Part shown: in pieces, positions 1-64,000 of the stretch
How positions within the stretch are numbered: the first letter of the stretch is position 1
How the letters are laid out: each line of letters begins with the position of its first letter
NCBI GenBank assembly: GCA_032718865.1
Contig: JALUTQ010000033.1
Location: forward strand, 1,116,001 to 1,180,000
Direction: 5' to 3'
DNA: 64,000 bases
DNA from: Tilletia caries
Lineage: Eukaryota > Basidiomycota > Exobasidiomycetes > Tilletiales > Tilletiaceae
Position numbers and translations under genes: made by a program
The notes under the pieces: generated by a model
Told to the model about the DNA's origin: nothing
What the model saw: the letters and a program-made list of their open reading frames with translations, nothing else
Database searches by the model: none

Positions 1-2
1 TG

Positions 3-143
3 GCTGGAATTGTCGCGCTCACTGTCAGTTCTACGGTTTACAACACCGTCCGGCAGGCTGGAACACCCGACAAGAGTTCTCTCCTGGTTCGAGCGATTGT
101 CAATCACGTCCAGCGGTACCACTACTGCCAGGTGACGCTGTAA
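3..143 (+). CDS. 3' end of an unidentified gene (partial)
   Basis: The frame starting at base 3 is open from the window edge and encodes 46 residues before TAA at 141-143. The composition (AGIVALTVSSTVYNTVRQAG then a basic, His/Tyr-rich tail) looks like a hydrophobic segment followed by a cytosolic tail, so it may be the last exon of a membrane protein. Only the C-terminus is visible and I do not recognise the family. It could also be a chance open frame. Confidence 0.3.
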   Translation, partial: AGIVALTVSSTVYNTVRQAGTPDKSSLLVRAIVNHVQRYHYCQVTL

Positions 144-540
144 GATCAGTGCACCTGGATGTCGAGCGTGGTGGGAATTCTCTCAGAATAAGGGCTGAAC
201 CGCTGAAGCGATGTTTTCGAGAAGTGTCAAGGACTATCGAGCACTGCACTCCCATCATCATATCTGGGCGGCTTCGATCCGGCCTTAAAACCCACTTCTC
301 CACCTCGACGAGCCCTCCTTCCCCTCAATATCAGGAAACTTTTCTTCCATGCTCTCCTCAGAATCACCATCGTTCATTTCGTATTAAGTTGCAGTACCTT
401 TCCCTGAAGCTTTCTCGCAACGCTTCTTTCACCCGTTCACAACCAGGGCCACAATCGTGCATACCAAATCTCGTGCTCCTCAGGGAATCAGAAAATACTG
501 CAGATATGTAGAAGCGAAAGCACTACACATGAATGCGTCA
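144..540. other. No supported gene
   Basis: Several overlapping short open frames occur on both strands, but none has a recognisable domain or a convincing splice structure. Nothing else was identified. Confidence 0.4.
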
Positions 541-544
541 GCTC

Positions 545-730
545 TTGCGGTTTTTACTGACTCTCTCCTACAGATCTCCTCCCCTTTCCTCAGACCTCCT
601 TTGCGAAGGTCTTTACGCTTACACTCTACCTACCATCACCACACGTGCAGCCTTCAAGGTCTAATCCATACGATGCGGGCCGCCTTAATTGCCCTTTCCA
701 TCCTCCTTCTGCCCCCCCCCTCCTTGCGTT
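545..730 (+). repeat. Dispersed repeat block R1, copy 1
   Basis: A block of about 185 bp whose sequence recurs at about 24235-24405 and 28668-28862. All three contain the core ACTGACTCTCTCCTACA, then a stretch around CTTCAAG/CTCCAAG and a GATACGATGCGGGC-like segment, ending in a pyrimidine-rich run. One frame stays open in all three copies (TDSLL..SSPFL...SLQ.L..TMRAA), although copy 2 and copy 3 diverge between the conserved parts. It may be a duplicated gene fragment; its origin is unknown. Confidence 0.6.
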
Positions 731-939
731 GACAAAATGAAGACTGTCGCACAGACCGTGCTCCCTGGATGATCCGAGTGCCAGAGCATCCTCAGACAAT
801 CCCTTCGAGAGCCTCCCTTGCCATCTTACCCAGGACGCTCTGGACGAAGAGTGTTAACCCTCGGCCGTAAGTCGCTGATCACCCTTCGATCCACAGAGAC
901 GGCGTGCTCGGGCCACCGATCGAGGCGGGGATGAGGGCA

Positions 940-1700
940 AAAGACGCGCACCCTCCCAGCTCACCACGTCGTTCTTCACTTCAATCACAGCCCGCACAGC
1001 CCCCTTCTTCCCCCTTTTTCCCCTCCGTCTTCTCCTTTTCCCCTTCCTCTCCCTCTTCGTCCTCACCACCATCACCACTACCACCACTCCTCACCGACAT
1101 ACCATCGCCCTTCTCCCTCACATGGACATGTCTCTACAGCAAGGGAGCGCATCAAGGTGAGTACGTCCTCTCGCCCTCTGTATTGCTCACTGTCCCTCGC
1201 TCTTTCCGGTCTACAGCGTCTAAGATCTCCTCTTCCTCTGGTGAGCCTATCCTCCTCTGAACTGTACTTTCCTCCGCTGACTCTCTCCTCTCTCTCCTAC
1301 AGCTCAAACGCGACCCGGTCTTTCCGTGGATGCGCCACTTTGTCCCTCTGACGCGTCTCGGCCTCCTCCTCCCCTCCCCATCCGAAACAGCCCCCTTCCC
1401 CTTCTGATGCAAGTCTCTCATCCAATATGCTTTTCTTCCTCCCTTCTGATGCAGCTTCTCCTCTTCTTTTTGATGCATCTGGTTTATTTCCCCATCCCCT
1501 TCAGTTTGACCGCTGATCCATTTCTCTCTCTCCTCCCACTCACGAAACACTCTGTCCCTCTCTCCCCAGCTGTCCGTTTCCTGCGCCCCCCTTCCCCCTT
1601 CTCTCCTTCCTTCCGCCCACCCATCAGCGCAACGTCTTTCTCTCGTCTCATGCTTCCCCCTCGATCCCGTCCGGCTGCTGCCTCAGTCTCCACTGTACAT
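940..1700. other. Pyrimidine-rich low-complexity tract
   Basis: The plus strand is dominated by C/T runs such as CCTCTCCCTCTTC. Long proline/serine-rich frames exist because of composition, not selection. A few splice-like junctions (AAG|GTGAGTACG near 1156, CTACAG near 1216 and 1302) hint at a decayed multi-exon gene starting near 1122, but no protein family is recognisable. Confidence 0.45.
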
Positions 1701-1814
1701 TATCATACCTATGCGCGTCTGCAGACAATCACAGCTGAGATGATATGTGTACACACCTGTGACTGAGCATGTGAGGATGGCTGAGTACAAGCGTGTATGT
1801 GGGTCATCTCGCTC

Positions 1815-2323
1815 AGCTGCTTTGGGGATGCTTAAGTCAGGCGCAGATGTGGCCCATCTTTAGAGGAGCATCCCAGGATCCTCTGTGGGATCCTCTCCGG
1901 AGGAGCGGACGATTTCTGGCGAAAAACATCAATTTGAGAGCATCTCACAATGTTTTCACATTGAGGGTCTCAGTCGTCGGCGACGAGCTGCAACCAGGAG
2001 GGTCATAAGGCCCGGACCCTCCTCAAATATCCTGGGAATCATCCCAGGAGGGTTTCAAACGGACGGCGGTGTACATCGCCGCGCGAGTGAAACTACCCTA
2101 GGAGGGTCCGGTAAGACGTCCGGGGGTGGTCTCTCCAAAAATGCTCCTCCAAGGCGTATCTGCGCTCCATTTTTAAAGGGTCTGGGCAAAATGCTCCCAG
2201 GACCCTCTTCGCCCAAAACGTCCCAGGAGCATCCTGGCGCCAACACTCTGGGGGCCATCCTGTCGATACTATTCGTGAACGATCTCTCACTTATATGATC
2301 TCAGGAGCATCCCACAGGCCACT
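1815..2323. repeat. Degenerate MITE-like element rich in GGAGCATCC/GGAGGGTC motifs
   Basis: The interval is filled with variants of AGGAGCATCCCAGGA and AGGAGGGTCC in both orientations. The ends are imperfect inverted repeats: CAGCTGCTTTGGGGATGCT on the left and, reverse-complemented, CAGTGGCCTGTGGGATGCT on the right. No matching TSD was found, so the exact limits are approximate. In build (CAG ends, interior made of one motif) it resembles the hAT-like MITEs elsewhere in the window, but older. Confidence 0.45.
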
Positions 2324-3399
2324 GACACCAGTAACAAATATGAATAGAAAGCGAAATTGGATTGCGATAGTGAGCCATAGCATACAGGCACTAGGCAGGG
2401 AAAAGAGAGGTCAGTCGACCGAGACGCCTCCGCCCTCAAGTAAATACCCTCCCAGCCCCCGTGTCTTGAACCGCCCACCGTAGACCGTCGCGCTTCTGAA
2501 AAGGAGGATTGAAAGTATCAGCAAGAAGCGAAAGTTGGCACTTGGGACTTTGGGAGGGAAAAACTCACTGACTGGGGCTTGATGATTGAAGAAACCGCAA
2601 TCCGACTCTGAAGAGGTAAGTCATACTCACCTTCGAACAGGTAGTATGCTAGAAAGGCGAGAAGCGCAAAGTAGTCAGTGTGCATGCGCTCGTCAGATGT
2701 CGACGTCCGACGAAGACAAGCTACTCACACTATCCTCGCAACCGGCGCGCATCGCCCACTCCCATGTAGGGGCTGCCAAGGAGGGAAGGAGGAAAGGGAC
2801 AAAGAAGTCAGACTGGAGCAGATGCTAGAGAGGAACACGAAGCAGAGGCAAGAACGAACCAACGCGGACTGATAAAAGGGCGATGTTGAGCTGCAGAGGG
2901 AGATCAGAGAGGGGATTGACACGAGAGGAAGAATAGGGCCTATAGGAGAGGATGGGGAATATGTTGGTCAGCGGTGCGAGCGGAAGATAGAGACAGCGGC
3001 CTGTATGCTCACGATTAGCGTCTGATATCTGCCGCGAATGAGGTTCGGAAGCTGTGAGACAGTGAGTGAGTGAAGAGGATGAACAAGAAGTCAGACCAGG
3101 GCAAGAATGGGAGAAGATCAAGAAGCAAAGACATACCATGCATCTGGTAGTATAGTTGCTGCTCTGCTGCTGTGGGGATGATGATGTCGATGACAAGCGC
3201 GAAAGAATGCAGAAGAGGGGATGAAGAAGCACTCACTGTGACCTTGCTGCTGTTGTGCTGATGCTGCTGTTGTGCGGAAGTGGCGTGTGTGAGGATGTGG
3301 TGGTGGAGAAGAAGGAGACGTCGGTTCAGAGGGGGAAAGGGGCGAGGCAGAGAGGTCAGTGCGAATGAAGAATTAATGAGGGGCTCGAGCGCATCGGAA
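2324..3399. other. Sequence flanking the DUF6589-RecQ element; no supported gene
   Basis: Overlapping open frames on both strands show no domain. This is the pre-insertion neighbourhood of the 3410-10267 element: joined to 10278 onward, it would be one continuous stretch of unidentified DNA. Confidence 0.4.
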
Positions 3400-3409
3400 G
3401 CGCCGAACT

Positions 3410-3466
3410 TAGTCTGGTCACACCAGACCACTCCAGTCAGCTGTACGTGGTCTGGGGACACTCGAC
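3410..3466 (+). repeat. Left terminal inverted repeat and subterminal motif
   Basis: The tip contains the perfect hairpin GTCTGGTCACACCAGAC (7-bp arms, 3-base loop). The subterminal copy of GTCTGGGGACACTCGA lies about 40 bp in. The inverted counterpart is at 10190-10267. Confidence 0.8.
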
Positions 3467-3557
3467 CCGATTTTATTAGTATCTGGACAACCCCAAATGT
3501 ACTACTATCACCATATCCCCATGCTTCACACCTGAACCAACACGCATCCTCACAAAC

Positions 3558-6500
3558 ATGACGCCCCAAGCAGAGCACCCTCGGTGAGTATAATGCACAC
3601 ACGTTCAGACAGACATGTTGCGACGGTGCAGCGGCTTGCTACTGTGCTGGAAGCGAGGAAGGTGACAACCGCAGTTTCGTCCATTGGCGGGTCTATACTC
3701 TATAGAATTACTGACAGCCATTGTTCCTTCCTTGTTGCACAGAATTACGCGGCTCGAGAAGACAGAAGCTGTTCATGCGGCTATGGTGGAGGTCGGTCTA
3801 TCCTTCTCCGACTTTTTGGAGGAGTTCCTCACCACCAAGGCCAGTAGCTTGCAGCGCATTCGGTCAATCTGGCTTTCCTACCGCTCCGATCGTCAATACG
3901 GACCTCTACGCCTCGTTCAGCTGCTTAGCGAGGCCGTGCGCAGTGCTGGAGACGATGGAGCACTCGCGTACGACAAAGGGGTTGCATCTATCCTCTCCGA
4001 CACCATCGCTGACGAAAAGGACCAGGCCTCCCACGTACCCGGATTTCGATCTTCCGACTTTCTGAAAGATTCGTCGGCATCTGAAACGAATCAACTTCGA
4101 TACCTGAGCACGTTGATGGAAGAGCATCTTCCCGTGACGTTATGCGTCGCAGATTGTCTATGCGGAACCATCAACCAAGAAGGCCCTGTCTCTGACGGTC
4201 AAAAGGAAATTGACGGCCACATAACCGAGGACCCCCCGGAACTGTCAGAATCTCGGCAGGTGAGCAAGCTGATTCACGTATCATACAGTCACCACTCACC
4301 AGCTTCCTGACTAAACAGATGTCTTTTGATTCACAGGCTGCCGTTGTCTGCCTCTCACTTGCTCTGAACCTGCGCAGCGAACGAATGAACAGACTGCAGA
4401 CGGTCCTTGGTCTGTTTCTCAGGTTCAAACACACGCCCAAACCAATCCACACGATGCTCCATCGACTCGGACTAGCGACTTGCCCGAAAACCAGCTCTCG
4501 TCACCTGGTCGAATTCAACAAGATCTCTCTTACCAAAGCCAAGACCATGATGCAGAATCCAGAACGAGTCCACACCCTCGTTTACGACAACTTCGACATT
4601 TATGTTCAAGAGTTGTCCAATCGGGTCACATCAGCAACTCGAGTCGTCAACCTTACCTGTCGAATGGTGGTCGAGCTTCCAGAGTCATTTTCCTCCGCAG
4701 ATATATCCACGTCCATCCTATCCACCGTCAACGCTCCGCGAGATTTGAAGGAATCCGAAGTTCTGGGTGATGATGCGTTTTTGACACGCGCTGCGCATCT
4801 GTTCTTGGCCCAAGAGCTGCTCCAATCGAAGCGCGCAGCGAGCGATCCTCAAAGCAAACGTGTGCGGGACACCATTCGACTCCTGCGGGACTACATACGA
4901 GACCTCCGTGACGCTCACCGCGTAGACGAGCTTTCAGCAGCGCGATGGCAGGTAGCTCCGCTTCCATTGATAGAGGCGAACGAAGGGAGCCTTGACGGAA
5001 CTCTGGCTGTGATGGAGGATACTTCAATCATTCTGGGCGTTTACGATGAGGTTGAGATTGCCGACCCTACGGCTGCATCTCAAACGTCTTCCTCCTCACC
5101 AAACCAAACCAGGTGGGACATTCGGCGCTCCAGCGTTTTGCCAAAGGACGGCGTCTTGCTGGTCGTTGGAGATTTAAAGACGCACAGGAATGCCGAGGCA
5201 GCATTGAAGGGACGTAGCCGGCATACTAAAGCTGAAGACAGGTATGAATTTATACATTCAATGTCTGCTCCCTGGCATTTGCACCTTAACTGGGTGTGGG
5301 CGATATTCAAAACACACTTCTCGACATCCAAGGTTGGGTATCAAGCGAGCTTAGAGCGTCTTCGTGACGCGCTCCGTCGAGGCAAGACAGCGCTGCGAGA
5401 GGATGAACCGCTGTACAACGAAGCCTGGGCTTTGATCCAGCATACGTTTAGCGGGTGGATCCGATGCCTGTTTGTTGCACAGCTAGGCAAGCAAAGAAAA
5501 GATTTGGCGACATGGACGCCGTCCAACGCTGATGCGGTTCGCGAGCTCGTAGACGCTGTTCGTAATGCAGCGTTAACGGAACCATCGATATATGCTGCCG
5601 AGCTACTTCAAGACGAGGTCGGGGCGAACGCGCGTCGATTCCTACGCGATGCACTTCTGGCGATAGAGTGGAGCGACGCTTGTCGGACGGGAGACGTTGG
5701 GAGGATGCTGATGGCCCAAAGGTTCCTGGCTGTTGCGTTTGCCGGCGTCGGCAAGCACCAGTACTCGCAGACGTGCCTGGACGAGATCTGGGCCCATAAG
5801 GTACTACCGGTCAAAACATGGCGAACCCTGGCCGCCGCCCGCCTCATCAATCGCTTTGGGGTCCAGAACGGCTTCATCGGCGCCGATCTGTACCAAGAAC
5901 ACTTGAACAAAGAGCTACAGGTCAGTGGGAGGTTAACGACAGAAGAGACCTTTGAGGATGCGGTCGCTCACCTTTCCTTGTATCTCCGATTTCCATTCAG
6001 CGGGTAGATACCAAGCACGGAGCAGCAACGGCGGTTTCGAGACTGCGGGATTGCTTCTCGGCTGTTGCGGAGATTTCGAGGTCCCTGAACGATGCCCATC
6101 CGGAGCTCTTTGACAAGAACGGACGAAGGCTGAAGGATGACGATGGTCATGTCAAGGATGTTGAGCGGGTTAGCAATCTGGCTCAGCAAGACGGACTCTT
6201 CGACGTACATTCGAGTAGATTGTCAAACGAGACATTGGCCGCACGCGTCAGTCGTAAGCCAAAACCAAACGCGGCAGGGGTTCCGACTGGGATGGATTTA
6301 ATCGCCGATCTGCTGCCAACTCAGTGCGGTACCGATGTGCTCGAGAAAGGGTTGAACTACTTGAGAGCGAAGGGACTTCAACAGTGGAAGAACGCAAGAT
6401 CAGCATGGTGTCGATACGAGGCCTTGCTGCGAGAAGGGGGGGTCACAGAGAACCTAGAAACAGATCAGGACGAGGGTCTCGTAGTCGCGACTGAGGAGGA

Positions 6501-6696
6501 CGCGGTTAACGTACCTAGACTTCTGGATTCCGAGCCCGACATTCTCAGCGATGACGCCAGACGAGCCCTAGAAGAGGAACAGATGCATCGGAACTGGTTG
6601 CGCAGGGAGGAAGAAGCTGAAGCTGAATTAGCGCTGGTGGACGAAGATATCACAGGGGATGGTGGTGAAGAAGGATCGATGGTGAGACAGGAGTAA
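3558..6696 (+). CDS. DUF6589-family protein, candidate transposase of the element
   Basis: Model: exons 3558-3583, 3743-4259, 4319-5920, 6001-6696, with GTGAGT/GTGAGC/GTCAGT donors and AG acceptors; phases agree and give 946 aa. Exon 3 could instead start at 4337 (next CAG), removing six residues. Motifs I associate with DUF6589 are present in order: a helical region beginning at AAVVCLSLALNLRSERMNRL, LVYDNFDIY (near 4588), VVGDLKTHRN (near 5161) and PWHLHLNWVWAIF (near 5270). The C-terminal about 100 residues are acidic and coiled-coil-like. DUF6589 has no established function that I know of; spaced invariant Asp residues (YDN, GDLKT) would be compatible with an RNase H-like nuclease, but this is inference. 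No frameshift or stop was seen, so it looks intact. Confidence 0.75.
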
Positions 6697-6761
6697 TCGT
6701 AACTCACCTCTGCGTTTGCGTTGATGTGTAGGTCCGCACAAGGCTGCTGAATGAACGAAGC

Positions 6762-9228
6762 TCATGCCTTAGATACCCATCCGTTTCGGGTTAGTCGTGC
6801 GGCAATGGGAAGGGTGAGACTGAGCGTAGCCCACTCCAACAGGGCAGGCAGCAACGCAATGGTATGTTCCTCTGACATGCCGGAAGAATGGCCAAGCAGA
6901 GATCGTATGTAAGAGTCGTCGATGCCCTCCTTGAACACGGCACGTGCGAGTAAGCGGGGTGCTCTGTCGATCAAGCCGCCCATCGTTTCGTCTGGCATCA
7001 CAGATCGCTCCGTCTGCCACTCACGCACGCCGGAGCGGCTTTTGTATACGTTCCTCCTCCAAACAAACAAAGCTCTTCCCAAGCTGCGACAAAGCTCGAC
7101 AGTATCGGAATGGGCAGGTGGAGCAGTCAGACGGCCCACGGCAGTAGAAACGCCGACATCGATTGGCAATCGTTCGACAGTGTTGCTGTCGTGGCACTGG
7201 GAGCAGCAAGTGGGATTAGTGCCCTCCATTGTGCCTAGATCCGTGGTATAGCCAGCGCTCGGAGTTCTCCTCCAGTAGAAGGACGACAGTGTGTCTTCGA
7301 TTGGCCCATCACCGATAGATTCGGTGCTGACTGATGGAGGTGTCGGATTGTGCGGCTCGGCGGTCTGAATCACAGGTTTGAAATCCAGCCAAAGAAGATC
7401 CGTGATTGCGACCCGCAAACATCCCGGAGTAGAAAGCCATGTCGTGAGTTGGGTGTCGAGGTTGCTCCACTGCTGCTGCAGATGAGGAGTCAGACTGGAT
7501 GCCGGTGGCGCAGACTCCGGCGACGCTTCGTGCGCTCGCCGAGCTTTGTAAAAATTCCGACATCGTTCGACCCAGTCAGGACACAGCAGGAGCGCCGCTG
7601 CGCGCGATCCTGGGCCGCGAGCTCCACGTCCGAAGTGCTGGACCAGTCCTCGAAAGTCCTTCGGCAGCTCCCACTGGATGATCATATCTACGTCGGGTAA
7701 ATCGATACCCATTCCGAGAGCCTCTGTGGCAAAGACGACTCGTATCGATCCTGAACGTAGGCCGGCCATCGTTTTTCGCTTCTCGTATGCGGAGTCCATA
7801 GCCGTGAACGAAGCAACCTGGTCCCTCAGCGATTCCGGGAGATGTTGTCGAAGTAGCTCCGCAGCCATCGTAGCCTTACTCCGTGAATTGACGTATATGA
7901 TCGTCTTTGGTAGCACGTTGGAACCATCCCTCGGTTGGAGTATCGTAAGCAGATCGTGGAACGATGAAGCCGCATGCCGAAAAGGCTGAATGTCGTACGT
8001 GCACCCGTCTCGTTCTTTACCGACATCCAGCGCAAAGAAGGGCAACCGACCGAACTGTAGTGCTGAGCAAATCGAAGGCAGGGATGGTCCACTCAGCGTA
8101 GCTGACATGGCGAGTAGAGGAACGTTGGCGTTGAGCTTGGCCCGCAATAAACCGAGCTTGCCGAATTCCGGCCTGAAGGCCGCCCTTCCGGAGCCTGAGG
8201 CGATTCCCCAGTCGTACACGAGGTGTGCTTCATCCACGACAACGGCACGCAAGTCTCTGGCCCACATGCTCTCGCTGACGGCTTTGCCAACCCTGGTATT
8301 GTGGAACAGAACTTCGGGCGACAGAAAGACAACTTGCGCGGTGTTGTTCTCGATCTCTTGTATGGGATTGAATGCGCGCTCCTTTGACCCTCGGCCATGT
8401 ATAAGCCTGCGCCGGGGACACTGCAAATGGTAAAAGATCACATCGGTCAACACGTCTGGCCTTAGCCCTACGCCCCAACGCGCTGATTTATCCCGTTCAA
8501 TGGACTGACCTCTGCACCGAGAGTGTCGGCGTTGAGCGCGACTGCCGATATACCCAGCTCATGCAAAATGTTGGTCTGGTGAATCATAAGTGTGAAGGTC
8601 TTCAGAACATATGTATGCAAGACAGAATGAATCGCGTTTATGTATCCTACCTGCTCCAACTGGATCTCTTTGAGTCCAGTGATAACCAAAAAATTGGCCT
8701 TGGGAAGACGAAGAAGAAGGGAGGCGAAGACCCAGATCATACTCTTGCCTGATCCCGTCCCCGCAGCAACGACTCCATCCATGCCGCCGAGCAAACGATA
8801 GACCGCCTCAACCTGCCATGGCTTCGGCTCGAATGGAAAATCACGCGTGCCCATGGCAGCGCGCACCCTCTCAATCAATATGTGTCTGGGAGGTAGCACA
8901 TCTCGCTCCTTCCCAGACAGGCGAGGTCGCACTCGAGTTGTATTGGGTCCTGTGTTGTGGAAGGGAAAAGAAAGGTAACCAGAAAAAATCTGTAAATGAG
9001 TAGCCGGCAACAGTCCACATAATCACACATCGAAAGCAACTCACTTTTGCGTTTGCTGGCGCGTGTCTCAATGCCATGTGAGGCAGACGCGGCGGAAACT
9101 GGTTCATTGTGACGGCTGGTGAATGCGGTTGGCGTGGGGGTGTTCAAGGAGAGGGATGCGGCCGTTTGGTCGGTCGGCGACGGCTGCGCATTGCGCGAAC
9201 CAAAAGAACCGTGCCAGAGCGCGCACAA
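6762..9228 (-). CDS. RecQ-like DEAH-box helicase carried by the element
   Basis: Model on the minus strand: exons 9228-9045, 8949-8651, 8575-8510, 8420-6762, all junctions in phase, 735 aa. Helicase motifs are in order: Q-like region FPFEPKPWQVEAVYRLL, Walker A AGTGSGKS, VVVDEAHLVYDWG (motif II), LAMSATL (III), TIIYVNSRSKA (IV), VVFATEALGMGIDLPDVD (V) and LVQHFGRGARG (VI). The spacing and the motif V/VI wording match the RecQ/TLH-type superfamily 2 group. The C-terminal 250 residues contain two CxxC pairs that may bind zinc. The 5' end is uncertain: the frame at 9228 has no ATG, so a further upstream exon or a start near 9110 in another frame is possible. It ends 65 bp from the DUF6589 gene, tail to tail, inside the same TIRs. 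Likely role: DNA unwinding or repair during transposition (inference). Confidence 0.8.
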
Positions 9229-10189
9229 AGCCTCTGCGCCAATCCTTTCTTCATTCGAGATGTGAAGATCACTGTATAAGTGTGATCAAAGTAGCAAGCA
9301 TATGTAAATTGTCAGCATTTATGCCCTGAAGTCTGCTCAACTCGAGTCTCAGTCATAAGATGCATCATGCTCACATTTCCATGTCCTCCACTTGATCTGA
9401 TCCCTGCCGAGCATTGATTGGCCCAACACCGGGCTCCGGCGAAGAAATCCGACGTCTCTGGGCGATGAGAATAAGGTAAAAGATCACAGTCAGATATTAG
9501 CCGCGTGCGATTCAAGCTCTGGCCTCTGACGCTATTCACGGTGCGCACCTTTGAACCACAAGGAGATGATTCATATCCGATGTCGACGCAGGCAGGCGCG
9601 ACGATTTCGGCAGCGGGAGATGGGCGCTGAGGATTGGCTGATGCTGGATGAGGTCCGTTGTCCAAGACCGCGAACGGAACGCGACTCGGTCTTGAGCATG
9701 GTACAGCATGGCCTGGCATGTCTGAGGGAGAAGTAAAGTGGCGCATCATGCACGTATCAGTTCCGTATGTAGGCCAATGCAATAGCGCGGGGACGGGAAG
9801 CTCACTGGTACTCCAGGGGATGGTGAAAGAATATTGAATCGTACCGGGTAGTCGAGTGGTCGTGCTGGCGTGCAATAGGCGTGCGGGCTAGAGGATGAAG
9901 AGATGATAGGGAATGGGGAGGCATGAGCACACGACCGCAGAACAATCAGCTTGATATACCGTACAGCAGAAGACGGATGATGGAGGAACTCACAGCTGCG
10001 CACAAGGTCGTGATACAGTGAACAGCAAGCCGTAAGCTGTGGAAGCGCGTTTGCAGCGGGCGCGCCGCGCGAATGAGCTGCTTGCATGACGTGCAGGGGA
10101 TCCGTGCGTCTTGTGGTGTATGGGAATCGAAATGAGACGTTGGAGGGGACAAGTTGGGCCCCCCATTAGTGGGAGATCCAGCCAAAACT
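9229..10189. other. Right arm of the DUF6589-RecQ element, upstream of the helicase
   Basis: This should hold the helicase promoter and perhaps further 5' exons. A 187-residue minus-strand frame (9312-9875) exists but shows no domain. Nothing else is supported. Confidence 0.4.
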
Positions 10190-10267
10190 GCCTCGAGTGT
10201 CCCCAGACCGTCTCCACGGGATCTGTCCCTCATCACGTGCGAGCGACGGTTTGGTGTGACCAGACTA
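10190..10267 (-). repeat. Right terminal inverted repeat and subterminal motif
   Basis: This mirrors the left end: TCGAGTGTCCCCAGAC at 10191-10206 and TGGTGTGACCAGACTA at 10252-10267, followed directly by the TSD copy. Confidence 0.8.
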
Positions 10268-10583
10268 GCGCCGAACTGGCGGAGCTTGGGCCATGCTGGT
10301 GCAGGATGCCGGATGCGGTGGACGAGGAAGATCGTGTGAGGACGGCCGATGGAGAGGAGAAGGCCAGGCACAGTGCTGCTGCTGCTGTGCGCTGGCGATG
10401 CGAGACGAGGCAGTAAGTCCCAGGGTGGTTGTCATGCTGATTTGCTCCGGGGACAGTCGACTCACCGATGCTGCTGGGAAGGCTTTGTATGCTGGGCCAT
10501 CCAGGGACCATGAGGATGCTCCCAGGATGATTTGCCTCCACAACGGTCCAAGGATGATCGGCAGAAAACGTTCATAATACATT

Positions 10584-10800
10584 AGGGCAATTCACGCGTG
10601 CCACCCAACGCCGCTCATCCCATCTCAAACCCGCTCGATCCCACTCATTTCAAACTTCAGCGAGAGTGAGCGAGCGTGTCTGAGAGGGTCGTTTTGTACG
10701 ACTTCACTCACTCCCATCCACTTCTCTTCGCTCCCATCCACTTCCAAAACCGCTTGATCCCACTCAGACAGTTCTCAAGCGAGCTTGATCTCAGGACTTA
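10584..10800 (+). repeat. Harbinger left TIR and subterminal repeats
   Basis: After the TIR, related motifs recur: CGCTCGATCCCACTCA at about 10630 and CGCTTGATCCCACTCA at about 10751, with CTCCCATCCACTTC twice between them. Subterminal repeats of this kind often serve as transposase or Myb-protein binding sites (inference). Confidence 0.55.
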
Positions 10801-12181
10801 TCAAATTGCGTTGCAGCGAAGCAAATCGGTAATAGCCAGTAATAGCAAAAATACAGCAGCGATCAGGAGGTCAGGGTACGCTTGAGCTGGGGCCTGGGGC
10901 CTGGGGGTTTACGGCCATACCAATGAGCCAGGGTCCCCGTCCCCCAAGAACCAAGACCATGGGTTGATTGTGAGGAACTTAGCAGGAGGGTCACAACTCA
11001 CAGATGCAGATCACAGGCCACAGCCCGCCAGGCATCAGCCCATTGACATACCAATGCGATTAGGCCCAAGCTCCCAGCAAATGGGAGAGAGGGTTGCGGT
11101 TATGATCGACCTGGACACCTGGTTGCCGTTTCAGTCTGATGTTACCTACATGTGAGAAAATGGAAGAGCTAAGGGTGTGAGTGCGTGGCCGTGTTAGCTG
11201 TGAGATGACTGGTAGAGGGTTAGGGAGGATTCGAACCCGATGTGTGATGCCGCGGGAGAGAGGGTTAGGGAGGGAGAGGATAACCGGGCACTTGCCTTAA
11301 ATATCCTCGGGTCAAGGGGGGGGATTCTCTCCGATGGGCGATGATCATAAATCATGATTGATGAGCGCATGTTTGCTCAATTGTTCGTGTGATGATCTGC
11401 AGAACATGGATGTTCCCCAGACTTTAGTATGGGGTTATATCTGCCCCTTAGATCTTACGGCCGAGACGAATGTTGCAACATCGCTCGAATAAAATCTTTC
11501 AAAACTTCTTGAAATCTTCTCAAACTTCGCCTGGGTGTCCGTGTTCTAAGCATCCATCGACGCTCTCGATTTCTCCCAGTTTTATTTATGAAGATAGCAA
11601 TTTGCTGTTCACATGCCGTCCTTCCGCCGTTCGTTGCCCGTTTCTGTCTCTCGTCCACCTCCACTTTTTACACGCCTTCGATAGCCGTAGTCAAAAGTCA
11701 AAACCCTCCGAGGAAGTTCATAGCCATAGTCAAAACTCAAAACCCTCCGAGAATGTTGAAAGGTCTTCAACTTTTTGACGAACGCATTACGCAGCTACCA
11801 AGTACCAACTGCACAACTTACTCCAGCGTTCACTAACCTTCAACTCTGACCTACCTACGACTTGTCTTGAGATACACGCAAACATCTACCAGGTGAATGG
11901 TGATGGTGCCCCAAAAATCAAAATGCTACTGACTACTGAGTACTGACTACTGGTACTGACTACTGACTACTGACTAGGATTATTGAGGTCTGACTGTCTG
12001 AGTGCTGATATTCTTACGTTCTTTTTTATTCCGATTTTATTCTTGCTGCTGGTAGATGGTAGTCCGGGGTCCTGATCAGCTTCATCGCTTCTATTTTAAT
12101 CTCCTACGTTCTACCGGACTTGGCCTTACAATATTGACCCATTGTCATATGCATTCATGCTGCATGCTGCATGCATCATCG
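10801..12181. other. Non-coding left arm of the Harbinger element
   Basis: No gene is supported. A short microsatellite-like run of GACTACT units occurs at about 11935-11980. One tRNA-like B-box (GATTCGAACCC near 11228) was examined and not accepted as a tRNA gene. Confidence 0.4.
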
Positions 12182-12189
12182 CGGGCAGC

Positions 12190-12723
12190 CAGAGGTCGGC
12201 GTGGGTATGGGTACATCTTGGGTATACCCACCATACCTGACCTGTACCCACCTTATACCCATCTGAATGTTCTCCCTGGTATACGCAGGTATAACTTGGG
12301 TATACGCAGGTATATCTTGGGTACACGTAGGTATATTCTGGGTATACGCAGGTATAATCTGGGTATGCACAGGGTATTCCAGGTATACACAGAGTCTTGC
12401 TTGGGTACACTTGCATTACTTGAGTATAATTATGAAATGCAGGGTATTAGGTATACCTAGGCACAAGTGTACAATCTGGGTATGTGTACAAAAGAGGTCA
12501 GAAGCCAGACAAGATGGGTATACCTAGGTATACCCAGGTTCAACGCAGGTAAACGTAGGTAAATACAATCTAAAAAAGGCAAAAAAAAACGGTTGATTAC
12601 ATAAGCAGGTATACCTTGAGTATACCCTCGGGTATGGGTATAGGTCTCGTCGGGAAAAGGGTATACCCTCGGGTATGGGTATGGGACCCCAGATACCCAA
12701 TACCTAACCCATGCCGACCTCTG
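12190..12723. mobile_element. hAT-like MITE with GGGTATACCC-type interior
   Basis: The ends read CAGAGGTCGGCGTGGGTA (left) and, reverse-complemented, CAGAGGTCGGCATGGGTT (right). The flanking 8 bases are identical: CGGGCAGC at 12182-12189 and 12724-12731. An 8-bp TSD and a CAGAG tip fit hAT elements. The 534-bp interior is made almost entirely of GGTATAC / GGGTATACCC variants in both orientations and codes for nothing recognisable. Confidence 0.85.
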
Positions 12724-12849
12724 CGGGCAGCATTGCTTATGTTCTGACTTCTCAGAACCCTCTTGCAAGAACGAATGCACTCACACACTGAGCGCCATTC
12801 TATCCGATGGATGAGATACTGATCTGCTCATCAGCTTATCTGCGCATGG

Positions 12850-13720
12850 GCTCATCCGCTCATCATATACGTCATGTGTGACAACTCACGGCGGAGAGCT
12901 CGAAGGGTAGCGAAGCTACCCTGAGAGCGAGGCGCGGAGGGCGTCTATGTCATTTGGATGATTGACTGTGGCCCGTGGGTCACCTATCAGGCATTCAGGT
13001 ACGTACATAGACATGTCACTTTACAACTTTGGGGAGATCTATCTCCTATCTGCTCATCAATTATGTTGTGTGGAAAATCATGGCGGAGAGCTCGAAGGGT
13101 AGCGAAGCTACCCTGAGAGCGAGGCGCGGAGGGCGTCTATGTCATTTGGATGATTGACTGTGGCCCGTGGGTCACCTATCAGGCATTCAGGTACGTACAT
13201 AGACATGTCACTTTACAACTTTGGGGAGATCTATCTCCTATCTGCTCATCAATTATGTTGTGTGGAAAATCATGGCGGAGAGCTCGAAGGGTAGCGAAGC
13301 TACCCTGAGAGCGAGGCGCGGAGGGCGTCTATGTCATTTGGATGATTGACTGTGGCCCGTGGGTCACCTATCAGGCATTCAGGTACGTACATAGACATGT
13401 CACTTTACAACTTTGGGGAGATCTATCTCCTATCTGCTCATCAATTATGTTGTGTGGAAAATCATGGCGGAGAGCTCGAAGGGTAGCGAAGCTACCCTGA
13501 GAGCGAGGCGCGATAGGCGTCAGTCTATATTGATTTATCAACTGTGGCCTGTGGGCACCGATCATTACGCAATACACATGTTCCGTTACACCTTTTGGGA
13601 GTTCTATCTGCTCATCATCTATGGTGTGTGGAAAATCATGGCGGAGAGCTCGAAGGGTAGCGAAGCTACCCTGAGAGCGAGGCGCGGAGGGCGTCTATGT
13701 CATTTGGATGATTGACTGTG
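12850..13720 (+). repeat. 192-bp tandem repeat array
   Basis: The motif GCGGAGAGCTCGAAGGGTAG starts at 12891, 13083, 13275, 13467 and 13641, giving three spacings of exactly 192 bp and one of 174 bp. The internal units look identical by eye; the last is diverged after the core. Each unit contains the inverted repeat GTAGCGAAGCTAC. It lies inside the Harbinger element and has no coding content that I recognise. Confidence 0.9.
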
Positions 13721-15033
13721 TTAAGTGCTTCTGGACCATTGTTTGGGTATGCCATCCACATCTGACAGGTCACAGCATTGAGCACGTTTTTTGAGAATTC
13801 GAGTCTCAGATATTCAGACCCAGCATTAAGCAACATCAGTCCTCAAGCGTGCAGTCTCTTGCTACTTTTCATCTCCCGTTCATGTTCTAATTTCTATAAA
13901 ATCATGGCCTCAAAAAGTCTGGGGAACACTCTGGCTCAAAAGCCAGGCCGGTGGGATGTAATAATGGAGACGCACATAGATCAGAATAAATGCTGATAGC
14001 CATGCATCCAGTCTTAGGCAGCAGCAAACACATGTACTCACCAGTCACCGAGTGGCCCTGGCCACAGTTCACACATCGTAACCTGAGATGCAGGGAAGCT
14101 GGCCAACGAAGATAAAACAGCGTATGAAAGAACTTCAGCATTCAGCAGTGGTGCTCGGTCGCGATCAGATAGATGGCAGCGGGAAAGTCTCACATTGTCA
14201 AAGCCGCAACTCTCGAGAGCGGTCAGCGGACGACTGGTGAACGCGGGACGATGAATAATCTGAGAAGGCTGGGTGAGAGTGAGGGAAGATTAAGGATGCA
14301 GTCAACAAGTGTTAGAGGTTATAATAGCTCAGGGGCTACGGGCCTACGGCCCACGCCGGACACTGGACAGTAATCAGTCGCCTACTCACCAATAAGCAGT
14401 CACCACTCACCACATCTGAGATGACTCAGGACCGCGCTTGTCGTCCTCAAGGCTCAAGGCTCAAGACAAAGCAGCACTCAAGGCTCAAGGCAAAGAAGCA
14501 GAGGATCTTCGGTACAATACTGGAAGTCGGAAAGTGATGACTGGTGATAGAGTTAGCAAACTACGAGTCTACGACGGAGTAAGAGGGTGACTGCGGCATC
14601 ATGATGCTACTTCACCTTAGGACTGGAGACGTCTCCCATGGGGGTTAGGTGAGCGGTACTGGAGGGGACGGAAGAAGAATGAGAGGAAAAAAAGAATATG
14701 GTGGTGGTGCGTCCAAAGAGAGGGGTCATCGAGAAGCCGAGAAGGACAGCAGGGCCGCAGGGGAAATGAAACTGCACCTATCACGCAATCCGGACAATGG
14801 TATCTGAAGGCAAAGAGAAGGGAGAAATGAGAATTGCCCGTGGCGGAAGGGCTCGGTCAGTTGATTCATGATTGGACGCGTGGCCTGTCCTGAACGCCTG
14901 CGCCCGAGCTCAGAAGGGTAAGCAGCAGCCTGTAGCCTGCGCGCACCTTAGTCCCTTGACCGTTGAAGCAACCGACAAGTTTCAGCAACGCAACGGCACA
15001 TATCGAAAGCACCAAGACTCACGCAGTTTCGGT
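13721..15033. other. Harbinger interior upstream of the Myb-like gene
   Basis: No supported gene. A short run of AAGGCTCAAGGC-like units lies near 14450-14490. The promoter of the downstream Myb-like gene should be here; I see no clear element. Confidence 0.4.
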
Positions 15034-15787
15034 ATGGCGGGCAGCGGAACGGGCTCGTCGGGGCGCGCCAAATCTGCAGCCAATTCCAGAGCTCCAAGAG
15101 GAGCAAGCACTTCGAACGAAGACATTTCCGGTCCCGGCGGCGAGGGCGTAGACGGCGGTGCAGCCTGGCAGTGGACGCGGGACCAAGAGAGCGCCATCTG
15201 CGCGTGGTTCGCCAAACCAGGACGAAACGGAGAAGCTGGGGGTGGGTACCGATCGTACCTCCGGAACAAGAAGGCGGAGTGCCAGTGGCTTCTCGCGGAT
15301 ATGAAGAAAGACGAGGAACTGCATGTCGCCAATCTCGCCATAGAACAGCTCGTCAACAAAATACATAGGATGATCACCATCTACAAGAAGCAGGTCGACT
15401 TACTCGACAACTCCACGGGTGAAGGGGTTGGGGCGGATCGTGATGGTCATGATACCGTAACCTGGACCTGGGAGAAGACAGGGAGCGCGAGGAAAAAAAA
15501 GAAGGAAACCATCAAGGGTGAGTACTGAGTTAGCACTTCATCCTTCGTCGCATGCCGTCGTCGCGAGATTGCTGAACGGACTCCCGGGCTTCTCCAGCCT
15601 ACCTCGATAGAATCTGTCCGTGGTTTTACGAATTCGACGACATCATGGGAACTCGTCCCAGCGTGAAGCCTCCGACACTGGTTGAGGTAGGGGGCGGACC
15701 GCAACCAAAAACAAATCGAAAGAAGAAGGAGTCATCCTCCAAAGCTCCTCCGCTGCAGAAAAAAAAACCAGAGGCGATCCCAGCTGC

Positions 15788-15790
15788 CGA

Positions 15791-15841
<51 letters not shown>

Positions 15842-15842
15842 C
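15788..15842 (+). repeat. GACAGC microsatellite inside the Myb-like gene
   Basis: Repeated GACAGC hexamers encode a run of alternating Asp-Ser. It is probably a length-variable acidic linker. Confidence 0.9.
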
Positions 15843-16551
15843 GGTTCGTTGAGCAGTGTCCCGGGTTCGGATTCTGCCAGCGCGTTACTGGACAAGGAGG
15901 CGAGCGGTGTGGGGGGGAATCGAAGGCTTGTTTACCGGAAGCAGGTTCACTGTCGAAACGTCGAGCACGGTCAATCCTACTGCCGGTGCTAAGCCAACGA
16001 AGGAGAGGAATGAGAAGGGCAAAGAAACAGCGAAATCAGCCGCCACGCTTCAGCCTGCAAAGAAACCGACCGGATCATCAGCTCAGATCCCCATGCCTAT
16101 TCCAGGGACGCTCAAACCTCGGAAGAATGCGGTGGGAGGCTCGCAGGTCGGGTCTGCGATGGAGGAGATGGTAAAATCTGAAGAAAAAAGAGCCGAAGCA
16201 ACGGATCGTCAGCGTCAGCAGGAACGTGCCCAGGACGAAAGAAACATCGCCATCAGTCAAAAAATTGAGCGCGCTCGCCTCGAAATGGAGCGTGAGAAGG
16301 CCGAACGAGATCGCGGCTTGGAGGAGCGCAAGCTCAGCGCAGTCGAAGTGCGAGAGGCGATGGAACGGGCGCAACGACTGGAGGCTGACGCGAAGGAAAG
16401 GGATGAGCGCAAAGACGATAAGGAGTGGGAGCGGGAACGACAGCGGCGCGAGGATCGGAGACGCGACGAGGAACGGGAAGAACGAAGGGAGACGGAAAGG
16501 AGGGAGGAGAAGAGGAGGGAAAGGGAAGCCCAGCAGCAAGCGGAGTTGGCC

Positions 16552-17294
16552 TAAGGAAAGGCGCGGAGGAACTCCGCGCCTCCGCGCCTCCGCCCGCCTA
16601 CCTCCGCGAAAACTCCGCGCTCATTTTTGGGCGGATCATTTCGTCCGCCCAAGACAGTGGTGCCAGCAAGGCCGGTATCATTCCGTCCGCCGTAGCAGGG
16701 TGGTCCTCACCGAGGCCGCCTCCTCCGTCCGCGGTGGGTAGGCGGAGTTTTCCAAGGAGGGAACCTCCGTCCGCCTTCCTCCGGCGGAGTTCCGGCGGAG
16801 TTCCGCGCCTCCGCGATCCTAACTTGCCGACCCAAGTCTTGGTCTCAGACTTTGGAGTTACATGCTCAACTCGGCGAAAAAAATCATTTGAAGAGGGGTC
16901 TCAAGTCTTGAGACTCCGGCGTGACCAGCAATCACGTGACATGAGACCCGAGACTCCGTCTTCTGAGACTCTTTCAATAGGAGAGACCCTGTGTAACCCC
17001 TGGGTTTTTCAGTCTCAGAGCGGAGTAAGCGCGGAGGCGCGGAGTTCCGCCGGAACTCCGCCGAAGTTGGGGCCGTCGACACCTCCGTCCGCGCTCAAGT
17101 CCAGGAACCTCCAACTCCTCCGCCCTCCGTCCGCGTTCAAGTCGTTGGCGGTACTTCTCCGTCCGCCCCTCCGCTGTCAGCCACCGCCGTACGGAGGACG
17201 TCCTCCGGCGGAGGAAAATCGGCGGAGTTTTGCGGTACGGAGGCGCGGAGGACGCGGAACTCCGCCGAGAGCGCGGAGGTGACGCCTTTCCTTA
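16552..17294. mobile_element. hAT-like MITE with GGCGGAGTTCCGC-type interior
   Basis: The left end TAAGGAAAGGCG is matched by the reverse complement of the right end. The flanking 8-bp TSD AGTTGGCC is at 16544-16551 and 17295-17302. The 743-bp interior is packed with CCGCGCCTCCG, GGCGGAGTTCC and related units. It sits in the coding exon of the Myb-like gene. The motif is close to that of the TAAGG-ended family at 41086 and 56054, suggesting related families. Confidence 0.85.
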
Positions 17295-18276
17295 AGTTGG
17301 CCGACAAGAAGCATCAACTGCAGATGGAAAGTGAGCGTCAGGAGCGGGAAATGAGGACGATGATGCTCATTCGTGCTATGCAAAGCGGCCAGCCTGCCCC
17401 TGCTCTCGCCCCTGCGCCAGCCCCGTACCCGCCTCACCATGCTCATCCTTTCCCAGCACCGTACATGGGATACCCTCCAGCATACCCCTCGACATTCCCC
17501 TCGGCTTATCCCTCGTCGCAAGTTGGTCCACCTCCTCCTCCTACTTCGATGTGGGGCTCACCATCGATCGGAAACACAACCATACCGGGTGTATCTCACC
17601 CTCCTTGGTTCGGTTTGCTCCAACCTGCGACCAGTCTCTCTGCCCCGGTGGTTCCAGGAGCCACTTCCGCGACTGATGTGAATGAAAATGGAGGTTCTGC
17701 GGAAGGCGGTCAGCTTGGTCCAGCCCTGCAACTCGCTCAGCACTACGCCCCTGCCCCCGCCCCCGCCCCTGCACCTGCACAAGGGTTTGTGCATGCTGGT
17801 CTAGGCCACTATCCAACACATCCCCCACAGTTCCCAGCCACTCCTCAATTCATGGCGACCCCACATTTCCCCATTCCACCACAGTTTTTGGCACATCACC
17901 TCTACCCACAGACCGCTCAGCTCGTCTCAACCTCTCAGCTCGCGGCAACCAGCGCCCTCGGATCCGCTCAGCCCGCGGTTGTTCCTGCTACAGCTGGCAA
18001 TAATGATGGCCAAGCTATGGCAACGCAGACTGCGACATCCTCGCACGTGGAGGAGCCCAGCGCAAGCAACGTTTCTCTTCTTTGATGCTAACGCGCCTGA
18101 CATGAGACATCGCGCTCTCCGTCAGGTTCATGCGCTGGTGAGTGCCGTGAACGGTGGACGCACGCGCTTGAGAACGACAAGAGGCTGATGATCAATATTC
18201 ATTCATTGAGCAGATTCAATATCTCAACACAACGTCTGAAGTCAGAACAGACGCGTAACTGCGACAGCCGACAACA

Positions 18277-19629
18277 CTACGTGCAGTCATACATCCGTCT
18301 CAGTGCTCGGCGCTGTACCTTTCTCCTCCTAGCCTCGTTCTCCGCCTCAACCGATCCTTCAACTGCCTGGTCCTCCTCTTCCTCCCGTGGCTGGTCCACA
18401 TCATCCCATCCATCCTGCCGCGAGAACAACATGTTGTGTAGAACAACACATGCAGTAATCCAACTACATGCTAGACCCAGCTGCTCTTCACTAACCAATC
18501 TCAACCTTAAGCTCTTCAGCGACGCCCAGCGTCCCTTCAGCAGACCGAACGCATGTTCGATGTCGATCCGCACGGAAGAAAGGAGATGGTTGAAGCGCCG
18601 ATTGGGGAGCAGGTTAGAGAGAGGCTTCTTGTAAGGGGTGACCAAAGTATCCGTATTCTTGTAGGCAGAATCCGCTAGAAGGAACTGATCTTCGTCGAAG
18701 AAGCGCTCTGGGTTCCGTCTTGGCGCAGAAACCGACCATGCCCGACTGTCGTGCACCGAGCCCGGCCAACCTACAAGCATGTAGGTGAACAACATGCTTC
18801 GATCACAAATGGCGGTAAGGTTGATGGCATACCGCCGCTTTCTATTGAAGAACTCGTCGCCGTTCAGACTCCCTCCTGTGTGAAAGTCCACAACGATCAG
18901 CATTCAGCTATACTCATTCTGGGATCAATTTGAGGCTTGAGCGTGTAGCAGCCTGTGTAAGCTGGCTACTACAGACCAGAAGACTTATGAAGGAGCAGGG
19001 GGGGACATACCAGGTCGTTCATAGAGGACAATGTCAGTCCCGTCCAGCTTTCCGACCACGCCTTTCAAACCTGATCGACGGTCCGCATCGTTTGATTCAC
19101 TTTGACGTGCCGCAGAGTCAGGCCATCTAACCCAAGTTGCCGCGAGGGAAGCCAGAACAGTTACAACGCGGCGTGTGCAATTGAAGATGTGACCTTCCGA
19201 GGCGCCCCAGAGTCCAGCATCGAAGCGAATCGCATCGCCGACTCCATTTGATCCCAGGCGACGAAGTGCTATTGCGAGCTGATTGGGAACAGGGGCTTGA
19301 AACGACCCCTTGCCGCCTATGAAGATCTCGTGATCTTCGATTTGGGCAAGAACGAAATTAAAACTGGAACGATCCATTCTCGTCCAGGTCCGGAAGCGCG
19401 AGTCGTCCAGCTCCGGAAGTATTTCCGTTGCCCATACGGCGCTCTTTGGTACCGCGACCCGCTCCACTAAGTAACGCTGCTGCAATAGCTCACTGACATG
19501 AGCCCAGAGGAACATAGAAGCAGGAGGGCGTCGGGATTCGCTGGATTGAGAGTTTCGTTCTCGCCTTCGCTGCATCAGTGCCAGAGCGGCAGCCTCTTCT
19601 ACTAGAGTTGAACGAGGTACTTGATCCAT
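18277..19629 (-). CDS. PIF/Harbinger DDE nuclease
   Basis: Exons 19629-19011 and 18875-18277 (intron 18876-19010, GTATGT donor, CACACAG acceptor) give 405 aa. The first Asp lies in GKLDGTDIVLYERPG at the splice; GGSLNGDEFFNRKRRYAINL follows; the second is in GWPGSVHDSRAW; the Glu is in IEHAFGLLKGRW. This order is that of the Harbinger-type DDE_4 nuclease. The C-terminus is acidic and then basic. The frame is intact. It converges on the Myb-like gene with 191 bp between stop codons. It should cut and join DNA at the element's TIRs, recruited by the Myb-like partner, which here is broken, so transposition would need a partner from another copy (inference). Confidence 0.85.
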
Positions 19630-19997
19630 TGTGGACTGCAGGCTGCAGCAGCAAACCCAGGAGCTGGGCTGCTGACGGTGATTGCGGGTGGTGGTAGTAG
19701 GCAGTAGCTACAAAGATCACGAAACTGCTGTTTTCACTTCCCTTCAGAACGCAGAAGGGAAATGCGAAATAAAATTAATTGCGGGAGCGCCGCGGCGCCG
19801 CGGAGCGTTGAGAAAAGCAGAGAAACAAAATGAGTGGCATGAAGAGTGCTGGAGCGCGAGAAGAAGTGCGGGAAAGGGAAATGAATGGCATAAGGCGGCT
19901 CTGGGAGCGTCTGAGGCGGTCCTGGGAGTGCCTGAGAAGGCGCGGGAGTGCTCGGAAGTGAGATGAGCGGCTTTGGGTGGCACGCGTGAATTGCCCT
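19630..19997. repeat. Harbinger right subterminal region and TIR
   Basis: Recurring GGGAGCG / GCGGGAGTG / GGGAGTGCC units precede the right TIR. The nuclease promoter must lie here or just inside. No other gene is seen. Confidence 0.55.
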
Positions 19998-20000
19998 ATT

Positions 20001-20935
20001 GAGGTTTATCACAGGATGGTACGGTATTTTGATTTTTATCCCAGGATGGTACGGAAAGCAAAAATATCACAGGATGGTACACTGGCAAAATTGATTGATT
20101 CTTCCCAATCTCCTCACTCCCGTCCTCAACGTCAAGGATGATACTTAGTCTCTCAAGATTGTGTAGCAATGGCATCTCCGCAGGCTTATGCCGCGCTGGG
20201 TGCCCACCGCGAGAGTTATACCTCGTCTAGGGCCGTCAGAGACGTTATAGGCCTTTATTTACGGAAGTACACGTCTTACAGTCAGAGTGTTCAATGTCAA
20301 TATGTATGGCACTCTCCAGTTTGCAATAACAAGTCCTCAGGCCGAATCTACGTCTCTCAGAGGGCGCACGCCGCGCTCTATGAGAGCTGAACTGTCTCTA
20401 GAAGATTCCATTCTGAGCGGGGAGAGGGGAGGGAGTCAGTAATTTTGCACACCTTTGAGGGACACTTTCGCCTCGTTCGCTACGTTCCTGTCTGACGATG
20501 CTGTTAGTAAGTGTGAGGGTTTCCAGAGCACAGAATGTACTCAGGGTTTGGGCTTAGAGCACCAATACGTGCTCGCACGTCGATGCAGCTTCCCCGGAGC
20601 GTACCGGGGCGCAACCGCAGACGCGATTTGCGGAGGGGAGGAACGACTGGGGAGGTGGGTGGGGTCTTGAATCCAGCGCGGAGTGAGCAAGTCGAGCGAC
20701 GTGGTGGTAAGAGGTCTTGACGCATGCCGTCTCACCAGAAAATTTTCTTCTCGCTCTCCTTGCTCCCTCCACTTCCTCACAAGGCTCTGCGTTCCGCTTT
20801 CCGGGCAGAACTATCAAGGCAGGCAGTGAGGATAGGCAAAAATAATTTTCACAACGTACCATCCTGTGATAATTTTCGAGGGCGAACCATCCTGGGATAA
20901 AAATCAAAATACCGTACCATCCTGTGATAAACCTC
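20001..20935. mobile_element. MITE with 50-bp TIRs and 10-bp TSD (Mutator-like size)
   Basis: The left end GAGGTTTATCACAGGATGGT continues for about 50 bp and is matched by the inverted right end with no mismatch seen. The flanking bases TTGCCCTATT are repeated at 19991-20000 and 20936-20945. Within each TIR the unit ATC(A/C)CAGGATGGTAC occurs two or three times. There is no recognisable coding region in the 935 bp. The 10-bp TSD and the G tip suggest a Mutator-like non-autonomous element. The TSD consists of the last 7 bases of the Harbinger element plus its ATT TSD, so this MITE inserted at the Harbinger end. Confidence 0.85.
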
Positions 20936-21049
20936 TTGCCCTATTGTTGTGACTCAATTCTCAGACTCATCCCCAGACGCTCCGGCCAAACCATCCTCAG
21001 ACTGCCTACACCTCCAAATCACCCATGGGCCAGTTCACTCGTTTGGCGG

Positions 21050-23546
21050 TGTACGACTTTGACGAGGACGGGATCTGGCGCGCTGAGGGTCCACGCGCCC
21101 CCACAATCTCATCGCGGACCACGCAAGAGCCAGAGCCGGAGCCTTGGTTCTCAAGGCTGAGCGCTGAGCGCTAAGGCGCTGAGGTATGTAAAGCGGGACG
21201 GCCTGTGCTCAGAATCAATGTGGCCACCTTGTGTTCTGGACGCCTTCCGTGCAAGACCTGCTCAATGAAGATCTCAATAAGCGGCATGTTCTGAGGCCCG
21301 TGTTCGATCAGTCTCCTGATCGAGAGTGTATAAGAAGGGAAGGGACGTATTGAATGCTCACCCTTTACATTCATTCCTCCCTTCGCTCAGTCAGGATCCT
21401 CCTACTCTCTTCTCTTGACACCTTTCCTCCTCCTCGTCTTCGTCTTCCTCCACCCTGCAGATTCGTCCTATCCCCCAAAGATAATAGTACCTTTCCTCAA
21501 GAACGGCTTCGAGTCATGGATCTCTATTCGAGGTTCGACCTGCCACCGCCGCCGCCTCCCACCTTCTTTTCGCGGGACCACAGCGCCACCCGAGCGAGGT
21601 TCCCAGAATTCCAAGATGCCGCCGAGCTTCAACACTTTGTTCGGGCCATGATACATTGGGTCTACCCGCAATGGGTGAAGCTCACCTTCATCATCACTAT
21701 GGTCCTGCTCTCCGTCTGTTTGGCCGTCTGCCTAATCGTCATTGTGGAAAGAGTGCGACGGGGCACCTCATGGGTCCTGCGATACGGTCAAGGCGAGAAG
21801 CGCGCTCTCATCGTCCCACACGCCCAGAATGTAAGTTTTTGCAGTTTGCCCTGCGGCTTTGCCTCGCAACTCTCCCAGAAGGCTGTCAGCGCGTTGATCA
21901 AAGCTGACTCTTTGCGCTCGTAATGCTAGGGCTGGACGTTTTCCGGCAGCATCTTCTTCATCGTCGTCTTGGCGTGTGTGTGCGACGTATCTGTCAGCAT
22001 TCAGAAGCAGAAGCCGATACAGCATGTTCCCCTTTGGGTCATTTGCCTCTTCACACCCCTCGCGATGGGTGTATGGCTACAACTATGGGGAATCTTCCTT
22101 GCGGACATGCCTGAACAGCTCACGGGAGAAGCCACCTCGTACGGGATACCTGCTCGAGTTCTAAATACAGTTTGCCTCTCCTACCTTCCCCTGATATACA
22201 CGATACTCATGGTGCCAACAGCCATTGCCGACTACCACTGGCAGCGTGTGGTCACGAAGGACTGGCCAGCTTTTTCACCATCGATATCAGGACGAGACGG
22301 AGCTCAGCCGCGAGATGCTCGTCGATGCCCAGGAGGTGAGTAAACAGGGCCTTGAGGGCTTGATAAGGCAAAGCGCTACATCATTTCTCATCACACTGTT
22401 GGATCTACACTCCCATCAGATCTGGAACCACCTCCTTCGGTCCTCCTTCATGGTGTCGGTCGCTTGCATGATATGGGTCATCATCTGCGTTGGGATGACT
22501 GCCCTGTACGTGTGGATCAGCTGGCGCACGATCTCAAGTCTCCGGAAATTCCTGGCGACAAAGAAGCCGACGAGTGCCAGCTCAGCAAGCGCAGACAAAG
22601 TACTTTCTCTAACGGTCCGGATGGTCGATATCAGCAAAGAGAGCGCCGGCGTCAGATCTGCTGCGCCGCAGACCACGATGGACAGCGCCGAGAATAATTC
22701 GACCCATGAAGGCACCACCCTGACGAGAGCGACCGAAATCGCAGGGGGATCGGTCAGGGAAATGGGCCACCAATCTACTCGAAAAGTGCTTATCTACTTC
22801 ACAGGTGAGTAGCGGATGTATGCAATATCGTGCTTCGCTTCTCCTCTCTGACGTTCGAGCTCCCTTACCCAACAGTGCAATGCAGTACGTTCTTCAAAGC
22901 GTCCGGGCTACTAGGACAAACCCTTCTTAGCTGACTTGAGTTTCTTCCGGTCCACTTCACAGTCTGTATCCTTGGGGGAGGGACTTCCTTTCAGATTCTT
23001 GCTGCTGCCGTAGCGGCAACTCACTATCCGGAGGTGGAAAAGCAGCCAAGAGCTGTGGTCCTCTTCGTGGGCCTCGCCTTCTGCTGCTACATCACCTTGC
23101 TCTTCGGAGTTGTCATGGTGGCCTCCGTGGCATACGCTAGTCTTGAGGAGCCACTCTTGGCCCTGATACAACAGGCAAGCATATCCGCGAAGACGAGGCT
23201 TTATCACGGTGGTATTGGCAATGTGGCGGCCAAGAGCATCGGTACATCGGAAGCCGAAGGTGGGCTCGAAGTGGCGCGACGATCAGGGACAAATCGCGAA
23301 GGTGATCCACATAGTTCTGATCATAGACGCTCGCAATCCGCCGCGACAAAGCTAGCAGTGTGGCCATCTGCAGACCTTCCGCCCAGGCTACCAAAGGCAA
23401 CGTTGATCTCCTCGCTAGGAGCCCATTCGACACTGCCAGGCGATGAAGCGGCTTCTCTCCAAACGATCCGGTACTTTTCCGACCGCTCTTCTTCCTGCTA
23501 CGATCAGAAGCCCGGATTCAAGTCTCAGACGCCATCCATCTCGTAG
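21050..23546 (+). repeat. Duplicated segment, copy 1 (inverted partner at 36479-38890)
   Basis: The coding part and at least several hundred bases upstream of the 7TM gene match 36479-38890 in the opposite orientation. Recognisable upstream landmarks are the GAGAACCAAGGCT region and the CTGAGCACAGGCCGT region. The intervening 13 kb holds the main host genes. Confidence 0.8.
21516..23546 (+). pseudogene. Seven-transmembrane protein, frameshifted copy
   Basis: Exons 21516-21830, 21930-22335, 22420-22804 and 22963-23546 match those of the intact copy at 36479-38494. Exons 1 and 3 have equal length (315 and 385 bp). Exon 2 is 406 instead of 405 bp: a run of five Ts at about 22271-22275, against four in the other copy, shifts WPAFHHRYQDET out of frame. 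The rest is conserved, so the lesion looks recent or could be a sequencing or assembly error. Otherwise the protein would have about 562 residues and seven hydrophobic segments as described for the intact copy. The C-terminal tail is 6 residues longer. Confidence 0.75.
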
Positions 23547-23939
23547 CTCGTTCACACTTGGGAGCTGCAACCGTAATGGCGCCTCTCAGCCCCCTTTGGC
23601 TCGTGTTATGTACACCCGTATACAGAATGTTTTCGACGCCCACATGCTCACATATGTGCTCTATGTTCTATGGAACGCTGTTCGACTCACCTTTTGAAAT
23701 CGCAGACCGCTCGTGTCGAGGTCTAGTTCCAAACGCTCAACATAACCCAAAAAGGATGTTCACATCGTCGCATTGCTCGCATGTAGTTGAAACGATTAGG
23801 GAAGGACGGACTTGCATACGGTCATCGCCCTCGGTAGTCGATCGTTCCTATCGTGTTATGCTCGGCAAGTAGTCTCTTCTCGGAGAGATTTGTGGGTGCG
23901 CTTTCCCATTTCCGTGCCTTTGTGTCCTTGATTCGTAGG

Positions 23940-24967
23940 CACGGAGTTCAACCTCATCCACGGCACCGCCAGTCATCACGTTCCGCATCTTACACACGTG
24001 TGAAGCGCGAAGTCGTGAAGGGCGTATCCAAGCCTAGACAGTGGCTACCTACATACACCGCCCAACAACTCGCCAGGACCATCGACCATGCGATTGAGAA
24101 AAGATTGAATGGAGAGATGGGGAATGCGGAACGGAGCTCGGATGGGCGCTTCTACTCATGGCTTGTGGAAAGGATGAGCGGCTACGCATTTGGATTTTTC
24201 AGCTGTTGTGGGCCTGTGAAACTGGCAGGCGCCTTACTGACTCTCTCCTACACGTCTCCTCACCTTTTCTAAAGCTCTTTCACAAAAGCCTTGACGCTTA
24301 CGCTCTTCTCTTCCTACACATCATCATACGCAGCCTTCAAGCTCTACTCGATACAATGCGAGTCGCCTTTCTTCATTGGCTCTTCCATCTTCATCCTGAC
24401 CATACTGGGCCCGATCATAGCCATAGTGCGTACACATTTTCCTACCCCACCGGCTCTCCTGATCCGAGATGATAATGGACGAGAACTGACCCAGAATTCA
24501 AGTTCGCTTTTGCAGAACTATGAATGGGCCAAAGAGTGCGGCGAGGTGGCGACTAAGACCTACCAGGTGAGAACCAAACAGCAACGCAAGATCTGCGAGC
24601 ATTATTATTACTCGTGCCTTTGCAGCGAGTGGACCCATTGCTTAGGCCCAGACTACTGCTGCTGGGCCTGCTTTGGGAATCGCGAAGACAAAGGGTTTTG
24701 CCTAAGATGCTTGAGAGAAAGATGCATCGAGCAGCGCGCAGACCAGATACTAGGCAACTTCCCACGTACTCCTCCCGCCTGCAATTCCTTCCTTCGAAAG
24801 AGGACGAGCAGGAATTCACTCGGAAACGCCTCTTCACATCACATGTTCCATTGCGTTTCTCCTCCCCTTCAAATCATTTTCAACGGTTCCGTTGCCTCAA
24901 ACTCGACACGCGTCACAAACGGAGTTCAGCGCAGGACATGGAGTCCTTGGAAAATGAGACTGGATGA
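23940..24967 (+). CDS. Hypothetical membrane-associated protein, model uncertain
   Basis: Coding-like sequence is present but the full exon set is unclear. One stretch reads RQWLPTYTAQQLARTIDHAI (24033-24092). Further on, FFIGSSIFILTILGPIIAIV (near 24370-24430) looks like a transmembrane segment, followed by LLQNYEWAKECGEVATKTYQ. A convincing intron follows (CAG|GTGAGAACC near 24567 to TTTGCAG|CGA near 24626, phase 0), then a basic tail containing LLRPRLLLLGLLWESRRQR and ending in TGA at 24967. I do not recognise a family. It overlaps repeat block R1 copy 2, so it may be a duplicated gene remnant. Confidence 0.35.
24235..24405 (+). repeat. Dispersed repeat block R1, copy 2
   Basis: Second copy of the block described at 545-730, sharing ACTGACTCTCTCCTACACG, the CTTCAAGCTCTACTCGATAC region and the ATGCGAGTCGCC region. 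Confidence 0.6.
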
Positions 24968-25184
24968 TATGTACGTCAATGAGGTGAAAACTTTCTGCTT
25001 TGCATGCTGTTGCATGGCGGCAATTCAAAGAGTCCTCTTCTCACCCTTTTAACTACTTTCCTCTTCGTCGTTCCCCTCCCATCACCATCACAGTACCTAC
25101 ACCCTACTGGTTCACGTATCATCACCGCGTCACCCTCGATATACAAGCTTCCTACTCATCGTATCACGCCGAGCAAGTCAAAGA

Positions 25185-28122
25185 ATGGCGTCGATTCCGG
25201 AACCGACCTCGACGGGAAAACCTTCTCAGCCTCCCCCGGAGACCGACGCCAATGCTTGTGAGATCGGAAAGCTCGCGCAGGAGAATGGTATGGAGGTCTT
25301 CCACCCGGCGATCGGCATCTTCAACGATCTCCGCGAACGCATCACCATGACTGGACCGTTCCTCAAGGCTGCGCTCCTCGACGTTCGAAAGGTGATCAAG
25401 CTTGTCGAAATCATCAAGGGAAATCAACACATCTATGCGGCTTTCGTCGAGGAGGCTCTCCAGATCTTTCAGCGCGTCGATAAGGCTGCGGAGATTGTCG
25501 ACCGACCAATCCGACCAGGCACTGCCGCCGCGATCGTCGTCGAGGGAGTCCTTCAGTAAGCACGCTCCGTTTCAGGCTGCATCAGCTTCAGTACTGACTC
25601 TTTGACATACATATTCCTGCTACAGAAATGTAATCGCAATCCGAAAGAAGGTCGAGCAGTACGCTCAGCTGCCGCCATCCGAGCAAGTCTTTTGTCGCGA
25701 TGAGACTGAGGCCTTGGTAAAGGATCATACTGCGGAGTTGAACCGCAGCCTAGCTGTGTTGACGGTGAGCAAGCGTTCCGTTTTCGATCATTTTCCAACG
25801 CAAGAAGGCCTATCTGACCAGAGCCGACACACATCAATTCGACAGGTACACACAATTTCTGCGCTTGCTTCAGACCATGACTGGTCGAAGTCGATCAGTG
25901 CGCTTTCGCTGGTCGAAAAGCCTGGGGTGACGGTGCGCATCGAGGAGCCCGAGAGGTTCAAGAGCACGCAATCAGAGCACTCACCAGAAGAACTACTCAA
26001 GAGGGTTGTGCACCAAGCCCTTCAGCATGCTTCTATGGCCGTCGGCACCAAGACCGAGAGTTTGAATGCCTCGGACGACTCGGAACCAGCTGAAGGTGGC
26101 GCCAATCCGCCAGTGACCGCGGACGATCCGCAGACTGCCCTGTCTCGTCAACAATCACTCACCACGCATCAGGAAGAGCGACTCCGGAAGTATCGTCAAG
26201 CCTTGCAGGAGGTCTTCTCGCCTGTGGGCTCGAAAGGCCCGGAAGACACTTTGCCGGACGACGGAAAGCCCGACTCAAGTCTTGACCCAGTCGGATCTGG
26301 CTCAAAGATTTTGATCACGATCTACACACAGCCGTGTGCTCTATCCGGAGATCAGGCTCTGCAATATATGTACAAGCTTGCGGGCGACCTCGAGGATCTC
26401 GATCTAGTGGAACAGGCTGTTCCGATTCTTCACATCATCACTATGCTCTCCAGGCGCAAGATTGGCGACTACGCAAAGGAAGACGGCCCGGATCGTATCA
26501 GCTTTGCACGGTCGCTTCTCCACCTAAGCAGTATTTTGCTTTCGATGGCACGGATGGACGAGGCTCTGGTCGTATCCGAAGAAGCATTAGCGATCATCAA
26601 GCCAATGGCGGATCAGGAGCCGAACCATTATAACTCTCATCTGGCAAGAACGCTCAAATTGGTAGCGGTCTGCCAATGGGGGGTCGGGGAGTTCAACGAG
26701 GCCATCCAAGTCTCTGGCCGCGCCCTGAACATCAATCGGTCTCTATACGAACAGCACCCAAAGACCTTTGAGGCGGACCTGGCTGAGGCACTCGGGGACT
26801 ATTCAAAGTATTTGAGCAAGGACGGACGACTAGAAGCCTCCCTGAAGGCTGTAGAGGAGTGCCTTCCGATGCATCGGTCTTTGTACCGGGAGCGACCCGA
26901 GGTATTTGAAGCCGACTTGGCCAACACGCTCTGCATCTACTCCGCTCGGCTGAGTGACGTCGGACGACATAGTGAAGCGCTACAGGCGATCGAAGAAGGC
27001 ATCAAGATTCGACGCTCCTTACACAAGGCACGACCGGCGACTTGCAAAGCAGATCTCGCCTGGACGCTCTCGAACTACTCAGTGCGGATGAGCCAAGCTG
27101 GAAGACACGATGCTGCACTTCATGCCATCGAGGAGTGTCTTGCGATACGACGATCATTGCACAACGTGCGGCCAGAAGCATTCGCGGCGGACTTCGCTTG
27201 GGCGCTCGGGGGCTACTCGACCCTGCTGGGTGAGGCCGGAAGGCACGAGGAATCGCTCGATGCGATGCGGGAGTGCCTTGAGATACGTCGATACCTTCAC
27301 AATGTACGACCGGCAGCAGTTGAAGGAGATCTGGCCTGGACGCTCGGCATATACTCGACCAAGTTGAGCAAGGCGAAGCGATACGAAGAGGCGTGGAAGA
27401 CGATGGAGGAGTGTCTTTCTCTGCGTCGATTGCTACACAAGGCTCGACCGGAAAGGTTCAAGAGCGACTTGGCTTGGACGCTCGGGAATCTCAGTATTCT
27501 ACTCTGCAGGAACAAAAAAATAGGCAAAGCGCTGGTGGCTATCGAGGAATGCCTCGCTATCCGTCGATCGCAACACGAATTGCTGCCTGCAGCCTATGAA
27601 GCTGACTTGGCCTGGACGCTGTCCAACTACTCAATTCCATTGGGCAAGGCAGGACGATACCAGGAGGCGCTCGAGGCGATAGAAGAGAGTCTCGCCATAC
27701 GTCAATCTCTCTACAGCGCACGACCGGCATCTTCAGCAGTAGACTTGGCATGGACGCTGGTGCACTATTCCGACCTGCTGAGCAAACGAGATAGACACAG
27801 GGAAGCGCTGAAGGCAATCGAGGAGGGCCTTGCTATGCGTCGATGTCTATACGAGGCGCGACCGACAGCATTCGAGGCAGACATGGCTTGGGCGCTTTTG
27901 CGCTACTCGCTTCGTCTGAGCGATAATTGGCGACATGACGATGCCCTCAAGGCTATCCGGGAGTGCCTTGCGATGTACGATCGCCTCTATCGGCTGCGAC
28001 CTGCGATGTACAGATGGCCTCGAAAGGAGGCACAAAATCAGCATTCACTCCTTTTAGAAAGGTGGGCTGGAAGGAGGGGGAGGGCTGGAATGGTGGCACA
28101 CGAAGACGCCTGGCAAACCTGA
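25185..28122 (+). CDS. TPR-repeat protein with helical N-terminal domain
   Basis: Exon 1 is 25185-25555, the intron 25556-25625 (GTAAGC...CTACAG) and exon 2 25626-28122, giving 955 aa. An 81-base, in-frame, intron-like segment (GTGAGC...GACAG, about 25766-25846) could shorten it by 27 residues. Residues about 20-180 form amphipathic helices (KAALLDVRKVIKLVEIIKGN, then GVLQNVIAIRKKVEQYAQLP), similar in style to HeLo/MLKL-like N-termini of fungal STAND proteins (inference from pattern only). The C-terminal half holds about 11 TPR units of 46 residues with the consensus RH.EAL.AIEECLAIRRSL, then ARP..FEADLAWTLSNYS. There is no NACHT or NB-ARC ATPase between the parts. The role is unknown; TPRs bind proteins, and such repeats in fungi can be recognition modules. 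Confidence 0.75.
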
Positions 28123-28667
28123 TACCGGAGAAGGTTATGCAGGCAGGCCACGAAGCCTGAAGTAAATCCTTCAAGGCTCAAGCGCGACCGCCTTTCGAAC
28201 ATCTGCTGCTCTTTTCGACCCTGCTCTCCGTCCTCGTTCCGATCCGATCCACTGCTCCTTGCTCGTCGTCTCCGCTTTGAAGAATCGTTGCTCAAGATCC
28301 TTGCTCTGAACTATGAAGACATAACGGTCACACCGATTCGAGGTCGACGAACATCAGATTCACTACACTCCAGCGTTTATCCTCGGATGGGCTTCATGCG
28401 CAGCAGTCGACGCAACATTTCTATCGTTCAAGCGGTGATTCTGCGCTTTCTTCAGATTATGTCTGGATACATATTCCCTGGTCTCGCTTTCTCCTCCTTC
28501 GTATTACCTTCTGTCTTCTGCTAACGTCTTCCTCCTTGAGCACGGTGTCTCCCTATCATTCCACCACACACTGATCTACCTTCTCTTCCGTCCCTCTTCC
28601 TCTGTTCGTTTTCATACCAGATACATTATGTATCGAAGCAGAGAACTGTGCCATGTTGCGGGCCTGT
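28123..28667. other. Intergenic, no supported gene
   Basis: 3' flank of the TPR gene. Short frames only. Confidence 0.4.
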
Positions 28668-28862
28668 GAAAACTGGAAGGTGCCTTACTGACTCTCTCCT
28701 ACACACTTCCTCACCTTTTCTTAAAGCTCCTTCCGAAAAGCTTCGGCGCTTACACTCTTCCTACCATTACCACACGCGCAGCCTCCAAGCTCTCCTCGAT
28801 ACGATGCGGGCTGCCTTCATTTCCCTCTCCATCCTCCTTCTTCTCCCTCCCCCCCGGGCTCG
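28668..28862 (+). repeat. Dispersed repeat block R1, copy 3
   Basis: Third copy of the block at 545-730. It starts within GGGCCTGTGAAAACTGG, which also precedes copy 2 (GGGCCTGTGAAACTGG), so copies 2 and 3 share a longer left flank than copy 1. It ends in a C-rich run. Confidence 0.6.
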
Positions 28863-31136
28863 GTCACAGCCAGAGTACCTATGACATCTTCCTACACCAC
28901 CGGCTCTCCTGATCGCCAACTCTGAGGTGACAACGCGACAGGCTCATCACTGTGGAGATTGGGTTCTTGTGCGGTCTTTCCTCTCAAGGCAGGCTGTGGT
29001 GTCTAAAGACAGTACCAAGGTCGAAAAGGTATACAATGACCCTCTCATTCCCGGATCGAGCTGATCGTGCTCCCCACCCACTAACACGCTCTGTCTCTCT
29101 CATACGGACATACCAAACTTTCTCAGCCACCCAATCCAGGCCAACTAACTTCAATTATGCAGGTTGCCACTTACACCAAAGGATGCGACTACTGCATTGA
29201 CAGCTGGTGAGTTCTTGTCCTACCCTCTGGCCCTGTACTCCTCCTCCTCGACTCTCATCTCTAACATCCTCACTCTCTCTTCTGTTTTTCCATCCCCTTT
29301 AGCTGCTCGTGCGCCAACAATATGCTCGTGAGACCACTAAACGTTCTCAGAGCCCTCGTCCAAGTTCATTCTTCGACTGCCCTCCCTTTGCACGCGCGAG
29401 CGGCCGATCCTTTCAATGATCGTGCCCACCGGCTCTTCAAGTTCTCCGGCTTCGGCCTTCGTTCACACAAACCTAGCTCGACCAGGGTCCTTATGATTCG
29501 TGAATCCACCTCCCTCACCTGAATCTCACTCATCCCATCCTCAAACGTCGATCGTGAATAGTCATGTCATCATTCTACCTGACCAGCATTTCTTCCTTTG
29601 AGCAGGTCATCCACCGGGCCAAACCATGAAGATGAGGCTAATGTGGTTATGCCTTATGTAGCTAACGATTTTCACCCTGGCATAACGCTGCAGCTACAGG
29701 TACAGGACATCAGTCGAAACGAAACACAAGACCTTGATCAAAGACCAACTATCGAGAACCATCGTCCGTTACCCTTCAACCGTTGTTCCCCAGCGCCTCA
29801 GCTGCATCTCATAACAGTGACGCTTACGGCTGCCCCTCCCATAGTGTTACGATAACCCTCTCAGAGAACACCTTGGCCACGAACGTTTTTGACCCTTGCC
29901 CCGGTCGAAGATCTACGCAACTCAAGAATGACGTTTCGTCTGGTCAGTAGGACCTCTCTGCTGACGTTGCCTTCATATAACTTTGGAGTCACACCTGTCT
30001 CTTACGTATATTACGCTTCTGCCGCTTGATGCAACGCGTACGGGCGATTGTTATTCGTTACCTTGAGGCAGGGATGGAATAAGCAGCAACGGGTTCAGTT
30101 GAATAACGAGGCTCCGTAGGCAGTAGGTAGCTCAGTGCGCGGGCATTCTCTAGACGTACCTCAGTCCAGTGTTCTTGGATCAAGGGTGTTTGTCTGTTTC
30201 ATTGCGTGAAGAAGCGTGGATAGGAAGATATGTACAATCGGGGAGCTCGTCGATCCTTTCCCTTCGAGCGTGACCGGTCCAACCTCCACGTACCGCCTCA
30301 TCCCGAGCACGCCCTTTCGACTGGTTCAACAAAAGGAGCGTGTGAAGTTGGAAGTTACCTTGTTTACGATGTTTCACTTGATGGCTGCCCGGGATGGATA
30401 TTGGCTTAGCATCAGGTGCAACCTGGTTGATATTGGGACAAGAACCAGGTGTGTGTTGAAGGCATTGCAACGTAATTCCAGAGAATCTCCAAGGGGTGTT
30501 TGGGCGGGAAGAGTGGAGGGCGATGAAGCAACGCAGTCCGGCAGAGATAGCACATTCGCCTGAATGGTTGGTGCTGCTGCTAGCTATAACGTACCTCCCC
30601 CTTCCCTCGCTGCCCGCCAACGCAGGAAGTATACCAGAGACCGAGCCGGGTTTACACAAAGGCATCGTCCAGGCCCCTGATGTCGACGGCCACACGCCCG
30701 ACCGACTTCCGCTGAGCAAGTTTCCCTTCCTTTCTGCTAAAATCTCTTTCGCTAACCGGCCAGCGGATCTGCGTTTTCCTCCTTGTCATATATGAACGGA
30801 AGAAGCAGGGACCACCCCGGGAAGAACGACGCCCCCCAGCCCGTTCCTCGACCCTCGCCCGGGGAGGGAAGTTGATTTCCGCCGCCCTGCGCTCGTCCCC
30901 GCCCGCCCGCCGAGACACCACGCCCTCTCATCAAAGCTGGGTCAGCCAGACGGGTCCGTGCGGTCTGCCCTCACCTTCGCCATCCGGCGTCCACCTTTGC
31001 TCGGAGTAAAGGAACCCAGGCGCCCGCTTTTGAATTTTCATCCGTTGGCGGTTGCGCCTTGCCAGAGGGATCTGTGAAAAAGAAAGAGAAAATCCGGAGC
31101 AAACGTGGGGGGGCACGCCTCCGATGGCGGTGTGTT
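28863..31136. other. Intergenic, no supported gene
   Basis: One small exon-like piece occurs at about 29162-29206 (CAG|GTTGCC...CAGCTG|GTGAGT) without an assignable gene. Frames on both strands lack domains. Confidence 0.4.
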
Positions 31137-31615
31137 ATGTTGCTACTGGGGAAGTTCGGGAACTGGTACACACCTGTGGAATCACGGGAGTGAGTGGAGG
31201 AAATGTCAGCGAGGTGGGTTCGTTACGTTGTTCGTCGAGCAACCGAAGTCCCGCAGGTGCCTTGCCAAATCACCTAGGCATGATGTCGACGCCTGAACGG
31301 CCTGGCTTCCGCTGGGCAGGTTTCCCTCCGTTTCTACTGATTCTCCCTCGCTAACCAACCGCGTTCCTCTTGAGTCCACGATGGTGAACGTAAGAAGGAG
31401 GAGGAGGAGGAGGAGAAATTTCTCGGGAGGTAGGGACGACGCCCCCCGCCTTCCTGTACCCCTTGGCGATGACGATGTACGTTGCTGCTGGTGAAGCTTG
31501 GGGAAACCTGTGGAATACAAGAGCGAGTGGAGAAATGTCAGCGAGGCGGGTTGAGGACTGAAGGCACCCGTGTGTTGTCAGTTACGACTGAAATCCCGCA
31601 GGTGCCTTGGACTGA
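31137..31615. repeat. Imperfect tandem duplication of about 345 bp
   Basis: Landmarks recur at an offset of about 345 bp: GTTGCTACTGGGGAAGTTCG near 31139 and GTTGCTGCTGGTGAAGCTTG near 31481; AAATGTCAGCGAGGTGGGTT near 31201 and AAATGTCAGCGAGGCGGGTT near 31532; GAAGTCCCGCAGGTGCCTT near 31246 and GAAATCCCGCAGGTGCCTT near 31588. Parts of the upstream 30.7-kb region also resemble 31.3 kb. Function unknown. Confidence 0.6.
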
Positions 31616-32216
31616 GGAAACGAGGGAAAGGTTAGAGAGCAAATGTACATAGTTTCAAAAGGTTCACATCAGAACAGCCCCGAATCGAACCAAAGAAACC
31701 TCGTTCTCTCATCGAGAGGGGGAGGGGAGGAAAGGGCAACGGGCAGGGTAGGAGAACTTGGTTGGGTGTTTGGTCAGAAAACAGGGTGACAAAGGGCACA
31801 GAAACAGAGCGTCCGGTGCTTGAATTTTGTGAAGAAGAGTTGGTTTTGGGAAAATCGTGAAGAGGAGGAGTCGACTTTTTGTGTGGGTGAGACGAGGGAG
31901 GCGTGAGAATTGAAGAGCGGGAGAGATTTCCACATGTCTCGTATTTAGGTCGTGAAAGGTTGATCCGCTTGTTAGAAGAAAGGTTGGGTTGGCTGGATGG
32001 ATGGGCCTTCGTGAAGAGGAACCCTATCGTAAATGACGCCAATAGGCGTATATTTTGACTTCCTCGTAGGATATGCAGTTTTGAGCGTTGATCCGGAGTC
32101 CGGAAGGGGTCGCGAGTGGGTGTGGGAGTGAGGTCGAGAATTTGGGAGGTGGGGGGCGATCCAATCCCATGTGACACCATATCTCAAGGGCGGAAGACGG
32201 AAAGGCCTCGCCCCTC
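31616..32216. other. 3' flank of the epsin gene
   Basis: No supported gene. It probably contains the 3' UTR of the minus-strand epsin-like gene. Confidence 0.4.
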
Positions 32217-33752
32217 TCAAAGCAGATCAAACAAATCGGGCTTCTTCCCACCCCCCATCGACGGCGCCCCGCCTGTCTTCCCCCCATTCGCCGCGGCCCC
32301 ACCCATCGGAGCCGCAATCGGCGAAGCAAACAACCCAGCAGCCGACTTATCCTTCGCGAGATCGGCCATAGTCTTCTTCGGCGCTGCTCCTCCAGCCCCG
32401 GCGCCCATTGCGGCGGAAGAGGATGACTTGGGCGCAGCGGAGGACCAGAGGTCGTCGAAGCCGCCGGCTCCGGATGACTTCGTAGTGGTGGAGGAAGAAG
32501 TGGGTTGAGCGGCAGGAGGGTTCGTTGGGCGGAGGATGTTGGCTGGTTGGAGGACTGGGGCGGAGTTGTTGTATGCTGGCTGGCTGGGCGTTGGTGCCGA
32601 TGGTGTCGGGGCTGCTTGGAAGCTGTCGCACGTTGTGGAGAAGGTGTCAGTTCCTCCACTTACAACTACGGCGCATGAAGGGAGATATATGAATACTCAC
32701 TCGTCAAAGTCATCGCCAAAGGCATCTACTGGTGCAGCAGCGGCCTTGCCCTTCCCTGCAGACACAACAGGGGCGGAGAGCGCGGGAGCCGAGACAGGCT
32801 CGTCGTCGTCGAAACTGAAAAGGTCGACCTGTTTCGCCGGAGCGGGCGCAGGAGTTGGCTTGCTGGCTGCCCTACTGGTGCTGCTCGTTCCATTTCCACC
32901 CGCAGCTGCTGTGCTCCTCCGCGCGGACGTGGAAGAAGAGGGGGTAGGGGCGGTACTGCTGCGTCGGGGCGTCTCACCGGCGTCGTCGTCGCCCGCATCA
33001 TACTCGTCAAAGCTGGACTGTCGACGGTCGTAGTCCCCCCCACCTCCGCCTCCGGAACTGGATCCGCCCCCACCACCGCCTGCATTGGAGTGGTAGGTGT
33101 CCGAGGAGAATCCACCATACCTCCCAGTGCCCTGTCCACCAAAGTCGGTGCCGTGACCCTGGTACTTGTTCTTGTTGGAGCGGGCCTTCCTGCGCTCGGT
33201 CCGAATGCGCTCGACGTCGGCCAGCAACTCGGACAGTTCCTTCGCGCGATTACGCACATTGATGCCCTGGTCCTTCGCCTTCTCGTCGATGTAGTGGAAG
33301 GAGCGGAGGATCTTGACGGTGGAGAGGTTAGCGCGGGCCTCGTCGACGACGCGCTCGGATCCGTTCTTGACGAGGTACTCGAGGAGGACGAGGGCCTTGT
33401 AGATCTGTCTCCACTCGGATGCCTCCTTCTCCATGAAGCGGCTGAAGAGGACGGTCATGATCTCCTGGAAGGCGGTGTAGTCGTGGGTGTCCTGGGCGAT
33501 CTCGGCCATGAGCGTGGAGGACGCGCCCCAGGGATCGTTCGAGGTTGCGTCGCGCACCTTGCTCTCGATTGGGCTCACATTCAGAGCGTAGTCGCGCGCA
33601 GCTCGGTACGCCGACTTGACGTCCCACATCGTGAGATTCGCCAGCTTATTGCCGCTGCAGAGAGAGGGAGGTCTGAGCACAGGAAGCAAGGGTCAGGGGT
33701 CTTTGGGCACAGAGGAGACTCACACAGTCTCGAGGTCCCAGTTGTCCGCCAT
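32217..33752 (-). CDS. ENTH-domain epsin, epsinR/Ent3-like
   Basis: Exons 33752-33724, 33654-32701 and 32622-32217 are joined by GTGAGT introns of 69 and 78 bp, all in phase, giving 462 aa. The ENTH domain occupies about residues 12-155: VKSAYRAARDYALNVSPIES at the start, then DATSNDPWGASSTLMAEIAQ, LVLLEYLVKNGSERVVDEAR, FHYIDEKAKDQGINVRNRAK, ending at ELSELLADVERIRTERRKAR. That ending is closer to epsinR/Ent3 than to Ent1/2. The remainder is a disordered Gly/Ser/Pro/Ala-rich tail with acidic patches (FSFDDDE, DAFGDDFD) and a terminal DLFDLL clathrin/adaptor-type motif. Expected role: phosphoinositide binding and clathrin adaptor recruitment at trans-Golgi/endosomes. A housekeeping gene, divergent from the PQ-loop transporter with 274 bp between starts. 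Confidence 0.9.
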
Positions 33753-34026
33753 CGTGATTAGCAGTGCAGAGCAGAGTGCGTAAGTGAGTGAGTGTTGCTG
33801 GTGCTGTTGCTGTTGCTGTCGCTGTCGAGGTGCGCAGGGATGAGAGCGACCTGCACCTGAGTCCGTGCCTGGCTGAGTGAGTGAGTGAGTGCGGACCTTC
33901 CACTCGGCCGAGAGAGCAGCACCGCTTACATCAGCACAATTTCCTTCCCACTCCCTGACTCAAAATCTTGTGAGATCGCCGACGATAGCGAGCAGGGAGA
34001 CAAGGACGACACCGACAGCATCAACG
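33753..34026. promoter_or_regulatory. Divergent promoter region between the epsin and PQ-loop genes
   Basis: The 274 bp separate the two start codons of opposite-strand genes. It contains short runs of TGAGTGAGTGAGTG and GCTGTTGCTGTTGCTG. No TATA box or binding site can be assigned with confidence. Confidence 0.5.
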
Positions 34027-35410
34027 ATGGCACCCGCACTCGCAGCAGCAGCAGCAACACGCTCAGCAGCACAGCGCAGACTGCCACACACGCGCACAAT
34101 CATCGCAGCCGGTCTGCTCTCGACCCGCACCCTCTCCACCGTCCTGCTCTCGACCACCACCTCGGAGAACATCCCCGCCTGGCGCGAGCACGCCTCCATC
34201 GTCGTCGGGTTCCTCTCCATCGCTTGCTGGGTTACCGTCTACTCCCCGTGCGTACCTCCCTCATCTCGATCCCCGTATCGCTGACTTTCATGTCTCTCCC
34301 CCCTCTCTCTCTCTCTTGGTTCTTCTTGGTTCTGACCACAAAAACAGTTCCCGCCTTCGTACAGTCAACTGCTCGAGAACTACAGGAACAAGTCATCCGA
34401 GGGGCTCTCTACTCTCTTCATCCTCATATGGCTCGCCGGTGATGCCCTCAACTGGCTAGGCGCACTCCTCCAAGGCCTCCTCTGGACTCAGGTCAGTCTC
34501 TCCCTCAAACCTCATTCTGCCCAACATGCTGACTTTATCATCCGTGCTTCATCTGCAGATCGCCCTCGCTGGATACTACGTCTTCTGCGACATCGCCCTC
34601 CTCTGGCAAGCCTACTACTACACAAAGTACTACCTCAACGGCGTCCGCATCGAGCGACACCCCATCGCACACGGAAACATCGTGCCCTCCACCACGAACG
34701 GCACCCACGCCGCATCAGAGACCACACCCCTCCTCCAAGGCGCCACTCAGCCGGGCGCGAGCACCATCACCAACGCTTCTGCTATCAGCATCTCTCGCCG
34801 CCCTACGCGCAAGTCGCAGATCATTCTTTGGAGTACAGCTACAACCTTTGTCGCTGCTGTTGGAGTTATCGCCTTCTTCGTCTTCAAGCCGGCTTCTTCG
34901 CCCGGCGGTTCTCCTCCACCGCATGTGCACCCGCCGTCGCCCGATGGACCCGGCGCGGGCATTCCGAAGCATCAGTGGAGATGGGATGCTCAGATCTACG
35001 GATGGGCCAGCGCACTCCTCTACCGTGAGTCCGTTCTTCATCCGATCGTGTTTCAATTCACTGAACTGAACTTCTATTCTTCTAAAGTGACCTCGCGCAT
35101 CCCGCAGATAATGAAGAACCGCAAGACCTACTGCGAAGGCCTCTCCATGGCCCTCTTCGTCTTCGCCCTCCTCGGAAACTCTACCTACGTAGCCTCCATC
35201 ATGCTCAAGTCAACCGACCCGGAATACCTCCTCGAGAACGCATCCTGGCTCGTTGGCTCCCTCGGCGTCGTCTTCCTCGACTTCATCGTGCTGGCCCAGT
35301 TCGTCAAGTACGCCCCGGAGAGGGAGAAGTTGCGGTTGGAGGTGGAGGCGGCTGCGGAGGCGGAGGCGGCGGCTGTGCAGGCTTTGGCCCAGCCTCATGC
35401 TTCAGCTTGA
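34027..35410 (+). CDS. PQ-loop vacuolar amino-acid transporter (YPQ1/RTC2 type)
   Basis: Exons 34027-34251, 34348-34491, 34559-35024 and 35088-35410 give 385 aa with all phases matching. The first PQ-loop region reads SYSQLLENYRNKSSEGLS (the PQ pair itself is replaced), and the second, canonical one is SRIPQIMKNRKTYCEGLS. Hydrophobic segments such as ASIVVGFLSIACWVTVYSP, LFILIWLAGDALNWLGALL, IALAGYYVFCDIALLWQAYY and SIMLKS...VVFLDFIVLAQFV fit a seven-helix PQ-loop fold. A loop of about 120 residues between helices 4 and 5 is Ser/Thr/Pro-rich. Yeast homologues export basic amino acids from the vacuole. Nearly the same gene is present at 62761-64000. The exon 1 donor was set at GTACCT (34252) because the neighbouring GTGCGT donor breaks the frame. 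Confidence 0.88.
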
Positions 35411-36478
35411 ACGATGGAGTCAGGGGCGCAAACTTTCCCCACGAACGGACCCACCTGGCCCCAATTCGAAGGCCTCTACTCGCGTATCCTCATTCAGGCG
35501 AGGGGGGGTCCGGACTCAGGCTGTCGGCCTGGACATTCGGCACTCGCCCACGATATAGACGACTCTTTCTCTCGCTCGCTCCACCTTCTCATCTTTCGAC
35601 CCGGAACTCCATCAACGCCCGTCCCCATTCGTACATGCTCAAACAGCGGCCTTCCTTCTCCCCCTTTCGGCCCCGCCTTCACCTTCCCCAGCCTGCACTT
35701 CCCCTTTCGCCCCAAGCAATTCGGTGCGTCGGTTGAATTCGTCCTTCCGATTGGGACATCCCGGCTTCCCGTCCTGTCACCCGTCGTTCATGTACCCTCG
35801 CTTTTACAGTCTTTCTCAGTCTACATGTCGCGATACATGACCAATCGATTCGGTACATATGCTCATCCATCGAACCACATCGTGTCAGGCCATGTCTCTT
35901 CCCTTCATGTGTGGAAGCGGTGGGAGGGCTGGGGATGCGTTTGCCTCTCGAGGCTCGTGTTCAACGGCCCTGAACCCCATTCTCAAGTGAATACTGAACA
36001 TTCACGTCTTCCCTCCAACTTCACTATTACCTGCTCGTCTCTCACCATTTGTCACGTTCCATGCTCTCTTCGACATCTGTACCAATCTGAAAGACGTTCC
36101 ATCCTGAATGGACGCTTTGCGTCTCGACCTCGCAGGAAACGTGTGACGCGTCTTCCAGAAGAGAGGTTCACCGTTCACAGTCTGGAGAGAAATTTGATTG
36201 CGTTAGTGTTGCGAGTGAGCCCAGGGGAACGGTGCTGCACTGAACATGAATGGAAGAATGTGGGAAGAAAGGAGAGTGCGGAGGGGATTTTGGAGGACGG
36301 GAAAGGGGGAAAACCCTCGTCGAGAGGGAAGGCTGTGAGATGCGAGGTTGGATCGAAGCCTTCTAGATGCGGTGGTGGGAGTGCTCGCTGATTAGATTCT
36401 TGAAGTTGCTCGAAGGCATCACTTGAGCTCTGATGCATCAGGCATCAGGCGTGAACGAGCTACGAGATGGATGACGTC
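35411..36478. other. Region between two genes; long open frame not accepted as a gene
   Basis: A 325-codon plus-strand frame (35414-36391) starts 4 bp after the PQ-loop stop. It has no domain, no splice structure and unusual composition, and is probably 3' UTR and intergenic DNA. Confidence 0.4.
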
Positions 36479-38494
36479 TCAAGACTCAGATCCGGGCTCC
36501 TGATCGTAGTAGGAAGAAGAGCGGTCAGAAGAGTACCGGATCGTGTCGAGAGAAGACGCTCCATCGTCTGGCAGCGTCAAATGGGCTCCTAGCGAGGACA
36601 GAAACGTTGCCTTTGGTAGGTTGGGCGAATGGTCTGCAGATGGCCGCTCTGCTAGCGTTGTCGCGATTGCTTGCGAGCGTCTATGATCAGAACAAGGTGG
36701 GTCACTTTCGAGATTCGTCCTTGATCGTAGCGCCGCTTCGAGCCCACCATCGGCTTCCGATGTACCGATGCTCTTGTCCGTCGCATTGCCAATACCACCG
36801 GGATATAGCCTCGTCTTTGCGGATATGCTTGCCTGTTGTATCAGGACTAAGAGTGGCCTTTCAAGGCTGGCGTAGGCCACGGAGGCCACCATGACAACTC
36901 CGAAGAGCAAGGTGATGTAGCAGCAACAGGCGAGGGCCACGACGAGGACCGGAGCTCTTGGCTGTTTTTCCATCTCCGGATAGTGAGTCGCCGCTACGGC
37001 AACAGCAAGAATCTGTAAGGAAATCCCTCCCCCAAGGATACAGACTGTGAAGTGGACCGGAAGAAACTCAAGTCAGCTAAGAAGGGGTTGTCCTAATAGC
37101 CCGGACGCTTTGAAGAACGTACTGCATTGCACTGTTGGATAAGGAAGCTCCAACTTCGCGTCAGAGAGGAGAAGCGAAACACAATATCGGATACACCCGC
37201 TACTCACCTGTGAAATAGATAAGCACTTTTCGAGTAGCTTGGTGGTCCATTTTCCTGACCAAGTCCCCTGCACTATCGGTCCGTCTCGTCAGTGTGGTGC
37301 CCTTATGGGTCGGATTATCCTCGGCGCTGTCCATGAGGGTCTGCGGCGGAGCAGATCTGACGCCGGCGCTCTCTTTGCTGATATCGACCATCCGGACCGT
37401 TGGAGAAGGTACTTCGTCTGCGCTTGCTGAATTGGCACTCGTCGGCTTCTTTGTCGCCAGGAATCTCCGGAGACTTGAGATCGTGCGCCAGCTGACCCAC
37501 ACGTACAGGGCAGTCATCCCAAAGCAGATGATGAACCACATTATGCAAGCGACTGACACCATGAAGGAGGACCGAAGGAGGTGGTTCCAGATCTGATGGG
37601 AGTGTAGATCCAACAGTGTGATGAGAAATGTTGTAGCGCTTTGCCTTATCAAGCCCTCAATTCCCCGTTTACTTACCTTCTGGGCATCGACGAGCATCTC
37701 GCGACTGAGCTCCGTCTCGTCCTGATATCGATGGTGAAAAGCTGGCCAGTCTTTCGTGACCACGCGTTGCCAGTGGTAGTCGGAAATGGCTGTTGGCACC
37801 ATGAGTATGGTGAATGCCAGGGGAAGGAAGGAGAGGCAAACTGTGTTCAAAACTCGAGCAGGCATCTTGTGCGAGGTGACTTTTCCCGTGAGCTGTTCAG
37901 GCATGGCCGCAAGGAAGATCCCCCATAGTTCTAGCCATTCACCCACTGCGAGGGGTGTGAAGAGGCAAATGACCCAAAGGGGATTATGCTGTACCGGCTT
38001 GTGCTTCTGAGTGCTGACAAATATGTCGCACACACACGCCAAGACGAGGATGAAGAAGATGCTGGCGGAGATCGTCCAGCCCTAGCATTGCCAGCGCAAA
38101 GAGTCAGCTTTAAGCGACGCGCTGACAACCTTCTGGGAGAGTTGCGAGGCAAAGCCGCAGGGCAAACTGCAAAACTTACATTCTGGGCGTGTGGCACGAT
38201 GAGAGCGCGTTTCTCGCCTTGACCGAATCGCAAGACCCATAAGGTGCCCCGTCGCATTCTTTGGACAATGACGATTAGGCAGACGGCCAACAGGACGGAG
38301 AGCAGGACGATGGAGATGATGAAGGTGATCTTCACCCATTGCGGGCAGTCCCAATGTATCATGGCCCGAACGAAGTGTTGAAGCTCGGCGGCATCTTGGA
38401 ATTCTGGGAACCTCGCTCGGGTGGCGCTGTGGTCCCGCGAAAAGAAGGTGGGAGGCGGCGGCGGTGGCAGGTCGAACCTCGAATAGAGATCCAT
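36479..38494 (-). CDS. Seven-transmembrane protein, intact copy
   Basis: Exons 38494-38180, 38081-37677, 37592-37208 and 37044-36479 give 556 aa, all junctions in phase. The start MDLYSRFD was chosen because it is conserved in both copies and follows a likely 5'-UTR intron acceptor (CTCTGCAG); an in-frame upstream ATG also exists. Seven hydrophobic segments are visible: ITFIISIVLLSVLLAVCLIV; SASIFFILVLACVCDIFV; PLWVICLFTPLAVGEWLELW; NTVCLSFLPLAFTILMVPTA; SFMVSVACIMWFIICFGMTA; VLIYFTVCILGGGISLQILA; LALACCCYITLLFGVVMVAS. The long cytosolic C-terminus is Ser-rich. The topology is GPCR-like but I see no signature of a named receptor family. It is one half of an inverted duplication; the other copy carries a frameshift. 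Confidence 0.78.
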
Positions 38495-38890
38495 GACTCG
38501 AAGCCGTTCTTGAGGAAAGGCACTGGTATATTTGGAGGACAGGATGGATCTGCAGAGTGGAGGAGGAGGAGGAGGAGGAGGAGGACAAGGAGGAAAGGTT
38601 ACAAGAGAAGGGAGAAAGAGGATCCTGGCTGAGCGAAGGGAGGAATGATTGGAGAGAGTGAGCATTCCCTTCTCATACTCTCTGAACTCGAGAGACTGAT
38701 TGAATGCCGGCCTCAGGCCATGTGAAGATGCCATCGTCGCTTGCACGGAAAGCGTCTGGAACACAAGATTGCCAGTTTGATCCTGAGCACAGGCCGTCTC
38801 AGCGCATCAGCCCTGAGAACCAAGGCTCTAGCTCTGGCTCTTGCGTGGGCTGCGATGAGATTTTCGGGACGCGCGGACCTTCAGCGCGTC
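36479..38890 (-). repeat. Duplicated segment, copy 2 (inverted partner at 21050-23546)
   Basis: It carries the intact 7TM gene and about 400 bp of upstream sequence homologous to the other copy, on the opposite strand. Confidence 0.8.
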
Positions 38891-38930
38891 AGATTCCGTG
38901 GTGGTGGTGGTAATCATCTACTATTTCTGG

Positions 38931-39614
38931 CAGTGGTGCAACATACTATCGATAGTATCCTACGATAGTATACTATATAGTATATACTATTTACGCAATA
39001 TACTATAGTATACCGCGAATTGCCAGCATTTTTTCGATGGTCATACTATATACTATTTGGTTTTGGCGGCGGTAATATAGTATGATTATAGTATGTTTTG
39101 CCTCACTTGGGGAAAAATATACTAGAACTATCCTACAGTAGTATACAAGTGTACTATAGTACTCAAACAGTATACTGGATGTATCATCTTTTTATACTAT
39201 ATTATACTTTCAGAGTAATATGAAAAGAGTATCCTAGAAACATCCACAATAGGATGTCTCTAGGATCATTGCAAAGAGCTTGCTGTACACTAAAGTATAC
39301 TATTTGTGTGCTATAGTGCACTTCTAGTGCATTATATATGTCATGCAGACATACTTAGCTCTATCCTATAATACACTTTTAGTAACATACTAAGTCACAA
39401 TTCGGCCAGGAATTGTCATTATATACTATAGTATGAATATAGTAGACTTCAAGTGGCATATAATTTACGCCGCATACTATAGTATACTATCAGGAGATAG
39501 TATATACTTTTTGCATACTATGGATAGTATGTGGCTCATTTTCAAAAAACATACTATATACTATAGTACTTTCTGACTCAAAAGTGACATACTATAGTAT
39601 AATATGCACCACTG
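38931..39614. mobile_element. hAT-like MITE with ACTATAGTATA-type interior
   Basis: The ends are CAGTGGTGCA and its inverted copy. The TSD ATTTCTGG is at 38923-38930 and 39615-39622. The 684-bp interior is AT-rich and consists of TACTATAGTATAC-like palindromic units; nothing is coded. Its base composition is unlike anything around it. Confidence 0.88.
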
Positions 39615-40619
39615 ATTTCTGGGCGTAGCGCCTATGATAGTTATTGGCCGGAGCCTGATTACATACGCAACTAAGTATGCAGAAGGTCATGGAAGGCGAT
39701 AGGGGAAGAAGTCGAGATGGGATAGGGGGAGCAGTATAGTCCTAATGGACGCGGGAGGGGCTAAATGCGATGGTGTGGATGAATGATGATTGATGGGAGC
39801 TGGATGACCGCGCGGCCTGTATACGCAACCGGGGCTGCTGGAGATGTGTTTGGTATGAGGGGTCGAAGTTGATGGTGCAAGGAAACTGTGTTGGAGATTA
39901 TTGTTGTTGTGGTTGTTGCTTGTCCCACGGTCGGTGAAAAACGACCGGTGCTGAGGAGGAACTTGGCCGTGTCTGACGAGGCTGCTGGGCTGAGATGGTG
40001 AGGAAGCTGCTGAATGGGCAGTCCTTTGGCGCGCAGCTCCTGTCGCAATGCAAAACGTTCGGTCGCATATCGGCGGCACGTCAGCAGAATATGCGGGACG
40101 TCGTCGAGTACTTCGCACTCTTCGCACTGGTCCGAGTCCTTGTGCCCGGATCGATGCAGGTATGCATTTGTCGGAGCGTGCCCTGTCCGTGCTTGGAACA
40201 TGGCCGATGTCGCTGCTCTCGACAGTCGACAGCTTCGACAACGCTCCTCTGGTCGTCTTTCCTCCTGTCCCTTTCCGGATTCTCCTGTGGAACCCGCCTC
40301 CTTTTCCCACTCTGTACCCCCTGCCTGCAACCCCCTTCTTCACTCCTTCAATCACCGCCGCCAAACTGACCGCCATTCCGACCTCCACTGCCTCCGCCGC
40401 TTCCGCCGCTTCCTTTGCCAACCCGTCAACCTAACCTCCTCATTCGCTGCCATTTCTTCGTGCCCCGGGCACCAGATCAGGCGGAAAGCGCACCACCTAT
40501 TCTGGGTGCGGATGGCGCCGATAGTCGCGTGAATCTGCAGCACCAGGTGCTGTCCTGACTGACGCCTTGGAGGGCGACCCAGAGCCATGATGGCCGCCTG
40601 ATTGTCTGCTGCGATGGTG

Positions 40620-40880
40620 TGCTAGTATGGACTCTGGGCTCACCGCCATCCTCCTCACCGTTCTTTCCCCGTTCCGTTATCATATCTAATCTCCCTCACT
40701 TCCTCTCTCACTTTCTCTCACTACTCACTTCCCTCTCGGCCGAGATTCCTTCCTCCACATTTCCCACGCTTCTCGCTCGATTACTTCACTTCTCTCGCAC
40801 TCCTCACTTGTACTTAGCTTCCCTCAGTCATCACTCATTGAACACAGCTTTCTCTTACTCGCAAGTGCCACACTTGTACA
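40620..40880. mobile_element. 261-bp insertion with TG...CA ends and 7-bp direct repeats
   Basis: It splits the RNase H domain of the LINE between FQVTI and ADNQAAI. The flanking repeats are GATGGTG at 40613-40619 and 40881-40887. The ends are TGCTAGTATGG and CTTGTACA. The interior is pyrimidine-rich on the plus strand with no coding. It could be a solo LTR (TG...CA), but a 7-bp TSD is longer than the usual 4-6 bp; a very small MITE is the alternative. Confidence 0.6.
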
Positions 40881-41085
40881 GATGGTGACTTGGAACAGAG
40901 GAATGTTGCTTGCTTCTGCGGCTTTGAGGGCCAACAGAATACCCTGCAGTTCCGCTTCGTACACCGTGTGATGCTGGTCTGAGCCTAGGTGAGCTTGAGA
41001 GGATAGGCGTGTTTGCTCGTTGATGGCGGCTGCTCCGACACTGCCTTCAATTCGCGAGCCATCCGTGAACCAGACTTGTTCGAAA

Positions 41086-41873
41086 TAAGGTTGTCCCCGG
41101 AGTAACGCGGAGAGCTCCGCCTCCGCACTTCCAAATTCCGCCGGAATTTTGACTTTCTGAGGCGAGCTCCGCCTCCGCAGACTAAGACAGAGCGGAAAAA
41201 ACCAGCTCCGCGTTCCGACGGAATTATACAAAAGTTGAAATCCCAGCTCCGCGCTCCGCGTTTTTCTGTGCGTTTTCATAATGCTCCTCCGTGCTCCGTG
41301 TATGCGGAGCTCGGAATTCCGCGGAATTCCGTCGCAGCGCAGTGGTGGTATAAGTTGCTCTCAGAATGACTCTAATACACTCAGAGCTATACATTCACCA
41401 TCCGACATTGTTGCGGTATTGACTCCAGTGCTATTTTTGAAGTTCTCAACGGATGATGATGCCTGTTTTATCCCCTGCGGGTGTCTCGAGGATGCCTATT
41501 TTTCTCGGAATTCCGCACTTTCCGCGGAAATTTTGCGGAATTCCGGCGGAGCGCACCCGAAATGAGGTCACGTGACCCTAATTTTTCGACTATCACGTGA
41601 CCTCACAGCTCCGTCGGAATTCCGCGGAAATTCCGCCGGAATTTTCACACAATTTTGACGACTCCGCGCTCCGCACTTTTGGCAAGTAGGCCCAGGATTG
41701 GGCTCCGCCTCCGCACAAATTCCGGCGGAGTCCTCCAAGCGGACTCCGTGCTTTTTTAAGATCAAAAATTTCTCGAAAGTGAGCTCCGCGCTCCGCCTCC
41801 GGCGGAGCCCTCCGTCGGAGGAGTGCGGAGTCCGCAAAACCCCAGCTCCGCGTCAACTCCGGGGACAACCTTA
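41086..41873. mobile_element. hAT-like MITE, TAAGGTTGTCC family, copy 1
   Basis: Perfect 18-bp TIRs start TAAGGTTGTCCCCGGAGT. The 8-bp TSD GTTCGAAA is at 41078-41085 and 41874-41881. The 788-bp interior is built from GGAGCTCCGCCTCCGC and GGAATTCCGCGGAATTCC motifs. It is inserted in the LINE RNase H domain. A second copy at 56054-56849 differs by scattered substitutions and small indels (about 96% identical over the first 250 bp by eye). Confidence 0.92.
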
Positions 41874-42836
41874 GTTCGAAAATGGAGCCAGTCAGGGACT
41901 CGCACAGAGCCAGGGCGTCGTCTCGGGGCAGGATTACAGTCTCGATGCCACTGTCCCAGCCCGGTTCGGCGGGGAACGGACTGACTCGTTCGAGTGCGTC
42001 CAACTCCACCGTTTCGAAGAAAGGCTGACAGAAGATGCGCATGAGTGGGGTTCGATATCTTTCTGCCGGTCTCCGGAAGGCGCGCCTGGCCAACTCTGCT
42101 GCTGGATTGAAGGTGCTTCCCGTCAGGAGTTCGGCTGCCTGTGTGGCCACGAAGCTGTCCAAATGCGCTCCGATCGGGGCGATGCCGCTGTCGAAGTGAA
42201 GGGCATCGGCGGGGGAAGTCCGGAAGCCTCCCAAGGCGCGTCGAAGGGCTGAGTTCTGCAGAATTTGGAGGCGCTTAGTGAGGTGGTTGTTGGCACCGAA
42301 GGGATGACATACGATTGCCGCATATTGTGCTTTGGGAAGAACGATGGCTTGATATAAGCGAAGGAGGTGGCCCATACTTATACCCAGTGGTCGGCATGGG
42401 TGTGGATGTCATATCATCCGACCAATCGGATGTGGATGTGGATGAGGCGGCCGATTTTGGTTTCAGCTCGGATGTGGATGAGGCGGATGAGATACATCCG
42501 GATGTCTTCCGAATCCGACCCTCATCCGACCCTCATCAGCTGATGCATGGATGACATCCGGCTGAAGTACGTGAAAGCCAAATTTTCCGCCATTAAACTG
42601 ATTCTTGATTTTTGAAATTGCATATTTTGGTGTCATCGGCTTAGATCCCGGTCAGATCGGATGATTGTCTGCTCTTGGTTAGAATGATCATCGGTCCATC
42701 ACCTGATCTCATCCATGCGCAGCACGCTGAAAAGACTTTTGTCACCGGTCAGCTCCATCACCACCACCACATCCATTGCCTTCAGCAAGTTTCCCGACCA
42801 TGCCATCATACGCGCAGGAACTCAAACTCTTGGATA

Positions 42837-43199
42837 TCACCGGGCAATGGTTTTTGCCATGGCCTTGACACCGAGGAAATGGGCCAGGCGCTTTCTTCGC
42901 TCTCTCTGTTCCCTCAGGCCACCGCAAGCTGGAAGGCCTTCCTGGAATACAACGGCGAGTTCATCGACAAGAAGGAGCCCGAGGAATACGACTTTTCTAA
43001 ACGAGTGAGTAGCTAGACGACTCATGCGCTGCGATGGATAGGGTATCGATGCTGATATCCGCTGTCTCTTCTTGTTCCTACCTTCAGCCTCGCATCGACA
43101 AGGGCCCATTGGAAAAACCATCCGGCCATATTCGTTCGCCTGAGGATCCTGAAGCAGCGCCTCGCTCTGCTCCAAGGCTGCGCCGGTCAGATGAGTGAG
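42837..43199 (+). pseudogene. Captured gene fragment with a normal intron
   Basis: The plus-strand frame contains FLEYNGEFIDKKEPEEYDFS, then a good intron (GTGAGT at 43010 to a polypyrimidine tract and CAG at 43087), then PRIDKGPLEKPSGHIRSPED, ending in TGA at 43199. The 5' part is unclear. No family is recognised. It lies wholly inside the hAT-like element, so it is probably a transduplicated piece of a host gene. Confidence 0.4.
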
Positions 43200-43219
43200 G
43201 ACATGAGAGGCCAAACAGG

Positions 43220-43930
43220 CAAGGCTCGGCAACTTACCAACTTACCTAACTGCAACTGCGGGTAAGTTAACTTAATTTAGTTAAACTGTGACTAAACTGC
43301 GGGCGGCGGAGCCTCCGAAAAAATTAAGTCAACTTAAACTGTATGGGTTCGGACACGGTAACTTATAGTCACTAGCAGTTGCCGTTCGGAAGCCGAAGAT
43401 TTGACCCAACTTACAGTTACTCACAGCTACTTACAGTGCGAACTTATAGCTACTTATAGTTACTTACAGCTACTTAAAGTTACTCACAGTGCGCACAGTA
43501 ACTAATCACAACCGTAGTAGTCAACTATTAATAACTGTATCCAGTAACTAACAATAACTGGAACAGTTAACTATTAACAACTGTGCCCCCAGTAACTAAT
43601 AATGACTGTAACAAGTAACTAAAAATAACCAAAAAGCATGAGTCTTTGGAGGTAGTCAAGAGAGGAAACATGTAGGAGCGAGCTCGGAGGCGGCAAAGTA
43701 CGTGCCTAAAGGCAAAATGGAATAGTACCAGACATCTTGAGGCAGATACTGCGTGAATTGGGTGACTGAGACGCGCTTAAGTTACTATAAATAACTGTAA
43801 GTAACGTATAGTGAAAGGCTCAAAATTAAGTTAACTGTAATGATAGTAAGTGGCTAAACTGTGACTAAACTAAACTGCGGGCGCCGGCGCCGGGTTCCAA
43901 CTTAAACTAAACTTAACTGCGGACCAAATG
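43220..43930. mobile_element. Probable hAT-like MITE of the CAAGG / AACTGTAAC family, nested
   Basis: The left end CAAGGCTCGG matches the family at 46425 and 54763. The interior is AACTTA / AACTGTAACT units. Flanking AAACAGG repeats occur at 43213-43219 and 43931-43937 (7 bp, or 8 with one mismatch). The right end is diverged from the family consensus. Removing it joins a minus-strand open frame across the site (AQQLVPC then LASHVLTHL), supporting a real insertion. Confidence 0.6.
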
Positions 43931-43937
43931 AAACAGG

Positions 43938-44269
43938 GCACCAGTTGCTGCGCGACATGTGGGATGTCAAGATTCGGTGCTTGTCCTTCGAGCTGCTGGA
44001 AAGAGAGAAGGAGCAGCCGTAACTCCATCGCAGGACCGAGAGGGCCGGCTCCGCGGGTGTCCGTCCATGTGATCGTGTCGCCACTGACGAAGAGCTTCTC
44101 AGGCTTTGGTCCATATTTCGCCAAGAGCGGCACGAGGGTCGAGCCGGGAGCGTCTGGTCGACCAAAGAGAAGCTTGTGAAGGTCGACTTGCTGCACGACA
44201 CCAGGAGAAGGCCAATATTCTGTGAGGCCTCTGTTGAGAATGGCCTTCTGTTCGGACTGGGATGTCATG
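43938..44269 (-). pseudogene. Captured coding-like fragment, minus strand
   Basis: From an ATG at 44269 the frame reads MTSQSEQKAILNRGLTEYW and continues for about 110 residues to AQQLVPC, including LFVSGDTITWTDTRGAGPLG. It continues across the nested insertion into 43219-43000. I do not recognise a family. Like the plus-strand fragment, it is bounded by the hAT-like ends. Confidence 0.35.
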
Positions 44270-47135
44270 ATGCTGACAGGGTGTATGGAACCGTACGTTG
44301 GTGATGAGAAGAAGCGGAAGTAAGGAGCAGGATGGCACAAATGAAGTGCCGAAAGAGTATCCGATGGTAAACGGATGTCAGCTGCAGTAACATCGGATGC
44401 CATCTGATCATCACCCGTTCACATCCGATGAGGTCCGATGAAAGTCGGGTGCGGAGGGCTGCCACGTGAGTGGCAGCCACGCGCCGAAAAATTGATTACA
44501 TAAGCGGATGACATCCGAGTGACATCGGATCTGGTGGATGTGGATGTGGATGAGGGCAAAATTTCTGGTCGGATGTGGGTGTGGATGTGGATGAGGACCC
44601 CCTCTCATCCGATTTCTCATCCATGCCGACCACTGCTTATACCCCGCACCGAGTTCCCTAGCGAGGTAATCGCTAACCACGCCGCTTGACTTCTTTGGAT
44701 GGCTCGCGCACGCTGCTCTTTGAACAACAACTTCTGGTCGAGGAGGACCCCCAAAAGCTCGACCGTCGGCTGAGATGGTATGATTTGCTCGCCGAGGTGG
44801 AGTGGCTCATCTGCATCCTCTCCGGGAAAACGGGTGAGGAGTGCGTAATGAGTTTTGTTGAGATCGAGAAGAGTGCCGTGTGACTTCTGCCAGGCCTCCA
44901 TCACCGGCGCTATCCGGCTGAGCTGGCTCCTCACTTCCTCTGCGGTCGTTCCTGAAGCTAGCACCCCCACGTCATCAATGTACCCCGTGGCTGTGAAGTC
45001 TGGGCCGAGGTCTGAGATCGCATCGATGAGGGGGGCGTTGTAGAAGAGTGACAGCAGTGGGGAAAGAGAGGACCCTTGTGGGCACCCGTCTTTGCGATGT
45101 CGTGGTCGGCAGGTCTGTCCGCCGAGCGAGTAGCGGACATATCGATTGTGATGCCAGGACTTGATCACCGCCACAAAGTTGGCTGGGACCCCCGCCATCC
45201 TAAGGTTGTGGCACAGGTGAGCGTTTCTCATACTCGGGAACGCCGCTTTGGAGTCGAGAGAGAGGAGACCGCAAACGCGGCCCCTTCTCCATTCGTGGTG
45301 AATTCGCTCGGTGATGCTGATGAGGGCGTCCGATGTGGACCGACCTGGTCGTCCCCCGAAGTGCTGATCGGGAAGAAGATGTTGCTTCTCCGCGAGGAAA
45401 GACAGTCTAGCGGCAAGCGCAGAGTCCCAGATGAGACCCAGCCTGCTGATCAGGTCGATAGGTCTCCATGCGCTTGGGACCGCATAATCTGGCCTCTTTG
45501 ATTTCTTGAGGACGAGGGTGATCGACTGCTTGAAGGGTGCGGGGTAATGACCGATCTTCATTCCCGCCGCCACGATTGCTGCGAATGTCGGCGAGGTGAT
45601 GGGCCATATTCGCTTTATCAGCGGTACGGTGAATCCATGGTGGTCCGCTGCCTTGCCGCTCTGCATCCGGTCCAGTGCTGCTGCCAGGTGCTCCTCCCTG
45701 ATCTGGAGGTTGGGGTGAGGTTGAGGGTACTGGGTATCGGGGATGTCGGAGAGATCGGCGTCGGCGCTGGCTTGGGTAAATGCTTGATGAAAGGCGTCTG
45801 CTTGGGATTCTGGGTCGGTGAGGGTGTTTCCGTCTGCTTTGATGGGAGGGATGAATTTGTCGAAGGACTGTCCGTTCAGCTTGTATCTTGCTGCTGTCCA
45901 AACTGTGTGTTCATCGAGGGAGGAGAGGAACTCCTCCCAGTGTTGTTCTTTTTGGTGGTTCATGTAGTTGGTGTAATCTGCTCGGGCTCTTGTCCATTTG
46001 TGTGCTCTTTGTATATCTTTTTCTGAGGCCCTGTTTCTTGTCTTTTTTTGCTTTTTGTCTTTGTCTTCTTGAGCATTCTTTTCTGAGTTTTGTGAGTTTG
46101 GTGTTCCACCATCGCTTGGTACTTGGGCCGATGTCGGCGGTGGGGACGTGTTTGTTGATGATATCTGCGATGGTGTCGATGAGGGATTGTGCTGCGTGGT
46201 CTAAGTGTCTGCGTTGGAGGGAGGGGGAGGAGTGGGTTGATTGGGAGAATTTGGTATTTATGTGGGGGATTTTTTCTTGGAGGGAGGAGTTGATGCTGTC
46301 CCAGTCGGCCTTGTCCCAACTGCGAGGTGGGCGCGGCTGCTGGGACAAGGGGAGGAAGCCGAGGGTTCGATGAGTGATGGCTCGGTGGTCTGAGACATGA
46401 TCGTGCTGCCCGTTGGAGTCTGTGCAAGGCCCGGCGACTGTATAACTGTGCCCACTGTAACTGTAGGTACGTTGACTTAATAAGTCATAACTGTAACTAT
46501 ACTGTAGGCGGCGGAGCCGGAAGAAAAATTAAGTTGACTGTAACTGTAGGGCCCGGGTACAGTCAACTTAACAGTTGATTAAGTTGGAATTTATTCGGGC
46601 CCCAAACTGTTCAAACTTACTATGACTATAAATCACTGTTTAAGTTGAACAAAACTACTGGCAGCCACTTTCAGTTTGAGAAAGCACTTACAGCCACTGA
46701 CAGCCGCGTACAGTTACTTACAGTTACTTCACACCTACTTGAGTCAAATCTCATTTCCTTGGCGAAAACACTTGTCATACTGGGTGAGGTTGAATGGAGT
46801 CTTCTTGGCCGGAGGCTGGACAGCCTCGGTCATGATAGCGTGGAGCGACTGAGGTGAGGAGTGCGGAATGCTGCTGGATGCGTTGTGGATGGGCGATGGC
46901 GATGGTGAGGCGTTGGGTAGGTGGACGGTGTGAAGAGGTGAAAGGGCTGAGCGGCGAGGTTCCGTGAGAACTGAAAACTGCGGGAACTGTAAAAGTCACA
47001 GTTGCAGTCACTTTCAAGGACTGTTAGGTGACAATTTTGAAGGGCAAAACTGTGACTTAAAATACTTTTTAAGTTACAGTTATGTGACACAATAAGTTTT
47101 TAAGTTACAGTTACTTTGAGACTTTGTCTACAGTA

Positions 47136-49205
47136 CTCGGGCCCAATGGTTGTCGGTTACATTCTCCAATTTTTTTAGTAAACAAAAAAAGCCCTCTCCA
47201 CAGGAGAGGGCCTCCAAGCTCAATGAGGAAGACAAGCTCAATGAAGAAAGCAAATATTTACATTCCTTGAGTCCGTCGTCGAGACCATCCTCGTCCTCAT
47301 CATCACCGACGCAATACACAAAACATCAACAATCAACAAACATGAAGTACAAAGAAGAAGAAGACCTTATACTGGACGCAGGGAAGAAGCGCAAGCAATC
47401 GTAGCAGCTGGGGAGACCAAGCTCAACTTGTCAGCACTCGCCAAGAAATACAAGATCGATGTCCAGCGCTTGAGTCGTCGTTATGGTGGTGGAGAAAGCA
47501 GATCAACACGCGCGCCTACAAACAAAAAGCTTACGGAGCTGCAAGAGAAGGCATTGCTGGAGTACATAGCAGTTTTGGATCGTCTCGAAATTTCAGCAAG
47601 AATGTCCCTAATTCAGGCGTCTGCAAATCAGCTGCTTCGCGATGCGCATCAGGACAGCAATACATCGCCGCCCGTTGTAGGCAAGAATTGGGTCAAGAAC
47701 TTCATGAAACGTTATCCGCAGGTACACAGGATCAAACAGAAGCCGCGGGAGATCTCCAGGATGACTCAGGATCGTGAAAATCTCTCCTGGTGGTTCAAGA
47801 AATTGGAGAACGTCGTCAAGAAGCAGGGCATCCTCCCGAAAGACATTTGGAACGTCGATGAAATAGGATTCCGCATTGGTATCGGCAAAAGTCAGTGGAT
47901 CCTCACACTGTGTCCCTCTCGCGACGCTCATCTGGCCAGCGAAACGAATCGAGAGTCGTTGACGTGCATCGAGGCAGTCAGCGCGTTCGGTGCCCACATT
48001 TCGCCCATGGTCATCATGTCTGCAAATCAACACACGGAAGGATGGTTCGAGAATGATCTTTCTGGCGATACTCTCTTTGCGGTCTCAGAGAAGGGGTACA
48101 CGGACGACGTCCTTGCTCTGAAATGGATCAAGCACTTCGAGGAGCGCACAAAGGCAATGACAAAAGGATCGAAGCGTATCTTGATCTTCGATGGACATGG
48201 ATCGCACTGCACCAAGCAGTTTCTGGAACACTGCGAGGCGAATGCGATTGTGCCCTTCAGTCTTCCTCCTCACTCGTCGCACATCCTTCAGCCTCTGGAT
48301 GTTTCGGTATTTCAACCCTACAAACATTGGCACAAGGAGGCCATTGATGCGGCTACGCGTACAGGATGCACGAATTTCAACAGGGTCGAGTTTCTCTCTG
48401 CACTGGCTTCGATTAGGAAACAAACAATGAAAAACAAACACAATCAAGACGGGTTTCAGGCGCACTGGTATCCACCCTTTCAATCCAGACATCGTGTTGT
48501 CAACGTTTGCGGCGCCGGTCGACTTCTCCGCTGCTGTTGCTGAGGAACCCGTTCCGAGTACTCCTGCCCAGTCCTCCTCGCCTCCGGCCACCCCTCAAAC
48601 CATTCGAACACTCTCTCGCAGTGCAAACAAAATTCAGGAGAGGTATGGATCTGATCTCTCTCCGACTCTGGCGAAGTACATTCGAGGTTCCTTGCAGCAA
48701 GTGCACACTGGAAGCTTGGCGATTGAGGCTCTCGAGAAGCAGACCGCAGCACAACAAGAAAGAAACAAAAAGAATGAAAGGGCTCGGAAGGTAGTGCAGT
48801 CAGGTGGAGTTTTGTATGCGAGGGAGGCGAGGGAGATTGCTCAAGACAAGTTGGATCAAGAGACGAAGGAGGAGGAGCGACGAGAATGGGTGAAATTCAA
48901 GAAGGAGGTCAAGAAGCGGAAGGCGGAAGGTTGGCACAAGATACACGTCCAGGCTCGACGAGAAGTCAAGCGGCGTCGCAGGATTGCGGACAAGGAGCAA
49001 GATTACGCAGACGATGAGCGGGAGGTTGTTGATGTTGACGAGGAATGAGGAATGTGTCTCGACGACGGACTCAAGGAATGTAAATATTTGCTTTCTTCAT
49101 TGAGCTTGTCTTCCTCATTGAGCTTGGAGGCCCTCTCCTGTGGAGAGGGCTTTTTTTGTTTACTAAAAAAATTGGAGAATGTAACCGACAACCATTGGGC
49201 CCGAG
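47136..49205 (+). mobile_element. pogo/Tigger-type Tc1-mariner element with perfect 150-bp TIRs
   Basis: The TIRs at 47136-47285 and 49056-49205 are identical over 150 bp by eye, beginning CTCGGGCCCAATGG. The dinucleotide TA flanks both ends (47134-47135, 49206-49207). The only gene is a DDE_1/CENP-B-type transposase. Confidence 0.93.
47341..49048 (+). pseudogene. pogo-like transposase with two frameshifts
   Basis: The ATG at 47341 enters an A/G-rich run and must shift one base near 47360 to reach the conserved helix-turn-helix frame (REEAQAIVAAGETKLNLSAL). A CENP-B-type second HTH follows (VVGKNWVKNFMKRYPQ), then the DDE_1 domain with IWNVDEIGFRIG, ILIFDGHGSHCTKQF and PPHSSHILQPLDVSVFQPY, supplying the three Asp residues. 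A second one-base shift near 48477 separates HWYPP from the expected FNPDIVLSTFAAP. The last about 180 residues are basic and coiled-coil-like. The stop is 7 bp before the right TIR. Expected activity: TA-targeted cut and paste. The two shifts may be real or sequence errors. Confidence 0.8.
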
Positions 49206-50228
49206 TAACTGCTAGTTACTGCTACAGTGACTTAAACAGTGACTTAAACTGAGGTTGGAGGTCCGTGCGCGAGGAAAAAAATACAGTAACTGTAGTAACT
49301 TAAAGTACCTTAATTGTAACTGTAACTGTACTGTAGGCGCTGGCGGTAAGTTATAACTGTAACTGTACTGTACTGTATACCCAAAATGGACAACTGTAAG
49401 TAACTGTCCGAGCCTTGAGTCTGTGGAGCATTCGAACATGAGATCGCGGCCAATGGCGTTGGTGAAGACAAGGTCGATGGTGGTGGATGAGGTTTGTCCC
49501 GACCAGTGTTCGTAGGTGGGAATGCCTGGCTCGGACCTGAGCTCTAGGCCATGTGTGGACAACGTTTCCAGGAGGTGGTCTGCTCCTGGATCGACTGTCT
49601 CACAGTCTTGTGGGTTCCAGAGCTCGTGGTGGAGGTTGAAGTCGCCGAGCACGATGATGGCGGGGGAGTCATATTTGCGTTCTGACTGGCGGATGATGGT
49701 GCTGAGGTGGTCTTTGGTGGTGTTTGATCCTTTTTGATTGTATATGTTGATGAAAATGATGGCTGGGAGTTCGTTGATGGGTCTGACTGCAATCGCGACT
49801 ATGTCACGATGGTTGGAAGGGATCGTTTCGATGGTGCTGCCTGGGAAGCGCGACAGAAAAGCGTAGGTTATCGCCCTGCTGGAGAGCTCAGGGTCGACTG
49901 CCTCCAGATTGTCGAAGGCTGGGAAAAACGGGCGCCAGCCCGGGAAAGACGAGGGCGCGCCGGTGTGTTTGATGAGGTGCGGCTCTTGAACAAAGATCGA
50001 GGTCGAAGTCTTGCTCGGGCGCTGAGTTGATGAGGGAGTGCATGGTGGTGGACCGTCTGGCACAGTTGAGTTGAATGGATTTGATTGTCTGTGCGTGGGA
50101 CGGCGGTGGAGGTGGGCTTTCTGGTGGCTTGACTGGTGATGATGATGACTGCAACAAATAAGTGGAAACTGGAGAAGAAGGTACGGTAAAGGCGTGGGTG
50201 TCATTATGGGTTCTGTTACGAGGCATAT

Positions 50229-52007
50229 TTATTCAGGGTGAGGGTTATCAACCGTACCTGATGGAACACTTCCCTGATTGCGGTAACGAGCAGCGTGGAC
50301 CTCTTCAGCGTGTTCCTCCACCAACTCCTTGTTCCGCTCCGCTTCCTCGGATGCTTCCTCTCTCGAGTACTTGCTGGCCACAGAGGAGGGATCGACGAGG
50401 AGGCGAGAGGCTACTGTGTCCCATTCGTGCTCAGTGGTAAAGAGCTCGCCGGAGTTGAACGCCCAGTTCTGCGCCAGCTTGAATGCCTTGGCTCGAGAAG
50501 GGCACTCTCTGGCAGTCGCCTGGTGCCTGGTGGTGGCCTTTGCAGTTTGCGCAGCGGAATGAGAGGTGGGCGCATTCCATCTCACCAGCGCATCGCTCCG
50601 AAGGCTCTTCGACCGGGCAGCCGCAAGATGAGGTGGCGTGGGCCTCCCCGCATTTGGCGCATCGTTGTGTACCCTTGCACTGGATGGCTATATGGCCATA
50701 TGAGAGGCACCGATTGCACTGCGGGGGGCGCCGAACTGACTTGCGTGTCGGCAAGAGGCGGCCGTCGAGAGAGACGGGGGACATGATGAGCTCATTTGCG
50801 TCTGCCGCACGCTGGAAGCGGATGAGGAGAGTGCCGTGCCGCTTTTCTTGGCTTTGGCTTCCTCGAGACCTCGAGCTCCTCCTATCCAGTCGATGAGCGT
50901 ACTGTCTTTCACGACCGGGTTGTTTTGGACGAGGTCTTTGTAGTGAGAGTATTCCTCCAAGTTGAAGGTGAGGGGGACCAGATCCACCGCTACTTCGAAC
51001 TCTCCGTCCTTGATGAAGAAACCAGGGTGAAGCTGGTCGAGCCAGGAGTCTTTGTACCTGCTGACTAGGCGAGCCCACTTGGCGGTGCCGAAAGTGATGA
51101 TCCAGTCGCCAGAAGGGAGGGGCCTGGCACTGCGGACGATGTGGATGATGCTGACACCTTTGGCTTCGGACCAGTTTTGGGGGGGGCGATGCATCCTCCT
51201 TGATCGCCTTTGCAATAGCTGAACGAGTCTTGGTGAGGACGTCGGCTGGCGTCGCGCCTTTGAATGGGGGTTTCTTCTTGTCCAAAGCGGAGAATATGAC
51301 GTCCGTCGATGGCAGGCGTTGAGACAGGGGAAGGTAACCTGTCCGGCGGTTCTTGTTTCGGCGGTCGACCACCGTCCAGCCTTCATCTGCTCCCTCTTCG
51401 GGGGGAGGAGGCGGTGCGTTCTTAGCTTCCGCGGCCGCCGTTTTGACCGCTTCCTGTGTCTTGCGGGTATTGGCGGCGATGTCAGCCACCGCTGCTGCAG
51501 TTGCCGCCTGAGCGTTCGAGAGCGACTGGATTGACGCCTGAATGGACCGGAGCTTCTCATCCGACGTCTTGTCCGTTTCGGCCGCGATGAAAGCGGCGGC
51601 TGCGTGGAGTGATTAGATGATGTCTACCGTAATGTAGACGCGGTTGGGTGTTGCTTTAGATGCAGCCGACCGGGTGGGGATGCTCGGAAGCTGGGCTTGA
51701 AGAGTCTTGGCAAGGAAGTCTGCGCAAGTGCCGGTTGTGGGCAGGGTTCCGCCCAGCGCCTCTTTAGCAGCCATGAAGACTGGAGCTGCCGCGGAGACTC
51801 GCTGGGCATGGACGTGGGGGGTGGCTGGAGAGGACTGGCTGGGCTGTTGCGCAGCAGGTTGATGGGGAGTGGCGGGGTGGCGGGGGTGGGTGGATGCTGC
51901 CGTGCTGGCACTGGGTAGGATGGTGCGCTGGACGGGGCGGGGGGCGGCACCAGGAATGAGGCGCGGCGCCCCGGGGCGAAGGTGGTCCCTATCGACGGTC
52001 CCGGGCA
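50229..52007 (-). pseudogene. LINE ORF1: zinc-knuckle Gag-like protein
   Basis: From ATG 52007 (MPGTVDRDHLRPGAP) the frame is Pro/Ala/Ser-rich, has an in-frame TAA at 51613-51615, and continues with AAAAFIAAETDKTSDEKLRS. A C8 run near 51185 shifts the frame before WSEAKGVSIIHIVRSARPLP, and another shift occurs near 50850 before the zinc knuckles CNRCLSYGHIAIQC and CAKCGEAHATSSC and a third, CANCKGHHQAPGDC. The final frame ends at TAA 50229, two bases before the ORF2 ATG. It should bind LINE RNA. The lesions make it non-functional as read. Confidence 0.75.
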
Positions 52008-52223
52008 TGTTTGCGTGTGTTACTGATGGCGCGGAGGGGTTGGTGGGGGAGGGCGATTTGGGTACCAAGAGTGCGCGCAGCTGCGCACTTGAGTAGGTCC
52101 GGCCCTCTGTGTGTGGGATCAACTTGGACATGGGCCAGGGTGTGCCCGAGGGGACGATGTGACTTCTGTGCTGGGGGATGCATCCGTCCGCGTCAGATTC
52201 CGTCCCCGTCGTGTACATATATA

Positions 52224-52952
52224 TGTACTGCCCGAGTCTTTCAGGAAGACTCAGCCGAGTACTCCAGAGTGACTCGGGGTCTGAGTGGAGACAACTTCCC
52301 TCAGAGTCACTCCCGAGTATTTTCTGCGGTCTTCGGGAGCACTCCGGAGCAGAATACTCTGGTACGCTCCAGAGCAATACTCCCGAGTATCATGGGAGTG
52401 ATCTGGCCAGCATAACATGGAGCAAATTGGGAATTCCGAGTGTCGCAGAAAGGTATGTGCGCGATGAGAGACCAGCGATAAAATAAAATCAAAAGAATAA
52501 TTTTGAAAAAAAAAAAAGATTGACATCTGTGAGACTCGAACCCCAGACCTCAGACTTTGTTCATCACACATCATAGCCTCTATACGATCGGGTGGTTTTC
52601 ATCATCAATCGCTTTTGGGATAAAAATAATATACCATTGCTGTCAACACTTTGTTGCTCAAGAGTCAGAAAACAATGAAATGCGTGCATGGAATCGAGTC
52701 CCACGCAGCGGAGAGGATAGAATCCCAGACGATATTAAGCCTGTTGCAGACAGAAATTTCCCGAGCGCTCTCACTGTGCTCCGGAGCCTGAGGGTCCCGA
52801 ATGCTCCGGAGCCATGCTCAGGAAACACTTGCGAAAGATTATTCGGGAATACAGTTTTGAGACTCTGTGTAACCCTTCCCGAGTTATTTTCGCCGGAGTA
52901 TCTCCCGAGAGCTCGACCTCATTTGGCGGTGTAGAAGAAGGACGGGCGTACA
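52224..52952. mobile_element. MITE-like element with GAGTACTCCGGAGTATT interior
   Basis: The ends are TGTACTGCCCGAG and inverted TGTACGCCCGTC. The flanking bases are TATATA on both sides (52218-52223, 52953-52958), a low-complexity repeat that cannot be told from chance. The interior at both ends carries CTCCGGAGTATTC-type palindromic units; the centre (52480-52760) is different and includes two tRNA-like B-box sequences. It lies at or in the LINE 5' region. Confidence 0.55.
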
Positions 52953-52958
52953 TATATA

Positions 52959-54425
52959 GAACATGGACTAGTGGTACGCGGCGCCCGGTGGGCGCCTCTC
53001 AGACTGGGATGAAACGCCGCCGTTTACAATCCGGCTATATCACGGCCCGTACCGCCCTTTGCTGGTTGAATGGGTACTACTCCTCTGACTACTCCTACGT
53101 TCATAACGTTCACAGCTCGTTGATGTTTCGTTTGCTCAATGCTCTCTGGATCTTCTGACTATTGCTAAACACTCCTCCGCAGACCATTCCCTCTATCGGC
53201 TCTTTCCAGTCCCTCGCCGGCGATGATATGAAGGCCCGTAGGCCCGTACCCCCAAGCTGATCTCTCTTCTTCTCTCTAGACCACGGCCGCGGATCTTTTC
53301 TTGTTGTTTTTCACATGTGTACGTCCTCTCCCAACGTCCCAACTCCTTCTGTGTAGCAGGCTTCCGTTCAGCGATTCAGTGAACAGTGGCTCACACAAAC
53401 CATCGTTCTGCTTCCCACTTCGTTGACAATTGACTTCTGCGGCTTCACGCTTTCACCTGTGCCAGTGTGCCTCCAGTCCTCCACACCGCCCACAGCTTTT
53501 CCTGACCATCGAGCGCGATCATTCACGACTTCCGAATGTATTATGTAGCAACGGTGAGAGTTCATTTCTTCACACAGCGCTGTCCTTGTCCGTTGCCTCA
53601 GTCCAGCTTTCGGTGTCCTCCCTCTGCAGCAAGTCTCTCTCAATCTCGAGTCTGCCTAGAGGTACGCTCGGCCTCCTTTGGCACCGGGATCGTCAGTCTT
53701 TGGCTGTCACCTTAGACGTGAGTTATCTGATCTCTCAGCGATGCCTTCAGCCTTCACCAGTCACCTTACGCCCTTGCTCACTGATATTCTTCTACTACAG
53801 CGCGGGATCGATTCGTTGTGAGTAACGGGCGGTCGTCCACCACTGAGTACTGCCTACTTGTACATATCTGGACCGCGACAATTTGACCCTGCCCTTTCTG
53901 CCTTCTGCCTTCTGCCTTCTGCCTTCGTCAAGCGTCCAGCTTTGACGCGTCAAAAGCTGTGGAGAGCGAGCGAGGGCTCTCTTGATGTCCACCGACTCAA
54001 CACGACCAATGCCCAATGGGTATATCTTCTTGCTTTACATTGATACAGGATGTGGATTGTGAGATGGACTCGGAGCTGCTTCGCGGGATCCCTTTGCAGA
54101 GAATTCGCAGCACTGAGGGTTCAAGTCTTGTGGTGGCACGAACCTGTATGGTTATCGGTTCTAGATCCTTGTGCTCGGCGACAAAGAAGAGCAAGAGAGC
54201 ACGGGTGACCTGGAGAAACTAAACAGGTTCGCCGAGCTCCCTTGGGGCTTGGAAAGAGCAAAGAAGTGAATGACAAAGACCGACAGGACAAAATGGAGAT
54301 GCAGAAGGCGGTCAGGGATCAGTAACTATGAGAACAGCCAGCAGCAGAAAGAGAATGATCGCGGGCAGAGGGAGGAAGGATGTAGCCTCTGAGCAGTTTG
54401 TTGTCTCCGCGCTTTAGCTCTTTCA
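52959..54425. other. No supported gene
   Basis: Short exon-like pieces are scattered here (for example TCAG/GTAC-bounded segments near 53620-53810) but no protein family. Nothing else is identified. Confidence 0.4.
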
Positions 54426-54429
54426 AATT

Positions 54430-54695
54430 TCACAGTACTTTCGAAACAGGGTCCAAGAAGCGGACAAAGGCGTTGGCCATGAGCTGGAAGGCGCGGAAAG
54501 AGGCGTTGATTCCGTCGGCTCTGGCGTAAGAGTATGGAGAGGAGCACACGGCGTTGCAACACTTGAACTTGTACGCCAAATTTTACCATGGGGGTCAGGA
54601 GCTTCACGGTGGGAAAGAACTGGTCGTTGTTGCACTGCTTGGCCGAATCGGCCGCGTACTGGGCCCAGAGGACGTTCCTAAAGTAAGTGGTCACC
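54430..54695 (-). pseudogene. Degenerate coding fragment
   Basis: The minus strand reads LWAQYAADSAKQCNNDQFFP, then TVKLLTPMVKFGVQ, shifts one base, and continues KCCNAVCSSPYSYARADGI and FRAFQLMANAFVRFLDPV before a stop. The two frames together look like the C-terminal part of one protein, which I do not recognise. An acceptor-like CTTTAG precedes it. It is a fragment with a frameshift. Confidence 0.35.
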
Positions 54696-54762
54696 GTGCT
54701 TGTCTCTTGTGTCTTGTGCGCCGCATCAGGGTGTACGCTGATGGGACGGAGTCGTGTGCTGC

Positions 54763-55336
54763 CAAGGCTCGGGCAGTTACTTACAGTTGTCCATTTTGGG
54801 TATACAGTACAGTACAGTTACAGTTATAACTTACCGCCAGCGCCTACAGTACAGTTACAGTTACAATTAAGTGACTTTAAGTTACTACAGTTACTGTATT
54901 TTTTCGTCGCGCACGGACCTCCAATCCCAAATTAAGTCACTGTTACAGTTACTGTAGAAAAGTCTCAAAGTAACTGTAACTTAAAAAGTGTTTTAAGTCA
55001 CAGTTTTGCCTTTCAACTGTAAGTGACTGTACGTCAACTGAAAGTAACTGTACGTGGCTGTCAGTGGCTGTGAGTGTTTTCTCAAACTGAAAGTGGCTTC
55101 CAGTAGTTTTTTTTCAACTTAAACAGTGCTGTATAGTCATAGTAAGTTTGAACAGTTTGGGGCCCGAAAAATTCCAACTTAATCAACTGTACAGTTGACT
55201 GTACCCGGGCCCTACAGTTACAGTCAACTTAATTTTTTTTTCGGCTCCGCCGCCTACAGTACAGTTACAGTTATGACTTACTAAGTCAACTTACCTATAG
55301 TCACAGTGGGCACAGTTATACAGTCGCCGGGCCTTG
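54763..55336. mobile_element. hAT-like MITE, CAAGG family, solo copy
   Basis: The ends are CAAGGCTCGGGCAGTTAC and inverted CAAGGCCCGGCGACTG. The 8-bp TSD TGTGCTGC is at 54755-54762 and 55337-55344. The 574-bp interior of AACTGTAACT units is the same family as 46425-49417. Confidence 0.9.
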
Positions 55337-55648
55337 TGTGCTGCGGCAGCGCGCCAGTGTCCGCTGAGCCGGAGAATGTTGAGCGCCACCGAATACCAAT
55401 GCGCACCGGCTCCGAACGGCCGAAGGCGAAGGAGAGAAGGACGCTCCTTGACGAAGTCTTGTCTTGACGTATAGCTCTTGAGCTAAGGGCTCTAGGAGCT
55501 CGGGGAGAGAGCTACTGGGCTCATAACCAGTTGGAAATCTCCCGTGAAACGGGAGGAACGGGACTCAAACCTGCGAAGCCTTCCAACTGACTGCGCAAGC
55601 AGACGTCTTCAGACGAGAGGGATCCGACGCCAAGGAGAGTGTAGATTG

Positions 55649-55768
55649 TGTGAGAACCGGTAGCTAGAGGTGGGTGTGGAGGCCAGCTTGTCCCTGTATC
55701 TTCCCTCCTGTCTTCCCTTCTCTCGCTCTTCTCCAATACAAGCATATAACAAGTGATCAGTTTCCACA
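55649..55768 (+). repeat. Copia 5' LTR
   Basis: 120 bp, TG...CA, identical to the 3' LTR by eye. It should contain the promoter; no TATA box is obvious. Confidence 0.93.
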
Positions 55769-55798
55769 GGTTATGAGTCCAAGGCTCTTCCACTGAGC
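55769..55798 (+). promoter_or_regulatory. Primer binding site matching a tRNA-Met anticodon/D-arm region
   Basis: GGTTATGAGTCC begins directly after the LTR. Its complement GGACTCATAACC is an anticodon arm with CAT, and the following bases complement GCTCAGTGGAAGAGC, a D-arm. The primer would therefore be an internally cleaved 5' half of a tRNA-Met, as known for Drosophila copia, rather than the tRNA 3' end. Confidence 0.65.
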
Positions 55799-56053
55799 GA
55801 CAAAGGACAAGATGACGACAGAACGTCAAGACGAGGAGGTCTCGAAGACCATCCCCCATCTCTCGGGGGAGAACTACTCCTCCTGGTCGTACTGAGTCAA
55901 GCAGACTCTCAAGGGCAAGGGACTGTGGAAAGCAGTCGTCCCAGGCGCACCACCGGGCGCAGCGGCCACCGAGGCAGAAAAAGAGGCGTGGGACAACAAG
56001 AGTACCCGCGCCTATACGGTCATCTCGTTGCTCTGCGATGAGAACATCCAGGC

Positions 56054-56849
56054 TAAGGTTGTCCCCGGAGTAACGCGGAGGGCTCCGCCTCCGCACTTCC
56101 AAATTCCGCCGGAATTTTGACTTTTTGAGGCGAGCTCCGCCTCCGCAGACTAAGACAGAGCTGAAAAAACTCAGCTCCGCGTTCCGACGGAATTATACAA
56201 AAGTTGAAATCCCAGCTCCGCGCTCCGCGTTTTTTTCTGTGCGTTTTTCATAATGCTCCTCCGTGCTCCGTGTATGCGGAGCTCGGAATTCCGCGGAATT
56301 CCGTCGGAGCGCAGTGGTGGTATAATTTGCTCTCAGAATGACTCTAACACAATCAGAGCTATACATTCACCATCCGACATTGTTGCGGTATTGACTCCAG
56401 TGCTATTCTGAAGCTCTCAACGGATGATGATGCCTGTTTTTATCTCCTGCGCGTGTCTCGGCGATGCCTATTTTTCTCGGAATTCCGCACATTTCCGCGG
56501 AACTTGGACGGAATTCCGGCGGAGCGCACCCAAAATAAGGTCACGTGACCCCTATTTTCGACGATCACGTGACCTCACAGCTCCGACGGAATTCCGCGGA
56601 AATTCCGCCGGAATTTTTCGCACAATTTTTGACGACTCCGCGCTCCGTACTTTTTGACTAGTGGGCCCAGGATTGGGCTCCGCGCTCCGCGTAAATTCCG
56701 GCGGAGTCCTCCAGGCGGACTCCGTGCTTTTTTAAGGTCAAAAATCTCTCAAAAGTGAGCTCCGCGCTCCGCCTCCGGCGGAGCCCTCCGTCGGAGGAGT
56801 ACGGAGTCCGCAAAACCCCAGCTCCGCGTCAACTCCGGGGACAACCTTA
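56054..56849. mobile_element. hAT-like MITE, TAAGGTTGTCC family, copy 2
   Basis: Same 18-bp TIRs as copy 1 (41086-41873). The 8-bp TSD ATCCAGGC is at 56046-56053 and 56850-56857. Same orientation as copy 1 on the plus strand. It is inserted in the Gag region of a Copia element with identical LTRs. Confidence 0.93.
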
Positions 56850-59800
56850 ATCCAGGCTGCCATCCGAACGAAGGAGCACGAGCTCAACGGCGACGACTCC
56901 GAACGTGGCGAGGACGTGGACGAGATCAGCATGACAGCAAAGGAGCTTTGGGCGTACCTCAAGGAGGAGTACGCATCGTCCTCGGTCGCCGCCCAGATTC
57001 GCATCCGTCGCTCCCTCGCGGACGAGCTCGCCAACCCGAAGCCGGTGATGCGAGACCACATTGCCGCTGTAAGCAACTGGTACATGCAGCTCGTCGAGAC
57101 CGGAGACTCGGTCAAGGAGGCGTTTCGATGCGGTGAACTGCTTGCCAGCCTTCCCGACGCCTTCCAGCCATGGGTCGCCGGACAATCCAACGCCCAGAAG
57201 TGGGGAGTCCTGCGCCTCGGTATCCTCGAAGAAGAACGACGGCTCAAAGCCGTTGAGGATCGCGCATCCAAGAAGAAGGTCGAGACGGCGTTCGCGGTGG
57301 GTCCCGCTCCGGTGACCCAGACAGGAAACAGCAGCAACAGGGGGAGCTATGGCTCCCAAGGCAGCAGAGAACGCGGAGGATCCTGGCGAGGAGGCGGACG
57401 AGGCGGATACGGTTCGGGATTCCGAGGAGGATACGGGTCGAGATTCAGCGCGTTCCAGGGCCATTGCCACATCTGCCGCAAGCACGGTCACAGGGCCGTC
57501 GACTGCCGCCACTACGAGAAGTACTGCAAGTGGCAGGAAGACTCCGGATTCGCGGACGAAGCACCTCGCGAGCACGTTGCCGTGGCTCGAGACCCGAACG
57601 CATCGTCGGAACAGGATGACCTCGCCAACTTCGAGTTCGAGATCTGCTTTGCGGTCGGGACCACACTCGCCGCATCCAACAAGATCATCCTCGACACAGC
57701 GAGGCGAGCGAGCTCCAGGCACATCGTCACCGACCGCGCAAAACTTCAAGACTACCGCCCAGCAGCTCCTGGTGCGGGAATCGATTGCGCCAATGGTACA
57801 AAGATGAAGATTGCAGGCTACGGGACCATGGCGGTGATCACAAGCGAGGGCATCACGATGAAACTCACGGACGTCTTCCACTGCCCGACGGCCATCGGAA
57901 ACCTCGTCGGTGGGAAGCTCTTGACGCAAGCTGGTTGTGAAATCGCATTCACCAACAGCGCTGCGCGGGTCATCAAGGCGGAGGACGGGGAGCTGGTCAT
58001 GAAGGCAGAAGTCCAAGGGGGCATATGGACGGTCGAGCTCATCCCGCTTCGAGAGGTGGTCGCGCTCGTCAAGGCCCAAGTAAAGGTCGACCCAGTCGCG
58101 GTCAAGGTCCACAACGGATGGGCACACCTCAGCATGCCCACCTTGCGCGCTGCTGCCGCTGCCGGGCTCATCCCCGGGCTCAAGAAGGCACTCGGAGACA
58201 TCGGGTTCTGTGAGGCATGCGCGCAAGGTAAGATGCATCACACCCCCCCCCATGAACGCGTCTTGAGCGACGACAGAGCGCAACGGGCACTTGAACTGAT
58301 ACATTCGGACATCTTTGGCCCCACTCGGATGAAGGATGCACTTGCGCTGGGCGGCTATAGGTTCGGGCTCGTCATTGTCGACGACTTCACCAAGTTCGTC
58401 TGGATTATCCCACTACGATTCAAATCGGACGCAATCGAGGCGCTCAAGACCTTTCATCGAAACATGTCAAGCCATTATTCCAACCTACGTATCAGCCGGG
58501 TGCGCACAGATAATGCGCTGGAATTCAAAGCATCGGAATTACAGCATTATTGGGACAGCAATGGTGTGAAGCATGAGTTGGCGCCGCGGTACTCGCCGCA
58601 AAGTAATGGGGTGGCAGAGAGGAATGTCCGGACGATCACAGAAATGACACGGACCATGTTGATTGCCGCCAAGCTCCCATTCTTCTTCTGGCCAGCCGCA
58701 GCAGGTTATGCGGCACATATCAAGAATCGAGTGACCGCAGCAAGTCTCTCGGATGAGACGACACCGTTCGAGGAGCTCAACGGCAGGAAGCCGCCGCCGC
58801 AATCCTTCAAGCCTTTCGGCTGCACAGCGTGGGCCATGAAGCCCAGCACAGAACGAGACGGCAAGTTCGACGCAAAGTCGCGGCCCTGCGTATACCTTGG
58901 CCCAGCGTTCAAGGGAGCTTCGAAGCTCTGGGACCCGGTCGCGAACAAAGAGCTGGTCGACCACTCCGTCACGTTTGACGAGGACAACACCGCCAGTCGG
59001 CTCCTCCACGACCATCAGCTCCAGTCAGGGCAAGCCGTCCCGTCCTTCGGTTTCCTGAATGACGAAGATGAGTTGCAGGGGCAGCGTCAACAAGGTAACC
59101 AGCAACCGCAGCAGCTCCAACCACACCCGGTTCCGCAGACTCACCAACAGGGACCACAGCCGCCCGCCTTGCAACAGGCCATGCAGGACGCGCTGCGAAG
59201 CAGAGTTGTGCCGTCCGACATCTTGCCTTCGGTAACGACGATCGCGGATGGCGGGCAGGTGTCCCGAGACGCCCTCGCGACCGTGGCAAGACGATTGGCG
59301 GCATAGAACAAGGAGGGGCAGCTCATGGCGGGCAGAGGAAGCGTGCGAGCGGATGGGGGACCGGAAGTGGCGGTGGAGCGACGGAGGGAGGCTGCTCCGG
59401 CGCAGCAGGAAAGGTCGTCAGGTGACAGAGGGAGTAGTGCGCAGGAGGGTCGTAGGAGTGGTCAGCTGGCAGGGAAGGAGTCGGCATTTGGGATGTTGAC
59501 CGAGGATGGTAGTAGGAAGCGGAAGGAACCTGGGGACCCCGAAAGAGGAGGGTGTTACGCAGTCTTGGAACCCGAGGAGATGTCATTCGGGGACCCAAGA
59601 ACGGTGAGGGAGGCGATGGAGCGTCCGGACAAGGAGAAGTGGCTGGAGGCGATGCACGTCGAAGTGCGATCTCATATCAACCGAGCGACCTGGAGGGTGG
59701 TCAAGGCGTATGGGAAGGCAAATCTCATCAGCTCAAAGTGGGTTTTTGTTCTGAAAAAGAATGCTGACGGGTCTATTCAAAAGTACAAGGCAAGACTCGT

Positions 59801-61200
59801 GGCTCGAGGATTCACACAGGTTGAAGGCGTCGACTTTGACGAGACCTTCGCCCCCACCTCAAGGCTTCAAAACATGCGACTCCTCTGTGCCATGGCAGCA
59901 GCTCTGGGCCTCGACATCCATCAAATCGATTACAAGACGGCGTACCTCAACGCCGGCCTCAAGAACCAGATCTACATGCTCCCGCCAGATGGGATGGACC
60001 TGCTCGGACACGATTTCCTCCCAGACGATGCTCTCGAGCTAATGCTCGCTCTATACGGTCTAAAGCAGTCCGGGCACGAGTGGCATCAGGTCTTGAAGGA
60101 GGCGCTCAGCAAGATCGGTTTCTGCCCCAGCAATATCGACCCCACAATGTTCGTTCGAGACGGAGAAGCCCCAGCTATCCTGTTGGTGTACGTTGACGAC
60201 ATCCTGGTCTTAGCACCTCCCGGAGGCGCAGTCGAATCGCTCAAGAAAGAGCTACTCACCCTCTTCAAAGGCACCGACCTTGAACCAGCACATCACTGCC
60301 TCGGGATCCAAATCGTCCAAGACAAGGAGAAGGGTACGATAACAATCGATCAAGAACGGTACGCAGAGGAGGTTTTGGCGCGCTTTGGGTTCTCTACGTC
60401 AAACCCCACATCGACCCCACTTTGCTCGAAGAAGGCGCTGCGAAAGGCCACCGAAGGAGACCTCCGGTGCGACCCTTCCATCTATCGAGCCATTGTCGGC
60501 TGTCTGGCGTACCTCGCACAAGGTACCCGGCCGGACCTCGCTTTCGCGGTCAGCACCCTCGGCAAGTTCAGTTCGGATCCGACAGAGGAGCATATGGAGG
60601 CGGCGAAGCGCGTTCTCCGATACATTCGAGGGACGGCCGGAGCGAAGTTGACGTTCGGAGGGGACAGGAGTGAGGAAGAGGTGGAAGGGTACGTCGATGC
60701 AGATTGGGCTGCCGACCGGGACGACCGGAGATCGACGTCGGGCTTCGTGTACACGATGGCGGGAGGTGCCGTATCGTGGGGTTCACGCAAGCAGGGTGCG
60801 GTTGCGTTGTCGACAGCGGAGGCTGAGTACGTGGCAGCTGGGGTGGCAGGAAGGGAAGCGTTATTGCTGGGTGGGGCACTGGCAGCAGCAGGCAAGGAGC
60901 TTGGTACGGTTACGATCAATTGCGACAACCAGGCAGCTATACAATTGGTCAACAACCCTGGATCCCATCACGACAGGAGCAAGCACATCGACATCGTTCA
61001 TCACTGGATCCGTGACAAGGCCCAACAAGGAGCATTCGCCTTTCAATACGTCCCGACAGACCTCAACCCTGCGGACGCCTTTACCAAAGCCCTCGGACAG
61101 ATCAAGCACCGGAAGCATGCGGAGGCAATTGAGATGACTCTGGCATTGGGGGCATGGTCGCTGGGCTCAGAGGGAGTAGGGAATGTCGATACAGTGAGCG

Positions 61201-61214
61201 GCGCTGAGAGGGGG
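61201..61214 (+). promoter_or_regulatory. Copia polypurine tract
   Basis: The run GAGAGGGGG lies directly upstream of the 3' LTR, where second-strand synthesis should be primed. Confidence 0.7.
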
Positions 61215-61334
61215 TGTGAGAACCGGTAGCTAGAGGTGGGTGTGGAGGCCAGCTTGTCCCTGTATCTTCCCTCCTGTCTTCCCTTCTCTCGCTCTTCTCC
61301 AATACAAGCATATAACAAGTGATCAGTTTCCACA
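61215..61334 (+). repeat. Copia 3' LTR
   Basis: 120 bp, identical to the 5' LTR. It overlaps the last codons of the Pol reading frame (stop at 61227-61229). Confidence 0.93.
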
Positions 61335-61339
61335 GATTG

Positions 61340-62760
61340 TACTTAGAGGGACTTGAAGTACATACGGGATGCGATGATAGTGAACGAAGTGAGGAGATGA
61401 GAAGGAAGAAGAGGTGCTCGAAGACTGGGTGAGACTACGGAAGAGACCACCTCCACGAGGGGTTCTACCGTGGTTTCCAACTAATTGTACATAGGCAAAA
61501 CTCCTTGGGCCGATCACCTCTATGGCCGATCACTTAGACCTTTCCCCCGAAGGTGATCGACTTTTCGAGGTTCTACTGTACTCGCATCCGCTGCACAATG
61601 CAGGCAGGTCCAACGATGCTTTTGCCGCAATCCAGGAATATCTGGGCCCGTTTATTTCTCCAACCTTGCACGCCTTCCGCTGACGCCTTCTACCTTTGCC
61701 TAACTTTTCTTTTTCTCTTTTGTCCACTCACTGATCGGATATTTCATCCCTCTTCATTCTATTCTCCTCTGCTCTTCCACGTCAATCGCTTACGAAAGCT
61801 GTGATCCATCGGTCGATACCACCGCCAGCGAGGGTTTCCAGCTCCTCTTCCTCCTCTCTCCCTCGCAGGTGCATGGTTGGTCCCCGTTCCAAGGCAAGAT
61901 CTCTTGCATAGATCGACTCTCGAGAAGTCGGACTGCAAAGAAGGATGCATCCTATCAGAGCTGGTGAGCGAGTAATCAAGCCATTGCCCGAGTTCAGCCA
62001 TCAGTGCATCAGCACGCTGCATCCGATTCACATCCATCCTTTGTTCCCTTGACTTGATTTCCTCTCCGCCCTCTTCAGGTCTCGCCCAACCAAGACAGCC
62101 TTTCAAGAAAACTGATTCTGATATCGGTCTCCGTTCTCTCTTCGACTGCATGCTCTGCGCCACTGTCTCTTCGCCATTCCGAGAGACCGCTGCTCTCTCG
62201 TGCGACCTGTCAACTTCGTCGACGGTGTCAACTCCGATCTTGACTTCGGCACAGATTGCCTCTGATATCAACTACCATCGAGACTTCCAGGACTAGGTCG
62301 ACTCAACTTCCGGATTGAAGGGTCGCCACTTCCTCCGGTCCGGAACTCTACCTCAGCCGGATCGATGCTGTTTCTCTTCTTCTGTTTCCTCCCGATCCAT
62401 CCCTCCTCTGATCTCCCGCGTTACTAGCTCAGGGACACTGAGGCGCATCGGCTGAACTCTCGCTCGCGAGGCTCTCACGGCTGAATCCTCGGTTCGTGCT
62501 CCCCTTCTGTCGGACTTCGCCTTTATCCAGCTTCAGAATCTCGTCGTTGCGACTGAACGCCGCCAGCAGCAGTGAGCGTCAAAACGCATGTCCTTCCTCT
62601 CTACGCGATACACGGAAGACAAGCAGGCGCGGTGTTCGGCTTCGGTGATGTTTGGCGTCCGCTGTGCGAGTGTGTCCTGATCATCCTGCCTTCTTTTCTG
62701 ACTCACTCTTTCCTCGATAATCGCATCTTCTGAATCGTTCCCAGGTGTATCTGTCACGCC
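61340..62760. other. No supported gene
   Basis: Pyrimidine-rich stretches and short frames on both strands. It is possibly the 5' flank of the PQ-loop gene copy to the right. Nothing recognisable. Confidence 0.4.
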
Positions 62761-63181
62761 ATGCCTACAACCAGGTCAGTCGTTAGCTGTCTCGTTGAGG
62801 ACGAAAAGGGTCGGAGCCTCGTGCACAAGCGAATGAGCACGCTTGCGAGAACCGGCCTCAGTACCGACCGCATATGTCCTCGTAGACGTTTGCTCCCACC
62901 GCACACATCCTGGACTACAGATCCGGGATGTTGCGTTGGGTGTCGTCGGTGTGACAGAAGCAGGGCGGCGCGCAGACTGCCACCGACCCACACCATCATT
63001 GCAACCGGTCTGCTCTCGACCCGCATCCTGCTCTCGACCACCACCTCGGAGAACATCCCCGCCTGGCGCGAGCACGCCTCCATAGTCGTCGGGTTCCTCT
63101 CCATCGCTTGCTGGGTTACCGTCTGCTCCCCGTGCGTACCTCCCTCATCGCGATCCCCGTATCGCTGACTTCCATGTCTCT

Positions 63182-63267
<86 letters not shown>

Positions 63268-64000
63268 CCTCCTCTTGGTTCTGACCACACAAACAGTTCC
63301 CGCCTTCGTACAGTCAACTGCTCGAGAACTACAGGAACAAGTCATCCGAGGGGCTCTCTAATCTCTTCATCCTCATATGGCTCGCTGGTGATGCCCTCAA
63401 CTGGCTAGGCGCACTTCTCCGAGGCCTCCTCTGGACTCAGGTCAGTCTCTCCCTCTTTCTCTCTCTCTCACACTTCCTTCTGCCCAACATGCTGACTTTA
63501 TCACTGTGCTCCATTTGCAGATCGCCCTCGCTGGATACTACGTCTTCTGCGACATCGCCCTCCTCTGGCAAGCCTACTACTACACAAAGTACTACCTCAA
63601 CGGCGTCCGCATCGAGCGACACCCCATCGCACACGGAAACATCGTGCCCTCCACCACGAACGGCACCCACGCCGCATCAGAGACCACACCCCTCCTCCAA
63701 GGCGCCACTCAGCCGGGCGCGAGCACCATCACCAACGCATCTGCTATCAGCATTTCCCGCCGCCCTACGCGCAAGTCGCAGATCATACTCTGGAGTACAG
63801 CTACAACCTTCGTCGCTGCCGTCGGAGTCATCGCCTTCTTCGTTTTCAAGCCGGCTTCTTCGCCGGGCGATTCTCCTCCTCCGCATGTGCACCCGCCGTC
63901 GCCCGATGGACCCGGCGCGGGCATTCCGAAGCATCAGTGGAGATGGGATACTCAGATCTACGGATGGGCCAGCGCACTCCTCTACCGTGAGTCCGTTCTT
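62761..64000 (+). CDS. PQ-loop vacuolar amino-acid transporter, second copy (partial at window edge)
   Basis: Homology to the gene at 34027 starts at about 62970 and continues to the edge. Exons 62761-63135, 63297-63440 and 63521-63986 give the same lengths for exons 2 and 3 (144 and 466 bp) as copy 1; the third intron runs off the window. Upstream of the homology the frame is open to an ATG at 62761, giving a different N-terminus of about 70 residues, which may be an artefact of the duplication breakpoint. The coding changes seen are few, such as Thr to Asn in EGLS(T/N)LF. Function as for copy 1; only the 3' end is missing from view. Whether the new 5' end is expressed is unknown. Confidence 0.7.
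63181..63265 (+). repeat. Long (CT)n microsatellite in intron 1 of the PQ-loop copy
   Basis: About 40 CT units in the intron; copy 1 has only a few CT units at the same place (about 34305-34318). Confidence 0.95.

What the first reader, a model, noticed from the sequence alone, without database searches (positions are those of the whole stretch)
3400..10277. A TIR-bounded transposon made of a DUF6589 gene and a RecQ-like helicase
The unit has inverted ends (TAGTCTGGTCACACCA), a second inverted subterminal motif, and a perfect 10-bp TSD (GCGCCGAACT). Its only recognisable genes are an intact-looking DUF6589 protein and an SF2 RecQ/TLH-like helicase, tail to tail 65 bp apart. DUF6589 is a family of unknown function; finding it between TIRs suggests it is the transposase of an unnamed superfamily with a helicase as accessory or replication factor. 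RecQ in a cut-and-paste-type element would be unusual. TIR, TSD and genes are seen directly; transposase function is inference.
Basis: partly seen in the sequence, partly recalled or inferred. Interest (0 to 1): 0.92.

Follow-up and report, generated by a model that had tools for sequence, protein, structure and literature searches.

The report
AcademH-type transposon with RecQ helicase
This is a complete-looking jumping gene in a wheat-bunt fungus (Tilletia) that carries a protein of a family filed as "unknown function" next to a RecQ helicase; it fits a kind of transposon described in 2020 (AcademH), so it is mainly a clear new example that suggests what the unknown family does.

Summary
That it inserted as a unit is shown: three other places in the same genome hold the target with one GCGCCGAACT and no element. 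Of 24 end pairs read in this lineage, 17 have perfect 10-bp duplications, 1 has 9 bp, 6 have none; in other lineages eight loci gave a duplication, always 9 bp. Of 48 DUF6589 loci, 42 face a helicase match within 6 kb, and the two genes diverged together (r = 0.92). Two Asp and one Glu are invariant wherever covered.

DUF6589 is very probably the transposase, but the superfamily need not be unnamed: RecQ-type helicase, 9-10-bp duplications, TIRs and a fungal host fit AcademH (Kojima 2020). No Academ reference sequence was on hand, and fold prediction was inconclusive. Likely mechanism: DDE cut-and-paste with a 9-10-bp stagger, helped by the element's helicase. New member of a known kind.

The parts
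3400..3409 (.). left target site duplication GCGCCGAACT
   Evidence: single copy in three empty sites
3410..3429 (+). left terminal inverted repeat, 16 bp perfect, 20 bp with 1 mismatch
3449..3465 (+). inverted subterminal motif GGTCTGGGGACACTCGA; a diverged pair (CGGTCTGGACGCACTCGACCC) lies near both ends of the related element L026
3558..3583 (+). DUF6589 gene exon 1 (start codon at 3558)
   Evidence: splice signals read (the script ran exon 1 one base late); start MTPQAEHPRITRLEK identical to the NCBI model P0001
3743..4259 (+). DUF6589 gene exon 2
4337..5920 (+). DUF6589 gene exon 3, most of PF20231; candidate catalytic residues D265 (codon 4586-4588), D460 (5171-5173), E702 (5897-5899); also conserved E397, H495, D698
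6001..6696 (+). DUF6589 gene exon 4 with stop codon
6697..6761 (.). 65-bp gap between the two stop codons (tail to tail)
6762..8558 (-). RecQ-type helicase, main reading frame with stop codon (DEAH box, Helicase_C); first exon base not fixed
8471..9022 (-). RecQ-type helicase, frame with Walker A (AGTGSGKS); exon borders not fixed
8878..9285 (-). open frame in the position of a helicase N-terminus; no Pfam match; tentative
10193..10209 (-). right inverted subterminal motif
10248..10267 (-). right terminal inverted repeat
10268..10277 (.). right target site duplication GCGCCGAACT

Best explanation
An intact-looking, presumably autonomous DNA transposon of the AcademH kind in a Tilletia genome. 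SHOWN: it is a discrete inserted unit (empty sites), it duplicated 10 bp of target, close copies sit at unrelated sites with their own duplications, and short elements share its TIRs. INFERRED: the DUF6589 protein is a DDE (RNase H-fold) transposase that binds the TIR and subterminal motif, cuts the element out and joins its 3' ends to target strands 10 bp apart, the gaps being filled to give the duplication; the element's own RecQ helicase unwinds the ends or the target, or helps finish repair. The short elements would be moved in trans by the same transposase.
For: Three empty sites (C15, C40, C34) join the window's two flanks through a single GCGCCGAACT. A nested case: the L028 element, with 9-bp TSD TGCGACGCG, sits inside an L018-family copy whose uninterrupted counterpart is the right end of L018; that outer copy has its own 9-bp repeat TTTTTTGCT. 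TSDs in the TAGTCTGGTCACACCA lineage: 10 bp in 17, 9 bp in 1, none in 6 of 24 end pairs; other lineages 9 bp in the eight loci where a TIR/TSD pair was found. 42 of 48 DUF6589 loci face a helicase match within 6 kb; the helicase places came from a search that did not use DUF6589. D265 27/27, E397 29/29, D460 28/28, D698 28/28, E702 28/28, H495 27/28 among 29 stretches (27 distinct loci). Transposase and helicase distances correlate over 17 loci, r = 0.921, 0 of 2000 permutations as high; dN/dS 0.12 and 0.15 (DUF6589), 0.18 and 0.21 (helicase) against the related elements L026 and L035. Close copies at C36, C27, C6: helicase 99, 99 and 97% identical. AcademH makes 9/10-bp TSDs; fungal Academ copies carry RecQ-type helicase domains.
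Confidence: 0.87

Rival explanations
1. A superfamily of its own, separate from Academ, that acquired a RecQ helicase independently, as KolobokH did.
For: No DUF6589-Academ link was found in the paper library; no sequence test against Academ was possible; no Pfam transposase family matches any of 13 DUF6589 proteins at E 0.1; RecQ helicases occur in more than one superfamily.
Against: TSD length, helicase type, TIRs and fungal host coincide with AcademH.
Confidence: 0.08
2. A KolobokH or Mutator-like (MULE) element with a helicase.
For: KolobokH of fungi carries RecQ; the MuDR/IS256 group makes TSDs of 4 to 10 bp (passage of PMC10045372).
Against: Kolobok duplicates TTAA, 4 bp, not seen here; no MULE Pfam match in 13 proteins; the conserved His sits in APWH in the window, not in the C/DxxH shared by Kolobok and MuDR.
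Confidence: 0.03
3. A host gene pair (DUF6589 and RecQ) duplicated with flanking repeats by recombination or another machinery, not a transposon of its own.
For: The public relative is annotated as a hypothetical protein; in 10 of 20 other loci no TIR/TSD pair was found.
Against: Empty sites, a fresh TSD at each close copy, TIRs shared with short elements.
Confidence: 0.02

Closest known systems
AcademH (helicase-encoding lineage of the Academ superfamily; Kojima 2020, Mob DNA 11:15; paper not held, known here from its title and from passages of PMC10045372 and PMC10799480)
   Same: Helicase with DEAD/Helicase_C domains, 9- or 10-bp TSDs, reported from Basidiomycota.
   Different: No difference found; transposase homology not tested for lack of a reference sequence.
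Fungal Academ elements with DEAD/DEAH helicase and recQ_fam domain (PMC6416283, passage)
   Same: Academ copies in fungi that carry a RecQ-type helicase and are taken for host genes.
   Different: The passage gives no TSDs and no DUF6589; the word Tilletia does not occur in the main text.
KolobokH (PMC9587614, passages)
   Same: DDE transposon of fungi with a RecQ helicase.
   Different: TTAA 4-bp TSD; RecQ lies downstream of the transposase domain, not on the opposite strand facing it (though one red-alga Kolobok has RecQ on the complementary strand).
AcademX (PMC10045372, passage)
   Same: Same superfamily as AcademH.
   Different: Nuclease instead of helicase and 3-4-bp TSDs.

Membership tests
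AcademH | element encodes a DEAD/Helicase_C (RecQ-type) helicase | tested here: met
   42 of 48 DUF6589 loci face a helicase match within 6 kb
AcademH | 9- or 10-bp target site duplications | tested here: met
   10 bp at the window, confirmed by three empty sites; of 24 pairs 17 have 10 bp, 1 has 9 bp, 6 none; 9 bp in eight loci of other lineages
AcademH | terminal inverted repeats | tested here: met
   16 bp perfect at the window; TAGTC, TAATC or TTGTC termini in the other elements with TSDs (the scan asked for such termini, that did not)
AcademH | DDD/E transposase with catalytic Asp, Asp, Glu on an RNase H fold | tested here: inconclusive
   D265, D460, E702 invariant where covered; fold models poor, matches weak
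AcademH | transposase homologous to Academ reference sequences | not testable with these tools
   no Repbase or Academ profile on hand; Kojima 2020 not held
KolobokH | TTAA 4-bp target site duplication | tested here: not met
MULE/Mutator | Pfam MULE transposase domain (family name from PMC8290104 passage pfam10551) | tested here: not met
   13 of 13 proteins match DUF6589; the only other match at E 0.1 is a weak DUF3446 in one
Zisupton/KDZ | 8-bp target site duplication (PMC12730594 passage) | tested here: not met
   9-10 bp
Helitron | HUH nuclease with helicase (PMC12730594 passage); no TIR, no TSD (recalled) | tested here: not met
   TIR and TSD present; no such Pfam match in the frames scanned

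The most novel reading that the evidence does not exclude
DUF6589 elements are a superfamily of their own, distinct from Academ, in which a RecQ helicase is an obligatory partner of the transposase and the target stagger is set to about one helical turn, 9 or 10 bp by lineage.
Probability: 0.08. Interest if true: 0.72.

Novelty: new member of a known kind. Interest (0 to 1): 0.4.

Why it matters
It gives Pfam DUF6589 (PF20231), filed as unknown, a very likely function: transposase of helicase-bearing Academ elements. Fungal Academ copies are reported to be often annotated as host genes (PMC6416283). The genome holds related lineages with 9-bp and 10-bp duplications and matched transposase-helicase pairs, which makes it possible to ask whether TSD length follows the transposase or the helicase; PMC10045372 suggests that the accessory enzyme matters (AcademH against AcademX).

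Tried and rejected

Viral contigs: 84 pattern matches, no relative. DUF6589 profile against PDB sequences: none at E 1.

KolobokH, MULE, KDZ and Helitron were considered and set aside on TSDs, termini or Pfam (see the membership test). A telomere-linked RecQ origin was considered because telomeric RecQ genes are described in Ustilago maydis (PMC7593156 passages); it was not followed.

TIR/TSD scan of the 20 other DUF6589 loci read at 10 kb: 9 with TIR and TSD (L018, L021, L024, L028, L031, L032, L033, L034, L036), 1 with TIR only (L026), 10 with no convincing pair (L017, L019, L020, L022, L023, L025, L027, L029, L030, L035; L020 gave one 8-bp pair with a mismatch and poor ends, taken as noise). 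L022, L025, L027, L029 and L030 keep matches to the ends of intact relatives, that of L029 short. L032 can also be read with 11 bp if the outer T and A of the ends are counted to the target. The other 27 of the 48 loci were not read whole. For seven of them both ends were asked for (C27:1115427, six): six gave both TIRs, with 10-bp TSDs in each; for C13:496601 the left end was not found.

Paper searches. 'DUF6589' gave 0 papers; 'PF20231' gave one unrelated optics paper; Tilletia with Academ gave 0. The library holds open-licence PMC papers only, so this is no proof of absence elsewhere. Of all papers cited I saw passages, not the whole text.

Full report
WHAT IS THERE. The unit runs from 3410 to 10267 (6,858 bp). 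It begins and ends with TAGTCTGGTCACACCA in inverted orientation (16 bp perfect; 20 bp with one mismatch) and is flanked by GCGCCGAACT at 3400-3409 and 10268-10277. An inverted 17-mer, GGTCTGGGGACACTCGA, lies at 3449-3465 and 10193-10209; a related element, L026, has a diverged form of it near both ends. The plus-strand gene has four exons (3558-3583, 3743-4259, 4337-5920, 6001-6696) encoding 940 residues; its start agrees with a public Tilletia controversa protein (A4X06_0g7974). It matches DUF6589 at 2.2e-51. The minus-strand gene ends 65 bp away and is a RecQ-type helicase: best solved relatives BLM (7.3e-15), RecQ and WRN. The protein searches returned Tilletia only, so the host is a Tilletia, probably T. 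controversa or a close sister (inference); the assembly has 38.1 Mb in 40 contigs.

IT MOVED. I searched the genome with each flank. Besides the window, three places (C15, C40, C34) hold both flanks, and in each the two matches overlap by exactly 10 bases. The sequences show one copy of GCGCCGAACT and no element. This is the classical empty-site test, with paralogous copies of a repeat in place of another strain. A second case lies in L028: an element with 9-bp duplication TGCGACGCG sits inside a copy of the L018 family, and the right end of L018 shows the same sequence uninterrupted; the outer copy has its own 9-bp repeat, TTTTTTGCT.

COPIES. The exact 16-base end is common (all 100 places on the capped list are exact; 374 places within 3 mismatches against 242 for the reversed control). 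I read both ends of 24 units of this lineage (one end of some with one mismatch): the window, 17 pairs, L026 and five. They include all 18 inward-facing pairs under 10 kb among the 100 listed places. Perfect 10-bp duplications: 17. Nine bp: 1 (L031, a close copy at C6). None: 6 (L037, L045, L046, L049, L054/L055, L026). Six of the 18 pairs are only 528-534 bp long, without room for the genes. Close relatives lie at C36, C27 and C6 (helicase 99, 99 and 97% identical), with duplications of 10, 10 and 9 bp of unrelated sequence. In other lineages the ends read TAGTCTC, TAATCAC or TTGTCTC and the duplication is 9 bp in the eight loci where a pair was found (L018, L021, L024, L028, L032, L033, L034, L036). 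A control with the right-hand flank shifted gave no exact 9- or 10-mer in 20 of 21 stretches and 2.5 per shift in L036. So the stagger seems fixed by lineage, at 9 or 10, with L031 as the exception.

THE GENE PAIR. DUF6589 gives 75 exon matches, merged to 48 loci (the tool calls such counts lower bounds). The helicase search, made without DUF6589, gives 70 matches, merged to 58 loci. 43 of 48 DUF6589 loci have a helicase match within 6 kb and 42 of these 43 face it tail to tail; 5 have none; 16 of the 58 helicase loci, host helicases probably among them, have no DUF6589 locus nearby. Protein distances of the two genes over 17 loci (those of 27 stretches with at least 150 codons of each gene, L003 left out; 131 of 136 pairs usable) correlate at r = 0.921, reached by 0 of 2000 permutations: the pair has been inherited as a unit. 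Against L026 and L035 dN/dS is 0.12 and 0.15 for DUF6589 and 0.18 and 0.21 for the helicase, with dS of 1.5-1.85, near saturation. Closer pairs range from 0.11 to 0.80 (DUF6589) and 0.24 to 0.88 (helicase), some on few changes, which fits decay of single copies after insertion but is no evidence of selection by itself.

WHAT KIND. PMC10045372 (passages read) states that AcademH makes 9- or 10-bp TSDs and AcademX 3- or 4-bp ones, and links the difference to helicase against nuclease. PMC6416283 (passages) reports that 81% of fungal Academ copies contain recognisable domains, such as the DEAD/DEAH helicase and recQ_fam. PMC10799480 (passages) says AcademH occurs in Basidiomycota, Ascomycota and Mucoromycota. 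Each feature that I could test fits. The original description (Kojima 2020) is not held, and no Academ sequence was available, so membership by transposase homology remains untested. KolobokH also has RecQ but duplicates TTAA (PMC9587614 passages).

MECHANISM. Shown: insertion as a unit with a 10-bp duplication, many copies, co-inheritance of both genes. Inferred: DDE cleavage at the TIRs, joining across a 10-bp stagger, help from a RecQ helicase in opening DNA or in finishing repair, and mobilisation of the short elements in trans. Whether donor excision leaves a gap (cut-and-paste) or the helicase supports copying was not tested.

VERDICT. The 'unnamed superfamily' reading is not needed. Not found in the library searched are any mention of DUF6589 or PF20231 as a protein family, and any paper naming both Tilletia and Academ.

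Noticed in passing
window 44617-46200 (-), 47245-48543 (+), 56736-61229 (+): Other mobile elements in the window: a reverse transcriptase of the RVT_1 kind, a Tc5/pogo-like DDE_1 transposase, and a copia-type polyprotein in two open stretches of one frame parted by a stop codon.
   Followed up: partly
window 10268-14000: After about 315 bases the right flank turns into several repeat families (about 10583-11413, 11413-12189, 12202-12724 and on), each with several copies elsewhere: a nested transposon region (40 of 240 candidates scored).
   Followed up: partly
window 3250-3409 and 10268-10468: The target of the insertion is itself a repeat with four copies found in the genome (C28, C15, C40, C34).
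   Followed up: yes
L028:304-9061: An L018-family element, with its own 9-bp repeat, interrupted by a second DUF6589 element with a 9-bp TSD.
   Followed up: yes
P0001 (A4X06_0g7974) against window 5240-5449: The public gene model lacks 70 residues that hold the conserved APWHL motif; it looks like a splice-prediction error.
   Followed up: no
L024:5293-8234: A 2.9-kb element with TIRs and a 9-bp TSD, a partial DUF6589 and no helicase match: probably an internal-deletion derivative.
   Followed up: partly
G000:C21:658503-660112: A helicase match of about 31% identity without a DUF6589 locus nearby: an orphan copy or a host gene.
   Followed up: no
window 3423-3455 and L034:1099-1141: In some elements the bases just inside the end form an inverted repeat (CCAGACC ... 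GGTCTGG in the window), as if an end motif were repeated in opposite orientation.
   Followed up: no
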